64,000 nucleotides of DNA. It comes from a virus. Below, piece by piece: positions 1-64,000 of the stretch. The DNA lies in the IMG/VR virus record IMGVR_UViG_3300037493_003260, positions 20,089 through 84,088 of that record; one strand, written 5' to 3'. The notes beneath the pieces were generated by a model that was given only the letters and a program-made list of their open reading frames with translations, had not been told where the DNA came from and did not search any database. Positions within the stretch are counted from its first letter, which is position 1. The number at the start of each line of letters is the position of its first letter. The translations under genes and the position numbers were made by a program.

Positions 1-615
<615 letters not shown>

Positions 616-628
616 TTATAGCCCCTTT

Positions 629-1756
629 TTAAACCTGTTTTTTATTAAGCCAATCTAATTCTGTGCGTTCAGGATGAAGTGCATACCAACCAGTAACTTT
701 ATCCATATGTAAATTATGAAGCATGTTAAAGTACTCGTTATACATCAAGGCTATACGCTCTTTTGAATGGTTCTGTTCTGCCCACTCACGGCAATCAGAG
801 GGTTTGATATTGCCAATGTTTTTGGCAGCCCATACGAATTGCTCCAGCGTTCTGCAACGATAGCCCACTTTGCCGTGTGGCACAATTTCAGGGAAAGCCC
901 CAAAGTCTGTAGTAATCACAGGGGTCCCAGACAATAAAGATTCCATCACTGTACTTCCGAAAGGTTCTACATAAAGTGATGGAATAAACGTTGCCTTTGC
1001 TCGACTCATCCATTTGGCCCGTTCCTCAATGCTGATAGCACCAATATGGGTCATGCACGGACTGGTAAACGGGGGTGTCCCCTGGCCAGCAACTACCAGT
1101 TTGGCACCGAGTGCCTCACAAGTTTTAATGGCCACTTCCAATCCTTTTAAAGGAGTAGGCCGAGCGATAAAGAAAAAGAAGTTCTCTTTTTTGTCATTGT
1201 AAATAAAGTCGTTTAAATCATAGTATGCAGGAATCACACAGTCATATATAGAAGGGGCCAAATCTTTGCCCTCGGACCCGTAATTCAAATGCATCCATGC
1301 ATAGCTTTCAAATATTCTGAACGGTGCAAACGAATGTTTGTAGCCAATCCCTAGCTCCGTAACGATAAGTGGCTTTACTCCATCGGCAATCGGCTTATGC
1401 TGAATTCCAAAACTGCACAGCAAAAAGTCCCCAGGCTGTTTTCTTTTATTTATTTCGACGATAGCCCTCCTGACAAATTCTCTATCAGAGGCCGTGTTAT
1501 GGTCAGTTATAAATCCATCTTTTTTCCAGTCATAGCATCCATGCACACTATCAAAGGTTTCGTTACTGAGGACCTCAACGTTCTCCGTACAAACAGGGTC
1601 GGAGCCTTCAGTACCATAATGATATACAGAATGCCCTTGTTCTACAAGTAATTTACAGAGAACTCTGACTTTCTGTGTAAAGGCCTCGCAACTGTATTCT
1701 TTTGTTGTTTTTGCGTGTGAAAGTCCTAATATGTGAAACCTGAATTTCTTTTCCAT
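629..1756 (-). CDS. GT4-family glycosyltransferase
   Basis: 375 residues, ATG with a GGGAGG ribosome site five bases upstream. The C-terminal half has the GT-B/GT4 signature: an FIARPTPLKG segment, a VVAGQG segment, an EPFG...ME motif (the E-x7-E nucleotide-sugar site) and GTPVITTDFGAFPEIV. Family members transfer sugar from an activated donor onto an acceptor. The gene lies between two collagen-like fibre genes whose repeats are rich in GPTG threonines, so glycosylation of these fibres is an attractive inference; a host-surface or DNA target is possible. No signal peptide is visible, implying cytoplasmic action. Confidence 0.85.
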   Translation of the reverse strand: MEKKFRFHILGLSHAKTTKEYSCEAFTQKVRVLCKLLVEQGHSVYHYGTEGSDPVCTENVEVLSNETFDSVHGCYDWKKDGFITDHNTASDREFVRRAIVEINKRKQPGDFLLCSFGIQHKPIADGVKPLIVTELGIGYKHSFAPFRIFESYAWMHLNYGSEGKDLAPSIYDCVIPAYYDLNDFIYNDKKENFFFFIARPTPLKGLEVAIKTCEALGAKLVVAGQGTPPFTSPCMTHIGAISIEERAKWMSRAKATFIPSLYVEPFGSTVMESLLSGTPVITTDFGAFPEIVPHGKVGYRCRTLEQFVWAAKNIGNIKPSDCREWAEQNHSKERIALMYNEYFNMLHNLHMDKVTGWYALHPERTELDWLNKKQV

Positions 1757-1781
1757 GCATACCTCCCGAAGGTATTGTGAT

Positions 1782-1811
1782 GGAGCAGGAGAGTTTTAGC
1801 TCTCCTGCTCC
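1782..1811 (-). terminator. Perfect 12-bp hairpin between fibre gene and glycosyltransferase
   Basis: GGAGCAGGAGAG pairs perfectly with CTCTCCTGCTCC around a six-base loop, just after the stop codon at 1830. No T-run follows on the minus strand, so it may be an attenuator, an RNA-stability element or a weak terminator rather than a classic intrinsic terminator. Confidence 0.5.
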
Positions 1812-1829
1812 AGTAAATCTTTTAGCTAC

Positions 1830-2945
<1,116 letters not shown>

Positions 2946-2978
2946 TTGTTTCTCACTTCCTTTTAAAAGAATTTTGTT

Positions 2979-3227
2979 TTAGCTGCGTTGATATGTCATC
3001 AGCACAATATCAGAGTCGGTTCCCCCCAGAGGGGGATTAGCAAATTGAATTGTACGATTATCTATTTCAGTATAATCTTCTGGGCCAGATAGCTCCAACC
3101 CGTTTAAATAAACTGCAAGAGTTCCTGCTATGAAAGGGTAGGTTGAACGAAATGTGACGTTAATACCGTTGATTATCCCCAAGGCTGGTTCTTTTTGTAA
3201 AACAAGGCCCCCACGTAATACTGCCAT
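2979..3227 (-). CDS. Small virion protein related to fibre C-terminal domain
   Basis: 82 residues. It shares with the C-terminus of the 1830-2945 protein an AVYLNGL motif, a DYTE/DYTI segment and a final I..MTYQR/TYRR strand, the pattern of a small beta-sandwich often found in phage fibre or baseplate proteins. It lies between connector and fibre genes and is probably structural. No catalytic motif is visible. Confidence 0.7.
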   Translation of the reverse strand: MAVLRGGLVLQKEPALGIINGINVTFRSTYPFIAGTLAVYLNGLELSGPEDYTEIDNRTIQFANPPLGGTDSDIVLMTYQRS

Positions 3228-3237
3228 TGTTGACTCC

Positions 3238-4074
3238 TTAGACCCTTATCCGTCGATAGGAAGCCAATGCCATCTTGGCTCCTTCTTGATAAGCTTTAAT
3301 ATGGCCTGCGTATGGCTGGTCTCCGTAGGACCGAGGAATTTGACCCAGTGTCAACGAGGTAGCCCCAGCTCCCATAAATTGTCCTTTGGTAGCCAAAACT
3401 GCTGCAGCTACAAACTGTGCGCAAGCACTCCGAATTTCTTGTGGAAGAGCCACTTGACTGGCATATCCATAATCGTAGGAGATTTCAATATTGCCGTAGC
3501 CTCGAAGCCATGTGTAATTCCAGAACGGAATCCCTTGATTTTCAAGATAAAGGATTCGTGGAGGAATCGACAGAATACCCAATCGACAATTGACAAATAA
3601 ATCAGATGATTCGTATTGTGTAGCACTTGCACTGAAAGTTCCTGTGGGAGTCACTCCAATTAAATCTGCGGGAACAGGTGACCCCGCTGCAAAAGTATAC
3701 GGGGGCAAAGAACTTGGGGTGAGCGGGGATACCCCACCGTATTCGCCCATTTTATTGCCAGTCTGGTCTATGTTATTGATATGAAACCAGCGTTTAAATT
3801 CAAACCACTGCATGGACGGAATGATACGCAAAACACATTTACGCACAAAGGAAATAGGTCGGTGATTCAAAATGAGTTCAACCGCACCAGAACCATCTAG
3901 ATGCTCGGTGACAGTTGTTGAGTCCAGGTTTTCGCCAATGTACGTATCCACTTGGCGTTTAGCCCACGGAATGTAATTTTGCTCAATCATAAGGTCCAGG
4001 GACGGAGGCATGTCACTAACGTCCATACCCGCGAGCCACTGGAATACTTCATTTTTTGTACAGTATTGAAACAT
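3238..4074 (-). CDS. Head-tail connector / adaptor protein (gp6-like)
   Basis: 278 residues. An N-terminal region fits the helical start of HK97 gp6-like adaptors (WLAGMDVSDMPPSLDLMIEQ). The C-terminal part has a beta segment EISYDYGYAS followed by a helix LPQEIRSACAQFVAAAVLA, the usual ending of this family, which rings the portal and joins head to tail. It follows the capsid gene behind its own promoter. Longer than typical gp6 because of a ~100-residue middle segment. Assignment rests on pattern and position. Confidence 0.6.
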   Translation of the reverse strand: MFQYCTKNEVFQWLAGMDVSDMPPSLDLMIEQNYIPWAKRQVDTYIGENLDSTTVTEHLDGSGAVELILNHRPISFVRKCVLRIIPSMQWFEFKRWFHINNIDQTGNKMGEYGGVSPLTPSSLPPYTFAAGSPVPADLIGVTPTGTFSASATQYESSDLFVNCRLGILSIPPRILYLENQGIPFWNYTWLRGYGNIEISYDYGYASQVALPQEIRSACAQFVAAAVLATKGQFMGAGATSLTLGQIPRSYGDQPYAGHIKAYQEGAKMALASYRRIRV

Positions 4075-4127
4075 AGAATTGGGGGTCCTTAAACTTGGGT
4101 CTTTGGGATTATCTTACCTGATATACT

Positions 4128-4157
4128 ATTATAGCACGAATGGTAGGGGTTTGACAA
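4128..4157 (-). promoter_or_regulatory. Sigma70-type promoter upstream of connector gene
   Basis: On the minus strand TTGTCA (4152-4157), an 18-bp spacer and TATAAT (4128-4133) preceded by TGC (extended -10). It lies directly after the terminator of the capsid transcript and would restart transcription for the genes from 4074 down. Confidence 0.75.
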
Positions 4158-4161
4158 CAGT

Positions 4162-4203
4162 AAAAAGTTGACTAGGTGCCCAAAGATTCCTACTTTGGGC
4201 ACC
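4162..4203 (-). terminator. Intrinsic terminator after major capsid gene
   Basis: A perfect 11-bp stem, GGTGCCCAAAG with CTTTGGGCACC and a seven-base loop, followed on the minus strand by TAGTCAACTTTTTA. It is 36 bp past the capsid stop codon, and the next promoter overlaps its tail. Confidence 0.8.
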
Positions 4204-4239
4204 ATTGTCAATTTTTGGACGATTACGATACCACAGCGG

Positions 4240-6426
4240 TTAGGCTGCGATATTGATAATCCTGCCTTGGAACGCTTCGCAGGTCATTTGAAGTACCGAG
4301 AATTCGGCAATCAAAGTCCTGTAAGCAGACTGAAGCAACGCAAGGTCGATAGCTGACAACGGCATGAGGTCAACCATCTGCACTGCGTTACCGTCTTCCA
4401 ACACTGTTTTGTCGTCGATGACGAGGGCAAAAGAATCACCATGAACGTCTTCCACAATATAGCGAGAGCCGATAATATCGACCAAGCCAAACGGGGAAAG
4501 CCATTTGGTAATACTGATACCAGCGGGAATATCCGCCATCGTACCAGCTCCTGCCTGGAACAGCTTGTAATAGCTGGACATCACCAGTTCGGAAATCTTC
4601 TGCAACTCACGATAACCAACAACAACAGCTTGAGGCTTCCCACCCTTGTTCACGATTTTCTTGCAAACTGCAGTTAAATCGGAAAGAGCTAAGGGCTGAT
4701 TAACGCCGCCAACTTTGCAGTCTTGAACGTTCGTCACAATCTGTTTGTTAAGACCATCGAACTGAAGCGGAGAGACCGAAGAATCGCCGTTGATAATGGC
4801 CCATTCTTCAATCAACGCTACGTTCAACATCTTGGTCTTAATTTGGTGCTTCTTAATATCCGTGTACGTCCCGCCAGCCATTTGTTCAAAGAACGAAACG
4901 GTAGCAAGGTCGCCCACACTGACATAAGGAGCCGATTTGTAAACGTAAGACGGCTGAGTAGCAGTCGGAAGCCCACCTTTGGCAAAAAAAGCATCCTCAG
5001 GGGCAGTTCCACCAAGGAACAGATGACCAGCAGACTGTGCGCCTGCGGAAATGGTCGGAATTAGCTGGTACCAAGCATGCACTAATGTTACGCAATCTTT
5101 CGATTGGGATTGCTATTTCTAGCAACCTCTCATAGTTACCTATGAGGTCGGACTATATCATCACTATACTAGTGTTCGGCGTGTAGTCTCTACGGATTCT
5201 ACTAGGTATTCTTAGTAGCCTTTCCTCGGTATTGTCCTTTGCAGGAGGTTCACCGATATAGCCAAATTTTACAAGGCCCATTGTGTTAAGCCTTGCCGTT
5301 CCCTTGAATCCGATTGAGTCGGTTTCGGAGCGGAGTGTCCGTTGGTGCCATAATCGCCCAAATAAGATTTCTCTTATGGGATTGTTACACTGTAAATTAG
5401 CCAGCGGTTAGGGCATTTCTGCCTAACTCTGCATGTCACCATGCAGTTCGGACTATATCTTCAATTTAAGATTCGTCATGCACTAGGTTTGCGAATGTTG
5501 TTAATTTGATTACTATATCCGCTAAGCCTTCTTAAATGTGTGGCGTTGAGTCTCTGAGGGAGTAAGTTGATACATTCATCTAAACGGTCTGATTTTCGTT
5601 TGATTGAAAATCGACACCCAGCTCTAATGAAAGAAGCTACGTTGAACCTGTAGTGGACAACTGGCTTAATACTACCTGCAAAGCCACCCTTACAGATTAA
5701 CGGTTTGGGCCAAACTGAAACTCCAAGGGAAGTTAAAAGCTTGTTGTATTGAGCAAGTAAATCTGTGTCTGTTGAACAATAGCCTATTTGATGTCTATAG
5801 GTATCAAAGTGCTTCTGTTTAGACTTGCTAATATAACCGTCTCCATCTATAAAGCCAGTGATTAACTTATGCTTTACAATTGGAAGTGCTTCCCAGGTTT
5901 CGTCTGGTAAAGATGACCCATTTTTCGTTGCCAGCAGTACCCATCGGCAGAGTTCGTCACACCGTACAAAAACGTTGTAAAGGAGCTTTCTAGTGCCCCG
6001 TTGCTGTTCAGAAATAGTAACCTTTCTGCCCAGTAATTTTTGTAAAGTAATTGCGACGGACTCAGCAAAGTCTTTATCGGTAACAGATAAACAAAATCTA
6101 TAACAGTTATCTTGTGTAAGATTAATGCATCCATCACTGAAATAAACACCTATGAGATATGCTGTGTTTGAGTCAAGTTTAAATTGTATCATTTTACCTT
6201 TCCTGCTGATTGTCTTCTATACTCTATTATACCATATTTTTACACTTTGGTAATGGTATATTTATCAGAAGATGTTCCAGCAAATAGCCACATTATGAGA
6301 CAGCGATTAACCTATCTCAGCTTGGAGGTCCTCACGAACCAACATCAAGCCGTCAACTGGAGTGGAACTAATAGCCTTCTGAATATCTTGAAGTGCTTGT
6401 TCTACGAGTTGAGCATTGTATGACAT
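4240..6426 (-). CDS. Major capsid protein (HK97 fold), gene split by two group I introns
   Basis: Three exons on the minus strand. Exon 1 runs 6426 to about 6310, starting at an ATG behind AAGGAGA and encoding a helix ending LVREDLQAEI. Exon 2 runs about 5372-5289 and encodes a TPLRNRLNRIQGNGKA segment typical of the start of this capsid family. Exon 3 runs 5079-4240 and begins HAWYQLIPT. The joined protein is ~344-346 residues, the usual size. Exon 2 to 3 is supported by reading frame and by a seven-pair P1 helix with T.G at the splice site. The exon 1 to 2 junction is less certain: 6310|5372 or 6314|5370 both keep the frame. The GTG at 5082, read as a start by simple ORF calling, is the last base triplet of intron 2. 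It sits after the protease-scaffold gene, as expected. Confidence 0.88.
5080..5288 (-). other. Group I intron 2 in capsid gene (209 nt, no ORF)
   Basis: Bounded by GGCAAGGCT|TAACAC and ACATTAGTG|CATGCT. P1 is CAAGGCT with GGCCTTG, giving T.G at the 5' splice site, and exon CAT can pair with ATG upstream of the guide (P10). Core elements are present in order: a P4-like GACAATACCGAGGAAAGG, a P7 strand GACTA, then GATATAGTCC (P3'/P7') and a P9 hairpin CTCATAGGTAACTATGAG. It ends in G. Subgroup IA is likely. Confidence 0.85.
5373..6309 (-). mobile_element. Group I intron 1 in capsid gene, carrying a LAGLIDADG endonuclease
   Basis: About 937 nt between exons 1 and 2. The core has AATCAGCAGGAAAG (P4) just before the internal ORF and GAAGATATAGTCCG (P3'/P7') after it. 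These are followed by CTGCATGGTGACATGCAG, a hairpin that matches my memory of the 3' domain of the T4 td intron (IA2). GAGATAG can pair with CTGTCTC as P1, which would place the 5' splice site at 6314/6313 rather than 6310/6309. The endonuclease ORF lies in the loop between P6 and P7, the usual place. Confidence 0.85.
5476..6192 (-). CDS. Intron-encoded LAGLIDADG homing endonuclease
   Basis: 238 residues with two motifs: LIGVYFSDGCIN near residue 13 and LITGFIDGDGYIS near residue 111. This is the double-motif monomer that cuts an intronless capsid allele to spread the intron. The ATG at 6192 uses GCAGGAAAGG as ribosome site, and this sequence is also part of the intron catalytic core, so ribosome loading and folding compete. 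An extended -10 (TGGTATAAT, 6226-6233) lies upstream inside the intron, but a matching -35 box is not clear. Confidence 0.9.
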   Translation of the reverse strand: MIQFKLDSNTAYLIGVYFSDGCINLTQDNCYRFCLSVTDKDFAESVAITLQKLLGRKVTISEQQRGTRKLLYNVFVRCDELCRWVLLATKNGSSLPDETWEALPIVKHKLITGFIDGDGYISKSKQKHFDTYRHQIGYCSTDTDLLAQYNKLLTSLGVSVWPKPLICKGGFAGSIKPVVHYRFNVASFIRAGCRFSIKRKSDRLDECINLLPQRLNATHLRRLSGYSNQINNIRKPSA

Positions 6427-6464
6427 GTAAATAATCTCCTTTCTTTTAGTATTTTTTGGAGCAC

Positions 6465-8207
6465 TTACAGTGCTTTACCGAATTTTGAGTCCATGCTCTT
6501 ATTCAGAACATCTTCACGAACCTTCTCCTGCTCGGCAGTTAAAGGTTTGCCTGACTGCACCCACTTTAGCACTTCTGCTCGTTGATTCTGGAATTGGGAA
6601 TCATCGTTGTCGGTACTGTCCGCATTCTTCTCGATTATGCGCTTTCTAGGCATCGGCTTTTTCAAAAGCTCTGTTACCGCGTCGAAACGTTTTCTCAACG
6701 TCTCCAATTCATTCGTGACCTTTGTTAAGGATTCTTTTTCTTCCTTAGCATCAGCCAATTTCTTTGCTTCTAATTCAGCAAGTTCTCTTTTCTTCTTTTC
6801 TTCTTCTGTTTCAACGACTTCTTCTTTAGATTCAGCTGCTTCTTTAGCAGGTGTTTCAACAGCTTCCTCTTTTGGGTCTTCCTTCTTGGCCTCAATTGCA
6901 GCAGCCAATTCAGCAGGAATAGCCTTGACAACCTCGGTTGCTTCATGTGTCTTAGCCTCTGGCATCACTTCTGCAACAGCCTTTGGTGCTTCAGGAGCAC
7001 TCGGAGCAACAGCAGCAGCCTCTACGGGATTACTTGTAGCAGGTAGCACTGTTCCTGTTGGTGCTTCAGGCTGAATGCTTCCAACGCTTACTACAGGAGA
7101 TGCAACTACAGCAGATGCCTCAACAGCGGACGGCTTAACTTCTGGCGCATCAGTAATATTACCTGTTGCAGCCCCTGCCATGGCTTTTTCGGTAGAGCTT
7201 TCACCCAGCGCGGGTGTTGCACTTGCGTTCTCTGGAGTTGCTTTAGCCCCTGGAACAGGCCTATAAGCACCTTCAAAAGCTTTTTCAAGAGCTTCGACCT
7301 TCTTCACCAAAGTCTCGATTACTGCACTAAATTTAATCATATCTTCCGTCGTCATTTCGTTTATTCCTCCTCGGTTTGAAACGTTATGAGTTTGATAAGC
7401 AGTGCCAAGTATAGCTTGCGCCTTCTTGTGAACAGCCTCAACTTCATCTGGAGTTAAGTTATATTTCTCCATTATTGCCAGTGCCGTTACGGCATGGACC
7501 TTATCGGACATAGGAAGCAGACGCTCTTTGATAAGCATGTCGTCTTTCTTGTACTTGCGAATGACCCCATAGCTGGAGTCTGCAAGCTGGTCAAGTTCTT
7601 CCCTGTCCAAAACTTTTCTGGTTAAAGAATCCACTTTATCACGGTGGCTATGAATCTCAGCCATTAGCGGGTCCTCAGCCTCTGTAATAACAAGCCTATT
7701 AGAGTCCTCGACGATTGCCGTTTGAAACGGTACTCCGTCAATGGACTTAACCAACTCAAAAGAGCATCCAGCGTTTGCTGGATTGTCTACAAGGGACAAC
7801 TCATTCAAGCGGTATTTTGTGATACGGGTAACAGTGCGAGAACCGCCTGTTGCCAAGTCCTTTACAATCTGGACATTCTTGTGAACAGTCTGCCCACCAA
7901 TAGAAAATCCAGTCAGTGTTCCATCCTTGACTTTCTGCCAGGTGTCTTCTGCGCCCTTGGAAATGTAAGCTTCGACCCACATCTTTTTGCTGTCATCATC
8001 AGGAATAATTTCCACAGCTTTGCCAACGGCTTTGGGTTCATGCATCTCTCGGATGTTTTTGCCCCAATTGGAAAAAGCTTCCTTACTGCCAGCATAGTCA
8101 ACTATCTCGCCCTGCTTGTCCACAGATTCCGTGGTCGCCCATCCCGCCACAGTGCGCTTTTCCTCGTTTATTTTTGAAATCGGACAGTACAAATTAAAAT
8201 CATTCAT
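6465..8207 (-). CDS. Prohead protease fused to scaffold
   Basis: 580 residues from the ATG at 8207, which has GGAGGAAA upstream. The longer frame back to 8366 overlaps the next gene and lacks a ribosome site. Residues 1-160 match XkdF/HK97 gp4-like prohead proteases: an RTVAGWATTESVDKQGEIVD start, a catalytic-type MHEPKAVG histidine segment, TLTGFSIGG with the serine, and ELSLVDNPA. Residues ~280-480 are low-complexity Ala/Pro/Val/Glu. The C-terminus is a charged coiled coil as in scaffolds. The protease would cut the scaffold part during capsid maturation. The gene lies directly before the capsid gene. Confidence 0.85.
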   Translation of the reverse strand: MNDFNLYCPISKINEEKRTVAGWATTESVDKQGEIVDYAGSKEAFSNWGKNIREMHEPKAVGKAVEIIPDDDSKKMWVEAYISKGAEDTWQKVKDGTLTGFSIGGQTVHKNVQIVKDLATGGSRTVTRITKYRLNELSLVDNPANAGCSFELVKSIDGVPFQTAIVEDSNRLVITEAEDPLMAEIHSHRDKVDSLTRKVLDREELDQLADSSYGVIRKYKKDDMLIKERLLPMSDKVHAVTALAIMEKYNLTPDEVEAVHKKAQAILGTAYQTHNVSNRGGINEMTTEDMIKFSAVIETLVKKVEALEKAFEGAYRPVPGAKATPENASATPALGESSTEKAMAGAATGNITDAPEVKPSAVEASAVVASPVVSVGSIQPEAPTGTVLPATSNPVEAAAVAPSAPEAPKAVAEVMPEAKTHEATEVVKAIPAELAAAIEAKKEDPKEEAVETPAKEAAESKEEVVETEEEKKKRELAELEAKKLADAKEEKESLTKVTNELETLRKRFDAVTELLKKPMPRKRIIEKNADSTDNDDSQFQNQRAEVLKWVQSGKPLTAEQEKVREDVLNKSMDSKFGKAL

Positions 8208-8241
8208 GCTAAGTTTCCTCCTCGGAATCTTTGTTTTATTT

Positions 8242-8523
8242 TTATTTACATCTACTGCAAAGCCATTTGCCATTTTGGTAAGTGGCCTTTGAAACTTGTT
8301 GATTGCATTTGTTACAGATGAGTGCTTTTTTCTCACCGATACCTGAGAAACCTGTAAGCCTCTCACCGTTATTCTTCAAATTTTTAAAGGCGTTGAACTT
8401 ACGAGAATCGTCAATTTTACAAGTAAACGCATCCCCGCTTTCGTGTTCAACAACAAATTCGTGAGAACCTGTTCGGGTCATGCTCTTGACTGTATGCCCG
8501 TCGTCTACTTTCTTTTTAGTCAT
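8242..8523 (-). CDS. Small zinc-ribbon protein in head region
   Basis: 93 residues, ATG with AGGAGAAACGGATA upstream. The C-terminal 30 residues hold CNKC...CSRC, a zinc ribbon. The N-terminal part is a short beta-rich region (HEFVVEHESGDAFTCKIDD). It sits between the MuF-like gene and the protease-scaffold. No specific family recognised. Confidence 0.75.
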   Translation of the reverse strand: MTKKKVDDGHTVKSMTRTGSHEFVVEHESGDAFTCKIDDSRKFNAFKNLKNNGERLTGFSGIGEKKALICNKCNQQVSKATYQNGKWLCSRCK

Positions 8524-8535
8524 TATCCGTTTCTC

Positions 8536-9432
8536 CTAGGGTGCTACAATCTGGTCGCCATAGCGTAAATCACAACGACATCTCGAAAGACAATTTTGAT
8601 TTCCGTACTCAGCTAAAAATTCATCTAGCGTAAACCATTTGCCTGAGTTTGCCTCGCAACCGTCGCAAACTTCGCCACCCTTTCCTTCGTCTGGGTGTAT
8701 GCTCCAAATGCCACCTTTAATTACTCTGTGCCCCTCGGAGGGCTTTGCTTCTTTTAGTGCTCCAATTGTTCCTGCCACTGCAGCTCCAACAATGGCTGCT
8801 GCATACATGAGTGCTCGGCTAAGCTTTGGAGTCTTGACACTGTTGTCGATTGCTTCCATGAGTGCATCATGGGTAGGATACTCTTGGTCTAAAACTTCAT
8901 CCAGTCCATCGTTAATGTCATTTCCAAAGCCAGTAAGATACTCAGCGTTATCACTCAACAAGTCTTCGACTTCGGCATCGTTTTCAGGAGTAGTATCCGA
9001 ATCGACCTCTTGCCCACTGATGACCTGCCCCCGCATTTTACCAGTTTCATAAGCGGCATAATACGGTTTCTCGGCTGCGTCAGCCAACGAAACCAGCAAA
9101 CCTGCTACGGCCCCGTGAACTTTGCTTTTTTGTTCATCAGAGGCTTTGTAAGTTTCCTCTTTAGCAATATCTTGCAAGGCTTCTTTGACATCCTTAAAAG
9201 ACCGATTCCAAACCCGTGTAATTTTTCGTTCGTACGCTGCAATGATTTTGTTGAGTTTCCTAGTTACTTTTGGTTCAATAGCATCCCGTTTAAAAATAAG
9301 TTTAGGGTCACCATTAAACTCGACTGCCGAAACTTTAGGGTACGATTCAGGAGACGTAATAAAAGTCACGCTATCATTATAGTGCAATCTGGCTTCCTTA
9401 ATATCCATCGGCTTATCGAATTTAAGAATCAT
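8536..9432 (-). CDS. MuF-like minor head protein
   Basis: 298 residues from the ATG at 9432, with GAGGTG eight bases upstream; an in-frame start at 9447 overlaps the previous gene. The C-terminus carries the MuF/SPP1 gp7 signature: CDGCEANSGKWFTLDEF followed by CLSRCRCDLRYG. Members sit in the head beside the portal and help assembly or DNA ejection. An Ala/Gly-rich helix near residue 210 could be membrane-active. Gene order portal-MuF-protease-capsid is standard, here with fibre genes inserted between portal and MuF. Confidence 0.8.
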   Translation of the reverse strand: MILKFDKPMDIKEARLHYNDSVTFITSPESYPKVSAVEFNGDPKLIFKRDAIEPKVTRKLNKIIAAYERKITRVWNRSFKDVKEALQDIAKEETYKASDEQKSKVHGAVAGLLVSLADAAEKPYYAAYETGKMRGQVISGQEVDSDTTPENDAEVEDLLSDNAEYLTGFGNDINDGLDEVLDQEYPTHDALMEAIDNSVKTPKLSRALMYAAAIVGAAVAGTIGALKEAKPSEGHRVIKGGIWSIHPDEGKGGEVCDGCEANSGKWFTLDEFLAEYGNQNCLSRCRCDLRYGDQIVAP

Positions 9433-9436
9433 TAAG

Positions 9437-10147
9437 TTACACCTCAATGCTTTGCGTACTACCGTCTAGTTGCAAGCAATTATTTAGTTTTCCTGCAATC
9501 CATGCAGGAGAATTTACAGTTTGTCCGTGTCTCATATTACCAGAACTGTCGCTTACAGCGATTCCTGTAGCTTCATTTAAATGGTACTGTAAGTATGCGG
9601 GTCCAAATAAAGTTTCTGTTCCCGCGCCTGCAGCATATCTTTGAGCTACTTCTGAAGCAGTTAAAACTCTAGGATATATGATTACCTCGTCAATCCGTCC
9701 TGGTAAGTTACCAGCCCCATACGATGTCCCAATACGCAGCTTTTCTGAATTTTGTATTGTGGCAGTCAGATTGTCCCCCACAACTGAGAGAGTTTTTACT
9801 GCGCCATTTACATAACCTTTAATACCACTAGCTAGGCTACTTCCATTGTAAGTAAAAATAATGTGTACCCAGGTATTAAACGCAAATATGCCAGAAGCAG
9901 TACGGCAATTTATAAAATTGTTTGCTCCATTATCGGAACATAGCGATAATCCGATATTACGTCCTGTCCATGTTTGAAGTAGCCACCCACGAAGTAGGGG
10001 GCTAGGTCCCATATGATTAACCAAACCACAAGCTTTCATGGAGGTTTGATAAAACCAACATTCCACGCTAAACGGAACATTGCGCTCAAAGTTCCCTATA
10101 ATTTCTGGGGCCAAACTACTATACGTTTTTATTCCTAAAGCGTGCAT
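9437..10147 (-). CDS. LamG/concanavalin-A-like domain protein
   Basis: 236 residues, ATG with AGGAGAAACCC upstream. Jelly-roll features run from NVPFSVECWFY through AFNTWVHIIFTYNG and GIKGYVNGA to PGRIDEVIIYPRVLTASEVAQRY, the LamG_3 pattern. The C-terminal 50 residues (HLNEATGIAVSDSSGNMRHG) look like the start of a second LamG unit. Such domains bind carbohydrate and decorate phage heads or fibres. Follows a collagen-like gene, so an accessory decoration or receptor-binding role is inferred. Confidence 0.8.
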   Translation of the reverse strand: MHALGIKTYSSLAPEIIGNFERNVPFSVECWFYQTSMKACGLVNHMGPSPLLRGWLLQTWTGRNIGLSLCSDNGANNFINCRTASGIFAFNTWVHIIFTYNGSSLASGIKGYVNGAVKTLSVVGDNLTATIQNSEKLRIGTSYGAGNLPGRIDEVIIYPRVLTASEVAQRYAAGAGTETLFGPAYLQYHLNEATGIAVSDSSGNMRHGQTVNSPAWIAGKLNNCLQLDGSTQSIEV

Positions 10148-10174
10148 ATGGGTTTCTCCTTGTATGCATTTTTA

Positions 10175-11752
<1,578 letters not shown>

Positions 11753-11769
11753 TTAATTTAATTCTCCTT

Positions 11770-12000
11770 TTAGTTTACAACTTTTATGGAGGCGGTACCG
11801 TCTCCATTATCCTCGGCTGCAAGGGGAAGGTAGCCTGTGATTTGGCCGCCAGCATCCACAATCGCAATCATCGGGACATAAGTGCTTTTCATATTCTCGT
11901 CATAGGGAATCGCAGGGACTGGCTGTTGCACAGCTGCCATCTGGACATCCTGAGGACGAGTTGTTAATCGTTGAAAAATTTTCTTTAAAAAAGTAAACAT
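11770..12000 (-). CDS. Small protein sharing fibre N-terminal domain
   Basis: 76 residues from the ATG at 12000 (AAAGGAG upstream, overlapping the stop of the nuclease gene as TAATG). Its C-terminal half ([37 protein letters not shown]) is clearly related to the N-terminus of the 525-residue collagen-like protein next to it. The start is a basic amphipathic helix (MFTFLKKIFQRL). Perhaps an anchor or partner subunit of that fibre. Confidence 0.7.
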   Translation of the reverse strand: MFTFLKKIFQRLTTRPQDVQMAAVQQPVPAIPYDENMKSTYVPMIAIVDAGGQITGYLPLAAEDNGDGTASIKVVN

Positions 12001-12278
12001 TAAGACTCCTTTTTGTGCTGAGAAAGCCATCGTTTAAGACTAGCCCTTATTTTTAATTTTGTTTCCTTAGTTAATGTTGCACCACCTGGGACTGCTTCTA
12101 AAACTAGCATTTCTGGGTATAGCTGCTGCTTTCTTAAAAGCCTTACCCAACGATGTTTGTAAGTATCAGTTACAACAGTATGGCAATGGGCATAAAGTCT
12201 CTGTTCTAAATTGGCAGTCTGTCCAACGTATCGTACTTCTTTTGTAACTGGATGGCGTAACACATAAATATAAATCAT
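12000..12278 (-). CDS. GIY-YIG homing endonuclease, probably truncated internally
   Basis: 92 residues with IYVLRHP...VRYVGQT.N...R..H, the GIY-YIG core with its catalytic Tyr and Arg. The C-terminal TKETKLKIRASLKRW is the DNA-binding NUMOD3-type motif. The segment that normally carries the catalytic Glu (ERxWI) is absent: EAVPG runs directly into GATLTKE. It lies between portal and fibre genes with tight TAATG junctions on both sides. Likely a decayed mobile gene. Confidence 0.8.
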   Translation of the reverse strand: MIYIYVLRHPVTKEVRYVGQTANLEQRLYAHCHTVVTDTYKHRWVRLLRKQQLYPEMLVLEAVPGGATLTKETKLKIRASLKRWLSQHKKES

Positions 12279-14122
12279 TACTTTTCTTTAGAAGACTCGT
12301 TATCAAAAAATCCGATACGGAGCGTGGCGTTAATTCCTTGTTTTTTCAAGGTATCAATAGTTTTGTCCAGCTGCTCGTATTGTTTTTTGGTTTTCTGTGA
12401 CCGATTTACTTTTATGTTTAAATTACCTTCGTTTTGTTTTTGCTCATGGATAGTAGGCCGCCCTGCGTCGCCATTAACTTGTGGCTCAGGTTTCGGTCCA
12501 GGAGTATCACCTGGAATAGAGGCATCTTCCATGCCTGGTTCTGTGGGCATTCCTGGCATCGGAGGCATCCCTGGGGCAACGCCCATTCCAGGAATTGCTG
12601 CGGTCGGGTCAATCTTTTGTTCGTCAAGTTTATCCAAGTCACTCACGGGCAGCATTCCGACGGCACCCTTAATAGTGTACTCGTCGCCGCCTTCAATTGG
12701 CTTGAGGCCGAGTTTCGTTCGACGTTCATTAATAGAAATCACGCCCGTATCAATGTCGATTTTGTCAATCTGGGCACCCTGGATATTTTCTTTTGCGTCT
12801 TCAGTGTTCCAGGCAAATTTTACGTCGGTAAACTTAAATTCAGTCTTTACAATCTCTTCGTTAAAATACGACTGTAGCAAATTTAGTAGATTATTAACCC
12901 CGCGTGCTTTTGAGAGTTCAACCTGGGATTCCAGATTGGCTTTTCCGAAATCTAGAGTAAACCCAATATCCTGTGGACAAAGCCCATAGCAAGCACATTT
13001 AACAGAGGTGGTCCACTTAAGGTATTCCATCATCTGCATGTCCTGATTTGTTTGGACTCGCATTGGAATAAACTGCATCTTGTCAGAGCCTGACGCAAAC
13101 ACAATCTTGTGTGCTCCGCCACGACCAAGGACTTCGTTCTCCCACATCTTTTGGAAGATAGCCCGTTGGTCTTCAGTAACACTCTCTCCCAGATTTAAAA
13201 CGCCTGGGGGCACATTGGAATGCTTAAAATATTCGATGTTGTATTCATCAGCGTACAGACTGGCCGTAATAATATAAGCTGCAACTTCAAGTGGACTAAG
13301 ACCGTATCCTGTGTGCTGGGGATTCTGGGTAATATATAGAAGCTCGTCATTGGCGAACTCAGCTCTGAGAACACCTTTGTCTTCCCAGGCATAGGCTGCC
13401 TCTGGGGACGCAGGGGCGGTGCCATCTTCGTTTCGGTACAGTTTAACTTCTTGGCCAGGGACTGTGTAAAGCTCTGCAAGGTCTCCATGGTAATTATAGT
13501 TCTTTACCAAAGCCCCTGCATCAAAAATAAGGATGTCTTCCAATAGTAATTCAAGCAAAATCCTAAAGGAGGAGTCTGTGTCACTGGGATGCTCAAAGAT
13601 ATTCTTGACTTTGTATTTGTGTGACTCGGCAGTATCTCGCACTTTCCGAATCATAATTTTAAAAACCCAGCGAATGCGGTCACGTCTTTGGCTATCGTTG
13701 ATACCTGTATCATCCAAAATCACGTCTACCTTATGCTGAACTTCCTCTTTCAAATCCTTGCTTAGAATCTCGGATTCAAAATCAGGGGTATCAAATTCGT
13801 AGGGATTGATGTAGGCTAAAAGCAGATTTTCCCAACGGTCAAGTTCAGCCTCAACAGCGTCGGTATCGGGCACAATATCCCATGCCACGTTGCTGATGTA
13901 GCCTTTTAGAGTACGCCGAATCGCCCAGGCAATTGGGTCAGTATTCGCCAGTCTCTTGAGGGTTTCACTATTCAAAACAAAAGTCTTCTGTTGTTTCTTG
14001 TTTAGAATAGTATTGCTAAAAGCAAATAACCCTTTGCGAGGCATCGGGTTTTCACGCCCAGGGGCGGGCCTGAATGCTTTGTTTAAATTGTTTGTTAAAC
14101 TTTTGAAGAAGTCGTTAGCCAT
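12278..14122 (-). CDS. Portal protein
   Basis: 614 residues, ATG with AAAAGGATATAAAC upstream. The family pattern is clear: LKRLANTDPIAWAIRRTLKGYISNVAW, a DILIFDAGALVKNYN segment, ELYTVPGQEVKL, LLYITQNPQHTGYGLSPLEVAAYII, and NVPPGVLNLG. The dodecameric portal is the DNA entry channel and the docking site for terminase and connector. A Pro/Met/Gly-rich linker near residues 510-550 and a charged tail follow the core. Length is in the upper range for the family. Confidence 0.9.
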   Translation of the reverse strand: MANDFFKSLTNNLNKAFRPAPGRENPMPRKGLFAFSNTILNKKQQKTFVLNSETLKRLANTDPIAWAIRRTLKGYISNVAWDIVPDTDAVEAELDRWENLLLAYINPYEFDTPDFESEILSKDLKEEVQHKVDVILDDTGINDSQRRDRIRWVFKIMIRKVRDTAESHKYKVKNIFEHPSDTDSSFRILLELLLEDILIFDAGALVKNYNYHGDLAELYTVPGQEVKLYRNEDGTAPASPEAAYAWEDKGVLRAEFANDELLYITQNPQHTGYGLSPLEVAAYIITASLYADEYNIEYFKHSNVPPGVLNLGESVTEDQRAIFQKMWENEVLGRGGAHKIVFASGSDKMQFIPMRVQTNQDMQMMEYLKWTTSVKCACYGLCPQDIGFTLDFGKANLESQVELSKARGVNNLLNLLQSYFNEEIVKTEFKFTDVKFAWNTEDAKENIQGAQIDKIDIDTGVISINERRTKLGLKPIEGGDEYTIKGAVGMLPVSDLDKLDEQKIDPTAAIPGMGVAPGMPPMPGMPTEPGMEDASIPGDTPGPKPEPQVNGDAGRPTIHEQKQNEGNLNIKVNRSQKTKKQYEQLDKTIDTLKKQGINATLRIGFFDNESSKEK

Positions 14123-14124
14123 GT

Positions 14125-14547
14125 TTATATCCTTTTGGAAGAACTATAATCTGCATTTTTCTCTAGAGCCTTTACTAGGGCAATGATAATTTCATGTTCT
14201 AATTTTTCGATTTGAATAGTGTAAACAGCCCGTGCTTTTTTATCAGCTATATGCTTTGAAAGAATGTCATCCACAAGAGAAAGAAGCCGATTTAAACGAA
14301 CGTGCAAAAGTTCATGTATGATTGTATTATCAATTTCGTTTGGGTCTTTTTTCAGAATGCGCTTGTTTAAAAACATTGCTGCAGAACGGGTTTCTTCATC
14401 AGTGCTTACGTATCCAAAAGTATCATAATCCGCAGACCCTTGCTTTTTCTTTCCAACCACTAAGCTAATGCTGTAGTCGCTAACCCCTAGCATATTTGCG
14501 AATTTGACGAGTCGTTGTTTTAAGTCTTTTTCAAAAGAACGTATCAT
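14125..14547 (-). CDS. Putative zinc metallopeptidase (HExxH)
   Basis: 140 residues. NTIIHELLHVRL near residue 77 is a textbook HExxH zinc-protease helix. A preceding AMFLNKRIL strand and a following long helix with KLEHEIIIALVKAL fit a minimal SprT/gluzincin-like core. It starts by TAATG overlap with the upstream small gene and ends just before portal. A head-assembly or host-protein-cleaving role is unproven. Confidence 0.65.
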   Translation of the reverse strand: MIRSFEKDLKQRLVKFANMLGVSDYSISLVVGKKKQGSADYDTFGYVSTDEETRSAAMFLNKRILKKDPNEIDNTIIHELLHVRLNRLLSLVDDILSKHIADKKARAVYTIQIEKLEHEIIIALVKALEKNADYSSSKRI

Positions 14548-14744
14548 TACTTGGGTACCCGACGATACTTCGTGTCATTCTGCTTTCTAGCGTTTTGCCG
14601 CTTGATATTTGCGTTGTACTTTTTTAGTGCAAAATGGAAATCTAGAATATCGTCCCAAGAGATAGCGGCTTGCCCTGAAGCTATCTTTTCGGCAATCTCA
14701 TTGAATTCCTCTGGGTATTTGGGTTTTTCAAAATAATTAGTCAT
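14547..14744 (-). CDS. Small hypothetical protein
   Basis: 65 residues from the ATG at 14744; the in-frame TTG at 14765 has no ribosome site. Helical and charged, with EEFNEIAEKIASGQAAISWDD and a basic C-terminus (NIKRQNARKQNDTKYRR). Translationally coupled to the metallopeptidase by TAATG. Function unknown. Confidence 0.6.
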   Translation of the reverse strand: MTNYFEKPKYPEEFNEIAEKIASGQAAISWDDILDFHFALKKYNANIKRQNARKQNDTKYRRVPK

Positions 14745-14786
14745 GGGAAAAGAACCTAAGTACAAAAATTTACAAAATCTTTAAAA

Positions 14787-15059
14787 CTATTGGTTAGGTC
14801 CAGCTTGATAGTACGACCCAACATTTGGTGAATCGCTGCATGTTCCCATACCCACAGGGGGTGTAATTTTATTCGAGTTCACTGGCTGTTTTTGCTTTTG
14901 ACCATGAGCCATGTGCCGATTCTTGCTGCCAGCTAAATCTTCACGAACCAGCTCAAGGCCAACCACGGGTGTAGCTGAAGTTTCCTTCGACAGCACCGAA
15001 AGCTGACCGCAAAGGTCACGCAATTTTTCTAGAAGCCTCAGCCGAGCAATGCTATCCAC
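14787..15059 (-). CDS. Small protein with capsid-N-terminus-like motif
   Basis: 90 residues if started at the GTG at 15059; the TTG at 15080 is an alternative inside the previous gene. A helical start is followed by SATPVVGLELVREDLAGS, which closely resembles exon 1 of the capsid gene (SSTPVDGLMLVREDLQAE). The rest is polar and Gly/Asn/Pro-rich. The shared motif suggests a common partner such as scaffold or portal, or partial duplication. Function unknown. Confidence 0.6.
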   Translation of the reverse strand: MDSIARLRLLEKLRDLCGQLSVLSKETSATPVVGLELVREDLAGSKNRHMAHGQKQKQPVNSNKITPPVGMGTCSDSPNVGSYYQAGPNQ

Positions 15060-15063
15060 AGTC

Positions 15064-15390
15064 TTAAAATACCTTTGCAACTTTCAAAATTTGGATAACA
15101 GTCCAGGTCACAGCTGCAAGGGCTGTGGCAACTTTTACAACACTTGATAAAAACTCAGATACACCTGTAGATTTCATAAACTTTGTTTCAACGGGTTGCA
15201 AACGAGCTTCTATGTGTGCGTGTTGTTCTTTGTTGTTTTCATCGAAGGTTGTCAGGGCTACCTTAATATCCTCTAAAGCGTGAGGCAGATGATTAGTCAC
15301 CTGGGTCTTGATGGAAGCAACGTCAGATTTCAAGTCCGACACTTCGGCCTTTACTGCATTTACTTCATCGTGCATTTCCTTGTATCCCAT
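15064..15390 (-). CDS. Coiled-coil protein with C-terminal membrane segment (XhlA-like)
   Basis: 108 residues, ATG with AAAGGAACC upstream. Residues 1-75 form a heptad coiled coil (EVNAVKAEVSDLKSDVASIKTQV). Residues ~85-103 are hydrophobic (VVKVATALAAVTWTVIQIL). This is the layout of XhlA-type holin-associated membrane proteins and some tail-associated proteins. No other lysis gene is adjacent, so a lysis role is tentative. Confidence 0.65.
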   Translation of the reverse strand: MGYKEMHDEVNAVKAEVSDLKSDVASIKTQVTNHLPHALEDIKVALTTFDENNKEQHAHIEARLQPVETKFMKSTGVSEFLSSVVKVATALAAVTWTVIQILKVAKVF

Positions 15391-15399
15391 AAGGTTCCT

Positions 15400-15735
15400 T
15401 TATCGTAAGTTATTTAACGAATATTTGTTGGCCTCTAATACAGAAGCCCAATCACTAAATTTACATACTGAATGGTCAATAGCTAAATCAAATCGTGGTT
15501 TATTGCAAAGAATGTTGTTATAAGGAATTTTATTTTTTTGAAGCCATACCTCTGTTGATGGGCCAAGACTTGCATCCCGACAGGTATAAATTAAGATGCG
15601 GTGTCCCAGGCTGGCCATTTTGTCTATGGCTTCCTTTGCGCCTGGAATTAGCGTGCAATATTCTACTTCTGAAAGAGCCATGTAATTTGGCAACGGCGTG
15701 CTAATTACGTTATCGACTTCGATAGCGATAATCAT
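15400..15735 (-). CDS. HAD-like phosphatase fold with altered nucleophile
   Basis: 111 residues. HAD motifs are visible: motif I is IIAIEVDNVI where most HADs have DxD, motif II is ILIYTCRD (Thr), motif III/IV is NKPRFDLAIDHSV (Lys and Asp). The first Asp, the phosphoryl-accepting nucleophile, reads as Glu. Small phage HADs of this type resemble 5'-nucleotidases. The change may weaken or abolish catalysis. Linked to the next gene upstream by an ATGA overlap. Confidence 0.65.
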   Translation of the reverse strand: MIIAIEVDNVISTPLPNYMALSEVEYCTLIPGAKEAIDKMASLGHRILIYTCRDASLGPSTEVWLQKNKIPYNNILCNKPRFDLAIDHSVCKFSDWASVLEANKYSLNNLR

Positions 15736-16082
15736 TTTTTGTTAATAGCTGTCCGTTTTACAAACGCCTTGAGCAGCCCTCTTTCGATGAGTTCGTCGTT
15801 GTAAGATGTGTCTTTTCCAGAAAGATAAAGGAACGCAAGATATGTTCCAGATTTCTCGGACTTTAAAGACTTGACGGTTACCTCTTTGTTAAGAAGTTTT
15901 TCGGTCAGTGTTTTCTTTATAAGCGTTGCCTTTTCAGGATTTTTATTTCCACGAAATTCCAAAAAGTCTATTCCTGCAAGCCGAAACTCTTGGTTTTTTA
16001 ATACTCCGAAACCCAGGTCAACAGTAAGGATAAGGCATTCCTCGCTGATAATTTCTGTTACAAGTGCCAGATATTTATGCAT
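15732..16082 (-). CDS. Staphylococcal-nuclease-like (SNase) domain protein
   Basis: 116 residues. VLKNQEFRLAGIDFLEFRG keeps the Arg, Asp and Glu of the SNase active site (Arg35, Asp40, Glu43 in S. aureus numbering). The C-terminal KSGTYLAFLYL...YNDELIERGLLKAF is the typical ending, but Arg87 of the usual KYGR motif is replaced. Activity is therefore uncertain. No signal peptide. It lies between protease and HAD genes. Confidence 0.7.
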   Translation of the reverse strand: MHKYLALVTEIISEECLILTVDLGFGVLKNQEFRLAGIDFLEFRGNKNPEKATLIKKTLTEKLLNKEVTVKSLKSEKSGTYLAFLYLSGKDTSYNDELIERGLLKAFVKRTAINKK

Positions 16083-18543
16083 GTAAATCTTCCTTTATTG
16101 CATCTATTGCGGCTTTCGCATCAACCAATCCCACGCCGCATTCATCAGCGGTAAAGGCTAGCGGTTTTGCGGTTGTCTTAAGAAGGTGCTTCACTGCAGC
16201 ACACCGTTCTTTATAATCTTTGGTCCAACTTGGAGCCGCCTCAAGAATTAGTGCACAAATTCCTGCAACCACTGGGGTTGCCATAGAAGTTCCACTCATG
16301 CGTTGGTAGGGCACAGCATCTGATTGAACAGAACAATTATTCATGGGGGTATCGGCACTTTTTACCGATGTAACCCCATTTTCGTAATAGCAACCACCAT
16401 AAGAAGCTTTAGTGCCACCGCCTGGGGCTACAAGGTCAGGCTTGGTTAAATTCACACCGTTGAAAATCACAGGGCCACGGGAACTGTAGCGTGTAATCTT
16501 GTTGTCCCTGTCTACTGCACCGACAGTAATTACTTTTGCAGCACAACTAGGGGACCCAATTGTATTTGCTCCAGGGCCTTCATTTCCTGCGGCCACAACT
16601 ACAACAATGCCTTCAGAAGCCAGTGCATCTGCTTCCCGTGAGATGGCATCATCAGGAGTTCCTTCGCCACCAAGACTCATGGAGATAATATCGGCTCCTT
16701 GGTCGGCAGCCCACGACATTCCCTTAATCACGGTATCGTTTGACCCGTGCCCGCTGTCGTTTAAAACCCGTGCATCTATAAGAACAACTTTTGGGGCAAC
16801 GCCACGATAAAGTTTTCCACCGCCAGCGATTACGCCAGCACAATGCGTGTTATGAGCAATAAAGCCATTTGCTGTATAGTTATGGTTTTTAGTGACTGTA
16901 AAATCATAGAGAGTGGTGTTCGTATCTTGTATTGAAATATTACAAATCTTGTCAGCAACTCGACGATGGCAGTTTGGATTCTTTAGCTTTTTAAAGTGTA
17001 AAAATTTGCCGAGTTCCGTGTTACAAGAGAGGCCTACAGCGTAGCACATATTTTTATTTCCGAAGGTACTCTTATTAGAGCTGTGTTTACAAATCCAAGA
17101 ACGAATACCTAAGGCCTTAAGTAGGGAACAAAGTCCATCGGCAAATTGTTTGCTTCCAGTAATAATTCTAGCTTTGCTATTAATACAGCCATCTCCATCA
17201 ATGGCCCCAGCCAAAAAAGAAAAAATAACACTTCGAGGAGACTTAGAAATAACGTAAGGTAACGTGACAGTTAGTGATTTGTTTCCAATAGGAATTCCAA
17301 GCTTATTAAATAAAAATACCAATTCTTTGTTATAGACGGAAACCCTATACGTATTGCGTTGCCTAAGGTCTTTCTTTACTTTCGGGGCATAATCAAATAA
17401 CTCCTTAAAACCGTCGCAAAAATTTTGAACCAATTCAAGTGAATTACTAGTAAATTCGATTCTGGCGTTGCATCCAGCCTTCTCTTTTTTTAAATAGGAC
17501 AAGTGACCGTCAGTTAATACTAGACCTACTAGGTACGCTAACTTTTCATTAACAGGCAAATTACTACCTCTAAATGGCACATAATGGTAATCATTTATAT
17601 CTAACGAAGAATCTGTAAGTTTGATGCACTCACCGACTTGGAGTTCATCAGCCCGTTTTTCTTTAATTGTCAATTCATGGCCCCTTGTTGAGGTAACCAC
17701 AAAAACCTTGTGCCACGGCGTTAGGGCTAAACTACCACCTCTTGTGGTAATAGTGTACAACTTTCCAGTGTAAGGAATTTTATGTACAAATTCCATTTGG
17801 TCTGGCTCACATATTCCCTGAAGATTACAAGAAATGGTTTTAATGTTAAATCGTTTAATGTCTTTAACAGTAGAGCCATCCGTTAACTGGTAGGATTCTC
17901 CTGGAGATTTTTCGTATACAGTTTCGATTGTTTGCAATCCGCACAACGATGTGTACACTTTGGTATTGGCAGTTATACAGCCATGACCAACGCCATCCAG
18001 TTTTGCAATCTTGGGTGTTTTGGGGCGATTCCAAAACCATTTGCCAAAATAATCAGGCTGTGAAAAATCATACCGAGCAACTACTTTTCCTGCCAGGTCG
18101 GGGTGTCTGTCATTGATTCCTGTATCGACGACAGCGACTTTAATTCCCTTTCCTTCGTACCCTGTTGTGGCTCTCAGTACAGAAACTTCTGTCTGAACTG
18201 CTGCCCTATCCATATAAGCTCTGACTTGTTTCACAGGTTCAATGTCTACGTGGAGTTTCTCCTTGAGCCATTCCATTTGCTCAGAGGTTAACGCTGATTG
18301 AAATTCAACAACCATGGCGTTAATACGCCGATGGAGTTGAATTAGTTTTCCGCCAAATTTTGCAATATCCTGAAGTTTTACGCCTGCCCGATTAAGAACT
18401 AGAAGAGCCGTAAGAAATGCGACTCCTGCAAGAAGGGGGTGCTTTGTAAAAACAGATTTAATGATTTTGCCAGCTTTAAGATATAAGAAATATCTCGGCA
18501 AAACATTTTCTTGACGTTGTAAATTTGTGATTTCTAAACTCAT
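16075..18543 (-). CDS. Subtilisin-like serine protease interrupted by an intein
   Basis: 822 residues before splicing, 445 after. A hydrophobic segment near residues 35-52 could anchor it in a membrane or virion. Peptidase S8 motifs: VAVVDTGINDRHPDL (Asp140), GHG|THCAG (His187) and MSGTSMATPVVAG (Ser). The intein occupies residues 189-565, between G and T of HGTH, two residues after the catalytic His. The C-extein has the oxyanion Asn (VAAGNEGPG). Virion-associated subtilases may process structural or host proteins. Activity should depend on protein splicing. Overlaps both neighbours by a few bases. Confidence 0.92.
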   Translation of the reverse strand: MSLEITNLQRQENVLPRYFLYLKAGKIIKSVFTKHPLLAGVAFLTALLVLNRAGVKLQDIAKFGGKLIQLHRRINAMVVEFQSALTSEQMEWLKEKLHVDIEPVKQVRAYMDRAAVQTEVSVLRATTGYEGKGIKVAVVDTGINDRHPDLAGKVVARYDFSQPDYFGKWFWNRPKTPKIAKLDGVGHGCITANTKVYTSLCGLQTIETVYEKSPGESYQLTDGSTVKDIKRFNIKTISCNLQGICEPDQMEFVHKIPYTGKLYTITTRGGSLALTPWHKVFVVTSTRGHELTIKEKRADELQVGECIKLTDSSLDINDYHYVPFRGSNLPVNEKLAYLVGLVLTDGHLSYLKKEKAGCNARIEFTSNSLELVQNFCDGFKELFDYAPKVKKDLRQRNTYRVSVYNKELVFLFNKLGIPIGNKSLTVTLPYVISKSPRSVIFSFLAGAIDGDGCINSKARIITGSKQFADGLCSLLKALGIRSWICKHSSNKSTFGNKNMCYAVGLSCNTELGKFLHFKKLKNPNCHRRVADKICNISIQDTNTTLYDFTVTKNHNYTANGFIAHNTHCAGVIAGGGKLYRGVAPKVVLIDARVLNDSGHGSNDTVIKGMSWAADQGADIISMSLGGEGTPDDAISREADALASEGIVVVVAAGNEGPGANTIGSPSCAAKVITVGAVDRDNKITRYSSRGPVIFNGVNLTKPDLVAPGGGTKASYGGCYYENGVTSVKSADTPMNNCSVQSDAVPYQRMSGTSMATPVVAGICALILEAAPSWTKDYKERCAAVKHLLKTTAKPLAFTADECGVGLVDAKAAIDAIKEDLHA
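16849..17979 (-). mobile_element. Intein with LAGLIDADG endonuclease inside subtilisin gene
   Basis: 377 codons. Starts with Cys (CITANTKVYT, block A); block B is LTPWHKVFV. Two LAGLIDADG motifs are LAYLVGLVLTDGHLS and FLAGAIDGDGCIN. Block F/G is YDFTVTKNHNYTANGFIAHN, ending His-Asn, with Thr as the +1 residue. All residues needed for class 1 splicing are present. The endonuclease motifs look intact. Confidence 0.92.
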
Positions 18544-18728
18544 ACTGTTTTGTCCTTATTGCCACGAACTGCGCCTTCGGCTGCACCACGAGCAATCGCC
18601 TCAGCTAGCAAAAGCAAAAATGCCCTTTTCTGTTCAGGGGTCATGTCTGCTAAGGCACTTCCTACCAGAGGAATAAGTCTAAGCAGAAAATTTTCAATTG
18701 TTTCTTGGACATTCTTTGGGTCTGCCAT
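18540..18728 (-). CDS. Small helical protein
   Basis: 62 residues, coupled to the protease gene by an ATGA overlap. Two amphipathic or hydrophobic helices (ENFLLRLIPLVGSALADM and RAFLLLLAEAIARGAAEGAV), then a basic tail. It could be membrane-active or a protein-binding partner of the protease. Not recognised. Confidence 0.65.
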   Translation of the reverse strand: MADPKNVQETIENFLLRLIPLVGSALADMTPEQKRAFLLLLAEAIARGAAEGAVRGNKDKTV

Positions 18729-18758
18729 AAAAGAGTTTCTTTCTTCATCAGAAATACA

Positions 18759-18787
18759 GGGGGGTATAATCTTGGAAGCTACCCCCC
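18759..18787 (-). terminator. Hairpin after 400-residue virion gene
   Basis: GGGGGGTA and TACCCCCC pair over eight bp with a 13-base loop, in the 73-bp gap after the stop at 18802. No T-run follows on the minus strand, so termination is doubtful; an RNA-stability or attenuation element is equally possible. Confidence 0.4.
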
Positions 18788-18801
18788 AGGGGCTTCAATA
18801 G

Positions 18802-20025
18802 TTATTTCTTTTCTTCAGGTTCTTTTTTGATATCGTCTTTTGTTGCCTCACATTTATTAGCACCCTGCCTAGCAACGGCAGCTTGCCCAATCGGAGAAGC
18901 AACGGCTACGGCATCGTCAAAAGCATCTTTCTTTACTGGTTCTTTTACAGAAAGTTCTTGCCATGCAGATTTTGCCATGGCGACAATTTCTTCTTCGCTC
19001 AAATCTGTAATTTCTTTGAGCGTGTCAACTACGCCACGTATAAATTCTTCAGGAGCTTCCGCAGGAAGCGGCTCACCAGCATGGGCTGCGCTCACTTCAG
19101 TGGCAGCTGCTTCAGGAGCCTTAACTTCTGCAGGAATAACAGGAGCGTCAGCGGATTTATTGGTTACAATATTACCAGCTTCCGCAGGTCCAGAACTAGG
19201 GACCTTGGGAATTTTCGGTTTCTTTGGCTTGGGAAGCAGGTCCGATAGTTGCGTGCCAAGCATATTAGCAGCAACATCAGAAACAAACGCCCCGATACCT
19301 TTTTCCGTTTTCTCGTCTTTTTGAAAACTTTTTACAGCTTTCAAAAGTTCGACATTGGACTGGTTCACATGTTCAAATCTGCCGTCAGACCACTTAACCA
19401 TCAAACCAACCTGGCCTGATTTCGTCTGATACACTTTGAGTACATGCCCAACAACTTTGCTGCCATTTGACAAAGTTTTTACAACGATGTCCTGGGTCTT
19501 GATGGAGTCATCGTAATTGGCGTGTTCGGTCATGCGACCCACGCGGTCCTCTTCGTAGTTCTCCTGCGTATGCTTTTTCTCGTCAGCGTCGGCCCATTCC
19601 TCTTTGGTTTTGTCACCGTAGGGCTTGCCTTCGGTCTTTTCTGAAGGAACGGCTTCTTCTTTTTTGTCCGTAATAGCAGCGTCCTTAACAGGAGGAACAA
19701 CAGCAGCATTGTCTGTTGCACCTTCTTTGCGTTCAGAAACATCCGCTTTGGAATCATACCCGCCTTCTTTTCCACGATTCTGTGCAGGGACCCCCTCGGT
19801 TGCTTTGTCCGTTGACGGAGCTTTTGGAAGCTCTGGACTCGCAGCTGATTTTCGGATGGCATCACCTGTAGTACTTGTTACTGTTTTGCTAACACATTTT
19901 TTAGCATCTAACAATTTGTTAAGCGATTCGTTAACTAACTTCTCTTCCTCGTTAGTTAAGGGAATGCAATTCCTGCGCTTTTCGATGATTGCTTCGAGGC
20001 TTTTGCTAGTTTCTGATTTTTCCAT
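18802..20025 (-). CDS. Large acidic, low-complexity phage protein
   Basis: 407 residues from the ATG at 20025 (AAGGTGAG upstream); the in-frame GTG at 20031 is too close to the site. Mostly charged, disordered sequence rich in Lys, Glu, Ala. One ordered segment near residues 180-230 reads SKVVGHVLKVYQTKSGQVGLMVKWSDGRFEHV, an SH3-like beta barrel pattern. A Pro/Lys linker (LPKPKKPKIPKVPSS) follows. It precedes the protease gene. Possibly a virion or scaffold-like substrate. Function unknown. Confidence 0.65.
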   Translation of the reverse strand: MEKSETSKSLEAIIEKRRNCIPLTNEEEKLVNESLNKLLDAKKCVSKTVTSTTGDAIRKSAASPELPKAPSTDKATEGVPAQNRGKEGGYDSKADVSERKEGATDNAAVVPPVKDAAITDKKEEAVPSEKTEGKPYGDKTKEEWADADEKKHTQENYEEDRVGRMTEHANYDDSIKTQDIVVKTLSNGSKVVGHVLKVYQTKSGQVGLMVKWSDGRFEHVNQSNVELLKAVKSFQKDEKTEKGIGAFVSDVAANMLGTQLSDLLPKPKKPKIPKVPSSGPAEAGNIVTNKSADAPVIPAEVKAPEAAATEVSAAHAGEPLPAEAPEEFIRGVVDTLKEITDLSEEEIVAMAKSAWQELSVKEPVKKDAFDDAVAVASPIGQAAVARQGANKCEATKDDIKKEPEEKK

Positions 20026-20040
20026 TGTCACTCACCTTTT

Positions 20041-22842
20041 CTATTTAGTTTCTGCCCATACTCTAACGAGTCGAGCTAATTTGATTTTTTTGCTTAACTG
20101 GTCAATGCGTGCCATTTGAAAACTACGCTTAAGTGCATCTTTTAGTCCAGCTTTTCCCAGTGCTGCCATAGCACCAACATTTGTAGATGAACCAGATAAA
20201 TACCGAAATAAAACAATACCTGCAACAGTGCCAAACGCTTGCCAACCAATGTCGGCGATTGTGTCACCTGCAGCACGAGCTAAGCTGCGTCCCGCACGTC
20301 CCGCCGTCTGCACTGCTATATCCTTCACAGCTCTGGGCAGAACTAAAGCGGCCTCTGATACCTGGCTGTGTGGTTTCTCTGTTGGCTTTTGTGCACCGCC
20401 AGGTTTCTGTGCTCCCGTAGGTTTTGGCCTGCCTCCAAGAGGAACACCCTCGCCAGCCCAACGTTCACGGGCGGCTTCTGCATGACCCTGTGGGTCACCA
20501 CGCCAGCCACGCTGGCCTGACCCACCAATGCCAAAAAAACCCTTGTTGATGTCCTGGACTGTATCCGCTTTTTCTGAAAAAGTCGAAGCTGGCTCAGTCA
20601 GTTCTCTTTCGGCTGTTCCTGTACCAGGCGTACGTTCAGGCCCTTGTGGTTTCTTTCGCTGACGCTGCGGGTCATCCGTAGAAGTTTGGTCTTCTGGTAA
20701 CTCATCGTCAGTTTCTACAGCCTCAGCTTCAGAATCATCGGCAGCCTCCGTGGGTTGCTCGGCTTCTGGAGATTGTGCTGTGTCACCTTGCAGAGTGGAC
20801 AACAATTCTTCTACTTTTGCTTGAAGAGGTTGAATGATTGCTTGCATCTCATCTTCACTTAAAAGCTGCTGGTCTCTTGCAAGTAATTCCAAATCTTTGA
20901 GTGCTCCATGCAGGGCAACCAAGGAATCATCGACAGACTGGACTTGTGCAATGGATTCCTGGGTGTTTGCTTGGGCTAAATCTTCCGTGGGTTTCTCGAC
21001 ACGGTACACTTTTGCTAAGCCACGAGAAACGACCAAAGCAGCTGCTTTAGAAAAAGTGCATAATGCCTTCTTATATAGAATGTCCTTCCCCGCCTTTAAA
21101 TGGTCTTCTACAATTTGATTGATAGCTTCATCCGTAAGGTCAGGATGTTCAGCCCGTTCGACGTTAAACATGGCCGTGCGATTTGGAATCATGTCTACGT
21201 CTACGATTTCGTTTTCCTCAGGTTTTTCTGATGTTTTCATAAGGTCTTCCGCTTTCATTCCTTTAGCGTATTCTTTTCGCCACTCGCCTAAAGTTTTTTC
21301 ACTTGATAAATTTCTGAACGGTTCTTTAACGCCAAATACCAGGTCGTCTGGAAAATTTTTATTTCGCAAAATGGAATCAAAAGTATCAGCATAATTTCTG
21401 GAAGCCGACCCTTTTGCGTGTTCCATTTCTGTAGACCAATTCCAAAGATTAAGTTTTCCTGGCCCGCTAAGTGTAGGGCTATATGTCATCCGTGCCCAGC
21501 GGGTGTCCATGTCTCCCTGAACCTTTGCTCCATAGTAGTCCACTAGTTGAACAAAAATATCAGAATGTTCTCTGCTAGCAGCACCAACACCGTAGTAGCC
21601 GTTTGTACGATTATAAAGAATTGCCATTTGGCCAGGAGTAGCCCCCCGTCTAGTGGCATCCCCAACTTCTTTTAGAACGTCTAATCCAAACCCCTCGTCG
21701 TGCAGAGCTGGCTTCCAACTGTGTGGAGCATATTCGTACCGTTCTCGTACTGTGTCAACAAATTTTGCTTGCCCAATCGTGGACGCATTAACAGGAATGT
21801 CTTTGCCAGCCACGCTATCGTAAATTGCAAGTTGCTTATGCTTTTCTGCAGCCAGTAGGGCTTGATAACGATTGTTATGGGGAACCGATATGTCTAAATG
21901 AACCTTGCCCGTTTCTTTATTATGCCAGGTTCCGAGATAATTTCCTGGTTGTGCCAGGGTTGCTTTATTCTGCTTGATGTAACCATCCACACTGTGTGCA
22001 GTAAAGTTTTTTATAGGTATAACTTTTTCCTGTGCTTTAAACGGAGAAAACATGTATCGTGCCACGGGGACTTCGCCTGCCATGGAAACCGTGTGGCCAC
22101 CATTTGCAAGCGTAGTAGCGTAAGCAGAACGTCCTACGCCGCTGGCTGGAAACCGTGCAGTCACATTTTTGGCAGCGTTTGCTATCAATCCCCTGACAGC
22201 TGTACTTCTTAAAGCAGCGATTCCACCAGCGGCAATTGCCACGATGGCCGCCGTCTTGACAGCGGTTTTTAAACCGTCATGCAAATCTGTTTTGGAACGA
22301 GGAGCTGCTGGTTCATCGACTTCAGGGCCAGGACTGTCACCACGTAATGCGGCTGCTCTGGCGTGTCCTTCAGGGTCACCAAACCAAGCCTTTGCTAAAT
22401 TTTTTGCAACCTGGTTACCTTCAAGATATTCAAGCATTCTTCGCTGGGTTTGAATGCCTTCTCTGGTATCAGATTCTCCAACTTTACGATTATCACCAGT
22501 GTACAGCACCCACTTGTCACCTTCAGTGCGAATCCAATTGCCTCCAGCATCCCGACGTTTCTTTTCAACTTCTTCTTTAGGGGCTTTGGTATCTAGGCCA
22601 CGTTCGTCTGACATGATAACTGGCACATCTGTGTGCCCAAGTTCTTTTAAAGCAAAAAACCGATGGTGTCCATCGGTTATCATCTTCCCTGGTTTTCCGT
22701 CGTTGTCTACTTCTGAGTAGACTATCGGGTAAACTTTGCCTGTTCGCTGGATTTCGGCTTTGATGTGGGAAACCTTTACAGGGTCGATGTCCCTGTTGTA
22801 AGGATTAGTGAGAAGGTCTTCTATTTTGCAAGTTTCAGTCAT
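20041..22842 (-). CDS. Large protein with N-terminal ParB/Srx-like domain, probably virion-internal
   Basis: 933 residues. The start (IEDLLTNPYNRDIDPVKVSHI ... MITDGHHRFFALKELG) is a ParB-like nuclease/CTPase fold domain with the conserved DGHHR motif. The rest is not recognised as one family. A motif GDPEGHARAA/GDPQGHAEAA occurs twice (about residues 155 and 775). Two Ala/Gly/Ile-rich segments (about 200-220 and 870-900) are hydrophobic enough to enter membranes. A Gln/Glu/Pro-rich linker lies between. The size and mosaic layout resemble ejected 'polyvalent' phage proteins; this role is inferred. Confidence 0.65.
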   Translation of the reverse strand: MTETCKIEDLLTNPYNRDIDPVKVSHIKAEIQRTGKVYPIVYSEVDNDGKPGKMITDGHHRFFALKELGHTDVPVIMSDERGLDTKAPKEEVEKKRRDAGGNWIRTEGDKWVLYTGDNRKVGESDTREGIQTQRRMLEYLEGNQVAKNLAKAWFGDPEGHARAAALRGDSPGPEVDEPAAPRSKTDLHDGLKTAVKTAAIVAIAAGGIAALRSTAVRGLIANAAKNVTARFPASGVGRSAYATTLANGGHTVSMAGEVPVARYMFSPFKAQEKVIPIKNFTAHSVDGYIKQNKATLAQPGNYLGTWHNKETGKVHLDISVPHNNRYQALLAAEKHKQLAIYDSVAGKDIPVNASTIGQAKFVDTVRERYEYAPHSWKPALHDEGFGLDVLKEVGDATRRGATPGQMAILYNRTNGYYGVGAASREHSDIFVQLVDYYGAKVQGDMDTRWARMTYSPTLSGPGKLNLWNWSTEMEHAKGSASRNYADTFDSILRNKNFPDDLVFGVKEPFRNLSSEKTLGEWRKEYAKGMKAEDLMKTSEKPEENEIVDVDMIPNRTAMFNVERAEHPDLTDEAINQIVEDHLKAGKDILYKKALCTFSKAAALVVSRGLAKVYRVEKPTEDLAQANTQESIAQVQSVDDSLVALHGALKDLELLARDQQLLSEDEMQAIIQPLQAKVEELLSTLQGDTAQSPEAEQPTEAADDSEAEAVETDDELPEDQTSTDDPQRQRKKPQGPERTPGTGTAERELTEPASTFSEKADTVQDINKGFFGIGGSGQRGWRGDPQGHAEAARERWAGEGVPLGGRPKPTGAQKPGGAQKPTEKPHSQVSEAALVLPRAVKDIAVQTAGRAGRSLARAAGDTIADIGWQAFGTVAGIVLFRYLSGSSTNVGAMAALGKAGLKDALKRSFQMARIDQLSKKIKLARLVRVWAETK

Positions 22843-22862
22843 GGGATTTTGTCTTCTAAAAA

Positions 22863-23096
22863 TTAGGCTAACGGGATAGCGGACCCGCTGGTATTTCCAG
22901 ACATATTAATTCGTTGCTTGCCCTCGCCATGGAGACCAGAGAGACACTCTGGATAAGTATACACAACGGGATTTGGCGCAAGGCCCTTGTACGGTGGTGA
23001 AAGCAAATTATTGATGGTCACTACGTTTGCAGCGGTAGGATTTTTATGCCGATTTAAAAGGCCCATTAGATTTCTTAAAGCGTCAATTTTGTTCAT
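22863..23096 (-). CDS. Small hypothetical protein
   Basis: 77 residues, coupled by an ATGA overlap to the gene at 23093. A short helical start (IDALRNLMGLLNRHKN) is followed by a polar Pro/Asn/Gly-rich part. Probably a minor structural protein by position. No family recognised. Confidence 0.55.
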   Translation of the reverse strand: MNKIDALRNLMGLLNRHKNPTAANVVTINNLLSPPYKGLAPNPVVYTYPECLSGLHGEGKQRINMSGNTSGSAIPLA

Positions 23097-23296
23097 AAAG
23101 TTGTTTGAACCTGTCCGATAATATTTTGTTTTGTAACTTTGTCCTGGATTGTAGAAAATTGGTAGCCCGACCGTGTTTGATTACAAACAGGGGCGATAAG
23201 AAGAAACCCTTCTTTATCTGAGCCACTGATTTTTCCAATCTTGGTAATGCCCCCAGCTGTGTAACGCACGACCTTGCCAATGGCCAGCGGTGACAC
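23093..23296 (-). CDS. Small beta-rich protein; true N-terminus uncertain
   Basis: 67 residues from a GTG at 23296 that has no ribosome site. The frame stays open upstream to a stop at about 23396 and reads as plausible protein (GQKYLGTPGNWIPITDDECRKVLG) without any ATG, GTG or TTG. Either an unusual ATC start at 23389 (AGG upstream) is used, or the gene is a 5'-truncated remnant. The visible part (IGKVVRYTAGGITKIGKISGSDKEGFLLIAPV) looks like a small SH3-like barrel. Confidence 0.5.
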   Translation of the reverse strand: MSPLAIGKVVRYTAGGITKIGKISGSDKEGFLLIAPVCNQTRSGYQFSTIQDKVTKQNIIGQVQTTL

Positions 23297-23419
23297 TACT
23301 TCAGGGGCCTTGGTTCCGAGTACTTTGCGGCATTCGTCGTCTGTTATTGGTATCCAATTTCCAGGAGTTCCTAAATATTTTTGTCCGATGGGAAGTTACC
23401 TAGCACTTTCTAAAGAATT

Positions 23420-23481
23420 TAATTTATAAAAACAAATCCTGCAAGAGTAGTATGTATAAAATATTATATTCTCTTAGCAGG
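23420..23481 (-). terminator. Intrinsic terminator after zinc-ribbon gene
   Basis: On the minus strand CCTGCTAAGAG pairs with CTCTTGCAGG (ten bp, one bulged A) around a 23-base AT-rich loop, followed by ATTTGTTTTTATAAA. The left arm overlaps the last codons of the gene at 23464-23649. It would close the terminase transcript. Confidence 0.6.
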
Positions 23482-23649
23482 ACGTTTGGCCCTCTCCACG
23501 TGGATTTTTGTAGTAGGCCCTTTGTAATATTCGGTCTCGGTTTTTCTTAAACAATGCCCACAGTATTCCACAAGAATCTCATGGCCGTCGCTTGTCAGAC
23601 GGATAGTTGTTTGCACTGAGTATGTTATCCCGCACCAATCACACCACAT
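23464..23649 (-). CDS. Small zinc-ribbon protein
   Basis: 61 residues with CDWC...CGHC, a four-cysteine zinc ribbon with the pairs 38-40 residues apart as in treble-clef or rubredoxin-like knuckles. Starts at an ATG with GAGAGGG upstream. The C-terminus is basic (KIHVERAKRPAKRI). Between an HNH gene and a terminator. Role unknown. Confidence 0.7.
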   Translation of the reverse strand: MWCDWCGITYSVQTTIRLTSDGHEILVEYCGHCLRKTETEYYKGPTTKIHVERAKRPAKRI

Positions 23650-23665
23650 AGGAGTTAGACCCTCT

Positions 23666-24193
23666 CTATTGAAATTTATTGTATTTTTGATGATTTAAAA
23701 TTGCAGGAATAATTTGCAAATTCCATGGAACATGCAAACCGCAAACAAGGCTATTTTTAAGCGGGACGATATGGTCCACGTGATGCAAAATTCCTGTACT
23801 TTTAGTCATTTCTTTACAACGAAGGTAAACAGCTTTTAATTCGTCACTGTTAACCCAGAAAGGTTTGGCGTGCCGTTTGGCAGCTCGGCGACTTGCATGA
23901 TGAGCATTCATAATGCCCAAGTTAGCTTTTCGCCAAGCTTTATTATAGGCTAAAACTTTGCCTTTATTGGCCAAATAGTGCTTGTGCACTTTTGCACGAC
24001 CTTGTTCTGGATGTGTTTTAGAATAATGAGAAACAACTAACTTGTAATGCTCAGAATTTTTAGACTGCCAGGGTCGTACATATTTAGAACTGTGACAGCT
24101 TTTGCAATGCGAATAAAGTCCGTCTTTTGCTCTACTGTCTTTATAAAAGTCGAGTTTGCTGAAGAAACTCTTGCAAGTTGCACACTGCTTCAT
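23666..24193 (-). CDS. Free-standing HNH homing endonuclease
   Basis: 175 residues. An N-terminal CATC...CKSC zinc knuckle typical of this phage's HNH paralogues precedes a basic helical spacer. The HNH core is HHVDHIVPLKNSLVCGLHVPWNLQII...NHQK. It overlaps the terminase stop by four bases (ATGA), so it sits at a classic homing site beside an essential gene. Likely intact. Confidence 0.88.
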   Translation of the reverse strand: MKQCATCKSFFSKLDFYKDSRAKDGLYSHCKSCHSSKYVRPWQSKNSEHYKLVVSHYSKTHPEQGRAKVHKHYLANKGKVLAYNKAWRKANLGIMNAHHASRRAAKRHAKPFWVNSDELKAVYLRCKEMTKSTGILHHVDHIVPLKNSLVCGLHVPWNLQIIPAILNHQKYNKFQ

Positions 24194-26877
24194 ACTTTTT
24201 TACCATAGAATGTTAAGTGGCTTTTTTCATCATCATCAGGCCTACGAAAGCCGTTGCTGTTTGCTAACCGTGTGGTTCCTGCAACCCCTGCGCTAAACTG
24301 TGCTTTGGCATTTTTGATGCACAAATTGACAACAGCGGCAACTGCATCTGCAAGGTCCTTGCTTCCTTCTTTGCGACCTTCTTCAAGTGACCTTCGATAA
24401 GACATCTCTGGATGGTCCACTTTGCCGTTTGGTTTTCGGATGAGTTCTTCGCACTCGCGAATGAAAACTGGGTGGTGATAAATGTCAAGCAAACCTTTGT
24501 AGATTTGTTCTTTCAAGGTGTCGTAGGCTTCGGTACTTCTGTCAACTGATTGTACCTCGGCAGGGATACCTTGCTTAATTAAAAGCTGCACGCTGTCAAC
24601 AGAGTTGTGAACAAAGATACCAGCAGACAAAGCAAAATTATGTGTGGCTGGAACTTCGATGTCGTATACGTCTTCATACCCAGCAAACTCAACAGAGACA
24701 ACTTTATGGTTGTTGGCACCGCACTTAGTTTTGCTAATTTTATCCTTGGTTTCTTGGCTTCGTTTTTTGCCCGTCCAATAACCAGGATTGCCCTTGTGAG
24801 CATCAGACATCTTCTTGGCATACACGGGGTCTTGCCAAAGTTTTTTAATGCTAGCACTAATCTTTTTTGCATTGGCAGCATCGGGCGGCTTTAACAGTGC
24901 TGGGAGATTAAACTTTTTGTTTCTCTCAGCCATCAACTGTGCTTGCCGTTTGCGTTCACCAGGAATGGCCCAACGTTTTTCACTAAGGGCTTTGTGTAGT
25001 GCTACGTGTTTCTTTACGTGAATATAGACCAAGTTTTCTGGGCTATTGTTTAAAGGGTTAAAATCTTTATGATGAACAACAAAATCTTTTGGCTTAGGAC
25101 CATAGCAGGTAGCAGCAACTACGTTATGCGTAAAATCCCAGGTTTTAGTCTCAGCATTATAAATCTGTTCATACTGTCGGACAGAGCCATCCTTACGCTT
25201 GTAAGGCTTCACGTATTTTGTATACAAAGGCATTAAACTGTCACCAGGCTGTAAAAACTGCACCTGTCTGTAGGTGCCATCACGCATGAGTATCGGGTGG
25301 TCTGGAGTAAATTCAACAGTCTCGCCGCTATCCAAAGTTACACGGTATACGGGAACTTTGGTACCAGTTTTTCTTACAGGCTTACAAAGTGCTGGAACAA
25401 TGCATCCAGCCTTTAAATCGTAAGAATATATCCACGTTTCCTTGGTAAGTTCGTCTATTCGTAAGTCGTTACCATTCAACAACTTAACCTTGTTGCTTCC
25501 TAAAGTACATTGCCAGCCATCATACGTAACCATTTTAATATTAAAGCCACTTTTATAAAGACCTTGTATAAACTGACGAAATTCATCAAAAATAATCTCT
25601 TGTCCAGGACGTGCTCGGACCTGCATCATAAAATCAATGACTGCAGCAGGCTGCTTCTGTGTACTAATATTTGCAGTTGAAAGTCCCTCAGCTTTAGTCA
25701 ATTCTTTTATGTAGTCGTCGCTGAGATTGATACTCTTATTACGAGTAAAGTGCCCCATGGCAATGCCCGAATAGTCACCAGATTCTTTGCCTTTGGCCAA
25801 GTCAATGTGTATAAAATAAGGCTGATTCTTAATCGGTCTAAAGAAATCCTTGAATTTCAATTTTAAAATGTCGTTTGTCCAAATGGCATCTCCTTCAACA
25901 GGAGACACACGATTGGGGTTTATGATGTCCTTGATGCGAGATTTGTATTTAAAATAGCCCTCAGCGGCTGTTGAACCCTCACACTCGTAGATACGCTTTG
26001 CGTCTTCAGGACTCTTTAAATAGTCATCTGCGAAGTCAGCCTTGGTACGTTTAACATTCCAAACCCACGTTGGGGCTTTCACGCGAAAGGTCTTTGCTTC
26101 CTTCTCTGCCTGCTGATAACGAATCATCATAAAATCGTTGTCGTCACGTTTGTATGATATCAACATCGTTTTACGATTAGAACCAAAGCGCGTTTTTTGA
26201 GTGGAGACAAGGGCTGTGTAGAGCTTGTCGGCCTTGCCTGGGTCAAAACCCCCCACTTCGTCGAAGATGGCCAGAAGAATATTTAAGCCTTCGCCAGTGT
26301 ACTCTTCGCTATCCAGTGAATAAGCCGTGATAGCCTTCGGAAATTTGATTTCACGCGTTTGAATGTCTGCTTTAAGGTCAAGACCGTGTTCCTCAAACCA
26401 GTTCTTTTTGGTTTTTGGATTTCTGCAAACGCGAATCATAGCAATAAGATTTTTAAAGAACACGTCTTTGGCAAGTCGTGCGTTTAGAGAAACGTTAGCT
26501 AAGTCGATTGCGGACTCAGGGGCATCCTCGGAGTTGTTATTGATGCCTAGCATTTTCTGCGGATTTCTCATGCACAGCAATTTATACACACAGTAAAGAA
26601 AGACCTTACAAATCGTTCGGTCCTTCCCACCCCCCTTGCCCACCAATGCAATACCCTCGTCATATGTGGCATCCCATATCAGTGGGTCAGTGCCAAGCAT
26701 GGCCTCCACGAATTTCTGCTGCTCTGGATAACAAGGCTCGTGCAAAAACTTTTCAAAGAAGACCGAAGGTGAAACTGGAATCTCTTCCCAAGTGTCATCA
26801 GTGCGGCGCAATGATTTGCTAGCAGCTGACGCTGCATTTTTTACCAGTTCAAAATCACTATTGTCCTGGAGTGACAT
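24190..26877 (-). CDS. terL: Terminase large subunit with intein
   Basis: 895 residues before splicing, 593 after. The ATPase has a Walker-A-like GKGGGKD at residues 80-86 and Walker B LLAIFDEVGG with Asp206-Glu207. The nuclease half begins YFIHIDLAKGKESGDYSG (catalytic Asp), has IIFDEFRQFIQGL, and ends with DLADAVAAVV after the intein. The intein lies between TYDGWQ and SVDSVQLL, a conserved part of the nuclease domain. TerL pumps DNA through the portal and cuts concatemers. Follows the small subunit with a 20-bp overlap. Confidence 0.93.
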   Translation of the reverse strand: MSLQDNSDFELVKNAASAASKSLRRTDDTWEEIPVSPSVFFEKFLHEPCYPEQQKFVEAMLGTDPLIWDATYDEGIALVGKGGGKDRTICKVFLYCVYKLLCMRNPQKMLGINNNSEDAPESAIDLANVSLNARLAKDVFFKNLIAMIRVCRNPKTKKNWFEEHGLDLKADIQTREIKFPKAITAYSLDSEEYTGEGLNILLAIFDEVGGFDPGKADKLYTALVSTQKTRFGSNRKTMLISYKRDDNDFMMIRYQQAEKEAKTFRVKAPTWVWNVKRTKADFADDYLKSPEDAKRIYECEGSTAAEGYFKYKSRIKDIINPNRVSPVEGDAIWTNDILKLKFKDFFRPIKNQPYFIHIDLAKGKESGDYSGIAMGHFTRNKSINLSDDYIKELTKAEGLSTANISTQKQPAAVIDFMMQVRARPGQEIIFDEFRQFIQGLYKSGFNIKMVTYDGWQCTLGSNKVKLLNGNDLRIDELTKETWIYSYDLKAGCIVPALCKPVRKTGTKVPVYRVTLDSGETVEFTPDHPILMRDGTYRQVQFLQPGDSLMPLYTKYVKPYKRKDGSVRQYEQIYNAETKTWDFTHNVVAATCYGPKPKDFVVHHKDFNPLNNSPENLVYIHVKKHVALHKALSEKRWAIPGERKRQAQLMAERNKKFNLPALLKPPDAANAKKISASIKKLWQDPVYAKKMSDAHKGNPGYWTGKKRSQETKDKISKTKCGANNHKVVSVEFAGYEDVYDIEVPATHNFALSAGIFVHNSVDSVQLLIKQGIPAEVQSVDRSTEAYDTLKEQIYKGLLDIYHHPVFIRECEELIRKPNGKVDHPEMSYRRSLEEGRKEGSKDLADAVAAVVNLCIKNAKAQFSAGVAGTTRLANSNGFRRPDDDEKSHLTFYGKKV
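24604..25509 (-). mobile_element. Intein with HNH endonuclease inside terminase gene
   Basis: 302 codons, beginning Cys457 (CTLGSNKVKLLNG) and ending FALSAGIFVHN, with Ser as +1. Block B is VEFTPDHPIL and block F is VYDIEVPATHNF. Between them lies an HNH domain (DFVVHHKDFNPLNNSPENL ... HVALHK) and a NUMOD-like helix (SQETKDKISKTK). Unlike the subtilisin intein, it uses an HNH nuclease, so the two inteins were acquired separately. Confidence 0.92.
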
Positions 26878-27481
26878 CTTTTAGCTCTGGTAATTGCAAA
26901 TTTTCCAAATCGTCGGCAATCCGATTAAGCAGGTCCCCATCCTGAATATGCTTTTTAAGTATGTTGTTTATTTGTGTAACGTAAAGTACAAATACGTTGT
27001 TAGTAATTTGTGTCTTTGGAGTACTTCGACTATCTAACTTGGCTTTTATTTCTAGCATCTTTGCCAGAGCATCGGTAAACTTCTTTAGGTCAGCTGGATT
27101 GGGAAGTTTATGCTCTTGGTCATTGCACGTTTTCATGTAACGATAAAAAACAGACCGCAGCATCGTAATTTCGTTATCGACAATTGCGATAGAAGATGGG
27201 TCTGATTCAACAATAGTTTCAAGCCGTTTAAGAATATCGTTTTCGTCAAACTCTGTTGGAGAAAAAGCAATCCGTGGCCTACCTAAACTTGCACCGCCGT
27301 GTTCACGACAACGCCCTGTTCCAATGTGGTCAGTGCCCTCGCCCGCAGGCCGAACGCAATAGCCATCTTTATAGCGAAGCCGTGCATTGCACAATTGGCC
27401 AGGCTCTTTTTTGACAGGGAGTAATTTACCAGTCTCGGTTACGTCTATTTTGAGGCGTGATTTTTTAGAGTGGGTAGTCAT
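26858..27481 (-). CDS. Terminase small subunit-like protein
   Basis: 207 residues from the ATG at 27481. A longer frame to 27562 begins with a low-quality leader, and neither start has a strong ribosome site. The N-terminal CNARLR...CVRPAG...GRCREHGGAS segment with its HGG motif is typical of phage small terminases of this type. The C-terminal half is helical. It recognises packaging DNA and loads TerL. Immediately upstream of terL. Confidence 0.75.
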   Translation of the reverse strand: MTTHSKKSRLKIDVTETGKLLPVKKEPGQLCNARLRYKDGYCVRPAGEGTDHIGTGRCREHGGASLGRPRIAFSPTEFDENDILKRLETIVESDPSSIAIVDNEITMLRSVFYRYMKTCNDQEHKLPNPADLKKFTDALAKMLEIKAKLDSRSTPKTQITNNVFVLYVTQINNILKKHIQDGDLLNRIADDLENLQLPELKDVTPGQ

Positions 27482-27587
27482 AGGGAGTGTGCCAAAAGGA
27501 TACAGTGTAGAGGGGAGAGGCAAAAAAGACGAGAATAGTCCTTCCATGTATAGTAGTACCAAACAGGCTAAAAAACAAGTAGCAGCA

Positions 27588-28019
27588 TTAAAATAGTTTG
27601 TCTTTCCTGTAGGAAACGACTCGTTTACAGTGCTGTAAAAACTGTTCGGTAGTCAAACTAGCCTTTGCTATATTGCATGTACGGCAGCAAGACCTGCAGT
27701 TTTCTGGAGTGTATCCTAGGGTGCTATCAATTCTATCTATGCCATAGTTGTCATTAGGAGTACCACAATAGCTGCAAGGTTGGCTTCCTATGGATATGAA
27801 CTGTACTTTTGTGAGTAACCAGGTGAGCTTTCTACTGGTAGCCCCTGATTTCACACGACCGTAACGCTGGTTTTGCTGCGGGGTCAGGGGCATCGGAAGG
27901 CCTAGTAGCGCATTGCGAACACAGTGTTTGCATGTTTTAGGATTGCTGTTCTGATACTGTTCCGAAATGGGGTAATATCCACTGCAAGTTTTACAGCGAA
28001 ATCTAGCACTATTGGGCAT
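27588..28019 (-). CDS. Free-standing HNH homing endonuclease
   Basis: 143 residues. N-terminal CKTC...CKHC knuckle, then CSYCGTPNDNYGIDRIDSTLGYTPENCRSCCRTCNIAK, an HNH/treble-clef nuclease where the conserved G-DR-D and the last Asn are visible. Between the sigma-like gene and the small terminase. About a hundred bases of sequence without a gene separate it from the terminase start. Confidence 0.85.
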   Translation of the reverse strand: MPNSARFRCKTCSGYYPISEQYQNSNPKTCKHCVRNALLGLPMPLTPQQNQRYGRVKSGATSRKLTWLLTKVQFISIGSQPCSYCGTPNDNYGIDRIDSTLGYTPENCRSCCRTCNIAKASLTTEQFLQHCKRVVSYRKDKLF

Positions 28020-28022
28020 AGT

Positions 28023-28400
28023 CTAAGGTTTAGGAGTTTTTTTCGCTGAAAAAAGTTGCTTCTGGATAGCCTTGATTGCCCTGGTCTTTAAATCGTGAAC
28101 TCCTTGCTGTGTAATACTAAATTTTTCAGCAATTTGCAGTTCTGTAGATGGCTCGTCATCCCCAAGACCAAATGTCATTGAAAGGACTTGCTGCTGCCGT
28201 GGAGTAAGTTTTTCTATAGCTTCATATACGCTGTCAAGCGCATCGAGTTGATAGGGACTCAGGTTTGACTCTGATGAATTGCTTAGAGAACACATCTTGT
28301 CAACCAATTCTTTTTCAAAGGCGTTTAAAGATTTGTAGCCCCCCGCCCTGCGTTCAAGCGAGTTAAAATCGACTGAATAAATTTTAGACTTTCGTGCCAT
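28023..28400 (-). CDS. Sigma-region-4-like transcription regulator
   Basis: 125 residues from the ATG at 28400 (GGGAG upstream); the in-frame extension to 28517 lies within the preceding gene. The C-terminal half reads LTPRQQQVLSMTFGLGDDEPSTELQIAEKFSITQQGVHDLKTRAIKAIQKQL, split here as a helix, a turn and a recognition helix like sigma70 region 4. Regions 1-3 are missing. Position just before terminase suggests late-gene control, as with ArpU-type proteins; this is inference. Confidence 0.75.
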   Translation of the reverse strand: MARKSKIYSVDFNSLERRAGGYKSLNAFEKELVDKMCSLSNSSESNLSPYQLDALDSVYEAIEKLTPRQQQVLSMTFGLGDDEPSTELQIAEKFSITQQGVHDLKTRAIKAIQKQLFSAKKTPKP

Positions 28401-28929
28401 TGCCCGTGTCTCCCTTTCTCCAGGTATCTGTCTTGTGCTCTTCCTGCTTGTCCCAGCCGTCCAATACCCAAAGGCTGGAGCAGAGCGAGCAAATTTCAAG
28501 AAAGCTTTCCTCTGCAATGTTGACTCTCAAATCCATCAGCAGTTCATATATTCGTGCCAGGTACCCCTCACGCTCACATCCCCGTACGGATTCCTCGTTG
28601 TACCTCCGCAGTTTTTCAACGAAGACTGGAAAAAACTCTGTCTTGGTTGCCACGGTTGTGCATTTCATTTCAGCGGTACCCCCTGGGCTAAGGTGATAGC
28701 CCCGCTTCAGCCAGTTGATGTACTGGTAGCAGCCAATTTTCAATAAGTCTTTTTCGAGGGTCATATTACGGTATCGCTTCACGTACTTTGCTTGTGTGCC
28801 AATCAGCCAATTCCAACCGAAGTCTTCCACCAGTTCGTCAGTGGCTTCCTTCCCTGCATTCGTGGAAGCATACTTCACGCCGCCGTACTCAAATTGATTT
28901 CTAAGTAAATCAATAAACGTAACACTCAT
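28384..28929 (-). CDS. Hypothetical protein, possible nucleotide-metabolism fold
   Basis: 181 residues. GTQAKYVKRYRN...KDLLKIGCYQYINWLKRG resembles the helical core of DUF3310/phage nucleotide-kinase-like or dATP/dGTP diphosphohydrolase-related proteins, where KYxxRY and KDLxKxxxY helices recur. The rest is helical. Overlaps the sigma-like gene by 17 bp. The assignment is weak. Confidence 0.45.
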   Translation of the reverse strand: MSVTFIDLLRNQFEYGGVKYASTNAGKEATDELVEDFGWNWLIGTQAKYVKRYRNMTLEKDLLKIGCYQYINWLKRGYHLSPGGTAEMKCTTVATKTEFFPVFVEKLRRYNEESVRGCEREGYLARIYELLMDLRVNIAEESFLEICSLCSSLWVLDGWDKQEEHKTDTWRKGDTGNGTKV

Positions 28930-29453
28930 TTTGGAACTCCTCTATGGTTTAATTTGTGCATTTTATCCTTTAATCGTAATTTAAATTTACCAAGCTGCTT
29001 GTGTTTAATAGACTTCATTCCCCACAGTTTTCCTTGCAATAAGAGTTGTTCATAATCGAATAAAACAGCCACCTGAGCTTTTTTAATTACAAGATACGGA
29101 TAAATAGCCTTAGCAAGGAACAGGGCCTGCTGGTATTGAATTTCCAAATGGTAAATTGTTTTTCTAAACTTGTAATTAAATCCAGGCCCTTCGTAGTATT
29201 TACGAACTGTGTTTTTTGATAAATTATGCTTATTAATGTATCCCCCGAATATCTTGTGCAAGAGTTTGATTATCTTTAGATTTGTATTCGTTACTACAAT
29301 AAGAGGCACCACAGCTACATGCCGTTTGCCAGAACTCCCTAAAGAACTCTTTTTTGTCAACGTGATGCATCCGTCACCATCAATAAAACCCGCAGTATAT
29401 GCTAGAAAATTATCGGAGACCCCATGCGTTCTATCAATAAAAGTTTTTGTCAT
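28926..29453 (-). CDS. Free-standing LAGLIDADG homing endonuclease
   Basis: 175 residues with a single clear motif (FLAYTAGFIDGDGCITL near residue 16), then the usual beta-sheet and basic helices (KIIKLLHKIFGG, YHLEIQYQQALFLAKAI). Single-motif proteins act as homodimers. Overlaps the next gene by ATGA. No intron flanks it. Confidence 0.88.
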   Translation of the reverse strand: MTKTFIDRTHGVSDNFLAYTAGFIDGDGCITLTKKSSLGSSGKRHVAVVPLIVVTNTNLKIIKLLHKIFGGYINKHNLSKNTVRKYYEGPGFNYKFRKTIYHLEIQYQQALFLAKAIYPYLVIKKAQVAVLFDYEQLLLQGKLWGMKSIKHKQLGKFKLRLKDKMHKLNHRGVPK

Positions 29454-29464
29454 GCAGTTTCTCC

Positions 29465-30784
29465 TTAATCGAAATCGTCAGGCCCCAACGGGTTGGAGTC
29501 CTGGTTAGGTGCTAGAAATCCCAGCACTGGTTCTATTTTTTTATTACGTACTTTTTCGATGTTGTTGTAAAAATATTCGGGCTTTAAAATTAGCAACCCC
29601 TCACTTGTCAGGGACTTTTCGTCAATGGCGGTAATTGCAGCCGTGACCACAAGTTCTTTCATGTGTGCGCCAGTATATTTGTCCGTTTTTTGAGCAATGT
29701 CTTCTAGATTCACGCCATCCATTTTGTAGGTTTTTGTGTACAGTGCCAGCATCCGCAATCTGCCCTCGACACTAGGAAGGCCAATATCCAGGATACGGTC
29801 GAAACGCCCAGGGCGATTTCGCAAGGCGGTTTCTACGTTGTCTACCTGGTTGGTAGTCGCAATCACAATGATAAAATGATTTTCAACAAGGCCGTCCAAC
29901 TGGTTCATTAGTTCCCCAAGCAATGAGGCATTCCTAACAGATTGTCTGTCTTCACTGTAGAGGTCAATGTCTTCGAGAAACAGAATTGACGGGGACAACT
30001 CACGGGCCATGTCACAAACTACTTTGACATGCTGGCTGCGCTCTAAAAATCTAGGAGTGACCCACAGAAACGTGCAGTTCGTTGAATTGCAGATAATCTT
30101 TCCAATGAGAGTTTTCCCAGTCCCTGGGGGACCTTGAAGGATTATACCCCTTTTAAATTTGATGTTGTTTTTCCTGTAGACTTCGATATTGCTAATCATT
30201 CCGTCGATATTCAGTTGCAGTTCCGTTTTTACTCTCGTAGGAATAACAACGTCATCCCAGGTATAGTTACTGGTTGGAATAAACGACAGGCTAGCATCAA
30301 TTTTGGCATTACGAAGATAGTTATGTTCTTTGGCAAAAGCTTCCAGGTCCTTTAAAAAGGACTTTGCGCAATCTTCGGCAGTGTCTTGATAGAAAACGGT
30401 TACCCACCAACCCTCGTTATGGTAGCTGTTTTGGAATTCCAAAATAAACCGCGTGTTTTCTTTTTCAAGGAAAAAGCAACCTTCAGTAAGGCAGCTCTTA
30501 TAGGTCTTGGGGGCAACCTCAATGTCCTCTTTTTTGGGTGTTTGAAATCCGTTACTGCCGATACTTTTCTGGGCCAGCTTGACAAAGCGGTTTGTTTCAA
30601 GAAAAGCGTCTAAAGAAGTAACAATGATATTACGGAAATATCGTCCAACATACTCCTCGTATACCCGAAAGATGCGGTCTGCTGGGCAGCCAAGAAAGAC
30701 TTGGGCTTCATGCAGCATGTAATCATTATGCCAAGCACCCAAACGGATAGCCTGAGCGAGTCCCTCAATAGTTTCTTTTCGCAT
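29465..30784 (-). CDS. AAA+ ATPase
   Basis: 439 residues. Walker A GPPGTGKT at 218-225, Walker B SILFLEDID, sensor 1 ATTNQ, and an arginine-finger segment NRPGRFDR, matching the classic AAA clade (FtsH/BCS1-like). The first ~180 residues do not resemble a known domain and contain a Trp/Phe-rich beta region. Such phage ATPases unfold or remodel protein complexes. Its substrate is unknown. Upstream lie three very small genes. Confidence 0.85.
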   Translation of the reverse strand: MRKETIEGLAQAIRLGAWHNDYMLHEAQVFLGCPADRIFRVYEEYVGRYFRNIIVTSLDAFLETNRFVKLAQKSIGSNGFQTPKKEDIEVAPKTYKSCLTEGCFFLEKENTRFILEFQNSYHNEGWWVTVFYQDTAEDCAKSFLKDLEAFAKEHNYLRNAKIDASLSFIPTSNYTWDDVVIPTRVKTELQLNIDGMISNIEVYRKNNIKFKRGIILQGPPGTGKTLIGKIICNSTNCTFLWVTPRFLERSQHVKVVCDMARELSPSILFLEDIDLYSEDRQSVRNASLLGELMNQLDGLVENHFIIVIATTNQVDNVETALRNRPGRFDRILDIGLPSVEGRLRMLALYTKTYKMDGVNLEDIAQKTDKYTGAHMKELVVTAAITAIDEKSLTSEGLLILKPEYFYNNIEKVRNKKIEPVLGFLAPNQDSNPLGPDDFD

Positions 30785-30786
30785 GA

Positions 30787-31017
30787 TTATTTCTTTCTGT
30801 TAGAGATTTTGTGTCGCAACCATCGGTAGAATTTATTATTGTATGCCATCAAACTGTCAATAGCAGTAAACGTAAAACCCATGTCCACCAATAAAATGAG
30901 TGCAATGATTACTGTTAGGAGATGCTCTGACCATCCCTGAAGCAAGAGAGCAATCAGCACCAACGGTGGAAGCCATTTTACAAAGCCCCGTTGCGGAGGC
31001 TTCCGCGCCTTTAACAT
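30787..31017 (-). CDS. Small membrane protein (paralogue of next gene)
   Basis: 76 residues with two adjacent hydrophobic helices (WLPPLVLIALLLQGW and LLTVIIALILLVDMGFTF) and a basic C-terminus. It aligns with the 31011-31298 protein around a shared MGF/IGF-F.A.D.L....NK...W motif, so the pair is a tandem duplication. Confidence 0.7.
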   Translation of the reverse strand: MLKARKPPQRGFVKWLPPLVLIALLLQGWSEHLLTVIIALILLVDMGFTFTAIDSLMAYNNKFYRWLRHKISNRKK

Positions 31018-31298
31018 ACTTTTTTCTTTCGTTTTGTAGTGAATTTCCGTAACACCCAGGTCCGCAGTTTGTTGTTCACTTCTATCAGCCTGTCCAGAGC
31101 TGAAAATTCAAACCCAATCTCAAACATCAGAATGACCACGATGAAGGCTTCTAAAAGTTGCATGGGACACAGATAAAGAAGTCCTGTCACTCCAATAAGA
31201 TGCAGCCATTTTAATGAGTTACGGACAACACGCTTAGTCCGTTTGCCCAGCCGTGCCAAAGAAATCTGGAGAGAAGCAAGCACTTGTTGTATGTTCAT
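31011..31298 (-). CDS. Small membrane protein
   Basis: 95 residues: amphipathic N-terminus, two membrane helices (LIGVTGLLYLCPM and LLEAFIVVILMFEIGFEF), then SALDRLIEVNNKLRTWVLRKF and a basic tail. Related to the protein at 30787-31017. Possibly an inner-membrane protein of superinfection exclusion or host takeover; there is no direct evidence. Confidence 0.7.
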   Translation of the reverse strand: MNIQQVLASLQISLARLGKRTKRVVRNSLKWLHLIGVTGLLYLCPMQLLEAFIVVILMFEIGFEFSALDRLIEVNNKLRTWVLRKFTTKRKKKVC

Positions 31299-31465
31299 TT
31301 TGGGTAGATTACTCGCTTTCTGCGTACCACGATTATTCTGTCGCCTTTAATCAAGTGGTAGGCACGGCCTCCTGTAACAAGAATGCGCCCTAAGAACTTT
31401 GAGCCATCAATTATCTCAAGGCTTTTTACGGGAATGGCTACCCGTACAATACTCATCTTTCTCAT
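31295..31465 (-). CDS. Small basic beta protein (56 residues)
   Basis: ATG at 31465 overlaps the stop of the upstream gene (ATGA) and its own stop overlaps the next ATG, so it is translationally embedded. The sequence (KMSIVRVAIPVKSLEI...GRILVTGGRAYHLIKGDRIIVVRRKRVIY) reads as five short strands, a small barrel with a basic face. Missed by length cut-offs. Function unknown. Confidence 0.7.
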   Translation of the reverse strand: MRKMSIVRVAIPVKSLEIIDGSKFLGRILVTGGRAYHLIKGDRIIVVRRKRVIYPK

Positions 31466-32034
31466 TTTGTTGCCTCAGTCTCTGGCTTCTTTGAAGCCTT
31501 CTCTACATCAAACCCTGCCCCGAATTTCTGAATGTGCTCTTTGTATTCTTCGCTCAGAAAATCCGTCAACTGTTTGAAGTTGTGAAAGATTTTTCCGCCA
31601 TTCTTAAAGTTATCTCGTAGCAACGAAAGAATCCAGTCATTGAATTCTGTCACGGCTTGGTAACTCACAGTGTAGATGGGAATGCCCTTTTGCCATGCCT
31701 CCACAATTTCGTGAACAGTTCCGCCATACTTTTTCGCAGGGTCATACAAAAGAATCAGAAACTTTGATGTATTGACGCAAGTTAAATCCGAGCGACGAAT
31801 ATCTGCTAATACCCTATCCCAGATTAGCCATTCTCCACCACGTTTCAGATTCTCCAGTTTCTTTTTTTGTTCTTCCATGGTTGTAGCCAAACTGTGGTTG
31901 CACTCTGACTTGCATGGGTCTAAAACAATGAACCCATCATCGGCCAAAGTTTTCGTGAGTTTTTCACGCCAACCGATGCCCCCATCAGCAGCATCCTGGA
32001 TACTTCCAACTAAATATGTGCTGTATCTTAACAT
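31462..32034 (-). CDS. Nucleoside 2-deoxyribosyltransferase-like protein
   Basis: 190 residues. YLVGSIQDAADGGIGWREKL, FIVLDPC, a WDRVLADIRRSDLTCVN segment and GGTVHEIVEAWQKGIPIYTV fit the nucleoside 2-deoxyribosyltransferase / YtoQ-like fold: a glycine near the start, an Asp in the second block and a Glu in the helix (HEIVEA). Family members handle the N-glycosidic bond of nucleosides or NAD-like compounds. A second relative is at 51981-52439. Could act in nucleotide salvage or counter-defence. Confidence 0.7.
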   Translation of the reverse strand: MLRYSTYLVGSIQDAADGGIGWREKLTKTLADDGFIVLDPCKSECNHSLATTMEEQKKKLENLKRGGEWLIWDRVLADIRRSDLTCVNTSKFLILLYDPAKKYGGTVHEIVEAWQKGIPIYTVSYQAVTEFNDWILSLLRDNFKNGGKIFHNFKQLTDFLSEEYKEHIQKFGAGFDVEKASKKPETEATK

Positions 32035-32579
32035 GTTTGAATCCTATCCGTATGCCTTGCTATTTGCATACAATGCTCAATAAACTCCGAGCGAGAAGAA
32101 TCTACTTTCATCCAGTTACACAGTTTGCAACAAGAAACCAGATTCTCTAAAGTGTACCCTATGGTGTTATCTACACGGTCTAAGCCAATGGTATCAATGG
32201 AATTTCCACAATAGCTACAGGATTTATTCCAGAATTGCATAAACTCTGCAAAAGAAATATCGAAAGATACTGGCTTGGACCTTTTGGAAGCATTGCGTCT
32301 GTAGTTTCCAAAACACTGCCTGGGCGACATACGGTACTTTTCCTTGTTTTTGATTTTGTTCTTTCTTTTGTAACCCGCAACAGCTTCTGGATGAGTTGCC
32401 TGCCAAGTGGCTACCCGTGTCAGTGCAGCATTGGTATGTTTTATATAGTAGGCAGCCTGCTCAAGTTTTATGCATTCTTTACAGAGACACGTAAGTCCGC
32501 TTTTTGTAGATTTGTTATTATAAAACTGCCTTGAAGTTTTAAACTTTTTACAGCAAGGGCACAGTCGGTAACTTCTCAT
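32028..32579 (-). CDS. Free-standing HNH homing endonuclease
   Basis: 183 residues. CPCC...CLCKEC knuckles at the start, then CSYCGNSIDTIGLDRVDNTIGYTLENLVSCCKLCN..K. The C-terminal 60 residues are nearly the same as those of the gene at 41692-42180, showing recent common ancestry. Overlaps both neighbours. Confidence 0.88.
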   Translation of the reverse strand: MRSYRLCPCCKKFKTSRQFYNNKSTKSGLTCLCKECIKLEQAAYYIKHTNAALTRVATWQATHPEAVAGYKRKNKIKNKEKYRMSPRQCFGNYRRNASKRSKPVSFDISFAEFMQFWNKSCSYCGNSIDTIGLDRVDNTIGYTLENLVSCCKLCNWMKVDSSRSEFIEHCMQIARHTDRIQTC

Positions 32580-33556
32580 GCTGTGTATAGCTTTCCGTTA
32601 ACAAGAAGCTTTCCCTTGATAATTCGTCTGATACTGGGAAAAAAACTTCCATCAGGCAGATAGTCTACCTCACAAAAAGCGTGGTCCCAGCTATTAGGCT
32701 TACCATGCTGCCATTCAGGGTTTTTATCGCAAAGACAACCAATGGATGCTGACCAAAATGCTAGTTCCCGTGCAGGTGTCGGCATTGTAAAGACTTGTAT
32801 TTGATGGGTATGTCCAAAAATTACGTTTTCGCAATACACACGAGCGTGCTGCATAGCATGGTGAGTACCATAGTAAAAGCCATGTGTGTAATTTAGCTTA
32901 CCCAACTTAATCTTATCGTTGTATTTTATGACTATCCAGCCACGCTTAGCGAGACTGAGACGTTCCCGAATATCAATGTGCTTTTTCCAGTAATCGCCAT
33001 CAGGTTTGGCAATAATTTTATCTGCACGGTCTTCGTGATTCCCAAGCAAAAAATACTTTACACACCCTGCAGGAAGAACTTTTTCGACGCTAGAAAGAAT
33101 TTTGTTAGCCTCTAGAAATTCTAAGTCTAGTGACTTTAGTTCTTCGGTAGTTAAATTGATTTGACGCTGTTTTTCTTTCCCAAGCAGAGCCGTGTAGTCC
33201 ATAAAATCCCCAAAAATCACAGTATGTGTAGGCTGGTAATCCTTGCAACGTTGCAATGCAATGCTAATCGCCTGCTGATTATGGTACGGAATTTGGCAAT
33301 CACTCCAGCAGAACACCCTCTCCAATTTACCAAGGGAAGGAATCTGAGCCTTCTTCAAGGCAGCAGCCGATGGCGTAACCACCAAGGGCTGGTACTCCAA
33401 AAGGGTCTTTCTGCGCTCAAAATCTGTGTCAATATCATACTTCCGACAGGCACGGCGTACACTACTCTCGTCGGTGCCAAGGGCTTCGGCAACATCAAGC
33501 TTAACATAGTTATGCTTCTTTAGCACTGCTAAAAGCTGAACTTTTGTAAGTTTCAT
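32576..33556 (-). CDS. Calcineurin-like metallophosphoesterase with HTH
   Basis: 326 residues from the ATG at 33556 (GGGAGGAGA upstream). Residues 1-45 form a helix-turn-helix (QLLAVLKKHNYVKLDVAEALGTDESSVRRACRKY, Fis-like). The phosphoesterase domain has FGDFMDY, FLLGNHEDR and YTHG with VIFGHTHQ, giving the Asp/His metal ligands. First gene of a transcript started at the promoter 33596-33625. The DNA-binding start suggests a nucleic-acid substrate. Confidence 0.85.
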   Translation of the reverse strand: MKLTKVQLLAVLKKHNYVKLDVAEALGTDESSVRRACRKYDIDTDFERRKTLLEYQPLVVTPSAAALKKAQIPSLGKLERVFCWSDCQIPYHNQQAISIALQRCKDYQPTHTVIFGDFMDYTALLGKEKQRQINLTTEELKSLDLEFLEANKILSSVEKVLPAGCVKYFLLGNHEDRADKIIAKPDGDYWKKHIDIRERLSLAKRGWIVIKYNDKIKLGKLNYTHGFYYGTHHAMQHARVYCENVIFGHTHQIQVFTMPTPARELAFWSASIGCLCDKNPEWQHGKPNSWDHAFCEVDYLPDGSFFPSIRRIIKGKLLVNGKLYTA

Positions 33557-33595
33557 ATTTTTATCTCCTCCCTTATTGTTATACCTTCTATTATC

Positions 33596-33625
33596 ATTAT
33601 ACCCTAAATTGGACCTGTTTGTCAA
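33596..33625 (-). promoter_or_regulatory. Sigma70-type promoter for phosphoesterase gene
   Basis: TTGACA (33620-33625), 18-bp spacer, TATAAT (33596-33601) on the minus strand, a full consensus match. The -35 box lies in the last codons of the gp46-like gene. The leader is about 33 nt and ends in a strong ribosome site. Confidence 0.85.
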
Positions 33626-35297
33626 CCCCTGTAATACCGTTTTCTTTTTTAAGCTCTATCCTTTGCTTGAAACAATCCTTTACCTGGGTATGGGTAATTA
33701 CAAGGATATGCTTAAATTTTGCTTCCAGGTTAGCTAGGGTATTGAAGAAATTCACCTGGTTAAGCTCATCAAGGCTCCCAAGGCCCTCGTCTATAATGAG
33801 GGTTTCCACCTTAAAGTTGTTCCGTTTGGCTAATAGTTCTGAAAGGCCCAATCGAATAGCCAGGTCGATTAGGAGTTTCTCCCCGCCGCTGTAGTTAACG
33901 TACGGCTTGGTTTCCAGACCATCATTTAGGACAATTTCAAAGGTATCCACCATCTCCCCTTGGCGGCCCTCATGCTGGGTAATAATATCAATGGACAAAG
34001 GGAGGTCGGCCAGCAACTTCAAATTATTGTTAATTGCCACGGCTAACTCCTTAACCACGTTATCCACGACCAGAAGAGGAATGCCCTTAGGTCCGAACGC
34101 CTCTTGTAGGCATACGTAGACGGCTAGGTTTTTTTGTGCTTTTTCTAGCTGAGCTTGCAATTTTGCAAGGTCCATTTCTAATGTGCTAGAATTGGCAGCA
34201 ACTGCACCAAAAGCCTTAATCTCAGCATCCAACATAGTTGTTTGTTTTTCCAACTCCTTAGTGTCGGTCCGTTTAGAGTCCAACTTAAGTAACCGTAACT
34301 CCCCTTCCAGTGTAGCCATTTTAGTTGCGTTATCCACGAGTGAAAAATGGAGAGTTTGCTGCTCTTCTTTTAATGTCGCAATGCTAGCTTTCAGAGTCTC
34401 TTGTAGTTCCAAGAGAAAATCTTCAATCAGTTCCGTTTTGCAAAGAGGGCAATGTGCACCAGTATCATTCCCAAGAACCCGAAGTTGGTCTTCGATTTTT
34501 GTTATCTGAGCAGCTATAGTTGCAAACACAGCATCCTGGGAAGTTCTAAAAGATGACAATTGGGAAAGTTGCTCTAAAATAGTAACGTTCTGAGCTTCAG
34601 CTTTAGTAAGAGCTTCCACGGTTGCCTCATACTGGACCTGGGCAATTTTACGACTCTGTACCTTATCCTGGTAAAGCTGGTTGCTATTCCTATAGGTTTC
34701 TAATTGAGTTTCCAAAGAACTGATGTCTGTTTGAAAATGCCCAATGGAGGCTGCTAAGTTACTGGATTTTTCAGAAGCTAATTTTCGATACTGCCTATAT
34801 TTGTTAAGCTGAAGAATATCCAAAATAACATTGGCGGCTTCCGCAGGAGTTAGATTAGAAAAACTATTGGCCTGTCCTTGCTCGATACATGAACTATTTT
34901 TAAAAATCTCATACGACATACCAAGCAGATTGACGATAGCAGTTTGTGTGTCTTTTATTGTGGGTCCTGATAAGTCCTCCCAGCGGTCCAACTTCCAAGC
35001 ATGGAGTTCCAGTACAGTTTTTGAATCCCTAACACGTGCTCTTGTGACCTTCCAAAGATTTCCACTGACACGAAAAGTCACAGCGACTTCACAGAACGCC
35101 TGCCCTGTGGAAATCATAGCGTCCCCAGCACCGCTTACCCTGGCTTTTCCCCATAGGCCCCAAGTAATTGAGTCAGAAACGAGCGAAGACTTCCCTGCCC
35201 CATTAGGACCAAAAACACCAACCAGCCCTCCCGAAAGGCTAATGTTGGTGTTTCGGTGTGATAAAAAATTCGTGAGCTGAATGCTCGTTATATCCAT
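33597..35297 (-). CDS. SbcC/Rad50-like recombination ATPase (T4 gp46 type)
   Basis: 566 residues, close to T4 gp46 and much shorter than bacterial SbcC. Walker A FGPNGAGKSS at about residue 29, a short coiled coil with the zinc hook CPLC near residue 283, the ABC signature NYSGGEKLLIDLAIRLGLSEL, and Walker B LIIDEGLGSLD. With the gp47-like nuclease (37072-38028) it processes DNA ends in recombination-dependent replication. Five small genes now separate the pair. Confidence 0.92.
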   Translation of the reverse strand: MDITSIQLTNFLSHRNTNISLSGGLVGVFGPNGAGKSSLVSDSITWGLWGKARVSGAGDAMISTGQAFCEVAVTFRVSGNLWKVTRARVRDSKTVLELHAWKLDRWEDLSGPTIKDTQTAIVNLLGMSYEIFKNSSCIEQGQANSFSNLTPAEAANVILDILQLNKYRQYRKLASEKSSNLAASIGHFQTDISSLETQLETYRNSNQLYQDKVQSRKIAQVQYEATVEALTKAEAQNVTILEQLSQLSSFRTSQDAVFATIAAQITKIEDQLRVLGNDTGAHCPLCKTELIEDFLLELQETLKASIATLKEEQQTLHFSLVDNATKMATLEGELRLLKLDSKRTDTKELEKQTTMLDAEIKAFGAVAANSSTLEMDLAKLQAQLEKAQKNLAVYVCLQEAFGPKGIPLLVVDNVVKELAVAINNNLKLLADLPLSIDIITQHEGRQGEMVDTFEIVLNDGLETKPYVNYSGGEKLLIDLAIRLGLSELLAKRNNFKVETLIIDEGLGSLDELNQVNFFNTLANLEAKFKHILVITHTQVKDCFKQRIELKKENGITGVDKQVQFRV

Positions 35298-35635
35298 TAT
35301 GGTTTTGGTTTCAGAAGCTTCGCTATCTCCTCAGCAACCAGCTTCCGTAATCCATCCTCGTTAGATTTGAGAACTTCTGTTGATTCAACGGCCTTAGCTA
35401 CCTCGTGAAACTTAGCTACATCTTTAATGGGGGGCAAGAACTGGCAGCTAAATTGCTTCTTGCTTGCGTCAAAGGTGCTAACAATACTTCGGAGTTCGTT
35501 GAGAACCTTACTTAAAAGATTCTGCATCTCGGTGTCATACTTTGATGCATCGTCAACTTTGACTTTGAACTCCAGCGGAATTATCCAAACCTTCTCTTGG
35601 TTTAGATTACTTGGGTTTTCTAACGGGTGTGTCAT
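35297..35635 (-). CDS. Hypothetical protein
   Basis: 112 residues, directly abutting the gp46-like start. Helical, with KVLNELRSIVSTFDASKKQFSCQFLPPIKDV in the middle and a charged C-terminal helix (LRKLVAEEIAKLLKPKP). Could form a coiled coil. No family recognised. Confidence 0.6.
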   Translation of the reverse strand: MTHPLENPSNLNQEKVWIIPLEFKVKVDDASKYDTEMQNLLSKVLNELRSIVSTFDASKKQFSCQFLPPIKDVAKFHEVAKAVESTEVLKSNEDGLRKLVAEEIAKLLKPKP

Positions 35636-35850
35636 GGGTGTGTCTCCAGTACTTGTGGCGTTTCAGGCACCTTAGCCTGTTGACTTCCTTCTACTTGGGC
35701 ATAAATCAGAACCGTCCAAAAAGCAAGAATCGGCCCGTACAGAAAGAGCCACTCAGGGGCGTGAAACCTCAGCGTTAAATAAAGCGGAAGAATTACCGAG
35801 GTATATAAAGCTAAAAAAACAATCCAACGTACTGTTTGAACAACGTTCAT
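35632..35850 (-). CDS. Small membrane protein
   Basis: 72 residues from the ATG at 35850 (AAAGGAGC upstream; the frame to 35898 lies in the previous gene). Two membrane helices (TVRWIVFLALYTSVILPLYL and PEWLFLYGPILAFWTVLIYA) and a polar tail. Function unknown. Confidence 0.7.
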   Translation of the reverse strand: MNVVQTVRWIVFLALYTSVILPLYLTLRFHAPEWLFLYGPILAFWTVLIYAQVEGSQQAKVPETPQVLETHP

Positions 35851-35981
35851 GTTTGCTCCTTTGGGTACACGTCTATTTTGTTGTTGCAATCTTTGCAAAA
35901 AACCACGACGGTACCCTTTATTTCTCGTTCTTGAACATTCTTGCTGTTACAGAATGGGCATGATTCGTATTTAATTGGCAT
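35847..35981 (-). CDS. Zinc-ribbon miniprotein
   Basis: 44 residues from the ATG at 35981. CPFC...CKDC around a short beta hairpin is a complete four-cysteine zinc ribbon, with nothing else attached. Its stop overlaps the next ATG. One of many such miniproteins in this phage. Confidence 0.7.
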   Translation of the reverse strand: MPIKYESCPFCNSKNVQEREIKGTVVVFCKDCNNKIDVYPKEQT

Positions 35982-36195
35982 TGGAAACCCGCCTGCCCTT
36001 TCTAGGTGTAGCACCTTGCTTTTTATAGTGTCCTGAACAGGATAGGTACCTGGCGTATGCCTCGCCCGACATAGAAGGGACTGAGTTGAGGGCTGCATAG
36101 TTAATTGGTGTCCGTTTTTTAATGGGAAGCTTAGGAAGACCAACCAGCATCTCTTTTTTTGTTCTAAAGCCACCCCAGCGATTTTTAATTGACAT
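35971..36195 (-). CDS. Small basic protein
   Basis: 74 residues from the ATG at 36195 with GGAGGAACTGGC upstream. Highly basic (KNRWGGFRTKKE, KLPIKKRTP, KKQGATPRKGRR). Two cysteine-free halves with no motif apart from a Tyr-Leu-Ser-Cys-Ser-Gly-His segment. Possibly nucleic-acid binding. Overlaps both neighbours. Confidence 0.6.
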   Translation of the reverse strand: MSIKNRWGGFRTKKEMLVGLPKLPIKKRTPINYAALNSVPSMSGEAYARYLSCSGHYKKQGATPRKGRRVSNAN

Positions 36196-36385
36196 AGCCA
36201 GTTCCTCCGCATGAAATGCAATCTTCATAATGACAGTCAGCCTCACCAGGCATGTATAAACGTCCTTCGCCACGGCAAATGTTACAGACAGCGGGTGTGC
36301 CGTTTTTTCTGCTAGGTGTAACCCGTGTCTTTGGATTAATGCCCCAGACGTGACGCACTTTAGGTGTTTTCGGTTTTCGGCTCAT
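36185..36385 (-). CDS. DnaJ-like zinc-knuckle miniprotein
   Basis: 66 residues from the ATG at 36385 (GGAGGACATACAGA upstream). A basic start (SRKPKTPKVRHVWGINPKTR) leads to CNICRGEG...CISCGGTG, two CxxCxGxG knuckles as in the DnaJ zinc-finger. Such a minimal module could bind unfolded protein or RNA. Confidence 0.7.
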   Translation of the reverse strand: MSRKPKTPKVRHVWGINPKTRVTPSRKNGTPAVCNICRGEGRLYMPGEADCHYEDCISCGGTGYVN

Positions 36386-37079
36386 TCTGTATGTCCTCCA
36401 TAAGTTTTGGAAACGTTGCGGGCGTGAGGCATTCATTATGCCCGTACTCTATGACTCGATTATAAAGACGTAGGTAATCATAGGGTTGCCAGGTAGGCTT
36501 AACACGGTCTTCGGGATGGTAGTCTCTGATGATACCCCAGTAGCCCAAGTGGCCAAACGGGGGAACAGCAAGATACCGAACTACCGTATCATTGCGACTA
36601 GACCAAACCACACAGTACTGTGCTTGCTTGGACATTAGTAATTCATCCAGCCAGTTCTTCTGAATATGAGCAGAAATCACAGCACCAAATAAATGATAGC
36701 CCTCAATTTTTAAACTCCAGGGTCCCCTAGAATTATCTCGAAGAACTTCATGGGAAACCCAAGACCCGAATGAATGGGCAACAATATGCACTTTGTAGTC
36801 AGGATAATTACGGGCAGTTGCCGTAAGAAATGTTCTAAAAAGTTTGGCAGCAAACGGGGCTACAAATTTTGATAGTCCTACCCAAGCCATAGTGTTAATA
36901 ATAAACGCCCACACAGGGCCAATGATGCCATACGAGAACGGAAGATGCACTAACGTTTTTGATGTCATGTCAGCAGCATAGTTGGCTTTGAGCCACTTGT
37001 TAAAATCCATCTGCCATGCGTCACTAGCATCAATGTTAGAACAAATGCCATGTAGAGTAACGATTAATATTTTATCCAT
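36360..37079 (-). CDS. Alpha/beta hydrolase-like protein
   Basis: 239 residues. ILIVTLHGICS is the usual first strand and oxyanion loop, KVHIVAHSFGSWVSHEVL is the nucleophile elbow (Ser in A-H-S-F-G, a variant of GxSxG), and later GHNE offers a catalytic-type His. Esterase, lipase or depolymerase activity is possible. No signal peptide is seen, but a hydrophobic stretch lies near residues 50-70. Unusual between recombination genes. Confidence 0.7.
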   Translation of the reverse strand: MDKILIVTLHGICSNIDASDAWQMDFNKWLKANYAADMTSKTLVHLPFSYGIIGPVWAFIINTMAWVGLSKFVAPFAAKLFRTFLTATARNYPDYKVHIVAHSFGSWVSHEVLRDNSRGPWSLKIEGYHLFGAVISAHIQKNWLDELLMSKQAQYCVVWSSRNDTVVRYLAVPPFGHLGYWGIIRDYHPEDRVKPTWQPYDYLRLYNRVIEYGHNECLTPATFPKLMEDIQNEPKTENT

Positions 37080-38028
37080 TCAAGGTCTCCTTGATGATTA
37101 GCAATCCCTGGGACACTAGAGTTTCTTTGTTCAGATGGTCTTTGAAGAATTCTTCTAGTGCCGCTTGCTCCGAAACTGATTCATTGATAACTTCGTTTCG
37201 TGGTACTGCTTTGTCCGTAATATCGAAAGCTATTTTCAAACTGTAAACGCCTCGTGAAGAAAGATACTGATGTAACTGGGCTGAGTCAACTGACTTTAAA
37301 GCTTCCCGTGTGCCAGAAAAAATAACTTTGACCATTGCCCCTGTAAGGTCAACGCCAGACCATGGAGGAACACTGAACTGTGTTTCTGTGACAAGCAGAT
37401 GGTATTGATACATGGGCCTTGTGGGTAAATCTATGCAAGATTCCAATTTTGAATCCGTAAAAACCCACAATCGCTTTTTATCCTTGTCCTCTGCAAACGT
37501 GACCTTATCCAGGCTACCAGCGTAGAATGCTAGGGGCTTCTCTTGCAATATTTGGGGTTTGTGAAGATGCCCAAATGCAAATGTATGACAATCAGGATTC
37601 TTTTGAATAATGTCAGAAAGAGCGTGGCCTTCTGTCATCTTGAATCCATTATCAGCCATGGCCCCAGATATTTGCACATGGTCAAAATAAAATCCATCAA
37701 GTTTAAACGGGGGGTGTACCACGGCAACTTGTGAGGTCGCCAAATCCTGTAAATAGGACAACGCTGAAATATCTCTATCCAGGTCATGGTTGCCTTCTAG
37801 TAGAATAATGCCTGTTCCGACACAATCACGCAAAGCGAGTAGCCAGCGGTTCAAAAGCCGCAACTCACGAGGTGACGGTCGGCGTTTGTCAAAGATGTCT
37901 CCCAGGGCTACAAAATAATCAGGATGAATACGGCCAACCTCTCCAAGAATGTGCTGGAGAAGATTGGCTGTATCAATGTAGCGTCTGTCCTCGTTAATGT
38001 GGAAGTCAGCGGAGACTACCAGCTTCAT
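37072..38028 (-). CDS. SbcD/Mre11-like nuclease (T4 gp47 type)
   Basis: 318 residues. Metallophosphoesterase motifs: SADFHIN, ALGDIFDKRRPS, LEGNHDLDRD, and FAFGHLHKPQ. Length fits T4 gp47. Forms the end-processing complex with the gp46-like ATPase at 33597-35297. Overlaps the hydrolase gene by eight bp. Confidence 0.9.
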   Translation of the reverse strand: MKLVVSADFHINEDRRYIDTANLLQHILGEVGRIHPDYFVALGDIFDKRRPSPRELRLLNRWLLALRDCVGTGIILLEGNHDLDRDISALSYLQDLATSQVAVVHPPFKLDGFYFDHVQISGAMADNGFKMTEGHALSDIIQKNPDCHTFAFGHLHKPQILQEKPLAFYAGSLDKVTFAEDKDKKRLWVFTDSKLESCIDLPTRPMYQYHLLVTETQFSVPPWSGVDLTGAMVKVIFSGTREALKSVDSAQLHQYLSSRGVYSLKIAFDITDKAVPRNEVINESVSEQAALEEFFKDHLNKETLVSQGLLIIKETLNG

Positions 38029-38029
38029 G

Positions 38030-38317
38030 TTATTTCTTACTGCCAGGAACCCAGAGCTTATTTTGCTTGCCCTGTTTGGACTGTTCGACTAGCCCCGACA
38101 GATGCTTGACGACCGCTAATGCCGTCTCATCGTTTTCGTATGTCTTGAACACTCGACTTGTGACATACATGGCCAGAGGTCGTGTCAGGTTCTGAATATT
38201 CTGAACTTGAATTTCCTGGGTGTCAGGATGATAGGTAATAAGCATCTTGACCGCTTTGGTTTCTCTTGCTATGTCCTCAGGGGTGGATTCCTGGGGTTTC
38301 TCAGTTTCGTCAGCCAT
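38030..38317 (-). CDS. Hypothetical protein
   Basis: 95 residues. Acidic, polar N-terminus followed by a beta-hairpin (KMLITYHPDTQEIQVQNI) and two helices (PLAMYVTSRVFKTY, TALAVVKHLSGLVEQSKQ). Lies one base before the gp47-like gene, so probably co-translated. No family recognised. Confidence 0.6.
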   Translation of the reverse strand: MADETEKPQESTPEDIARETKAVKMLITYHPDTQEIQVQNIQNLTRPLAMYVTSRVFKTYENDETALAVVKHLSGLVEQSKQGKQNKLWVPGSKK

Positions 38318-38332
38318 TGATTAATCTCCTTT

Positions 38333-38647
38333 TTATTTTAAGTGCAATTTTTTGACTTGCCCCACAAGGGCAATGTCGCCAAAGTCAATCATAAACATTG
38401 GCTCTTTACCTTCTTTTAAAGCCTCATTGTAAATCTTGAACAAGTCGGCACGGTTCAGTTTGTAGGATTGCTTTGCGGTCATCTTGTGCTCAAGCAAGTC
38501 GTTAGGGTAAGATATGTCCCCCTTTGAAAACGGGGTCGCCCCTGAATTGGGCGTTATCCGACCGCCAGTTTGCTCAGCGATTTTTTTTACTCGTTTATCG
38601 CTTTGTTCCCTGTAGCTTTCCTCGTTATTCATCCACTTTGGTTTCAC
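38333..38647 (-). CDS. PD-(D/E)XK nuclease, Holliday-junction-resolvase-like
   Basis: 104 residues from a GTG at 38647 with GGAG seven bases upstream. NSGATPFSKGDISYPNDLLEHKMT shows the small resolvase-type active site: a Ser-Gly-Ala turn, KGD with the catalytic Asp, then E-x-K. A final strand FMIDFGD fits the fold. It could cut branched DNA in recombination, alongside the RuvC-like enzyme at 40282. Confidence 0.65.
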   Translation of the reverse strand: MKPKWMNNEESYREQSDKRVKKIAEQTGGRITPNSGATPFSKGDISYPNDLLEHKMTAKQSYKLNRADLFKIYNEALKEGKEPMFMIDFGDIALVGQVKKLHLK

Positions 38648-38861
38648 GTTTGTTCTCCGTCATCAACCAAGCAGCAAGCATTGTGCACAGCTCGTTGTCA
38701 CGCTCAAACTCAGCGTAATCCGTGTAGTGTTGCCAGTTAGCTAAATTAGCTAAAAGGTCTGTGTACAGTTCGTTTGCAATCCCACTCGTGCGCCGTCTGA
38801 CCATATACGCCATAGCATCCTCCGTTAAATCAATTTTAATTTTATTCCAAGTTCTTTCCAA
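38625..38861 (-). CDS. Hypothetical protein
   Basis: 78 residues, helical and charged, with a MAYMVRRRTSGIANELYTDLL segment and acidic/aromatic stretches (HYTDYAEFERDNE). Overlaps the nuclease gene by 23 bp and the upstream gene by 37 bp. No family recognised. Confidence 0.55.
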   Translation of the reverse strand: MERTWNKIKIDLTEDAMAYMVRRRTSGIANELYTDLLANLANWQHYTDYAEFERDNELCTMLAAWLMTENKRETKVDE

Positions 38862-39046
38862 ACCTGTTCGATTAAATCAAATTCTTTCAGCTTCTTATTC
38901 GTGGCTAGTATAATGGTATAGGTGCCACGGGTGTCATAAATTATGACCGTCTTATGAAAGACACGAGTATTGACTTCTACGAGAAGTTGCCAAGTAGTTT
39001 CGCTTACTCTAAACCAATGCTTAGTTGCTGTTATCGTCTTTTCCAT
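38825..39046 (-). CDS. Hypothetical protein
   Basis: 73 residues from the ATG at 39046 (AAAGGA upstream); the earlier ATG at 39067 lies in the preceding small gene. Predominantly beta (WFRVSETTWQLLVEVNTRVFHKTVIIYDTRGTYTIIL, read in parts) with a C-terminal helix. Function unknown. Confidence 0.55.
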   Translation of the reverse strand: MEKTITATKHWFRVSETTWQLLVEVNTRVFHKTVIIYDTRGTYTIILATNKKLKEFDLIEQVWKELGIKLKLI

Positions 39047-39188
39047 CAGGTCCTTTGATACGCTCATTTAAAAAACGGTCAAGTGGGTCGTTAACCATTG
39101 GCTGATTGTTAGCGTGATATTTACAGAAAAATTCGACATGATTTTTCATAATAAAGCAACCGCAGGCGAGGCTCACTGTGTCGTTCAT
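39021..39188 (-). CDS. Small Cys/His-containing protein (55 residues)
   Basis: ATG at 39188 overlaps the recA stop (ATGA). CGC...HVEFFCKYH near residues 9-25 could bind a metal ion. The rest is polar (NDPLDRFLNERIKG). It fills the 140-bp space between recA and the next gene and overlaps the latter by 26 bp. Confidence 0.55.
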   Translation of the reverse strand: MNDTVSLACGCFIMKNHVEFFCKYHANNQPMVNDPLDRFLNERIKGPDGKDDNSN

Positions 39189-40213
39189 TTTTTAGCCTTT
39201 ACAAGAAGTTTAGCCACTATCTTTTTCTTTAAGTCGGCCACTACCGTAGGGTTTTCCCGCAGGTAAGCGATAGTCTTCTCTTTGCCGACTACTTCTTCTT
39301 TTCCAATTGTGTAAGTTGCTTTGTTTTGTTCGATAAATCCTGCAATGATACCATAGGCAAACACTTCACGAATATCATCAATCTGGCCTTTGGCGGGGCC
39401 ATCGGTATAAATATCAAACTCGCCACGCCGATAAGGCGGGAACGTCTTGTTTTTTACCGTTGTGAATTTTATGGTTTGGCCAATAACGGCTTTTTCGTTT
39501 TCAGCTGCAGATGCTTTAATCCAAGTTTTGTGAAAGTCAATGCGAATAGAAGCCGCATGACGCAGGCCCAGCCCACCTGGAGTTGTCTCAGGATTTCCAA
39601 ACATCACGCCAATCTTTTCACGAATCTGGTTGATAAAAATTACCAGGCAAGCGTTTGGTAGGCAGTCTTCTCCGACCTTCATGTTTAGGGCCGAGTGAAG
39701 TTTTCGGACTAGCCGATTTACCAGCTTAGCCCTGACACCCATCTGTTCAACGTGGTTCATTGCAGTATCAATGTCTTGAAGTGGCACCAGTGCGGCGGTA
39801 CTGTCCAGTACAAGGATTCCGCATTCCCCGCTACGAATAACAGCATCCATTACGTCACAAGCCAGTTCTCCTGTTTCAGGCCTTGACAGTTTCAGCTTCT
39901 TAAGGTCCACCCCTAGCAGGGTTGCCCAAACGGGGTCAAAGGAACCTTCGACATCAATCCACACGGCCAGCTTGCCAATTTTTTGAGCTTCGGCCACAGC
40001 CTTTAAAGCCATAAAAGTTTTACCTGCGGATTCTCTTCCGAATAATTCCACGACTCGGCCACACGGATAGCCCCCGCCAATTTCAATGTCAAGAGACAGA
40101 CTCCCAGTAGGGATGCGGTCTACTTCCATGGCCACAATTTCATCCCCTGAAATGATGGTGTTTTTTCCAAAGTCTTTATTTAACTGGCGTATAATATTGT
40201 CTAATTCCGACAT
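39185..40213 (-). CDS. recA: RecA/UvsX-type recombinase
   Basis: 342 residues from the ATG at 40213 (GAGGGGAAAATAAC upstream). Bacterial-type RecA features: PTGSLSLDIEIGGG, Walker A GRESAGKT, ILVLDSTAALVP, and an L2-type FINQIREKIGVMFGNPETTPGG. The C-terminal domain is short. It drives strand exchange in recombination-dependent replication with the gp46/47 complex and SSB nearby. Confidence 0.95.
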   Translation of the reverse strand: MSELDNIIRQLNKDFGKNTIISGDEIVAMEVDRIPTGSLSLDIEIGGGYPCGRVVELFGRESAGKTFMALKAVAEAQKIGKLAVWIDVEGSFDPVWATLLGVDLKKLKLSRPETGELACDVMDAVIRSGECGILVLDSTAALVPLQDIDTAMNHVEQMGVRAKLVNRLVRKLHSALNMKVGEDCLPNACLVIFINQIREKIGVMFGNPETTPGGLGLRHAASIRIDFHKTWIKASAAENEKAVIGQTIKFTTVKNKTFPPYRRGEFDIYTDGPAKGQIDDIREVFAYGIIAGFIEQNKATYTIGKEEVVGKEKTIAYLRENPTVVADLKKKIVAKLLVKAKK

Positions 40214-40275
40214 GTTATTTTCCCCTCTTTGAAATAACGACAGCAATTACACCACCGAGATTTCCGCACCTGCAT
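40201..40275 (-). CDS. Possible tiny Cys-rich ORF (24 residues)
   Basis: ATG at 40275, six bases after the resolvase stop, encodes a peptide with CNCC...C. It ends in a TAG overlapping the recA start. No ribosome site precedes it, so translation would rely on coupling. May be only the recA leader. Confidence 0.25.
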   Translation of the reverse strand: MQVRKSRWCNCCRYFKEGKITCRN

Positions 40276-40281
40276 GAAAAT

Positions 40282-40914
40282 TTATAAATTGTCTGACTCT
40301 GACTTTGGCTCATTAGGGTTTTTCCTTTTCTTTTCTTTTGGTAATGGCTTTGCAAAGTCACTGGGCGACGGTGGTTCTACGACTTCCATCGAATCCAGTG
40401 TTGGTTCCACTACAACTTCAGGGGGCCGAAAAGCCCCTGTTACTGCGTGATGATATGCGATTACAACTGCGTCGGCTGCATTATGGTCTTTCAAGCGTCC
40501 ACGCAATCCAAAGAACTGATTTACAGCGGTCACAATTTCTTCTTTCTTTGCTTTTCCGCTTAGGCCACCGAGCGACCGCCGTGCACTCATAGCCATATAA
40601 AACACGGCATCCATACGACGAAGTTTAAACCAGACTGATTGAATATGGCCTGCTAACCTGTTCAATTTTTTTAAGACTGTTGGGTCCTTGCTATAAAAGG
40701 TATCTTCTATTACAAGGCAGTCTGGTTTAAACAATCGTATAAGCATGTCAAACTGATGTGCAAAAACAAAGAACTTTTCAGACTCGGTGAGACCATCCAT
40801 AGGCTCAATCACTCCATAACGGAGCAATTGCGTCTGCTCTTTTGTAGGGCCAGAGCTTTCTAAGAGGCTCCAGCCCGATGCTACTGTTGAAAGGTCACAC
40901 CCAATTATTCTCAT
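40282..40914 (-). CDS. RuvC-like Holliday junction resolvase
   Basis: 210 residues from the ATG at 40914 (AGGATAACC upstream; the frame to 41079 lies in the SSB gene). RNase-H-like resolvase motifs: IIGCDLSTVASGW (first Asp), CLVIEDTFY (Glu), a VNQFFGLRGRLKDHNAADAVVIAYHH final helix with Asp. The last 45 residues are a Pro/Glu/Lys-rich tail. Resolves four-way junctions before packaging. Confidence 0.82.
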   Translation of the reverse strand: MRIIGCDLSTVASGWSLLESSGPTKEQTQLLRYGVIEPMDGLTESEKFFVFAHQFDMLIRLFKPDCLVIEDTFYSKDPTVLKKLNRLAGHIQSVWFKLRRMDAVFYMAMSARRSLGGLSGKAKKEEIVTAVNQFFGLRGRLKDHNAADAVVIAYHHAVTGAFRPPEVVVEPTLDSMEVVEPPSPSDFAKPLPKEKKRKNPNEPKSESDNL

Positions 40915-40921
40915 GGTTATC

Positions 40922-41695
40922 CTAGAACGGAATGTCGTCCAAGTCAGGTAAGTCAAAACCACCTGGGTTCGGGGGCATTGGCGTTGTCGGCAATTGTGTT
41001 TCTTTATCCTGCTGAAATGGCGACGGTGCTTGTCCTGCAGCAGGGGCAGCCGCACGTGGCGGTGGAACACGGCCTGCAAGATAGGAGTTGATTTTGTCTA
41101 CGGGTGTGGCTTTAAAAATCGTAGCCAGCGTAAACAATTTCAATGCCTGTTCTTCTGCTGTTAAAGGCACCACAGCCATAGTCGGGGTAATGCGATATTC
41201 TGTATCATCCCGTTTAAGACCTTTGCGTGAAATCACAATGTCGTACCCATTCGGGTCGCCGTTGATTTCGGCAAACTTCATAATGTCCTCTTTCAGGGTA
41301 CGGCTGAACTGCCAAATTTTCATCTGGCCGTCCGTGCGGTCAATCACGTTTACCGCATATTTCAACCTGGGGTCGTAGGTGGAAAACGTCTTACGAAACA
41401 GGTCTCTTGCTTCTTCTTCCTTGCCGCCTTCTCTTAAGGCACGTGCCTGGTCCAGATATTTCTGCTTATCTGGGTGATGGCATACAGGGCAATCTTTGCC
41501 AGGGCAGTTTGCGGTACGTTTGATTTTGTTAAACCAATGCTCATAAAAGTGAAAATAGTGCCCACGAATACGGACACGTGTGTCACCTTCTGGAAGCTTC
41601 AGCCTAACAATTGCGGACCTACCTTCAGGTCCTGATTTCGTTACTGCGTCCTGCTCCTCTGGAGAATCCGCCCAGGGGTTGATTGAGTCTGTCAT
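40922..41695 (-). CDS. Single-stranded DNA-binding protein
   Basis: 257 residues. A CPGKDCPVCHHP zinc site near residue 65 and beta-rich core precede a Pro/Ala/Gln linker and an acidic tip (LPDLDDIPF) that matches the SSB C-terminal peptide used to recruit replication partners. Layout is like T4 gp32-type or zinc-containing phage SSBs. Upstream of the resolvase and recA in one transcript. Confidence 0.85.
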   Translation of the reverse strand: MTDSINPWADSPEEQDAVTKSGPEGRSAIVRLKLPEGDTRVRIRGHYFHFYEHWFNKIKRTANCPGKDCPVCHHPDKQKYLDQARALREGGKEEEARDLFRKTFSTYDPRLKYAVNVIDRTDGQMKIWQFSRTLKEDIMKFAEINGDPNGYDIVISRKGLKRDDTEYRITPTMAVVPLTAEEQALKLFTLATIFKATPVDKINSYLAGRVPPPRAAAPAAGQAPSPFQQDKETQLPTTPMPPNPGGFDLPDLDDIPF

Positions 41696-42180
41696 TGTTT
41701 TTTACTCCTTTGTCTATTGGTTATTTTTAAACATTGAGACGTAAAGGCTGCTGCTGAGTAGCCCCTTTTCATAAAGTTGCACATCTTACAGCAAGAAACA
41801 ACATTATCAAAAGTATACCCAATCGTGTTGTCTACTCGGTCCAACCCGATTGTTTTTATAGGCTCCCCGCAGTAAGTGCATGGGGCCTTCCAAAATGTGT
41901 TAAACTGCTCAAAAGTGAGCGTAAAAATCCGTCCCAAACGTCTGGAGGATTTCTTGTAACAAATGTACTTTCCACGTGGTACGAAAGTCCGATAATACCT
42001 GTCGTCTGCTAGAATCTTTTCCTTGTTATTGTGTCTCCAGATGGCTTTAAATGCTAGGCTACAGGTTTTGCAATACACCGTTAGCTTGTCAAAGTTTCGA
42101 GTAGCCTTGTAAAACTCTGCTGGTGGCAGTACCCGTTGACACTTTGGACAATACTTGGCGTTACCAATCTTGCGGGGCAT
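41692..42180 (-). CDS. Free-standing HNH homing endonuclease
   Basis: 162 residues. CPKC...CKTC knuckle, then CTYCGEPIKTIGLDRVDNTIGYTFDNVVSCCKMCNFMK. Close paralogue of the gene at 32028-32579. Embedded between the SSB gene and 42180-42596 by ATGA-type overlaps. Confidence 0.88.
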   Translation of the reverse strand: MPRKIGNAKYCPKCQRVLPPAEFYKATRNFDKLTVYCKTCSLAFKAIWRHNNKEKILADDRYYRTFVPRGKYICYKKSSRRLGRIFTLTFEQFNTFWKAPCTYCGEPIKTIGLDRVDNTIGYTFDNVVSCCKMCNFMKRGYSAAAFTSQCLKITNRQRSKKQ

Positions 42181-42596
42181 TAGTTTTTATTTTTGCCCAT
42201 TTCAAGGGAAAGTACGTCCATAATTTTCTTGCATGTTAAGATGCCCTGTTCGGAAGCATCCTTGTAGGACTCAAGGACTTTTTCGACTTCAACCAGGTCA
42301 TTGACAGAGTTGCGTGCTTCTCGTTCACCAACTGCGCTAACAAACTTGTCGCCTGACACGTTGCTTTCCATCTTCAAGCTGATGTATTTGCTAACCTCGT
42401 TGTTATCCCGTGCTGCCTTTGATTCGCCGTAACGACATGAGAGGTACATAAAGTCCCCTGTCAAAACGTTAAGCTTTTCAATATACCAATCAACGGGCCT
42501 GAAGGTACTGTTACGCATAGCGAGTTCACGTAACTCTTTAGCGATTGCTCCCACACTCTCGAATACTTCTTTATCACTGGCGGTTATCAGGCTCAT
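42180..42596 (-). CDS. Helical protein next to SSB, function unknown
   Basis: 138 residues, nearly all helix (VGAIAKELRELAMRNS, DWYIEKLNVLTGDFMYL, VNDLVEVEKVLESYKDASEQG). Gene context (SSB, recombinase) suggests a replication or recombination accessory, perhaps a mediator, but no motif supports this. Confidence 0.6.
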   Translation of the reverse strand: MSLITASDKEVFESVGAIAKELRELAMRNSTFRPVDWYIEKLNVLTGDFMYLSCRYGESKAARDNNEVSKYISLKMESNVSGDKFVSAVGEREARNSVNDLVEVEKVLESYKDASEQGILTCKKIMDVLSLEMGKNKN

Positions 42597-42607
42597 CGGT
42601 TTTCTCC

Positions 42608-43015
42608 TTATTTCATTGTGTCGGTGAATTTGTGTTCTTTAAATTCTAGTTCCGACTCTTTAACAACATACTTATTGTACCAGTCCTGTTTGTAAACCTT
42701 AATCTTGTTTGGCACGTAGCGTACTTCTAGAGCCGAGAATTTCAAGTCCTGCCTTGCTAATGCAGGCTGGTCGTTAACAATTTTTCTAAGACCTTCGATA
42801 GCCTCTTCCTCGGTGGCAAATGATATTGGGATTCCCCTGATGCTACTCTTTTTTTGGTACACATGCGGAGACCCAATAGGAGTCCAGAAATACTGCAATG
42901 TTTTAGGAGAATCTGCGGCTACATTACCGTCCAGTTCCCCAGTAAAATCCCCTGAAATAGGCACTGGCCCTACTGCCCATTTTGTACAAATAATCCATCG
43001 TGTCGGTAATGTCAT
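42608..43015 (-). CDS. Hypothetical protein, first gene of recombination operon
   Basis: 135 residues, ATG with AAAGGAGAC upstream and a strong promoter at 43047-43075. Mixed alpha/beta, with YFWTPIGSPHVYQ and a later basic segment (VPNKIKVYKQDWYNKY). No family recognised. Confidence 0.65.
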   Translation of the reverse strand: MTLPTRWIICTKWAVGPVPISGDFTGELDGNVAADSPKTLQYFWTPIGSPHVYQKKSSIRGIPISFATEEEAIEGLRKIVNDQPALARQDLKFSALEVRYVPNKIKVYKQDWYNKYVVKESELEFKEHKFTDTMK

Positions 43016-43046
43016 AAGTCTCCTTTGTTAATGTGCTATTAATAAT

Positions 43047-43075
43047 ATTATACCACAAAACGGCGTGTATGACAA
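43047..43075 (-). promoter_or_regulatory. Sigma70-type promoter for SSB-recA operon
   Basis: TTGTCA (43070-43075), 17-bp spacer, TGTGG then TATAAT (43047-43052), an extended -10. It lies in the 67-bp gap before the gene at 42608-43015 and reads into SSB, resolvase and recA. Confidence 0.85.
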
Positions 43076-43082
43076 CAGCTAT

Positions 43083-43670
43083 TTAATCCCGTAGTCCATT
43101 TGCCTTCTCTTCGCTCGGAGGAACGTTTTTTCTATTCCCGTCAGCTAGCAGGTACTCAATTTTACTCCCGTATCGGCACTCTCGTGCAACAGCATACACG
43201 AGGTCATCAAACTTTTGTTTGCCAGTTTCAAGTTTTTCAAAATTGTAATAGCTCCATACCTGTTTTTTGTTCTCCCTAAAAATTGTAACCACATGGCCAA
43301 TATTTCTGGTCTTACTGGAAACACCCAGTAAAAATACATCATGGATTCCCATACGCTTAAGGACCTCAAGGGTAAGGATGGCATAGTCTTCGCAATCCCC
43401 TGTACCATCGGTCAGAGTTGTGTGGGGTTCTTTCCACTCATCAGCGGGCGTGCGGTCTTCCTTATATCTGATATGGGTTGCCAGCCAGCGGGACAGTCCT
43501 TTGTAGTTACCTACCCCAACCTCATCTGCAATTTGCTGTAGTTGCACGTTCTCTACAGCGGTCTCCTCTGCAGTTTTCGTTTCAATAATATAAGCATTTG
43601 CCTTGACATTAAAATACAAGAAAAAGGCCACAAACAAACTCATTATGACACATATTGATTTTTTGTTCAT
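43083..43670 (-). CDS. Transglutaminase-like cysteine protease (BTLCP type), exported
   Basis: 195 residues. N-terminal signal peptide or anchor (CVIMSLFVAFFLYFNVKANA). The catalytic core shows TDGTGDCEDYAILTLEVLKRMG with Cys and IGHVVTIFRENKK with His, then a Trp/Tyr strand. BTLCP proteins are periplasmic or surface proteases/amidases, often paired with signalling proteins. A phage copy may modify the envelope. The next gene is also membrane-anchored. Confidence 0.8.
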   Translation of the reverse strand: MNKKSICVIMSLFVAFFLYFNVKANAYIIETKTAEETAVENVQLQQIADEVGVGNYKGLSRWLATHIRYKEDRTPADEWKEPHTTLTDGTGDCEDYAILTLEVLKRMGIHDVFLLGVSSKTRNIGHVVTIFRENKKQVWSYYNFEKLETGKQKFDDLVYAVARECRYGSKIEYLLADGNRKNVPPSEEKANGLRD

Positions 43671-44110
43671 TTTGCTCTCCGTTTTGCCTTATCAACTATT
43701 TTTGATTTTTCCTCAGGAGTTAATTTCCTGTCTTCCATGCCTGCCATCTGCAATTTAATGTAGCGGTCGGCTGAAGCGGCAATCGTTATTGACTGAAAAT
43801 CTATGTTCTGAAAATCCCTGACCATGAGAGTGTACTTGCGCTTCCAGTCTACCAGGTTCTTCATGTCGGTATCTTTGACATAAACGGGTTGCCATAAAGG
43901 CACCTGTGTTAAAAGCTCGGCGTTTGCGTAGTGTTCCATGTCCACTATATAGAAGGTGGCCCCGCCTGACTTGATAACATTTTTAAGATTATCGTCTACA
44001 ACAAAATCAGCAAATTTTAGGAACTCTCGTTCAGCTCTAATAATGTAACAGGTAAAACCTGTTAAAATGACGAGCCACGCCAGAACTAAGTAAGTGATAA
44101 ATTTATTCAT
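43667..44110 (-). CDS. Membrane-anchored hypothetical protein
   Basis: 147 residues. One N-terminal membrane helix (ITYLVLAWLVILTGFTCYII) and a soluble domain with two beta-rich blocks and a charged C-terminal helix. Coupled by ATGA to the BTLCP protease, so the two probably act together at the envelope. Confidence 0.65.
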   Translation of the reverse strand: MNKFITYLVLAWLVILTGFTCYIIRAEREFLKFADFVVDDNLKNVIKSGGATFYIVDMEHYANAELLTQVPLWQPVYVKDTDMKNLVDWKRKYTLMVRDFQNIDFQSITIAASADRYIKLQMAGMEDRKLTPEEKSKIVDKAKRRAK

Positions 44111-44636
44111 TCGTAGCTCCTATGGTCTTAATGTATACGTAGCCGTCACGCTGGAGGCTTACATAAGGCAGTTCACATACTGCTCTAGTATCGAACGGCC
44201 TGGTAATAAAATGCCAGCCATGCTGAGTTTCTATTTCCTCCAGTTTATGCTTATTAACCATGGCATCCAAGGCATCCAGCAATCCGATGTCTTTTGTGTC
44301 CACGTCAAGCATGAACTTCTTCTCCCCATAAATACACTCAGGCTGCAACAAAGCGGTTCTCCATAAGGAGTCTATGAAACCACGGCCCTCAGGGAAGTCG
44401 ATGAGCTTCTTTAAAAGCCACTTACGAGCTTTTTCTGTATCCCGCTTATTAACCGTTTTATGTATTCGCCACTTGCCCCCAAGATAAATACACCTTTGCT
44501 CAAGTATAAAAAGGTCTTCTTCTGGACGTTTGACAACCGCCCGCATGCAACGTGCAGGCTGTCCGTCCTTAGTCCGTGATAGGGCCAGGTACACATCGAC
44601 GGAATCGGCATAGTCTTTGGCTTCGTGGTTAGACAT
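44103..44636 (-). CDS. Hypothetical protein
   Basis: 177 residues from the ATG at 44636; the longer frame to 44717 overlaps the zinc miniprotein. Mixed alpha/beta, with a CMRAVVKRPEEDLFILEQRCIYLGG region and LDVDTKDIGLLDALDAMV. The WRIHKTVNKRDTEKARKWLLKKL segment looks basic. A HGWHFIT segment near the end resembles RNA-ligase or primase-like C-terminal strands only vaguely. No confident family. Confidence 0.6.
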   Translation of the reverse strand: MSNHEAKDYADSVDVYLALSRTKDGQPARCMRAVVKRPEEDLFILEQRCIYLGGKWRIHKTVNKRDTEKARKWLLKKLIDFPEGRGFIDSLWRTALLQPECIYGEKKFMLDVDTKDIGLLDALDAMVNKHKLEEIETQHGWHFITRPFDTRAVCELPYVSLQRDGYVYIKTIGATNE

Positions 44637-44784
44637 CTTTTCTCGTGGCCTCACATTTGCAGCACTCTTTAATCCAGACAGCCCCGCCCAGTTTACCAAA
44701 ATGCACCAGGTTGGCAAGGTAGAGTTTCTCTACCCGCACAGGATGAAAGCAGTGCTTACAGTTCTTTTTAGATTTGGTAGTCAT
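44629..44784 (-). CDS. Zinc-knuckle miniprotein (51 residues)
   Basis: ATG at 44784 overlaps the upstream stop (TAATG); its TAA overlaps the next gene's start region. CKHC...CCKC around a beta hairpin makes a four-cysteine zinc site. Too short for standard ORF calling, but tight coupling on both sides supports it. Confidence 0.68.
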   Translation of the reverse strand: MTTKSKKNCKHCFHPVRVEKLYLANLVHFGKLGGAVWIKECCKCEATRKDV

Positions 44785-45020
44785 TATTGAGGCCGTGATT
44801 CTTTGTCAGGGTCTTCAGTGACTTCTTTGCGGGCTTCTTTAATCTTCCGCATATCATTGGCTGCGCTGCGCCGTATCTCGTTATAGAGGGCAGCATCCAC
44901 GTCGTCTAGACTGTCGCCTTCCTCTACTTCGGCTTCAGCAGAATTATCCAACTTGATTGAGTTAAAATTGCCAAGATTGATGGTGCGGGAAATAGCCTTA
45001 GTCCTCTTTGTTATTTTCAT
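44784..45020 (-). CDS. Small acidic protein
   Basis: 78 residues. TINLGNFNSIKLDNSAEAEVEEGDSLDDVDAALYNEIR resembles a small phage protein type with a beta strand and an acidic helix. The C-terminus is highly charged. No function known. Confidence 0.6.
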   Translation of the reverse strand: MKITKRTKAISRTINLGNFNSIKLDNSAEAEVEEGDSLDDVDAALYNEIRRSAANDMRKIKEARKEVTEDPDKESRPQ

Positions 45021-45261
45021 GGGTACCCTCCTGGTATTTTTTGACTAGTTGCACAACGACACTTGCCAGCCACTGTACGGAGTCAGTGAGACTTCCAAAC
45101 AGGTAGGTTTTGAATTCGTTCTCGACAATAATGAGAGTTAACAGGGCAGTGGTCCAAAACCCTGTCTCGGTGTAGACTCCATAGAGCAGGCCCCCGAACA
45201 GCAGGTAGCGGATGCTCTTCCCTACAATAATATTGGTCTTCCGTTGCTTCTCTGGGTTCAT
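44998..45261 (-). CDS. Small membrane protein
   Basis: 87 residues with two hydrophobic helices (YLLFGGLLYGVYTETGFW, ALLTLIIVENEF) and a third amphipathic one (WLASVVVQLVKKY). The layout recalls the tandem pair at 30787-31298, with an acidic residue after the second helix in each. Role unknown. Confidence 0.65.
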   Translation of the reverse strand: MNPEKQRKTNIIVGKSIRYLLFGGLLYGVYTETGFWTTALLTLIIVENEFKTYLFGSLTDSVQWLASVVVQLVKKYQEGTHENNKED

Positions 45262-45404
45262 TTTTTCTTCCCTTTCTTGATATTATAGTTGGATGCTTCC
45301 TCCAGCATGGCAATTAATGTATCGGCCACGGGGGCACCCATCTTGGCAATTGCATCTATTTTCTTTGCGTATGCCCTAGCAGAAATGGTTTTACGGTGTG
45401 TCAT
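45258..45404 (-). CDS. Small basic helical protein (48 residues)
   Basis: From the ATG at 45404, overlapping the previous stop as ATGA. The sequence has AYAKKIDAIAKMGAPVADTLIAMLEEASNY, two short helices, and a lysine-rich end. A frame to 45518 lies inside the zinc gene and is rejected. Confidence 0.6.
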   Translation of the reverse strand: MTHRKTISARAYAKKIDAIAKMGAPVADTLIAMLEEASNYNIKKGKKK

Positions 45405-45595
45405 TTTTTTGTTTTCTTTTCTTCTGCTGGCTCGTACAGCACCGTGGACTTTGCTTTTGTGCAGCCGCAGTGCGGGCAGACATAATAGTCCCCGCTGGTA
45501 AACGTGGGGTATGTACACACAGTGCCCTTGTCAAACACCCTGGTGCTTTTTGCAAAGCAATTATCGCATGTCATATTCATCGTGTATGTTTCCAT
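45401..45595 (-). CDS. Zinc-ribbon miniprotein, first gene of transcript
   Basis: 64 residues, ATG with AAAGG upstream. CDNC...CPHCGC makes a zinc ribbon. It is the first gene behind the consensus promoter at 45644-45673, so zinc miniproteins of this set are probably expressed early and strongly. Confidence 0.72.
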   Translation of the reverse strand: METYTMNMTCDNCFAKSTRVFDKGTVCTYPTFTSGDYYVCPHCGCTKAKSTVLYEPAEEKKTKK

Positions 45596-45643
45596 GTAAA
45601 AGCCTTTCCTTTAAGTAACGTTATAGATTACCACCATGATAAG

Positions 45644-45673
45644 ATTATACCACAGAACGACCCCTGCTGTCAA
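45644..45673 (-). promoter_or_regulatory. Strong sigma70-type promoter
   Basis: TTGACA (45668-45673), 18-bp spacer, TGG then TATAAT (45644-45649): consensus at both boxes plus extended -10. It drives the genes from 45595 down through the BTLCP protease. Confidence 0.88.
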
Positions 45674-45743
45674 CAGCCTATTTTGCCTGTACCCCCGTCG
45701 CAAATCCTGCATACTTTTTACGACAGCATACCCTGCCAAAAGA

Positions 45744-45854
45744 TTGAAACCATAACCAAGGGACTTCAAACCATACCCAGTACCCTCTTGCAGCCCCCAA
45801 TACCTCGAACCAAGACCATATAAAAGAGAAATGAAACCATACCCCAGTGCCCTA
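45744..45854. repeat. Iteron-like direct repeats
   Basis: Plus-strand copies at 45744-45760, 45764-45780 and 45831-45847 share TGAAACCATAACC/TCAAACCATACCC/TGAAACCATACCC. Two of them extend into CAGTACCC and CAGTGCCC. A fourth degenerate copy lies at 45804-45819. The spacing of the first two is one helical turn pair (20 bp). They may be binding sites of an initiator or regulator. Confidence 0.6.
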
Positions 45855-46076
45855 CGACGTATTTATTACCCCCATCTAGACATACGGATAACTTAGGAAA
45901 CTTTTCCACTAGTTCCGAAAAACCAAAATAGTGAAAAATTTTTATTGAAAGCTGCCTTATGACCCTTTGTCTTTACGTCCAGTATCAATCAATCACGATT
46001 GCTTACCGCTAGGTATTGCATGTCTTTTGTTCCCTAGTATAAGGTGTTTACCCCAACGCTTCTTGAGTCCGTCGGT

Positions 46077-46847
46077 TTAGCCACGTTGTTCTTGTGGCAG
46101 GGCAGCTTGGCTCGGTTTAAAGTACTTACAAACCGTAGACATCTCGCAGCGGGCACAATGGCCAGTCTCAGGGTGGAAGTCTTCGTTGGTGATTCGTTTG
46201 GCAATGTCAACGTATTGGTCCAGTAACTGAATGTGGTCGGACTCGGTGCGTGTAGAAAGTTTGACTTGGGCTTTCCTGGGGTAGAATAAGCCAACCTTTG
46301 AGGCGGCAACACCCATGCCCTGCAGGACCCCCCAGTGGTATAGGGTAAGCTGTGGGGCTACAGCCAGGGCGTCGTCGGACATCATGGCCCAGCCTGTCTT
46401 AAAGTCCAGAATGACAAGGGACCCATCAGGCCACTCCAGTATCAAGTCGATGATGCCCTTGATTTTGAAGCCCATGTAGTCAACCTCGAAGACCCACTCT
46501 GTGGCCTTGGGCTTGCACAGGTACCCCTTTTCTTTGGCGAATTTGTAGAACTGGGCAATCAGGATGTACCCCTTGGCCAGCTCGTCTTCCCAGCCTTTGG
46601 TGGACTGGAAGGCAGAGGCCTCCTTTTCCATGGCCTCCATGAAGCAGCGTTTCCAGTTACGGCGCAGAAACTCGTACGAGTAATCGGCACCATTGTACAT
46701 TTTGTTCATCAGGTCATGGAACGCAACGCCTGTTACCAGCGGCCAGCGCATAGGGATGAACGGCTTCAGGTACAGCTTGTGCCTCAGGTAGTATTTCTGT
46801 GGGCAGTCCTGATACGTGCTGACTGCACTGTGTGACAGTTTAAGCAT
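46077..46847 (-). CDS. RecB/Cas4-like PD-(D/E)XK nuclease with Fe-S cysteines
   Basis: 256 residues. GVAFHDLM (His), GIIDLILEWPDGSLVILDFKTG (Asp and D-x-K) and QLTLYHW (Q-Y) are the RecB nuclease motifs. Cysteines at DCPQKYY near residue 15 and HCARCEMSTVCKYF near the C-terminus have the Cas4/AddB 4Fe-4S spacing. Likely a 5'- or 3'-exonuclease in DNA end processing or host DNA breakdown. No CRISPR array or cas1 is present. Confidence 0.85.
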   Translation of the reverse strand: MLKLSHSAVSTYQDCPQKYYLRHKLYLKPFIPMRWPLVTGVAFHDLMNKMYNGADYSYEFLRRNWKRCFMEAMEKEASAFQSTKGWEDELAKGYILIAQFYKFAKEKGYLCKPKATEWVFEVDYMGFKIKGIIDLILEWPDGSLVILDFKTGWAMMSDDALAVAPQLTLYHWGVLQGMGVAASKVGLFYPRKAQVKLSTRTESDHIQLLDQYVDIAKRITNEDFHPETGHCARCEMSTVCKYFKPSQAALPQEQRG

Positions 46848-47106
46848 CGTCTGACTCCAGGGAACTTAGATTTATGCCTAGGCCATCATGGAATATGCCA
46901 GTATATTTTTTCACAAATTCCTCGGCTGACATATTGGACGGGCGTTCTTTGACCATAAAAATATCTACTATCAAATGGACGAGCAGGGTGTCAAAGATAC
47001 CTCGATAGTTGGGGTTCTTTTCCAGCAGAACGGCCAGGTGTCTCTGGACAGTTTGCTTGGCGGAATCCCAATCGGATATTGACATGCCTCCGTAGTCATC
47101 AGGCAT
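46840..47106 (-). CDS. Hypothetical protein
   Basis: 88 residues, TAATG-coupled to the membrane peptide, with GAGAGGAAGAAA upstream. Helical (SAKQTVQRHLAVLLEKNP, IFDTLLVHLIVDIFMV, SAEEFVKKYTGIFHDGLG). It precedes the nuclease and could be a partner. No family recognised. Confidence 0.6.
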   Translation of the reverse strand: MPDDYGGMSISDWDSAKQTVQRHLAVLLEKNPNYRGIFDTLLVHLIVDIFMVKERPSNMSAEEFVKKYTGIFHDGLGINLSSLESDDA

Positions 47107-47255
47107 TATTTCTTCCTCTCAGGAAAGAAGTAACACAGGACCAGTATCACTATTGCAATTGGACCACAGGCCGCCAAACAGGAATAATATGCCGTTATAG
47201 CAGTCTTTAGGTAATCCAAAGCTATCAAAACCATTGAATCTGTGCAGTAATCCAT
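47106..47255 (-). CDS. Single-pass membrane peptide (49 residues)
   Basis: ATG at 47255 with AAAGGAGTG upstream; stop overlaps the next ATG (TAATG). One hydrophobic helix (CGPIAIVILVLCYFF) with a basic tail (PERKK), preceded by an amphipathic part with three cysteines. Too short for automatic calling. Follows the structured non-coding region. Confidence 0.68.
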   Translation of the reverse strand: MDYCTDSMVLIALDYLKTAITAYYSCLAACGPIAIVILVLCYFFPERKK

Positions 47256-47579
47256 GTTTTTCACTCCTTTAGCAGTAAATTATAGGCGGTCTGGACTAAT
47301 GATTTCACCAGTACCCTCTTTAAGCACGGGATTATAGTGCACCATCAGTAACGGCTGGTCAGCCACTCGCCACCCACCGATTTCTCTGATGCCTGATACA
47401 GGCCGTTCAGGTACTTTCGCCTAAGCCTTGTCCGCTGTACCGTTACCATAAAAAGGACCTGACTACTATGGCATCTGTTCGTCAGGTATCAGGGGGTATT
47501 CTCACACTGCTGTAGCGCAGTGAATATTGATGCCACCCACAAGGCAATCACTTAACTCCGCTATTTCCCGAAATGTGGT
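47256..47579 (-). ncRNA. Candidate structured RNA, unclassified
   Basis: 324 nt without a credible ORF. As RNA on the minus strand it forms many local helices: TGATTGCC/GGCATCA (near 47545-47530), CACTGC/GCAGTG (47524-47504), ACCTGAC/GTCAGGT (47486-47457), a GAAA-capped TTAGG..CCTGA stem (near 47424-47406), GCCTG/CAGGC (47403-47390) and GGCT/AGCC. GTAACGG (near 47446) can also pair with CCGTTAC (near 47353), enclosing the last three. This nested layout resembles a folded ncRNA or long 5' leader. It matches no RNA class I know; the helices were found by eye. Confidence 0.45.
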
Positions 47580-47801
47580 TTAAAGTGATTTCCGTTTACG
47601 ACTCTTGCGTTCTTGTTCAGCTCGGTCAGCGTCAGCCGCCCGCCAGCTGCCTATCAGGACCACGAATGCCAGCACAAAAAACACTACTGCAAGCAATAGT
47701 GCCTGTGGGTCCACTTTATACGAATAAGCAAACAGTCCACATAGTCCAAGGCAGCCTACGTATGTGATGAATCTGACTATGGTCGAGATTGTGTGTTGCA
47801 T
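47580..47801 (-). CDS. Small membrane protein
   Basis: 73 residues, two membrane helices (FITYVGCLGLCGLFAYSY, ALLLAVVFFVLAFVVLIGSW) and an Arg/Lys-rich tail. Coupled to the upstream zinc gene by a 25-bp overlap. Last coding gene before the structured non-coding stretch. Confidence 0.68.
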   Translation of the reverse strand: MQHTISTIVRFITYVGCLGLCGLFAYSYKVDPQALLLAVVFFVLAFVVLIGSWRAADADRAEQERKSRKRKSL

Positions 47802-48061
47802 TCTGGGTCTCCTATGATAGTCGGTGGGACATCAGGCGGTGGATTGCCCGTTCCCTTGTTAATGTCTTGTGGTTTGATAGGGCCGACATAGCCATATCCA
47901 GGACCAGAATCAGGGATGCCAAAATCCCAAAGTGTTCCAGACCCACCACAAGTACGGCATTTCTCAGGCTCTAACGAACCACTGAAAGCCCCAAACGTGT
48001 AAAATCCTGCAGGGACGTGGCCCCTGCCTAAACAAACTGGACACAAATGCGGTTTAGCCAC
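47777..48061 (-). CDS. DnaJ-like zinc-knuckle protein
   Basis: 94 residues. CPVCLGRG...CRTCGGSG are two CxxCxGxG knuckles, as in the DnaJ cysteine-rich domain, separated by a Gly/Phe linker. The rest is a Pro/Gly-rich tail. No J domain. Confidence 0.7.
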   Translation of the reverse strand: MAKPHLCPVCLGRGHVPAGFYTFGAFSGSLEPEKCRTCGGSGTLWDFGIPDSGPGYGYVGPIKPQDINKGTGNPPPDVPPTIIGDPECNTQSRP

Positions 48062-48245
48062 AGTATGGTTCTCCTTCGTCTTCTTTATTTAGTGAATAGA
48101 ATGTAATCTCGACCAGAAACTTTGCACCACAATCAGGACACGTGACTATGACACCCGTGTCGTCACTGACTGGGGCTAAAATAAACTCGTCCATGTTACA
48201 TTCGCCATGCGTGTTAAAACATTTTGGACAGTAGACCTGTATCAT
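48054..48245 (-). CDS. Zinc-ribbon protein
   Basis: 63 residues from the ATG at 48245 (AAAGGTG upstream). CPKC...C near the start and CPDCGAKFLVEI near residue 36 form a zinc ribbon with a beta end. Overlaps both neighbours. Confidence 0.7.
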   Translation of the reverse strand: MIQVYCPKCFNTHGECNMDEFILAPVSDDTGVIVTCPDCGAKFLVEITFYSLNKEDEGEPYCG

Positions 48246-48394
48246 TTTTTCACCTTTGTGTACTTCTCGCATGTGGTTACCAGTGAAAAATAAAGTTCAA
48301 ATGGTAATGTAAAATACGCTAGGTCAAGAACCTTGTTAATTTTTGAATACGAGGTTGCTTTCGTTGCTCGTTTAACTAGAAACTTGTTTGCCAT
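48242..48394 (-). CDS. Small hypothetical protein (50 residues)
   Basis: ATG at 48394 with GGAAGGG upstream, stop overlapping the next ATG (ATGA). Basic start (FLVKRATKATSYSKINKV) and a hydrophobic middle (LDLAYFTLPFELYFSLV) that may touch membranes. Overlaps the preceding gene by 23 bp. Not in standard-length ORF lists. Confidence 0.58.
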   Translation of the reverse strand: MANKFLVKRATKATSYSKINKVLDLAYFTLPFELYFSLVTTCEKYTKVKK

Positions 48395-48617
48395 GTTTGT
48401 CTACCCTTCCTAGTCCGTTACAGAACGGACAGTTTTCAGTGCTGCGACTTTTCCAAGTCGTATTCAATCCCGCTTTGTCGGGGTGCAGATGAATCTGTGT
48501 CACCTTGCCAGTGCCACTGCAGTTCTTGCAGTCTATGCCAAATGCAAGGATATAATTCCTGTCCCAATTTGCTTGGTTATACGGGCGGCGTTTGTCACCC
48601 TTGCCACCGTCACTCAT
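48372..48617 (-). CDS. DnaJ-like zinc-knuckle protein
   Basis: 81 residues. Begins SDGGKGDKRRPYN, a conserved-looking phage start. CKNCSGTG and CPFCNGLG are two CxxCxGxG knuckles. Member of the cluster of such miniproteins. Confidence 0.72.
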   Translation of the reverse strand: MSDGGKGDKRRPYNQANWDRNYILAFGIDCKNCSGTGKVTQIHLHPDKAGLNTTWKSRSTENCPFCNGLGRVDKHGKQVSS

Positions 48618-48861
48618 CTTTGGGTTTCTCCATGGGTTTTTTGCAGTGCGGGCAAATCTTCCTATGAATCGGCATGTGGTCGTCGATTATTTTTTTAATG
48701 CTCTCATCGTCCCTCAGAATAAGCCAGCCAGCACAGTAATCCTCTGAATGTTCTTCCCAGATAGTGCATGCCTCTTCCACAGTAATGTTGTAGCCTATTT
48801 CTTTGGCCAAGTCTTTAATGCGTACGCAATCCATGAAATAGTTTTCAAGATGGTCAAACAT
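48610..48861 (-). CDS. Small protein with C-terminal zinc knuckle
   Basis: 83 residues from the ATG at 48861 (GGGGTGAC upstream). A helical first part (VRIKDLAKEIGYNITVEEACTIWEEHSEDYCAGWLIL, read in segments) resembles a UBA/HTH-sized bundle. CPHCKKP near the end is one metal-binding knuckle. Unknown role. Confidence 0.6.
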   Translation of the reverse strand: MFDHLENYFMDCVRIKDLAKEIGYNITVEEACTIWEEHSEDYCAGWLILRDDESIKKIIDDHMPIHRKICPHCKKPMEKPKDE

Positions 48862-49120
48862 TAGTGTCACCCCTTCTTTTTCGGAATTTCATATCGTTCT
48901 TCCAGAACGCTCCCGTTTCATTGTGCCGCCTATTTATTTCTGCTAAATGAAACTTGTAAACAGTCTCAATGGTATCCAGGTCAGTCGGAGAATCATTGCA
49001 TTTAATACAATGAAAAGTTGTATCGTACTCGCATCTATGCTGTGCCCCCACTGGCATAAGCTCTTTTTCAAATTCCATGCCGTCCTCCGCATTGGGACAT
49101 TTGCAATTTAATTTGGTCAT
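48854..49120 (-). CDS. Small zinc-binding protein
   Basis: 88 residues from the ATG at 49120, inside the end of the phosphoesterase gene. CKC...C...CIKC suggest a zinc site; a charged helix follows. The ribosome site is weak and expression may rely on coupling. Confidence 0.55.
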   Translation of the reverse strand: MTKLNCKCPNAEDGMEFEKELMPVGAQHRCEYDTTFHCIKCNDSPTDLDTIETVYKFHLAEINRRHNETGAFWKNDMKFRKRRGDTNV

Positions 49121-49619
49121 AGCTAACAGGGGTATAATCCCAGCTGTCAACTCCAACGTCTATTGCTTTTAGAGAAAATGGCACCTGAAGTTTCCCATGA
49201 GAATGTCCAAAAAGGTGCCATGCACCGTATCCTTGATGAGGAAAAGCAAGGTGGCAGTAATGTGACAGCCAAATAAGTTGCTTGCCCTCTTTCAAACGTG
49301 TATCCTGCACTGTCAGCAGGTGCGTGTCTTTTACCCACTCAAAGAATGGTTCGATTGCATCCAGCGTTTTCTTTCGGTCGTGATTGCCCAGAATCAGATG
49401 CTTCTTACCCTGCAGCCGTCTGGCAATATTTGCAGCCTTGTCGGGTGGGCAGAAAGCAAAGTCTCCCAGATGGTAAATCTGGTCCTCTGGCTGGACCACA
49501 GCATTCCAATTTGAGATGAGAATTTCATTCATGTCATCTGCATTGCGAAATGGACGGTCGCAGTACTCTATAATCCGACTATGAAAAAAGTGAGTGTCAG
49601 CGACGAAGAATGTATTCAC
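49068..49619 (-). CDS. Calcineurin-like metallophosphoesterase
   Basis: 183 residues. FVADTHFFHSRIIEY, HLGDFAFCP, LILGNHDRKK, LSHY and LFGHSHGKL give the full metal-binding set. This short type is common in phages and acts on nucleotides or small phosphodiesters. Starts in the end of the HNH gene by ATGA overlap. Confidence 0.85.
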   Translation of the reverse strand: MNTFFVADTHFFHSRIIEYCDRPFRNADDMNEILISNWNAVVQPEDQIYHLGDFAFCPPDKAANIARRLQGKKHLILGNHDRKKTLDAIEPFFEWVKDTHLLTVQDTRLKEGKQLIWLSHYCHLAFPHQGYGAWHLFGHSHGKLQVPFSLKAIDVGVDSWDYTPVSYDQIKLQMSQCGGRHGI

Positions 49620-50062
49620 GAATTCCTCCTATTACGCATGTAGTCTCTATGACATACTCTACAAGCACGATGAGTCCTATGACGAGAATAACACGTATTC
49701 TCCGTGTTAAATTTGTGTCCCCGTTTACAGTGTGTCTTATATGACTGCCCAGGATGCTTTGTTCGGCCTTTGGCTACAGCATCTTTCATGTTATCGCTGT
49801 GTGTCCCTAAAAATAGGTGCTTTGGATTCACACATCGTGTATTATCACAATGATGACAAACACAGAGGCCTTTTGGAATTGGCCCATTAAAAATTATCCA
49901 AGATGCCCTATGAGCCATCATTCTAACTTTGTTTAACCAAAGAGACCCATACCCTGAGTTATTGGTTTTTGGTTGAAATTCCCAGCATCCTGAAATAACA
50001 ATTTTAATCTTGGCAAGTAATCTTTCTCTTGGAGACCCCTTGCATCCTTCGTGTACTCCCAT
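49616..50062 (-). CDS. Free-standing HNH homing endonuclease (HNH_3 type)
   Basis: 148 residues from the ATG at 50062. GCWEFQPKTNNSGYGSLWLNKVRMMAHRASW, then VCHHCDNTRCVNPKHLFLGTHSDNM, the HNH_3 pattern, and a C-terminal CKRGH...C..C zinc region. A different subfamily from the CxxC-led HNH genes elsewhere in the window. Its ATG overlaps the stop of a 15-codon ORF. Confidence 0.87.
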   Translation of the reverse strand: MGVHEGCKGSPRERLLAKIKIVISGCWEFQPKTNNSGYGSLWLNKVRMMAHRASWIIFNGPIPKGLCVCHHCDNTRCVNPKHLFLGTHSDNMKDAVAKGRTKHPGQSYKTHCKRGHKFNTENTCYSRHRTHRACRVCHRDYMRNRRNS

Positions 50063-50109
50063 TAGAAACAATCCAGTTCTGGAAGAGCCTTCAGTGCCTT
50101 GTCAGTCAT
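50062..50109 (-). pseudogene. 15-codon ORF, possible start of a gene cut by the HNH insertion
   Basis: ATG at 50109 has a good ribosome site (AAAGGAAAG) and encodes MTDKALKALPELDCF then a stop that overlaps the HNH start. Another 14-codon ORF (50106-50150) precedes it. Either minicistrons or the remains of an interrupted gene. Confidence 0.35.
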
Positions 50110-50146
50110 AGGCTTTCCTTTACGAAGATTTCTCCGAATTTATTTT

Positions 50147-51019
50147 TCATGGTTTCTCCTTAATCCCATCCCATTCGGCAAGGGCGAGTTTGGCTTGGAT
50201 ATATTCTTCTTGTTCTTCCGCGTTCCAGAACCCTGCATCTCCGCTATCAGCAAGTTGCTTCTCGGCTTTCATCATCCCTTCTAAAGCCGATTTCAAATGC
50301 CCCGCAACATCCATGAGGTGGGAAAGACGATTCTCAAGGGCTAGAATATCTGGATGGTACTTGTGCAACTCACCAGATAAACGCTTACGGCTCTCAATCT
50401 CAGCCTCCGCTTGGGAAAGTCTTTTCTCTAGTCTGTCTTTGGCATCCCAAAGGTTCATGGCATTTCCCTTGATTGTTTCCTTATCAGCCTCCGCTTGGGA
50501 AAGTCTCGCCTTGAATTCAACAATCTCCTTGTCCCTCCAGAATATCCCGTTTAATGCTTTAGTGATAAGCTGAAGAAGATTTAACCCCTCAAGATTTTCT
50601 TTTAGGTCATCCAAGTGAAGAACCAATTCGTCTTTAGCCTCCACATTCTCAGCCTCCGCTTGGGAAAGTCTCTTCCGCACCTCAGTGTCGCAATCCGCAT
50701 AAGCCTTCAACTGCTTCTCGTGTCCATCACGAACTTCAGCGAGGCGTTTAATCTCGTCATTGGCTTCCTTACCATTCGTGTAATAGGGAACTTCATAGAG
50801 CATATCCCCATAAAGTTTGTGATAGCTTTCTCGCTCCTGTCGGCTTCCACGACCACTTGTGGCGGTGACAGTCGTAGTCCCGACATACTTCATGTAATCC
50901 GTAACATCGCATCTGCAATTCGGGCAGAACTGATGAACTGGTTGCGTGTAGAAGTAGCCGCCCAATGAACCAAACGCTCCACTTATCATTCTTATTCCTG
51001 CATCCTTTTCCTCACTCAT
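50147..51019 (-). CDS. Coiled-coil protein with RLSQAEAE repeats
   Basis: 290 residues. Starts MSEEK; an early CPNCRCDV knuckle is followed by a long heptad coiled coil in which RLSQAEAE/ARLSQAEAD recurs five times. Repeats are visible in DNA (cagcctccgcttgggaaagtc near 50402, 50492 and 50651). The end is acidic. Probably structural or a scaffold for protein binding; no enzyme motif. Confidence 0.7.
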   Translation of the reverse strand: MSEEKDAGIRMISGAFGSLGGYFYTQPVHQFCPNCRCDVTDYMKYVGTTTVTATSGRGSRQERESYHKLYGDMLYEVPYYTNGKEANDEIKRLAEVRDGHEKQLKAYADCDTEVRKRLSQAEAENVEAKDELVLHLDDLKENLEGLNLLQLITKALNGIFWRDKEIVEFKARLSQAEADKETIKGNAMNLWDAKDRLEKRLSQAEAEIESRKRLSGELHKYHPDILALENRLSHLMDVAGHLKSALEGMMKAEKQLADSGDAGFWNAEEQEEYIQAKLALAEWDGIKEKP

Positions 51020-51591
51020 GTCCGTTCTCCTTTCACAGCCCTGAAGTCAGCGAGGGCTTTACGAGCGATATTCTCATATTCGTAGACGTAGCTTGTGCTT
51101 GCCTGACAGTCACCCATAGACCTGTCCTGTTCGATGCTTCTCAACGCCTTCTCCAAGCCTTCAGAAGCCTTCAGCAGAGTGGACAGACGCTCTTGTAATT
51201 TTAGTTTATCAGTCGTAAATATCTCAGCACTTTCACGATGAAAGGAAGATTCCTTCTCAACAGTGGACAGTCTGGATTCAGGTTCCTTTAGCTCATCACT
51301 CAAGTTCTGGTTGTAGCTTCTTTCAGCCTCAAGAGCGGATTCGGCTTCATTCAGTCTGGATTCCAAGTCCCTATTCTTCTCACGTGATAATTTAATGTCG
51401 TTCTTTAAAGAATCACACGCCTTCATCCATCCGTTGGCATCATCCCGAAAAGTGTTTTTGAATCCTTCCATTTCCGAAAGTCTGGATTCCAAGGACTTGT
51501 TCTCTTGACGCAACTTATCTATCTGCATTTCAGAAAGTTCAGACCATCGAACCTTCGCAATCTTATTAGCATCCTCCTTTTCCTCACTCAT
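51016..51591 (-). CDS. Coiled-coil protein
   Basis: 191 residues from the ATG at 51591 (MSEEKEDANK start); the frame to 51648 covers the zinc miniprotein and is rejected. Heptads with repeated LESRLSEMEG/DLESRLNEAES/ESRLSTVEK units suggest kinship with the 50147-51019 protein. Overlaps both neighbours by ATGA. Confidence 0.68.
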   Translation of the reverse strand: MSEEKEDANKIAKVRWSELSEMQIDKLRQENKSLESRLSEMEGFKNTFRDDANGWMKACDSLKNDIKLSREKNRDLESRLNEAESALEAERSYNQNLSDELKEPESRLSTVEKESSFHRESAEIFTTDKLKLQERLSTLLKASEGLEKALRSIEQDRSMGDCQASTSYVYEYENIARKALADFRAVKGERT

Positions 51592-51731
51592 GTCTTCTCC
51601 CCGCAGAATGGGCAGTACGACCAGTCCTCGTCCATGTCCATTACACAAGTTATGCAGATGTGTCCGTTGACGGGTTTAATTTTATTCTCCCATTTCTTTC
51701 TGATATTCTTTTCCTCACTCATGTCCTTCAT
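51588..51731 (-). CDS. Zinc-ribbon miniprotein (47 residues)
   Basis: ATG at 51731, stop overlapping the next ATG. It begins MKDMSEEKN, close to the MSEEK starts of the next two genes. CITC...CPFCG forms a zinc ribbon. Missed by ORF length limits. Confidence 0.68.
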   Translation of the reverse strand: MKDMSEEKNIRKKWENKIKPVNGHICITCVMDMDEDWSYCPFCGEKT

Positions 51732-51895
51732 AGAGCCACCTTTCCAGTTCCGCTACAAGCATGACATTGTTCCTGTTCGCCTGTGCAATTACACTCCTTA
51801 CCGATGTGGATATGACAAAACTCGGTATGTTCCGCATACCATCCATCACCGCCGCAATCCCTGCATTTCCTTTCTTTTTCTAGCTTCGGGTTCAT
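51728..51895 (-). CDS. DnaJ-like zinc-knuckle miniprotein (55 residues)
   Basis: ATG at 51895. CRDCGGDG...C.C...CHACSGTG, two CxxCxGxG knuckles with extra Cys/His between. ATGA overlap with the next gene. Same class as 36185, 47777 and 48372. Confidence 0.7.
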   Translation of the reverse strand: MNPKLEKERKCRDCGGDGWYAEHTEFCHIHIGKECNCTGEQEQCHACSGTGKVAL

Positions 51896-51896
51896 T

Positions 51897-51980
51897 TTAT
51901 TTCCAAAGTCTCCATGTCATTATTCCAAACATAACTGTATTGATTACGTACAGCAATGTTAAGACAATTTTATAAACCAT
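51897..51980 (-). CDS. Tiny membrane peptide (27 residues)
   Basis: ATG at 51980, directly after the stop of the transferase-like gene. One hydrophobic helix (IVLTLLYVINTVMFGIM) with a Trp/Arg/Lys end. Its TAA ends one base before the next ATG. Real translation is plausible by coupling but unproven. Confidence 0.4.
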   Translation of the reverse strand: MVYKIVLTLLYVINTVMFGIMTWRLWK

Positions 51981-52439
51981 TTAGCCACCGATTCTTTTGA
52001 TGACTGTTTTGATGAGTTCATCCAGGGTTTTTACCTGTTGAGCGTAGTACCTTGCACAAACCACATCCACATTACCCTTCCGCCAGTATCCATCAGGGCA
52101 ACATACCACCAGCTTGCCACTGCGGGCGTAAAGCCCAAGTTCAAGTAGGGTAACTGGAGACTTGGTACTTGGGTCAAAATACATGGCGATAACATCAGCC
52201 ATTTGCATAGCCGTTAGTTCCCAGTCAACTTGTTCTTTGAACTGAGTGTTGCCGATACTTTGGGTCCAAGAACTATCCCAGTCATCCCGACGAGGATTTA
52301 AAACCGTAACATTGAATGGGCCCAAGGCGGCGGTGACTTTCTCCTGCCACTTTTCAGCGGCCCCCATTTCGATACTTCCAGCCAGAAAAAGGTGCATTCG
52401 AGCGTTATCAATTGTGTTTGGTGCTTTAATTTCTTTCAT
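51981..52439 (-). CDS. Nucleoside 2-deoxyribosyltransferase-like protein
   Basis: 152 residues from the ATG at 52439 (AGGAGAGGAAG upstream). HLFLAGSIEMGAAEKWQEKV, NPRRDDWDSSW, a WELTAMQMADVIAMYFDP segment and TLLELGLYARSGKLVVCCP are the motifs of the PF15891-type family, with the catalytic-type Glu in LLELG. Better match to the family than the relative at 31462-32034. May act on nucleosides or ADP-ribose-like ligands. Confidence 0.82.
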   Translation of the reverse strand: MKEIKAPNTIDNARMHLFLAGSIEMGAAEKWQEKVTAALGPFNVTVLNPRRDDWDSSWTQSIGNTQFKEQVDWELTAMQMADVIAMYFDPSTKSPVTLLELGLYARSGKLVVCCPDGYWRKGNVDVVCARYYAQQVKTLDELIKTVIKRIGG

Positions 52440-52630
52440 TAGTCTTCCTCTCCTGTGTAGATAACCTTGCATTGTATTTTTTCAACTAGTACTCGTCCGT
52501 CACTACTAATCTCTGGAGTTTCCCACCACGGTGCCATAGGCAGCTGATGTGCATGGTAATAAATTGGCCCACACGACTCATCAGCTATCCAGAAGGACTC
52601 ACATTTCGGGCAAATAATTACTTTTCTCAC
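52439..52630 (-). CDS. Small zinc-binding protein
   Basis: 63 residues with CPKC near the start and later Cys and His (ESCGPIYYHAH). Coupled by TAATG to the transferase-like gene. Possibly a metal-dependent partner. Unknown function. Confidence 0.6.
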   Translation of the reverse strand: MRKVIICPKCESFWIADESCGPIYYHAHQLPMAPWWETPEISSDGRVLVEKIQCKVIYTGEED

Positions 52631-52662
52631 TCTGTTTAAGTCCTTTCCGTATAAGGTACATG

Positions 52663-52878
52663 TTAAGCATTCTTGTCCTCGATTTCTTCAATGAGGCATT
52701 TAATCTTTTCCACCTCAGCATCAGTTTCTGGTAATAGCCTCTCGGTAGCAACTTCCTCAGGGCCGTCCACGAATCGTTTCCGTGTAGGAATGTGCTGACA
52801 CCATGCATCATACTGATTAGGTCTTAGCGGATAAATCTTTCCACACTTAGGGCAATAAGCTACCCGCTGTTTAGGCAT
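52663..52878 (-). CDS. Small zinc-binding protein
   Basis: 71 residues. CPKCGKIYPL...WCQH near the start is a C-x2-C...C-x-H site, as in small treble-clef modules. The rest is an acidic helix (ETDAEVEKIKCLIEEIEDKN). Overlaps the upstream gene by eight bp. Confidence 0.65.
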   Translation of the reverse strand: MPKQRVAYCPKCGKIYPLRPNQYDAWCQHIPTRKRFVDGPEEVATERLLPETDAEVEKIKCLIEEIEDKNA

Positions 52879-53245
52879 TTTTTAGGTATTCTGGAAAATC
52901 GGCACAGCACAGAATTTCTTTTCGTATGCAGGGCCATTTTCTTACAGCGTTTTTATAGGCCAATCTGTAAATGAATTTTTGGTATTTAAAAACAAGCATA
53001 TGAAACGGCCTAAAAATAGGAAATACCCAAAACCCATAGGGTTTATGCACCAGGCAATACCCAGGAAAAATCAAATCGTGCAAAGATTGACAATTTATAG
53101 AACAGTATACACGAACTGTTCCAAACTTTTCTTTGTACTGCCATACCTGAATTCGGCCCCACTTACGGCACAAATTTCCAATGTAAGACGCAGCATCGTC
53201 TAAGTCATCCCAAGCGTCAAAATCTTCATCCCCGTAACTATGCAC
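52871..53245 (-). CDS. Hypothetical protein; start moved to GTG
   Basis: 124 residues from the GTG at 53245, which has a perfect GGAGG five bases upstream. The ATG at 53257 lies at the expected transcript start and has no ribosome site. An EKFGTVRVY motif recurs in small proteins of bacteria and phages. The C-terminal half is aromatic and basic. Function unknown. Confidence 0.6.
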   Translation of the reverse strand: MHSYGDEDFDAWDDLDDAASYIGNLCRKWGRIQVWQYKEKFGTVRVYCSINCQSLHDLIFPGYCLVHKPYGFWVFPIFRPFHMLVFKYQKFIYRLAYKNAVRKWPCIRKEILCCADFPEYLKNA

Positions 53246-53265
53246 TGTAACCTCCATTTAATTAG

Positions 53266-53295
53266 ATTATACCACAAAAACACTGTTATTGTCAA
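53266..53295 (-). promoter_or_regulatory. Sigma70-type promoter
   Basis: TTGACA (53290-53295), 18-bp spacer, TGTGG then TATAAT (53266-53271). The predicted transcript starts near 53259, leaving a ~14-nt leader for a GTG start at 53245. Drives the small-protein and coiled-coil genes below. Confidence 0.87.
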
Positions 53296-53323
53296 CGAAA
53301 ACATTGTTCGTTCCTAGGTCTCC

Positions 53324-53632
53324 TCAGTCTTTCCAAACTAAAATGTGAAATCCAACTCCAAAAAGTATAACTCTAATAATTGGCTTATAAAACGTGTTCT
53401 CGCATACCAAAAATTGAAACAGCCAGTGCCATTTACAAGAAGCATATGTTCGGTCTTTCCAGGCGTTTAAAAATTCTAACTTCACAAGCCTGCTACCAGC
53501 ATGAAAAGTGCAGTGCCGAAAAATGCGGTGTAAAACGCAAAGATTAATCCCCTCATCCAACATTACGTCAAGAGCTGGCATCTTATTCGTACAATAAGCA
53601 CAATCTCTGCTAGCTACCAATTTTATTTTCAT
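53324..53632 (-). CDS. Hypothetical protein
   Basis: 102 residues. CAYC near the start and further Cys/His may bind metal. A hydrophobic, aromatic C-terminal half (WHWLFQFLV, PIIRVILFGVGFHIL) may be membrane-associated. Last gene before the promoter at 53266-53295. Confidence 0.6.
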   Translation of the reverse strand: MKIKLVASRDCAYCTNKMPALDVMLDEGINLCVLHRIFRHCTFHAGSRLVKLEFLNAWKDRTYASCKWHWLFQFLVCENTFYKPIIRVILFGVGFHILVWKD

Positions 53633-53641
53633 TTGTCCTCC

Positions 53642-54265
53642 TTAAAGGTCAATCACGACTGGTTTGTTCACCAATTCATAGTGTGCATTCAAAACTGAAC
53701 AGTTACTATATATAGTGTTATCTAGCGTTATGCTACCATACCCCTCGTGTATGTGTCCAAAAACAGCATGGTGTATCCGACGCTTCTGAATGGCCTGCCT
53801 TAAATCGTAGCATCCACAGGATTCATGGTGTTCATTTATGTCTAGAATGCCCTGTGGTGCCCCGTGCGTAATTAGCATGTCCGCCTCTTGGGGTATCATC
53901 TGCCATAGCTTTGCTATATCATTGCCGCGCTTTTTCATAAAGGCCCAGTGTCCAAAAAGAGGAGTATAAGGACTGCCCCAAAATGTCTTACCTTCAATGT
54001 AAACTCCACTATTCTCCAAGTAAATAGCATTAGATAAAAACTCCTGTGTCACTGAGGGTCCAACAGTACTTGCATACTGGTCGTGGTTGCCTGAAACGCA
54101 AATTTTGTATTTGTGTGGTTGCTTACCTAGCCAATAGTTAAACGCCACCAAATCATGGAACGTCCCTTGGGCAGAATAATCTCCGCAATGTACCAATGTA
54201 TCCCCATCGGGGAGTATCAGTTCATTTTCAGACCCATGTGTATCTGCAATCACTATGACCCGCAT
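53642..54265 (-). CDS. Calcineurin-like metallophosphoesterase
   Basis: 207 residues. VIADTHGSE, VHCGDYSAQG, VSGNHDQY, LITHGAP and VFGHIHEG supply the dinuclear metal site. This resembles the MPPED/Icc-like small phosphoesterases. Substrate unknown. Confidence 0.87.
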   Translation of the reverse strand: MRVIVIADTHGSENELILPDGDTLVHCGDYSAQGTFHDLVAFNYWLGKQPHKYKICVSGNHDQYASTVGPSVTQEFLSNAIYLENSGVYIEGKTFWGSPYTPLFGHWAFMKKRGNDIAKLWQMIPQEADMLITHGAPQGILDINEHHESCGCYDLRQAIQKRRIHHAVFGHIHEGYGSITLDNTIYSNCSVLNAHYELVNKPVVIDL

Positions 54266-54568
54266 TTATTGCTTCCTACCCCAACGCTTGTGCACAACAG
54301 GTTTTGCCTGTTTCTTTACCCGTGGAGTTTCCAAAGAGATAATGCCCCACTTCTTGAATAATTCAAAAGTGGTCCTCGACAGCTCAGTTATCGGCGTGTT
54401 TTTGTACTTCTGGATACGCCATGCCTTGCGCTGTTCAAGTCCCTTGAGAAGTTTAAGCCCATCACGGGTCTTGTTTCTGTCATGGTGGTTCTCAAGAATG
54501 TATCGGTGACTGCTACCTCCACCGCCTTTGCTTACGACTGTGCTACTGCTACTAGATGCATGTTTCAT
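54266..54568 (-). CDS. Small basic protein
   Basis: 100 residues. A Ser/Gly-rich start (SSSSSTVVSKGGGGSS) followed by basic helices (KTRDGLKLLKGLEQRKAWRIQKY) and a Lys/Arg-rich end. Likely nucleic-acid binding by composition. Abuts the phosphoesterase gene. No family. Confidence 0.6.
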   Translation of the reverse strand: MKHASSSSSTVVSKGGGGSSHRYILENHHDRNKTRDGLKLLKGLEQRKAWRIQKYKNTPITELSRTTFELFKKWGIISLETPRVKKQAKPVVHKRWGRKQ

Positions 54569-54570
54569 TT

Positions 54571-54741
54571 TTAGTCCTCCTGTGTGAAAACGATGTTTCT
54601 GGTTTCATTGCTAAATTCTTGGGTGACAGATTTGGTCATATCAAAGCCAGCGTCAATCCACTGCTGTCTGACATACCGCCACCAATCCTTGTTGTACTCA
54701 AATTTTGCCCTGGTATCTTCAGAGATTTCTAAGCGTTTCAT
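54571..54741 (-). CDS. Small hypothetical protein (56 residues)
   Basis: ATG at 54741 with GGAGGG upstream, inside the end of the kinase gene. Charged, with LEISEDTRAKFEYNKDWWRYVRQQW, a plausible helix with aromatic face. Read directly because it is under the usual length limit. Confidence 0.62.
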   Translation of the reverse strand: MKRLEISEDTRAKFEYNKDWWRYVRQQWIDAGFDMTKSVTQEFSNETRNIVFTQED

Positions 54742-55216
54742 TGCTACCCTCCGTGTACTTCACGATTTTTGTGAAGCCTTCTTTTTTAGATGGTTCAACG
54801 TATACCTTGTTAAATCGGTCCCATACATCTCCCCAAACAGAAGCATCGGCATCACCATGATTTGATTGCATACGCCGTTTCACGCTTTCTGCTTTCGATA
54901 GTCTTGGCATAACAACAGCGGTTACCGTGTACCCTTTGTCTTTGATTACCGCAAAGTGTCGGCTCCGTATGAAGGTGCTAACGTTGGTTTCGTCAATTAC
55001 AATGTCGTTTCCAATATCAGACATTACCTGCAAAGCGTACCGTTCTATTTTAAAAATCTCTGGCTCCAGGTCCACATCAAACACATAAGACCCACCACCC
55101 ACCATATACCGCAGGGCATCTCGACTGATAACCACGTAGCCGTTCTTTACAAGGTCTTTTGTAACCGTGCTTTTTCCACTGCCGATATTGCCGACCAGCA
55201 TAATAAGGTTAGGCAT
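54719..55216 (-). CDS. P-loop polynucleotide-kinase-like protein
   Basis: 165 residues from the ATG at 55216; the frame to 55330 is inside the preceding gene. Walker A GNIGSGKS at 9-16, VISRDALRYM (Asp), DIVIDETN and an RRMQ lid arginine fit the AAA_33/T4 Pnkp kinase domain. The 3'-phosphatase domain of T4 Pnkp is absent. It may prepare 5'-OH RNA or DNA ends for the RNA ligase at 62273-63175. Confidence 0.75.
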   Translation of the reverse strand: MPNLIMLVGNIGSGKSTVTKDLVKNGYVVISRDALRYMVGGGSYVFDVDLEPEIFKIERYALQVMSDIGNDIVIDETNVSTFIRSRHFAVIKDKGYTVTAVVMPRLSKAESVKRRMQSNHGDADASVWGDVWDRFNKVYVEPSKKEGFTKIVKYTEGSNETLRNL

Positions 55217-55451
55217 TGCTGACTGGTTCCTTCTGCTCACCGATAACTTTATCAAGCGGAACAGCGTAACACAGTATCGTTCCATTTGATTCGGTAGGAT
55301 AAGACCGAATAATAGCCCCGTCAATCTCAAAGATTTTATCCTTAAGACACCCTGATTTCGTAAATTTTATTTTATTTATCCCTGAGATAACCTTGTATTT
55401 TGCAATTAAAACTATCTTGTCATGCCATCTCGGATTCCAAATTTCAATCAT
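55209..55451 (-). CDS. Small hypothetical protein
   Basis: 80 residues, mostly short beta strands (IVLIAKYKVISG, IDGAIIRSYP, GTILCYAVPLDKVIG). Overlaps the polymerase stop (ATGA) and the kinase start. Could be a polymerase accessory. Not recognised. Confidence 0.58.
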   Translation of the reverse strand: MIEIWNPRWHDKIVLIAKYKVISGINKIKFTKSGCLKDKIFEIDGAIIRSYPTESNGTILCYAVPLDKVIGEQKEPVSNA

Positions 55452-58003
55452 TTTGCCTCCCCATTTAGAAAATAATCTTTTGGCAGTTTTTCCATGGCAC
55501 CCAGTTTCTGTCCAACTGAAACATCTGCAGTAAGTAGAACCACGATTGGTCCAGGTCGTTCTGTCATCTTTGCGTGTACCATATGGATTACCTCGTCAAA
55601 TTCTTCGTCTTTTACTTCAAGAATCAAAGAGTCGTGGATGGTCATAATCAGGCGAGATTGTAAGCCACGCTTTAAAAGTTCCGATTTGACTTTAATGCTG
55701 GCCACTGACAAAATGTCGTGCGCCCCACCTTGAATGGGGGAATTCACAGCCTGACGGCGTGCCTCTGCCATCAGCACTTCCACGCCTGACCGAAACCCAC
55801 TCGCCAGCCTGCGCCTGCGCCCAGTCCAGCCAATTACTTCTCCTGTGGTTTCGGCACGTTTCTCTGTAGTTTTCATCCATGCCTTCATTACAGGGTAACG
55901 GGCGTAGATTGCATTAAAAGTTGCCTTTACCTGTTCAACGCTTAGCCCTGTATCTTTTGCAAGATTTTCCTCGCCCTTGCCGTAAATAACACTATAAACG
56001 ATTGTTTTTGCTTTTTCACGAAGTTCAAGAGTAACCTGCTCTGGAGTCATTTGGAACGCAATAGACGCAATCTTTCTATGAATATCCATCTTGACATCGT
56101 TTAAGTCAGCCAGCATGGTCGGGTCTTTGCTCTCGTTTGCTAATAGGCGGAATTCAATTTGTCCCAAGTCTGCCTCTATTAGTTTGAATCCTGGGGGCGC
56201 AATAATCCCCATGCGTAATTCCATGGCCATCCCAGGCTCTCTCTTTGGAATATTTTGTAAATTTGGATTGGAACTTGCAAGTCGTCCTGTAACTGTTGTG
56301 TGTTGCATATAGCTGGTATGCAACCGACCGTCTCCTCTGGCCAAATCAGGCATCGGTTTCACGTAAGTCGAATAAAACTTGCTTAACTTTCTATGCCGAA
56401 GTAGCAACTTTGGCAACGGATGTTCATAGGCCAGCCGTTCTAGGACCTCTTTGTCAGTTGATGGCTTGCTGGCGGCATTCGTTTTACGGCCCTTTGTTTT
56501 GGTCTGTTTGTACACGGGTAGCTTAAGCACGTCATAAAACAGAACCCGCATTTGGTCAGATGAATTAAAATTGACTGGCTTTCCCTGTTTCCGTTCTAGC
56601 CACTTCACATCTGGGTAACTGTACAGCTCGGCCTCCGTCTTTTTGATTTCCTCTTCGTATTTCAGGGCCAGCTTCTGGTAGTATTCTTTGTCTATCAAGA
56701 CCCCAGACATTTCCATGTCGGCCAGCACCACCGACAAGGGCAACATAATTTTTTGAAGTAACGGCAACAATCCCAGTTGCTTGACACGGGGTTGAAGCAC
56801 ACAGTACACACGCAGGGTTGCGTCCACGTCTTTGCAGGCGTACCGACAGAGTGTTTCTTGGGGTATCTTAATCATTGTGAACTGGTCGAACTTGGAGTAT
56901 TCAATCCCTAAGACTGAACACAGTTCTACAGAATAATCGCCCATGTCTGTAAACTTAAGAGCCAGATTCCCCAAGTCGTGCTGGCCTTTGGCGTTTTCAT
57001 CCAGCAGGTAATGCCCCAGCATGGTATCGAAAATAATACCCTTTGTTTTTATCCCGTAATATTTCAGGAATTGGTAATCGTATTTTATGTTCTGGCCAAT
57101 CTTTCGCTTATCAGGGTCTTCCAAAAATGTTTTCAGTCTAGACCAGATGTATTTCTCGTCCTCGTCGGACCAGAACTTTTCAGTCGGCTCTGTGAATTCG
57201 CTACCCGTATTATAAAAGGAAATGACAGACCCTGTGCCCACCTTTGTTGCAAACTGCACTGTAAGAATTTTACCTGTTAGAAAATCCCCAAACGTTTCTG
57301 TGTCCAGCGAGGCAACTTGGCTAGCGTTCAGTTCCACCATGAAGGCTTCAAATTGGTCCAGCGTCTTGATGTATTTGTATGATGTAGCCAGCTGGCCTGT
57401 GCTTCCTGTCTCACTGATTTTTTTGATGTAATCCAAGTCTCTCCTGAATTGCTCGGCTTCTTCTAGGCTTTCTGAATTGCGTATCAGAAAAGACGGATGC
57501 CAAGTTGGCACGCACCAGCATTTAAATTTGTCGCTCCACAACGGCTTGCCCCTGAATTTTGTGATGCCATCCAATCCAAGGACCTGTTTGAGTGCAACGG
57601 CCCCCATCAATCCAATGACGGTTGGCTTGACCAATCCAATTTCATAAGCCAGGTAGGGTTCGCACGCCCGCAGTTCCATCGGTTTGTGGACTTGGTTCAA
57701 TGGCGGTCGGCATTTCAAACTGTGGGTTACATACACGTTTTCCCGTTTAAGTCCAACACGGGTGAGATATTTGTCCAGTATGGCACCTGTATCACCCTGA
57801 AACGGAGCATCGGCCAAAATGTCTTGCTTCCCTGGAGATTCCCCGACTAGCAGAATCTTGGCGGTCAGATTTCCAGCACCCCATAAACACACAACTTCCT
57901 TTGTGTCAGCCTTGCTGGTTTTGCAAAGCTGGCATCTTCCGCAAGTCGGATTGCGTCCTGTGACGGCCTCGGTCATTGCCCGTTTCATGCTAATTCGTGC
58001 CAT
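55448..58003 (-). CDS. Uracil-DNA glycosylase / family A DNA polymerase fusion
   Basis: 851 residues. Residues 1-195 are a family-4 UDG: cysteines 21, 24, 98 and 114 for a 4Fe-4S cluster, GESPGKQD at 54-61, and WHPS near 168. Residues ~200-400 form a 3'-5' exonuclease (DTE at 234-236, NIKYD at 305-309, Asp392). The polymerase has Asp612 in EADLGQIE, an O-helix with Lys666 and Tyr670 where E. coli Pol I has Phe762, and MTIHDSLILEV. The Tyr is linked with fast, T7-like polymerases. This is the replicative enzyme. Confidence 0.93.
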   Translation of the reverse strand: MARISMKRAMTEAVTGRNPTCGRCQLCKTSKADTKEVVCLWGAGNLTAKILLVGESPGKQDILADAPFQGDTGAILDKYLTRVGLKRENVYVTHSLKCRPPLNQVHKPMELRACEPYLAYEIGLVKPTVIGLMGAVALKQVLGLDGITKFRGKPLWSDKFKCWCVPTWHPSFLIRNSESLEEAEQFRRDLDYIKKISETGSTGQLATSYKYIKTLDQFEAFMVELNASQVASLDTETFGDFLTGKILTVQFATKVGTGSVISFYNTGSEFTEPTEKFWSDEDEKYIWSRLKTFLEDPDKRKIGQNIKYDYQFLKYYGIKTKGIIFDTMLGHYLLDENAKGQHDLGNLALKFTDMGDYSVELCSVLGIEYSKFDQFTMIKIPQETLCRYACKDVDATLRVYCVLQPRVKQLGLLPLLQKIMLPLSVVLADMEMSGVLIDKEYYQKLALKYEEEIKKTEAELYSYPDVKWLERKQGKPVNFNSSDQMRVLFYDVLKLPVYKQTKTKGRKTNAASKPSTDKEVLERLAYEHPLPKLLLRHRKLSKFYSTYVKPMPDLARGDGRLHTSYMQHTTVTGRLASSNPNLQNIPKREPGMAMELRMGIIAPPGFKLIEADLGQIEFRLLANESKDPTMLADLNDVKMDIHRKIASIAFQMTPEQVTLELREKAKTIVYSVIYGKGEENLAKDTGLSVEQVKATFNAIYARYPVMKAWMKTTEKRAETTGEVIGWTGRRRRLASGFRSGVEVLMAEARRQAVNSPIQGGAHDILSVASIKVKSELLKRGLQSRLIMTIHDSLILEVKDEEFDEVIHMVHAKMTERPGPIVVLLTADVSVGQKLGAMEKLPKDYFLNGEAK

Positions 58004-59280
58004 TACATTTTCCTCAGTTCTGTTTTGATAGATTGCTCACTGTAGCCCCACGTGAGGGCACATTGTGTAACATACTGTTCTTTTATGACAGATTCTGGCA
58101 TTTTCTTTATGCTGGTCAGACACTCGCTCAGCAGTGTCGTTTTCTCATGCCCTACGGAAAACTTACTGACGATATAATGCTCTAGGGCACTCTGGGACCG
58201 TGCAATAAAATGTGTCAAACCCTCTTTGCCATACTGTTTACAAAACGTATCGGGGTCTTCTTTGTCAGGCAGAATAGCTACCTTTACGTCTAGGCCCGTT
58301 TCGATTAATGGCAGAATTCCTTTATACAATGAATGCTGTCCTGCATCATCACCGTCTTGCATAAGAATAACCTGTGAAGTCAGGCTTTTTAAAAGCCGAC
58401 ATTGGCTGGTCGTTAGGGCAGTACCCAATTGGGCCAAACAATTAAATCCCATATTGACAAGCCGAACACAATCCAGATTCCCCTCCACCAAAATAATTGG
58501 CTCACTTAACCGCACGTTCTGCAAACCATACAAGAATAAACCCTTTTTATAATAGTCAGAGGTCGGAGTTGCCGTGTATTTTGGCTCCTGCCCCACATCC
58601 AGACTGCGACCAGAGAAGGCACTGATGTCTCCACGAACATTATAAATTGGAAACATCAATCGGTGCGAAAAGCGTTCACCATACGGAGTGAGAAACCCCA
58701 ATGCCGTTAGCTCGGCCTCGGAAGCCCCCGCCCGTATAGCGACATCTGCAAAGCCCGACTGAGGATAGTACCCCAATTCAAATTTGCTGACAGCTTCATC
58801 CGAAAATCCACGTTCCAATAGGTATTCTCTGGCTCTTGACTGTGCGTAAAATTTGGAAAAGGCCTGTGTTGCCCATCGGCTCAGTTTGTATAATCTGGGA
58901 TTTTCAATCAGCAGAGTATCCTTTTCAACGACTGAGACTTCTGTACGTAGCCACTTGCTCCGTAAATATTCCATACGGGAATCCTCGTTTATGTTATATC
59001 CGCAAATCCCAGACAGCTTGTTTGCTGCATCCTCAAACGGAATATTGTCCAAGTGCATCACTAACGTAATCGCATCCCCTTTTGCAGGGCACGACCAGCA
59101 ATGAAAATAAGTATCTGATTTCCGCATACAAAAGGAAGGGTTAGAGTCATTGTGATAGACACATTTTGCCTTTACCCAATCTCCTTGGTCCTCGATTTGC
59201 TCAAAATTATAAAAAGATAACAGCTTAGTAACATCAACCTGCTTTTTTAACTCCTCTGTATTAACATGTTTATTAATCAT
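58003..59280 (-). CDS. DnaG-type primase
   Basis: 425 residues from the ATG at 59280 (CGGAG upstream); the frame to 59334 is in the HNH gene. Zinc domain CVYHNDSNPSFC...HCWSC, RNA-polymerase core, and Toprim motifs LVEGNLDCVRL and LMQDGDDAGQ. The C-terminal helicase-binding part is short. Makes primers for the adjacent polymerase. Confidence 0.92.
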   Translation of the reverse strand: MINKHVNTEELKKQVDVTKLLSFYNFEQIEDQGDWVKAKCVYHNDSNPSFCMRKSDTYFHCWSCPAKGDAITLVMHLDNIPFEDAANKLSGICGYNINEDSRMEYLRSKWLRTEVSVVEKDTLLIENPRLYKLSRWATQAFSKFYAQSRAREYLLERGFSDEAVSKFELGYYPQSGFADVAIRAGASEAELTALGFLTPYGERFSHRLMFPIYNVRGDISAFSGRSLDVGQEPKYTATPTSDYYKKGLFLYGLQNVRLSEPIILVEGNLDCVRLVNMGFNCLAQLGTALTTSQCRLLKSLTSQVILMQDGDDAGQHSLYKGILPLIETGLDVKVAILPDKEDPDTFCKQYGKEGLTHFIARSQSALEHYIVSKFSVGHEKTTLLSECLTSIKKMPESVIKEQYVTQCALTWGYSEQSIKTELRKM

Positions 59281-59758
59281 TATAACTCCGTATTTTACAA
59301 GTTCCTTTACAATGTCTGCAATATCTGTGTGCAAGTTTACAGTTTTCTACATGCTCAATAAAACGGCAATTACTCAGTGTATAATTTTTATCTGGGTCTT
59401 TTCTGTCAATACTTGGCTTTTTCATTAAATAGGCTTGGTCACGATACCAAAGATATTTAATGTTATTAACGGTCAGTTTATTTTGGATTCCGCGTTTTCC
59501 ATACCACCGATATGATTTATCGGATTTTGTATTACAGCGGCTTCTAATAGAGGTAAAAGTCTTTACCCACGGAAATTGTCTCCGATATTTGGTATTATAG
59601 ACAGAGTGCTTTTTTGGATATTTGTGCCGATATTTAGTCGTATCAGCCATTTCACAGCGACTACACCAAGAACGTCTCCCATCAGGAACATTAGGACGTT
59701 TAAAAAACAATTCCACCGATTTCCGTATTCGGCATTTAGTACAAATTTTAGTGCTCAT
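59273..59758 (-). CDS. Free-standing HNH homing endonuclease
   Basis: 161 residues. CTKCRIRKS...CSRC knuckle, then a basic region and SIDRKDPDKNYTLSNCRFIEHVEN, the late part of an HNH/NUMOD-type nuclease. Its stop overlaps the primase start by eight bases. It lies between receiver-like and primase genes. Confidence 0.82.
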   Translation of the reverse strand: MSTKICTKCRIRKSVELFFKRPNVPDGRRSWCSRCEMADTTKYRHKYPKKHSVYNTKYRRQFPWVKTFTSIRSRCNTKSDKSYRWYGKRGIQNKLTVNNIKYLWYRDQAYLMKKPSIDRKDPDKNYTLSNCRFIEHVENCKLAHRYCRHCKGTCKIRSYND

Positions 59759-60171
59759 TATATAAACTCCACAGTTTTGTACAGAATGTGGTACGGAATA
59801 TGTATTGTATTAAACGGGTGTGCCTGCACCATGTTTCCAGCTCCTGTAGGATTCATAGAATGAATGACACAGCTTGTCTCCTGATTAACGGTACCATGCA
59901 GGTGCGATATGACCATCAGGCCGTTATGGCCGTGCTTCAAATCGTACTCTGCGTGAGCCTCGTCATAAATAGAAGTTTCTTCCAAGTCATGGTCCAAGAA
60001 AAGGATGTCAAACTTAATCAGTCTGAGAATGCTGATAGCTTCCTTTACATCCTTGGTGATAAACAAAAAAGGCACGTCATGGAATTGTTTATTAAACCAA
60101 TCAATTCGCATCTGGTCATCTTCCAGCACAAAGACTGCCGTGAGAAGCTTTTTGTTTAGTTGAATTATCAT
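59758..60171 (-). CDS. Cyclic-phosphate-processing receiver-like (cREC) protein
   Basis: 137 residues. A receiver-like fold (FVLEDDQMRIDWF, FDILFLDHDLEE) is followed by the histidine-rich ending (VIHSMNPTGAGNMVQ) seen in the 'cyclic-phosphate processing receiver' family, predicted to process 2',3'-cyclic phosphates in RNA repair. Co-occurrence with RNA ligase and kinase supports an RNA-repair role. The enzymatic role is a published prediction for the family, not seen here. Confidence 0.68.
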   Translation of the reverse strand: MIIQLNKKLLTAVFVLEDDQMRIDWFNKQFHDVPFLFITKDVKEAISILRLIKFDILFLDHDLEETSIYDEAHAEYDLKHGHNGLMVISHLHGTVNQETSCVIHSMNPTGAGNMVQAHPFNTIHIPYHILYKTVEFI

Positions 60172-60290
60172 TTTCTACCTTTTCGGGTTGTACCTTTTCG
60201 TGCTCGACTTCCGTTTCCGATGTTGACCAACCATTCTAAGTAACGACAATTTTCCAGTGTGTAGTGTTTATCAATCTCCAGTCTGTCATT
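60168..60290 (-). pseudogene. C-terminal remnant of an HNH-type homing endonuclease
   Basis: In the gap between helicase and receiver-like genes, one frame reads RLEIDKHYTLENCRYLEWLVN, the same pattern as the end of the HNH at 59273 (KDPDKNYTLSNCRFIEHVEN). No start codon or upstream domain remains: the frame runs back into the helicase gene. A short 17-codon ATG ORF exists in another frame. Evidence of an old mobile gene that decayed. Confidence 0.65.
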
Positions 60291-61662
60291 ATAACTCTGG
60301 GTCAGGAATACATAAATTACCATCATCCGTGACAACCCCTTCTATAGGGTCCATTATGTGGCATGTATTTAAATCACAGGAAATAACGGCACTGGCTATC
60401 CTCCCATTTCTGCATTTTGGGACACAAAGTTTCATACTAGACGGGTTTGTCTTATCCCAAATGAGGCCTACTACGGTATGAGCAGGGTCTGCGATACGCC
60501 GACTGAGCGCAATATCTTCTAGCTCAAGGTCATCTTCGGCAGATTTCTTCATCCCATCCGTAGTAAGCTGGTGAGCTGACACGACAACTAGTTTCATATT
60601 CCTTGCCAGCTCCCGTAAGTCGTTAGAAATTGAAGCGTACACTTCCCAGCCTTGCTTGTTGGTTACGTAACCCTCTGGCTTCAGAAGGCCCAAGTAGTCC
60701 ACGACCACCACGTCAATTTTTATATTCTGTTGCAGTTGCCGTAGCTGGGCCTCAATGAACCCAACGCTACATTTTGAAATATCAACAATGTGAAATGCAG
60801 ACGTGCGGGTCGCAATCTCTTCCCGTAAAACTTTTTCTTGAAGGGCAATTTGCTCAACCGTCAAATTCTGGGTCTTCAAACTAAGGTATGGAATCCCAGA
60901 TTCAAGGCTCAGTTTCCGCAACCTAATCTCGACGTGTGACATTTCAAGTGTGACGTACACAACGTTGTAGCCACTTTTTTGAGCGAAGGTAGCCCAATTC
61001 AGTAGGCCGATTGACTTGCCCCCACCTGACTTGGCGATTAATAGCACGTATTCACCAGGATGAAAACCGCCTGTCAACTGGTCAAGCGTGGTTAAGCCCG
61101 TGCCAATTCCCAAATGCTTTTCAGGATTTTCCCGTATATCTCGTAGTAGGTCTATCAGGTCATCCACTTGGCGGTCGTCTTGCAGGACCAGACTATTGTT
61201 TTCGACTGTGTGCAATTTTAAATCGTACAGTTTCTTGTCCAAAACTTCAAATGCCCTTTGCCCGCCCTTGGCCTCTAAAGCCTGTGTGCCTGACGTGAGA
61301 ATATCGGACACACTGCTGGAAATAAACGCTCGGCGTAACGAAGTTAATGCAAAACCGAATTCGGCATTATTTACTTCTACCTTTGCTAGGTCGTCTATGG
61401 CTTTTAAATATGTCAGTCGAACATCCTGTGGGTATCCGTTCGCTTCCAGCACATTTGATAAAAAGTCATGGGTCAACAAAGACCCATAACGGGTGTACGC
61501 CTGTGTAGCAATCTTAAATAGATTTCTATACAGGGCCTCTGTAAAATACGTTGGATTGCAATTCAGCATTGCTTTGTCAATGTTGCCAACGTCTTTCAAT
61601 ACCCCTGCTAAGACGGCTCTTTCAGCGTCCACATCTTTTAGTTTCGTTTGATTACCTGTCAT
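60289..61662 (-). CDS. DnaB-type replicative helicase
   Basis: 457 residues. N-terminal helical domain (AERAVLAGVLK ... FKIATQAYTRYGSLLTHDFLSNVL), linker, then RecA core: Walker A AKSGGGKS, VYVTLEMSH, Walker B DVVVVDYLGLL, and SAHQLT. Ring helicase that pairs with the primase. Confidence 0.93.
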   Translation of the reverse strand: MTGNQTKLKDVDAERAVLAGVLKDVGNIDKAMLNCNPTYFTEALYRNLFKIATQAYTRYGSLLTHDFLSNVLEANGYPQDVRLTYLKAIDDLAKVEVNNAEFGFALTSLRRAFISSSVSDILTSGTQALEAKGGQRAFEVLDKKLYDLKLHTVENNSLVLQDDRQVDDLIDLLRDIRENPEKHLGIGTGLTTLDQLTGGFHPGEYVLLIAKSGGGKSIGLLNWATFAQKSGYNVVYVTLEMSHVEIRLRKLSLESGIPYLSLKTQNLTVEQIALQEKVLREEIATRTSAFHIVDISKCSVGFIEAQLRQLQQNIKIDVVVVDYLGLLKPEGYVTNKQGWEVYASISNDLRELARNMKLVVVSAHQLTTDGMKKSAEDDLELEDIALSRRIADPAHTVVGLIWDKTNPSSMKLCVPKCRNGRIASAVISCDLNTCHIMDPIEGVVTDDGNLCIPDPEL

Positions 61663-62045
61663 TTGTTTTCCCCTTCGGGTTTTTCAAATAAATGCAGGTC
61701 TATCCGCACGTTGTCAATGTCCTCTTGTGATATAGACCCCTGTATCTTTTTTATTTTCTGAATCTCAGCGTATTCGTTTCCCCCATAGCATTTAATATCG
61801 TTCATGTCCTCATCTGCTTTGATATACTGGGTCCAATAGGTAATAATGGTCAGCACATCGTTTAATCCCAACTCAAATTGTGTAGCCAAGGCTCCTGCGG
61901 TGGTGCCTGTCTTGACCAACTTGATGAAATCTATGCACGTCTGGTAAGGAATATAGCCATCCCTTGAATCGAAGCCCTCGTGTCCGTGGGCCTTCTTGTC
62001 AGCCTTCTTGGCTTTCTTTATGGATGCCTCATCCTTGAGCCACAT
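61659..62045 (-). CDS. Hypothetical protein upstream of helicase
   Basis: 128 residues, ATG with GGAAGGGAGC upstream. Lys-rich N-terminus, then helix-turn-helix-like TCIDFIKLVKTGTTAGALATQFELGLNDVLTIIT. A helicase-loader or DNA-binding role is possible from position. No family recognised. Confidence 0.6.
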   Translation of the reverse strand: MWLKDEASIKKAKKADKKAHGHEGFDSRDGYIPYQTCIDFIKLVKTGTTAGALATQFELGLNDVLTIITYWTQYIKADEDMNDIKCYGGNEYAEIQKIKKIQGSISQEDIDNVRIDLHLFEKPEGENK

Positions 62046-62271
62046 CGTTAGGTTTGCTCCCTTCCAGAGTTTTTACTCGCAGGTCTAACGCTATAATTCG
62101 TTTGTGAAGACGTAGAATAACACGCCTGTCTTTTTTAAGTTGTGCTTCCATTGTACGGCAGTAGCGTGCCACGTCGCCTAAACAGGACAATTGTTTAAGC
62201 CAAGCGGCCTCGTCCGAAGAAAGTCTATTGTCTAGCTCAGCTGTTGTAGTTTTCTTGTCTTTTCGTTTCAT
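62029..62271 (-). CDS. Small coiled-coil protein
   Basis: 80 residues: a helix (ELDNRLSSDEAAWLKQLSCLGDVARYCRTME) and a basic coiled coil (KKDRRVILRLHKRIIALDLRVKTLEG). Overlaps the next gene by 17 bp. Unknown function. Confidence 0.6.
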   Translation of the reverse strand: MKRKDKKTTTAELDNRLSSDEAAWLKQLSCLGDVARYCRTMEAQLKKDRRVILRLHKRIIALDLRVKTLEGSKPNDVAQG

Positions 62272-62272
62272 T

Positions 62273-63175
62273 TCACTGGTCCCTCAGTGAGTCCTTTAAT
62301 CGTTTCTTAAACATGTCCGCTGTACGTGAGCTGATTGCTTTCTTGGTATCAATATTCATTACAATCTCGCCAGCGGCTTCACGTTCAACATCTTCGAGCA
62401 TTGCAAAAATAACATCCCGTGTTTGCTCCACGTTAATTCCCTGTGGAAGCCTGCCCAAAACATGCCCCAAGCGCATTTCAGTGACATATTCAGTGGCTAT
62501 CTTTTTTGCGTCAGACATGACCTTCAGTTTGTCTGGTGAAACCTTTCGCACTGTCTCAGTTTCTCTAAACTCGTCCCGCTTATGCTTTGCAATGATACGT
62601 TCCCCGTTGTTCTTCCTCAGCTCAATTAACGGGCGCAGAACAATGCCCTCGCGCATGTGACCCTTACCCATACCATTTCGGACTGCCTGTACACTGTCTT
62701 TGTTCTTCTCTATATCCAGTGCTTCCAATGTGGTAGGGACCTGACTGTATGCTACAAAGTCTAAGCCAAACGCTCTGGCCACTGATTCGGCATCTGGCAC
62801 ATTGAGCCAGCAATATTCGCCCATTCGCACATCGAATGCAATAAACTTTAAATCAGGGCCGTACGTTTTTGACATACCCTGACACCTGCCCCCGTAGGCT
62901 TCCCCAAAAATGGTCATTTGATTAATGTCCATAGTCAGGAATTTCCGCTTCAATTCTTCGGCGTTAAACAGTTGCACAAACTTGTCGTACTGTTCACCAG
63001 AAAAGAAGCCAACAGTAGCGTCCAATGGCTTCTCTGCATCGGAAAGCGGGATTACGTCAATCAGTTTAAAACTGATGTGGGCACTCGTGCCGTGAATTTT
63101 TTCCATGGCATAGCACTCTTTAAACAGTAAAATATCCTGGCAAGCGTACAAGTTTTTAATGTGAAGATAGGCCAT
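62273..63175 (-). CDS. RNA ligase (Rnl2-like)
   Basis: 300 residues. Nucleotidyltransferase motifs in order: KIHGT with Lys26 as the AMP acceptor, FGEAYGG (motif III), REGIVLRP (motif IV) and AKHKRDEF (motif V). A helical C-terminal domain follows. Seals 3'-OH/5'-P breaks in RNA, for example after host anticodon nucleases. Part of a dispersed repair set with the kinase and receiver-like proteins. Confidence 0.9.
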   Translation of the reverse strand: MAYLHIKNLYACQDILLFKECYAMEKIHGTSAHISFKLIDVIPLSDAEKPLDATVGFFSGEQYDKFVQLFNAEELKRKFLTMDINQMTIFGEAYGGRCQGMSKTYGPDLKFIAFDVRMGEYCWLNVPDAESVARAFGLDFVAYSQVPTTLEALDIEKNKDSVQAVRNGMGKGHMREGIVLRPLIELRKNNGERIIAKHKRDEFRETETVRKVSPDKLKVMSDAKKIATEYVTEMRLGHVLGRLPQGINVEQTRDVIFAMLEDVEREAAGEIVMNIDTKKAISSRTADMFKKRLKDSLRDQ

Positions 63176-63176
63176 T

Positions 63177-63464
63177 TTATCCCCCCTTGACCTTTTTTAA
63201 ATGTACTGCTAGCTGGTCAATTGTATATATTCTAAAATCTGTTAGCATAGGCCGATTCAAACAGGCATATAGCCGATTCAATGCATCAATCAATGCCTGC
63301 TTCTCAACATCTGGTTTCAATATCTCGTCGCGGGTTACCAACTCTTTCTTTAACGTGCGTATTTGACGATTGAGCTGTAAGCGTTCAGGTGAATGCGGTT
63401 GTGTCTGGCGTTTCAGTTTCCGTAATGCCCGCAATTGCTTTTTGGTTTCCCGTTCTTGTGTCAT
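63177..63464 (-). CDS. Small basic coiled-coil protein
   Basis: 95 residues, start with AAGGGGAGG upstream. Basic helices (KKQLRALRKLKRQTQ, LQLNRQIRTLKKEL) followed by VEKQALIDALNRLYACLN. Directly before the RNA ligase. Could bind nucleic acid; unproven. Confidence 0.6.
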   Translation of the reverse strand: MTQERETKKQLRALRKLKRQTQPHSPERLQLNRQIRTLKKELVTRDEILKPDVEKQALIDALNRLYACLNRPMLTDFRIYTIDQLAVHLKKVKGG

Positions 63465-63477
63465 AGCCAGCCTCCCC

Positions 63478-64000
63478 TTATCGTTTGTACATTTTTAGTT
63501 TAATGTGCGGATTAGCTACAATAATTTCCTGGCTAGAGTTACTGTATATAATCCCCGTTCCGTCTTTTGCAAAATTCTGCAAAGTGCCACCATGGAACCC
63601 CTGCAAAGTGCCACCACGGAAATTCTGCAAAGTGCCACCATAGAACCCCTGCAAAGTGCCACCATGGAACTCCTGCAAAGTGCCACCATAGAACCCCTGC
63701 AAAGTGCCACCATGGAACCTCTCCAAAGTGCCACCATGGAACTCCCGCAAAGTGCCACCAAGGAACTCCCGCAAAGTGCCACCAAAGAACTCCTGCAAAG
63801 TGCCACCATAGAACTCCACAACGATACCGCCAGTCCCAACAAACCAGCGTCCTGACGTAATATTATTGACGGTTCTGTTAATAACGAAGCGTTCTTTGAA
63901 TACGGTGGTAATTAGTTTCTTTACCTGTCTTTCAGCATCAGCCTCGTCAAACCATTCAGGTCTGTAATCTTGGTCAACTTGCAGTTTCCAGTTTTTTAGG
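63478..64000 (-). CDS. Octapeptide-repeat (GGTLQxFx) protein, 5' end outside window
   Basis: About 173 residues seen, frame open to 64000. A charged alpha/beta start (WFDEADAERQVKKLITTVFKE) leads into GRWFVGTGG, then ten exact-length octapeptides GGTL(Q/R/E)xFx, and ends with a short tail. The Thr and aromatic positions are fixed, as in beta-roll or solenoid folds related to pentapeptide-like repeats. Some such proteins mimic DNA or bind surfaces. Function unknown. Confidence 0.72.
   Translation of the reverse strand, partial: LKNWKLQVDQDYRPEWFDEADAERQVKKLITTVFKERFVINRTVNNITSGRWFVGTGGIVVEFYGGTLQEFFGGTLREFLGGTLREFHGGTLERFHGGTLQGFYGGTLQEFHGGTLQGFYGGTLQNFRGGTLQGFHGGTLQNFAKDGTGIIYSNSSQEIIVANPHIKLKMYKR
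63571..63812 (-). repeat. Ten 24-bp tandem repeats
   Basis: Units of gcaaagtgccaccatggaac plus four variable bases, each coding eight residues. Units are nearly identical, so recent expansion by slippage or recombination is likely. Directly repeated without spacers, so not a CRISPR array. Confidence 0.9.

Follow-up and report, generated by a model that had tools for sequence, protein, structure and literature searches.

The orf142 gene of phage Twort is said to carry three group I introns, and it resembles the locus described here in that several group I introns interrupt a single virion gene. It differs in encoding a tail tube protein and in undergoing exon skipping, according to excerpts of PMC11878797. 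Excerpts of other published reports describe further related arrangements. The capsid gene of the zeta-group crAss-like phage OLRF01000054 is split into five fragments, with group I domains in 3 of the 4 gaps (Yutin 2021, PMC7886860), and the major capsid gene of mycobacteriophage LittleE contains one intron, “most likely” of group I, for which splicing was demonstrated by RT-PCR (PMC3706429). In the ribonucleotide reductase gene of phiNIT1, a small exon lies between two group I introns, as established by cDNA sequencing, and both a small inter-intron exon and exon skipping are reported for Bastillevirinae (PMC11878797). The mean length of group I introns in Jug phages is about 206 nt, and there are 18.5 of them per genome (PMC12363816); the excerpted account of placozoan cox1 describes an exon of a single base (PMC5436844). 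With regard to gene preference, phage introns are described as favouring nucleotide and DNA-metabolism genes (excerpts of PMC11878797 and PMC12350094).

Here, we analysed a 64,000-nt stretch of viral DNA (hereafter, the window), comprising bases 20089-84088 of an 84,088-nt IMG/VR virus record, in which the minus-strand major capsid gene (6426-4240) very probably consists of three exons split by two group I introns, whose removal by predicted self-splicing would yield a 340-aa capsid protein. The gene product matches Pfam SU10_MCP (PF17236; E 1.2e-13, 51.7 bits versus a cutoff of 24.1) over residues 138-341 of the first-pass 344-aa protein. The genes for the portal (14122-12278), an S78-type prohead protease (8366-6465) and the major capsid protein follow each other in that order on the minus strand, with other frames interspersed, and this arrangement, together with the Pfam match, places the protein among the SU10-like major capsid proteins. 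The gene is present in a single copy in the record. A tblastn search with the first-pass capsid protein against 50,697 phage records gave no match at E 1e-5, and a capsid alignment scan of genome contigs returned 49 pattern matches, none of which was a relative. A scan for promoters and terminators gave 7 promoter-like sites versus 4.6 (sd 2.3) in shuffled sequences, and the one located before the intron-encoded endonuclease frame (6253-6226) is not significant.

The surroundings of the capsid gene contain other elements of potential interest, all on the minus strand. A 92-aa GIY-YIG ORF (12000-12278) comes immediately after the portal gene, whose stop codon it overlaps with its first base. 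The subtilase gene (16075-18543) contains a LAGLIDADG-bearing intein (Intein_splicing, E 4.9e-17), inserted near the active-site motif HGTHCAG. A large, terminase-looking protein (24190-26877) likewise harbours an intein, with HNH_3 and NUMOD3 domains, and has no Pfam match outside it, and a 183-aa ORF (32028-32579) has a CxxC/HNH-like look by eye and no Pfam match. Two collagen-like repeat proteins (1830-2945 and 10175-11752) are, judging from such repeats, presumably tail or fibre components.

Exon 1 (6426-6314, minus strand, 113 nt), delimited by translation and alignment to relatives, starts with the ATG at 6426, for which the ribosome-binding site looks good by eye, and ends in GAGAT. Exon 2 (5358-5289, minus strand, 70 nt) supplies the last base of codon 38 followed by AIMAPTDTPLRNRLNRIQGNGKA, occurs once in the record and was delimited with the help of a close relative (locus L003, protein 91% identical) and the other loci that cover the junction. 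Exon 3 (5079-4240, minus strand, 840 nt with the stop codon) carries the SU10_MCP match. Joined, the 113, 70 and 840 nt form one frame without a stop that encodes 340 aa, and the relatives are about equally long. Read unspliced from the capsid ATG, the frame stops after residue 39; in-frame TAA codons begin 5 nt past the start of intron 1 and, in intron 2, with its first base, which rules out an intein.

The junction between exons 1 and 2 was fixed by alignment with intronless capsid homologues, as had been proposed in an earlier, sequence-only reading of this DNA, which was to fall if homologues lacked the exon 1 and exon 2 segments; both segments are present in them. The motif QAE[M/L]AIMAPTDTP is unbroken in all 12 loci that cover the junction (13 were found), two of which, L004 and L013, are interrupted by an intron at another position of the gene. 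In L003, the DNA at this position reads GAA ATG GCT ATC ATG GCA CCG, and the spliced junction of the window reads GAG ATG GCG ATT ATG GCA. From the unbroken motif of the relatives, exon 2 is 70 nt long, and a start at this position also fits the 6-bp P10 helix of intron 1. We rejected a first-pass exon 2 of 82 nt, which has the intron end after CATAAGAG, because the four residues that it adds are absent from all covering relatives. At the other junction, removal of intron 2 restores NGKA-HAWYQ, so that precise removal of both introns reproduces the intronless allele of L003 and other relatives. The sequence-only reading had thus correctly recognized a capsid gene of three exons that together give a product of normal length, two group I introns around a tiny exon, an endonuclease in one intron next to a minimal ribozyme of exactly 209 nt in the other, and the interruption of the conserved segment between NGKA and HAW, but it had put exon 2 at about 82-84 nt, a length now corrected to 70 nt from the relatives, the L003 DNA and P10.

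Intron 2 (5288-5080, minus strand, insertion site C, between NGKA and HAW) has no ORF and scores 65.9 bits against Rfam RF00028, above the gathering score of 50. Its P1 (CAAGGCU:GGCCUUG) places a U.G pair at the splice site, and the strands of P1, P3, P4, P5, P6a, P7, P8, P9, P9.1 and P9.2 pair; P6, P9.2 and P10 were read from the sequence, and P10 comprises, by eye, only 3 bp (AUG with CAU at the start of exon 3). Intron 1 (6313-5359, minus strand, 955 nt, insertion site B inside codon 38) scores 44.6 bits against RF00028 (E 2.3e-9 in a 3.4-kb search), which is below the gathering score, and 35.4 bits against our own covariance model R1, whose training set includes intron 2 and from which intron 1 was left out. 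The Rfam search that the sequence-only reading had called for thus upheld its assignment at the gathering score for intron 2 and fell short of it for intron 1. All 6 pairs of the intron 1 P1 (UGAGAU:GUCUCA) form, with U.G at the 5′ splice site. The 3′ strand of P10 (5352..5357, minus strand; GCGAUU, bases 2-7 of exon 2) pairs 6/6 with AAUCGC at 6308-6303, and the strands of P3, P4, P5, P9, P9.1 and P10 pair; the assignment of P7 and P8 draws on the sequence and the Rfam alignment, and that of P9.2 on the sequence.

Both introns thus display the group I core of P3-P8 with the P7/P3 pseudoknot, intron 1 doing so while sub-threshold in Rfam, and both have the U.G pair at the 5′ splice site and a terminal G. 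The core motif GATATAGTCC, which had been noticed in both introns at the outset, is present at 5459 and 5159 of the minus strand, with no further copy on either strand of the 64 kb, and the P9-type hairpins that had been recognized in both were recovered by strand pairing. Subgroup IA of group I introns is defined by the extra helices P7.1/P7.2, and by eye neither intron shows such helices between P7 and P3′, where only about 3-4 nt separate the P7 5′ strand from P3′. With either RF00028 or R1, introns 1 and 2 are the only matches at E <= 0.001 in the 84,088-nt record.

Further evidence comes from covariation in the family to which intron 2 belongs. A search with a P3-P4-P5 core pattern yielded 102 stretches in viral contigs, and of 38 distinct short introns, 22 non-redundant ones, including that of the window, were aligned. 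With P3, P4, P5, P6, P7 and P9 named, 94.0% of the 614 cells of this alignment are paired, and 14 of the 28 pairs show double-sided changes, namely, 5 of 6 pairs in P3, 5 of 6 in P9 and 3 of 4 in P5, with P4 invariant; one P7 pair changes from A-U to G-C in 3 sequences. None of 500 shuffles reached the observed value on any of five measures, and slid structures were 28-42% paired, a comparison in which the structure, having been named from the sequence of the window, is favoured over the slid controls and the shuffles ignore relatedness. Together, the E-values, the relatives and the covariation exclude chance.

Intron 1 contains a LAGLIDADG endonuclease ORF (5476..6192, minus strand) of 238 aa, which matches Pfam LAGLIDADG_3 (E 6.9e-14) in two stretches and holds both motifs, LIGVYFSDG and LITGFIDGDG, with their acidic residues in one open frame. 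A PDB search at E 1 returned the LAGLIDADG enzyme I-AniI (two rows, E 0.4 and 0.44) and one unrelated protein. A single-sequence query of viral contigs gave 15 pattern matches, with no close relatives of the endonuclease among them. By eye, the frame starts just after the P4′/P6 strand and covers the P7 5′ strand, P3′ and the P8 5′ strand. As a rival reading, intron 1 could be a decaying intron with poor or absent splicing, in which case the gene copy in the window would yield little complete capsid protein. Its score of 44.6 bits against a gathering threshold of 50 and the dominance of an ORF that overlaps core strands are what one could cite for such decay, but P1 with its U.G, the 6-bp P10, P3, P4, P5, P9 and P9.1 all pair, the ORF is open, and a comparable intron in L004 is likewise sub-threshold at 46.5 bits. 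Moreover, the capsid gene is single-copy in the record, so that loss of splicing should be lethal, and we consider decay unlikely.

Alternatively, capsid synthesis could be switched off in a regulated manner by skipping exon 2 and joining exon 1 directly to exon 3; skipping of exons flanked by group I introns has been reported for Twort orf142 and for the terminase gene of phage SIOphi (excerpts of PMC11878797). In the window, however, joining exon 1 to exon 3 causes a frameshift with a stop after 43 residues, giving a dead product only, and nothing in the sequence favours skipping over ordinary splicing, which makes such a switch quite improbable. Conversely, since the 70-nt length means that skipping shifts the frame, exon 2 has to be included accurately. 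Production of the capsid protein from exon 3 alone, starting at a GTG at 5082 (the mechanically called ORF 5082-4240, 280 aa) with the upstream pieces as relics, is hardly credible, given that no ribosome-binding site is seen by eye before the GTG, in contrast to exon 1, that the exon 1/2 segment is kept in 22 uninterrupted relatives except for the first 9-19 residues in 7 distant ones, and that much of this segment is invariant in a 10-sequence alignment. Splicing of all three exons into one capsid message remains the reading that we favour.

Group I introns splice by a two-step, guanosine-initiated route. For the capsid gene of the window, each intron would fold about an internal guide of its own (P1); a bound guanosine would cut after the last U of the exon, and the freed exon end would then attack after the terminal G of the intron, joining the exons. 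Intron 1 is potentially mobile: its LAGLIDADG enzyme would cleave capsid genes that lack the intron, at the junction sequence or close to it, and probably spreads the intron. Intron 2, which encodes no enzyme and lies 70 nt away, could be carried along in the repair tract of intron 1. Such co-transfer, which we treat as a hypothesis, would be readily possible given that the two target sites are only 70 bp apart in the intronless allele. The exon boundaries, the ribozyme elements, the open enzyme frame and the existence of relatives that lack the introns of the window are all directly visible in the sequences; splicing, cutting, homing and co-transfer are what we infer from them.

The distribution of introns among relatives bears on these steps. 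Our scan for relatives was anchored only in the end of exon 3, so that split genes would not be missed, and recovered 26 loci, 25 of which are informative, one (L014) being cut inside the gene. Over the aligned part, 22 of these 25 are uninterrupted and 3 carry one intron each, none having two. The introns of L004 (19-935) and L142 (2591-3487), both with LAGLIDADG ORFs, occupy site A, between VRED and LQAEM, which lies 14 nt (four codons plus two bases) upstream of site B, so that two nearby positions in this stretch of the capsid gene have taken up introns; the third (L013/L149), with an HNH-like ORF, is at site D, after KIKMV. These introns resemble those of the window in interrupting a gene of the SU10-like capsid family, in being of group I and, as intron 1 does, in bearing endonuclease ORFs, and the endonucleases of L004 and L142 are homologous to that of the window (29 and 32% identity, respectively), but each gene has a single intron, at another insertion site, rather than two. 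At the gathering threshold, Rfam found nothing in 13 relative loci, and at E up to 0.5 in 4 of the 13, only the L004 intron was detected, at the score given above; the L013 intron scores 88.8 bits against R1. Sites B and C are unoccupied in all 25 informative relatives, and thus homing at these sites has no backing from the distribution.

Exon 2 itself could hold a trace of transfer. Its protein sequence is identical to those of L003 and L004 in 23 of 23 codons, and synonymous differences amount to 13/22 versus 89/272 in the rest of the gene for L003 (nominal p 0.019) and to 14/22 versus 84/251 for L004 (nominal p 0.009), both p values being nominal because exon 2 had already been noticed as the least similar segment. 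This excess is consistent with import of exon 2 alongside the introns. However, L003 and L004 are themselves unusually alike in exon 2 (1/22 differences versus 76/269 elsewhere), so that part of the excess may stem from them, and the two comparisons are interdependent. An unguided change-point search did not point to exon 2 specifically: the best tract against L003 spans codons 27-67, a non-significant result reached by 76 of 400 permutations, and that against L004 spans codons 174-195 (1 of 400), outside exon 2.

The window is not an isolated case. A pattern-based census of the intron family gave 111 hits, 4 without and 107 with a 40-aa fragment, and the upstream frames of 104 of the 107 were scanned, leaving out L054 and two of the three hits of L110 (one an intron ORF, one mostly within an intron). 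Among these 104 frames, and with the provisos that both the pattern and a crude upstream-frame rule skew the census and that one member may match several families, PHROG matches included the major tail protein phrog_4574 (17 members, best E only 1.4e-4), the major head proteins phrog_1357 (12) and phrog_2522 (3), tape measure families with up to 4 members each and endonuclease families with up to 12, at least 12 of the 104 frames being endonuclease ORFs; as for DNA-enzyme families, there was one member each for Holliday junction resolvase and DNA repair exonuclease. Given how often the family lies in capsid and tail genes in this pattern-selected sample, the gene preference described for phage introns may in part be a consequence of the choice of phages studied so far.

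Contigs with phrog_1357-like capsid pieces form 20 groups, and in 6 of these the gene is in three or more pieces, a count that gives no estimate of frequency because the loci were chosen for carrying an intron. In 4 of the 6 (L040, L064, L122 and L131), every gap matches the intron-alignment profile, and in the other two (L118 and L073) one gap has no such match. The most fragmented gene that we reconstructed, L138 (2268-6981 of G001:C1:42500-50500; also in G002, the two records being identical across the 75 nt tested), reads as seven exons and six introns, with exon boundaries that we chose for a U before and a G at the end of each intron, for frame and for likeness to gp27, the major capsid protein of Bacillus phage G. 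As read, the spliced product would be 285 aa long and identical to gp27 in 120 of 289 aligned columns, and one exon would span only 14 nt (5371-5384); we found no phage exon of 14 nt described in the open-access literature, the domain of our search, with most subscription papers lying outside it. All six introns have a covariance-model match, introns 1, 3, 4, 5 and 6 with R1, weakly for intron 1 (22.1 bits) and with intron 5 belonging to the training set, and intron 2 with RF00028 (21.6 bits). In another locus, L139 (about 2010-2580 of G012:C1:65000-69500), two strong RF00028 matches (82.3 and 72.9 bits) are separated by only some 40 nt, which suggests a further pair of introns flanking a very short exon.

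We therefore offer, tentatively and as a possibility that may well prove wrong, the generalization that several unrelated lineages of environmental phages have capsid genes of the serial-intron type, in which neighbouring group I introns, only some with an endonuclease, accumulate in conserved coding stretches around exons as short as 70 nt (in the window) or 14 nt (in L138), and might travel as a block, an enzyme-less neighbour and the tiny exon between being carried by co-conversion through the enzyme of the other intron.

Capsid protein is usually one of the most abundantly produced proteins of a phage. In the window, two ribozymes must splice accurately around a 70-nt exon, with the frame lost if it is skipped, and the pairing of introns with and without an endonuclease offers a clean test of whether an enzyme-less intron is mobilized by its neighbour. 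There are practical consequences as well: only exon 3 is a long ORF, so that capsid annotation is at risk, and an exon of 14 nt would escape gene callers. For the wider pattern of serial introns in virion genes, the window offers a useful starting point.

How, then, does this locus compare with the described systems, as far as the excerpted reports go? It shares with OLRF01000054 a phage major capsid gene interrupted several times, with group I signatures, but the latter is a gut crAss-like gene in five fragments, whereas the window has an SU10-like gene with two introns, a 70-nt exon and exact boundaries. LittleE likewise has a capsid intron preceded by U, ending in G and associated with a LAGLIDADG-like ORF, but there the intron is single and the ORF is on the opposite strand (PMC3706429). 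The ribonucleotide reductase gene of phiNIT1 has a small inter-intron exon like that of the window, but is not a virion gene. With two group I introns in one gene, the window belongs with the multi-intron phage genes, and given that intron-bearing phage capsid genes are already in print, with one intron in LittleE and several in the zeta crAss-like phage, its kind is already known. The initial description of twin introns as unusual was, accordingly, overstated: several introns in one capsid gene and small inter-intron exons have both been reported, and we found further serial-intron capsid genes. The window is a well-resolved new example of an arrangement already seen in phages rather than a new mechanism.

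Follow-up and report, generated by a model that had tools for sequence, protein, structure and literature searches.

A gene for a subtilisin-like (peptidase S8) protease in this virus genome is interrupted, inside the codons for its catalytic-histidine motif, by a 377-residue class-1 intein carrying a LAGLIDADG homing endonuclease. We regard it as highly probable that the intein is a recently arrived selfish element that splices constitutively, and not a switch for the protease. All coordinates refer to the window, i.e. the whole 64,000-nt stretch of DNA that was analyzed.

An intein in the HGTH motif of a phage subtilase

The features of the protease gene were located as follows.

16075..18543, minus strand: S8 (subtilisin-like) protease precursor ORF, 822 aa, intein-interrupted (PF00082, 5e-57)
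17980..18543, minus strand: N-extein, residues 1–188, C-terminal end ...DGVGHG, with catalytic Asp140 and His187 (PF00082, 24.5 bits alone)
16849..17979, minus strand: intein, residues 189–565, 377 aa, Cys1...His376-Asn377 (Pfam/NCBIfam matches, empty site in orthologs)
16075..16848, minus strand: C-extein, from Thr+1 (T566) to the stop, with oxyanion Asn654 and catalytic Ser753
17983..17985, minus strand: codon of catalytic His187 (HGTH), from the alignment to phage S8 proteins
17506..17532, minus strand: LAGLIDADG motif 1, LVGLVLTDG, with intein Asp157 (helix 145–157 in the predicted model)
17188..17214, minus strand: LAGLIDADG motif 2, LAGAIDGDG, with intein Asp263 (helix 249–263 in the predicted model)
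18379..18435, minus strand: hydrophobic stretch, residues 37–55 (mean hydropathy 1.9 over 19 residues; helix predicted in an ortholog)
18235..18348, minus strand: pro-domain-like beta-beta-alpha-beta segment, approximately residues 66–103 (ortholog model and Foldseek alignment)

The Pfam match of the 822-aa ORF to Peptidase_S8 was split into two stretches. The intein junction was G188/T566, one residue past the catalytic His187 (the first H of HGTH), giving HG/TH, and removal of the intein in silico left a complete subtilase of 445 aa with the contiguous sequence ...DGVGHG/THCAGV.... An earlier note on this DNA, made from the letters alone, had placed an intein at these positions and had it split HGTH between G and T; this was borne out to the base by the ORF, Pfam and NCBIfam. 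The lengths it anticipated for the spliced products (377 and approximately 445 residues) agree with the computed ones, and its assignment of the gene to the virion region holds, the gene lying in the packaging/head cluster between the large terminase (TerL, 24190–26877) and portal (12278–14122) genes.

Pfam searches with the 822-aa ORF identified Intein_splicing (PF14890, 62.6 bits versus a cut-off of 35.8), LAGLIDADG_3 (50.4 bits versus 22.5) and Hom_end (25.1 bits versus 21.1). The NCBIfam model intein_Nterm matched from residue 189 (Cys189) onward with 37.4 bits (cut-off 24.5), and the intein_Cterm match ran to residue 566, FIAHN/T, with 31.6 bits (cut-off 15.6). As the curated cut-offs were passed at both ends and the orthologs are contiguous across the junction, the intein match is far above chance. 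By sequence, the element has the hallmarks of a class-1 intein: Cys1 in block A, the TxxH of block B as TPWH (LTPWHK; His90 is invariant among aligned inteins), and a block F (YDFTV...NHNY) with the penultimate His376, Asn377 and the +1 nucleophile Thr all in place; furthermore, the exteins make one known protein of which intein-free homologues exist. The two motifs of a LAGLIDADG homing endonuclease were found with both catalytic aspartates intact. The splicing residues and the two endonuclease motifs listed in the earlier note were thus all confirmed.

The best PDB sequence relatives of the intein were endonuclease-bearing VMA inteins (7qsu, 3e-12 over residues 2–370). A predicted model of the intein was weak (pLDDT 56); its best fold matches, to be read with this low confidence, were TliVMA, PI-PfuI and PI-SceI, and I-DmoI for the endonuclease part. 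TliVMA/PhoVMA (7qsu/7qst), PI-PfuI (1dq3) and PI-SceI likewise contain a Hint splicing domain into which a LAGLIDADG endonuclease with two motifs is inserted, and they too have Cys1 and a His-Asn end, but they reside in ATPase, RNR or similar hosts instead of an S8 protease, and identity is only approximately 25%. In named phages, the nearest inteins were those in TerL/helicase of the crAss-like phage cr53_1, Microcystis phage Mic1 and Bacillus Nitunavirus, at 23–30% identity and with one full-length match. These nearest named-phage inteins sit in terminase, helicase and ribonucleotide reductase (NrdE) genes at 22–30% identity, and the TerL/helicase ones differ from the S8 intein in host protein and insertion site. 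The IMG/VR intein loci at which the junction was read were mostly terminase-like (...HN/TPKG...).

Empty sites in relatives and a probable homing history

Orthologs of the protease were found by an alignment-based IMG/VR search; single-sequence IMG/VR searches with the extein and with the intein gave no matches. Three close S8 orthologs (69, 56, and 53% identical) were identified on phage contigs, on all of which the gene order SNase, HAD-like, small genes, portal was kept. The HG/TH site was uninterrupted in 3/3 orthologs (HGTW, HGTH and HGTH; contig records L184, L185, and L186), and the flanks of the intein matched the orthologs residue by residue. No intein was found in the three ortholog records, versus two in the present genome, nor in the records of four further relatives, and no insert of intein size was present among the best 80 IMG/VR S8 matches. 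Three further portal-based relatives end short of the S8 locus. The occupied allele was seen once (n = 1) among the records compared, which may lack near-identical ones. In a more distant relative with the same portal cluster (G007, record L232, 104,918 bp), an S8 gene was not detected, so that not all members of the wider group have the protease.

In the closest ortholog (L100, 4001–5323) the motif reads HGTW, which makes the target site different at the +2 codon. The idea that HGTW represents a homing-resistant allele was dropped, since it also occurs in two distant S8 proteins from phages, L121 and L137. Candidate inteins at the same site in SP-15, MTATph1, vir520 and faecal phages were also rejected: the tblastn extensions upstream of residue 565 were spurious, and the ORFs read uninterrupted HGTH/HGSH. 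In the MAFFT alignment, the HG of intein-free rows was put on the last two residues of the intein.

At 37.0%, the GC content of the intein lay below that of the exteins (46.0%) and ranked lowest among 629 sliding windows of equal size across the 64,000 nt. In the homing cycle, an intact endonuclease together with vacant alleles accords with the invasion phase (PMC8966425), and the empty sites in relatives, the low GC content and the intact-looking endonuclease point to this phase for the S8 intein. We infer that the intein invaded the phage subtilase gene recently, at the DNA for HG/TH, the motif that is most conserved in the protease. Once translated, the intein would excise itself via a thioester at Cys1, transfer to Thr+1 and cyclization of Asn377, whereby HG would be joined to TH to give the normal 445-residue protease. 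The endonuclease would cut the intein-free alleles of co-infecting relatives, into which the intein would be copied by repair. The precursor would in all likelihood be inactive, but this would be a by-product of the insertion only, with splicing serving no regulatory role.

Protease architecture and the question of a splicing switch

After splicing, the S8 catalytic set would be complete (Asp140, His187, Asn654 and Ser753 in precursor numbering, aligned to phage S8 proteins). Subtilases of phages and bacteria (S8A; SP-15 protease, mycosin-like, Tk-SP, and subtilisin E) share the same Asp/His/Ser/Asn set and the subtilisin fold; unlike them, the present protein has the intein, an N-terminal hydrophobic helix and an extra segment ahead of the HGTH motif. 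The hydrophobic residues 37–55 are possibly a membrane helix. The predicted model of an intein-free ortholog (L101, pLDDT 84) gave subtilisin matches at a TM score of 0.9, normalized by target length, and its longer Foldseek alignments spanned the pro-domains of pro-subtilisin E (3whi) and ProN-Tk-SP (3afg). Although the Pfam I9 propeptide gave no match in the S8 protein at E 10, these alignments through pro-domain-bearing subtilisins suggest that the protein likely carries its own pro-domain in a classical zymogen arrangement, and ordinary zymogen control is thus probably present. In the same model, the intein site falls within the first turn of the helix that begins at the catalytic His (residues 199–208). 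The precursor would consequently be unable to form the active site; in addition, the intein parts the catalytic Asp and His from the catalytic Ser. An inactive unspliced precursor is hence plausible on structural grounds.

The earlier note had gone further and proposed splicing as an on/off switch for the protease, a claim that was not borne out. Under this proposal, the phage has turned the intein into a post-translational switch, and delayed or conditional splicing confines protease activity to a particular stage of infection or assembly. The disrupted catalytic-His helix and the split catalytic set agree with it, and conditional splicing is known from other inteins (PMC10663303). However, an intein in an active site always ties activity to splicing by construction, which gives no evidence for regulation, and its position alone is no argument either, as inteins, those of phages included, are as a rule inserted next to invariant residues of active sites (PMC5050341). 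Retention among orthologs, as expected of a conditional switch, was 0/3 despite conserved synteny, and the endonuclease motifs are intact as in a selfish element. Moreover, the genome encodes a separate S78-type prohead protease, the probable pro-domain would already provide zymogen control, and the more distant relative manages without a detectable S8 gene. Taken together, we judge a switch function very unlikely.

A splicing-defective intein, leaving a dead gene or solely a truncated or partly cleaved product, is at least as doubtful: loss of the protease could be tolerated, given the relative in which S8 was undetected, but every class-1 catalytic residue is in place, the ORF is open throughout, and the extein retains Asp, His, Asn and Ser as well as 69% identity to an ortholog. 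That an assembly artefact fused an intein to the S8 gene can practically be dismissed: the allele comes from a single metagenomic virus contig, but the junctions are in frame at the exact intein boundaries, with flanks as in the orthologs. A constitutively splicing selfish intein remains the best explanation.

Insertion site and genomic context

The kind of element, a class-1 intein with a homing endonuclease, is entirely known. HG/TH of peptidase S8 may be a new intein insertion site, with the present intein possibly the first there. In the open-access literature, no relevant paper on an intein in a subtilase or S8 protease was found. The junction pattern HN/TH[V,C]AG, which covers only the T+1, His-Asn form, gave eight matches in IMG/VR, none of them in the S8 frame, and none in this frame among 80 matches listed for GTDB contigs. 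Given one residue pattern, 80 listed GTDB matches and the open-access literature, 'possibly first at this site' is the limit of the claim. The combined proposition, that no earlier intein is known from the catalytic-His site of S8 and that timed or conditional splicing keeps the protease inactive up to a particular point in infection, is most improbable.

The finding makes peptidase S8, at its catalytic-His motif, a further host site of inteins, and the occupied and empty alleles provide a clean pair for homing tests. If splicing were conditional, the gene would represent a natural intein-gated protease, which would be of value to phage biology and could also serve as a tool. On the present evidence, the S8 intein exemplifies the known rule that inteins occupy the part of a gene whose DNA varies least.

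Homing elements abound in this genome, in line with the selfish reading of the S8 intein. A second intein is present in the large terminase (24604–25509, minus strand; residues 457–758 of the TerL ORF) with a DGWQ/S junction, HNH and NUMOD3; it is missing from L185 and L186, the two relatives with a readable terminase. Two tandem group I intron matches were found on the minus strand at 5129–5330 (65.9 bits) and 5429–5701 (44.6 bits, just below the cut-off), adjoined by a LAGLIDADG ORF (5476–6192) and a major capsid exon (4240–5082). The capsid gene seems to be split by an intron, perhaps a double or nested one. A further LAGLIDADG ORF (28926–29453, minus strand) and, by eye, three small ORFs resembling HNH-type nucleases (23666–24193, 27588–28019, 32028–32579, minus strand) were recognized.

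In the virion gene region, a 933-aa protein (20041–22842, minus strand) combines a ParB-like domain at its N-terminus with several copies of a GDPxGHAxAA motif, and it is poorly conserved among relatives. An AAA+ ATPase with an AAA lid (29465–30784, minus strand) resembles cellular AAA proteins and matches several PHROGs of unknown function. At 55448–58003 (minus strand), a uracil-DNA glycosylase domain is fused to the front of a DNA polymerase of family A that includes a 3'-5' exonuclease.
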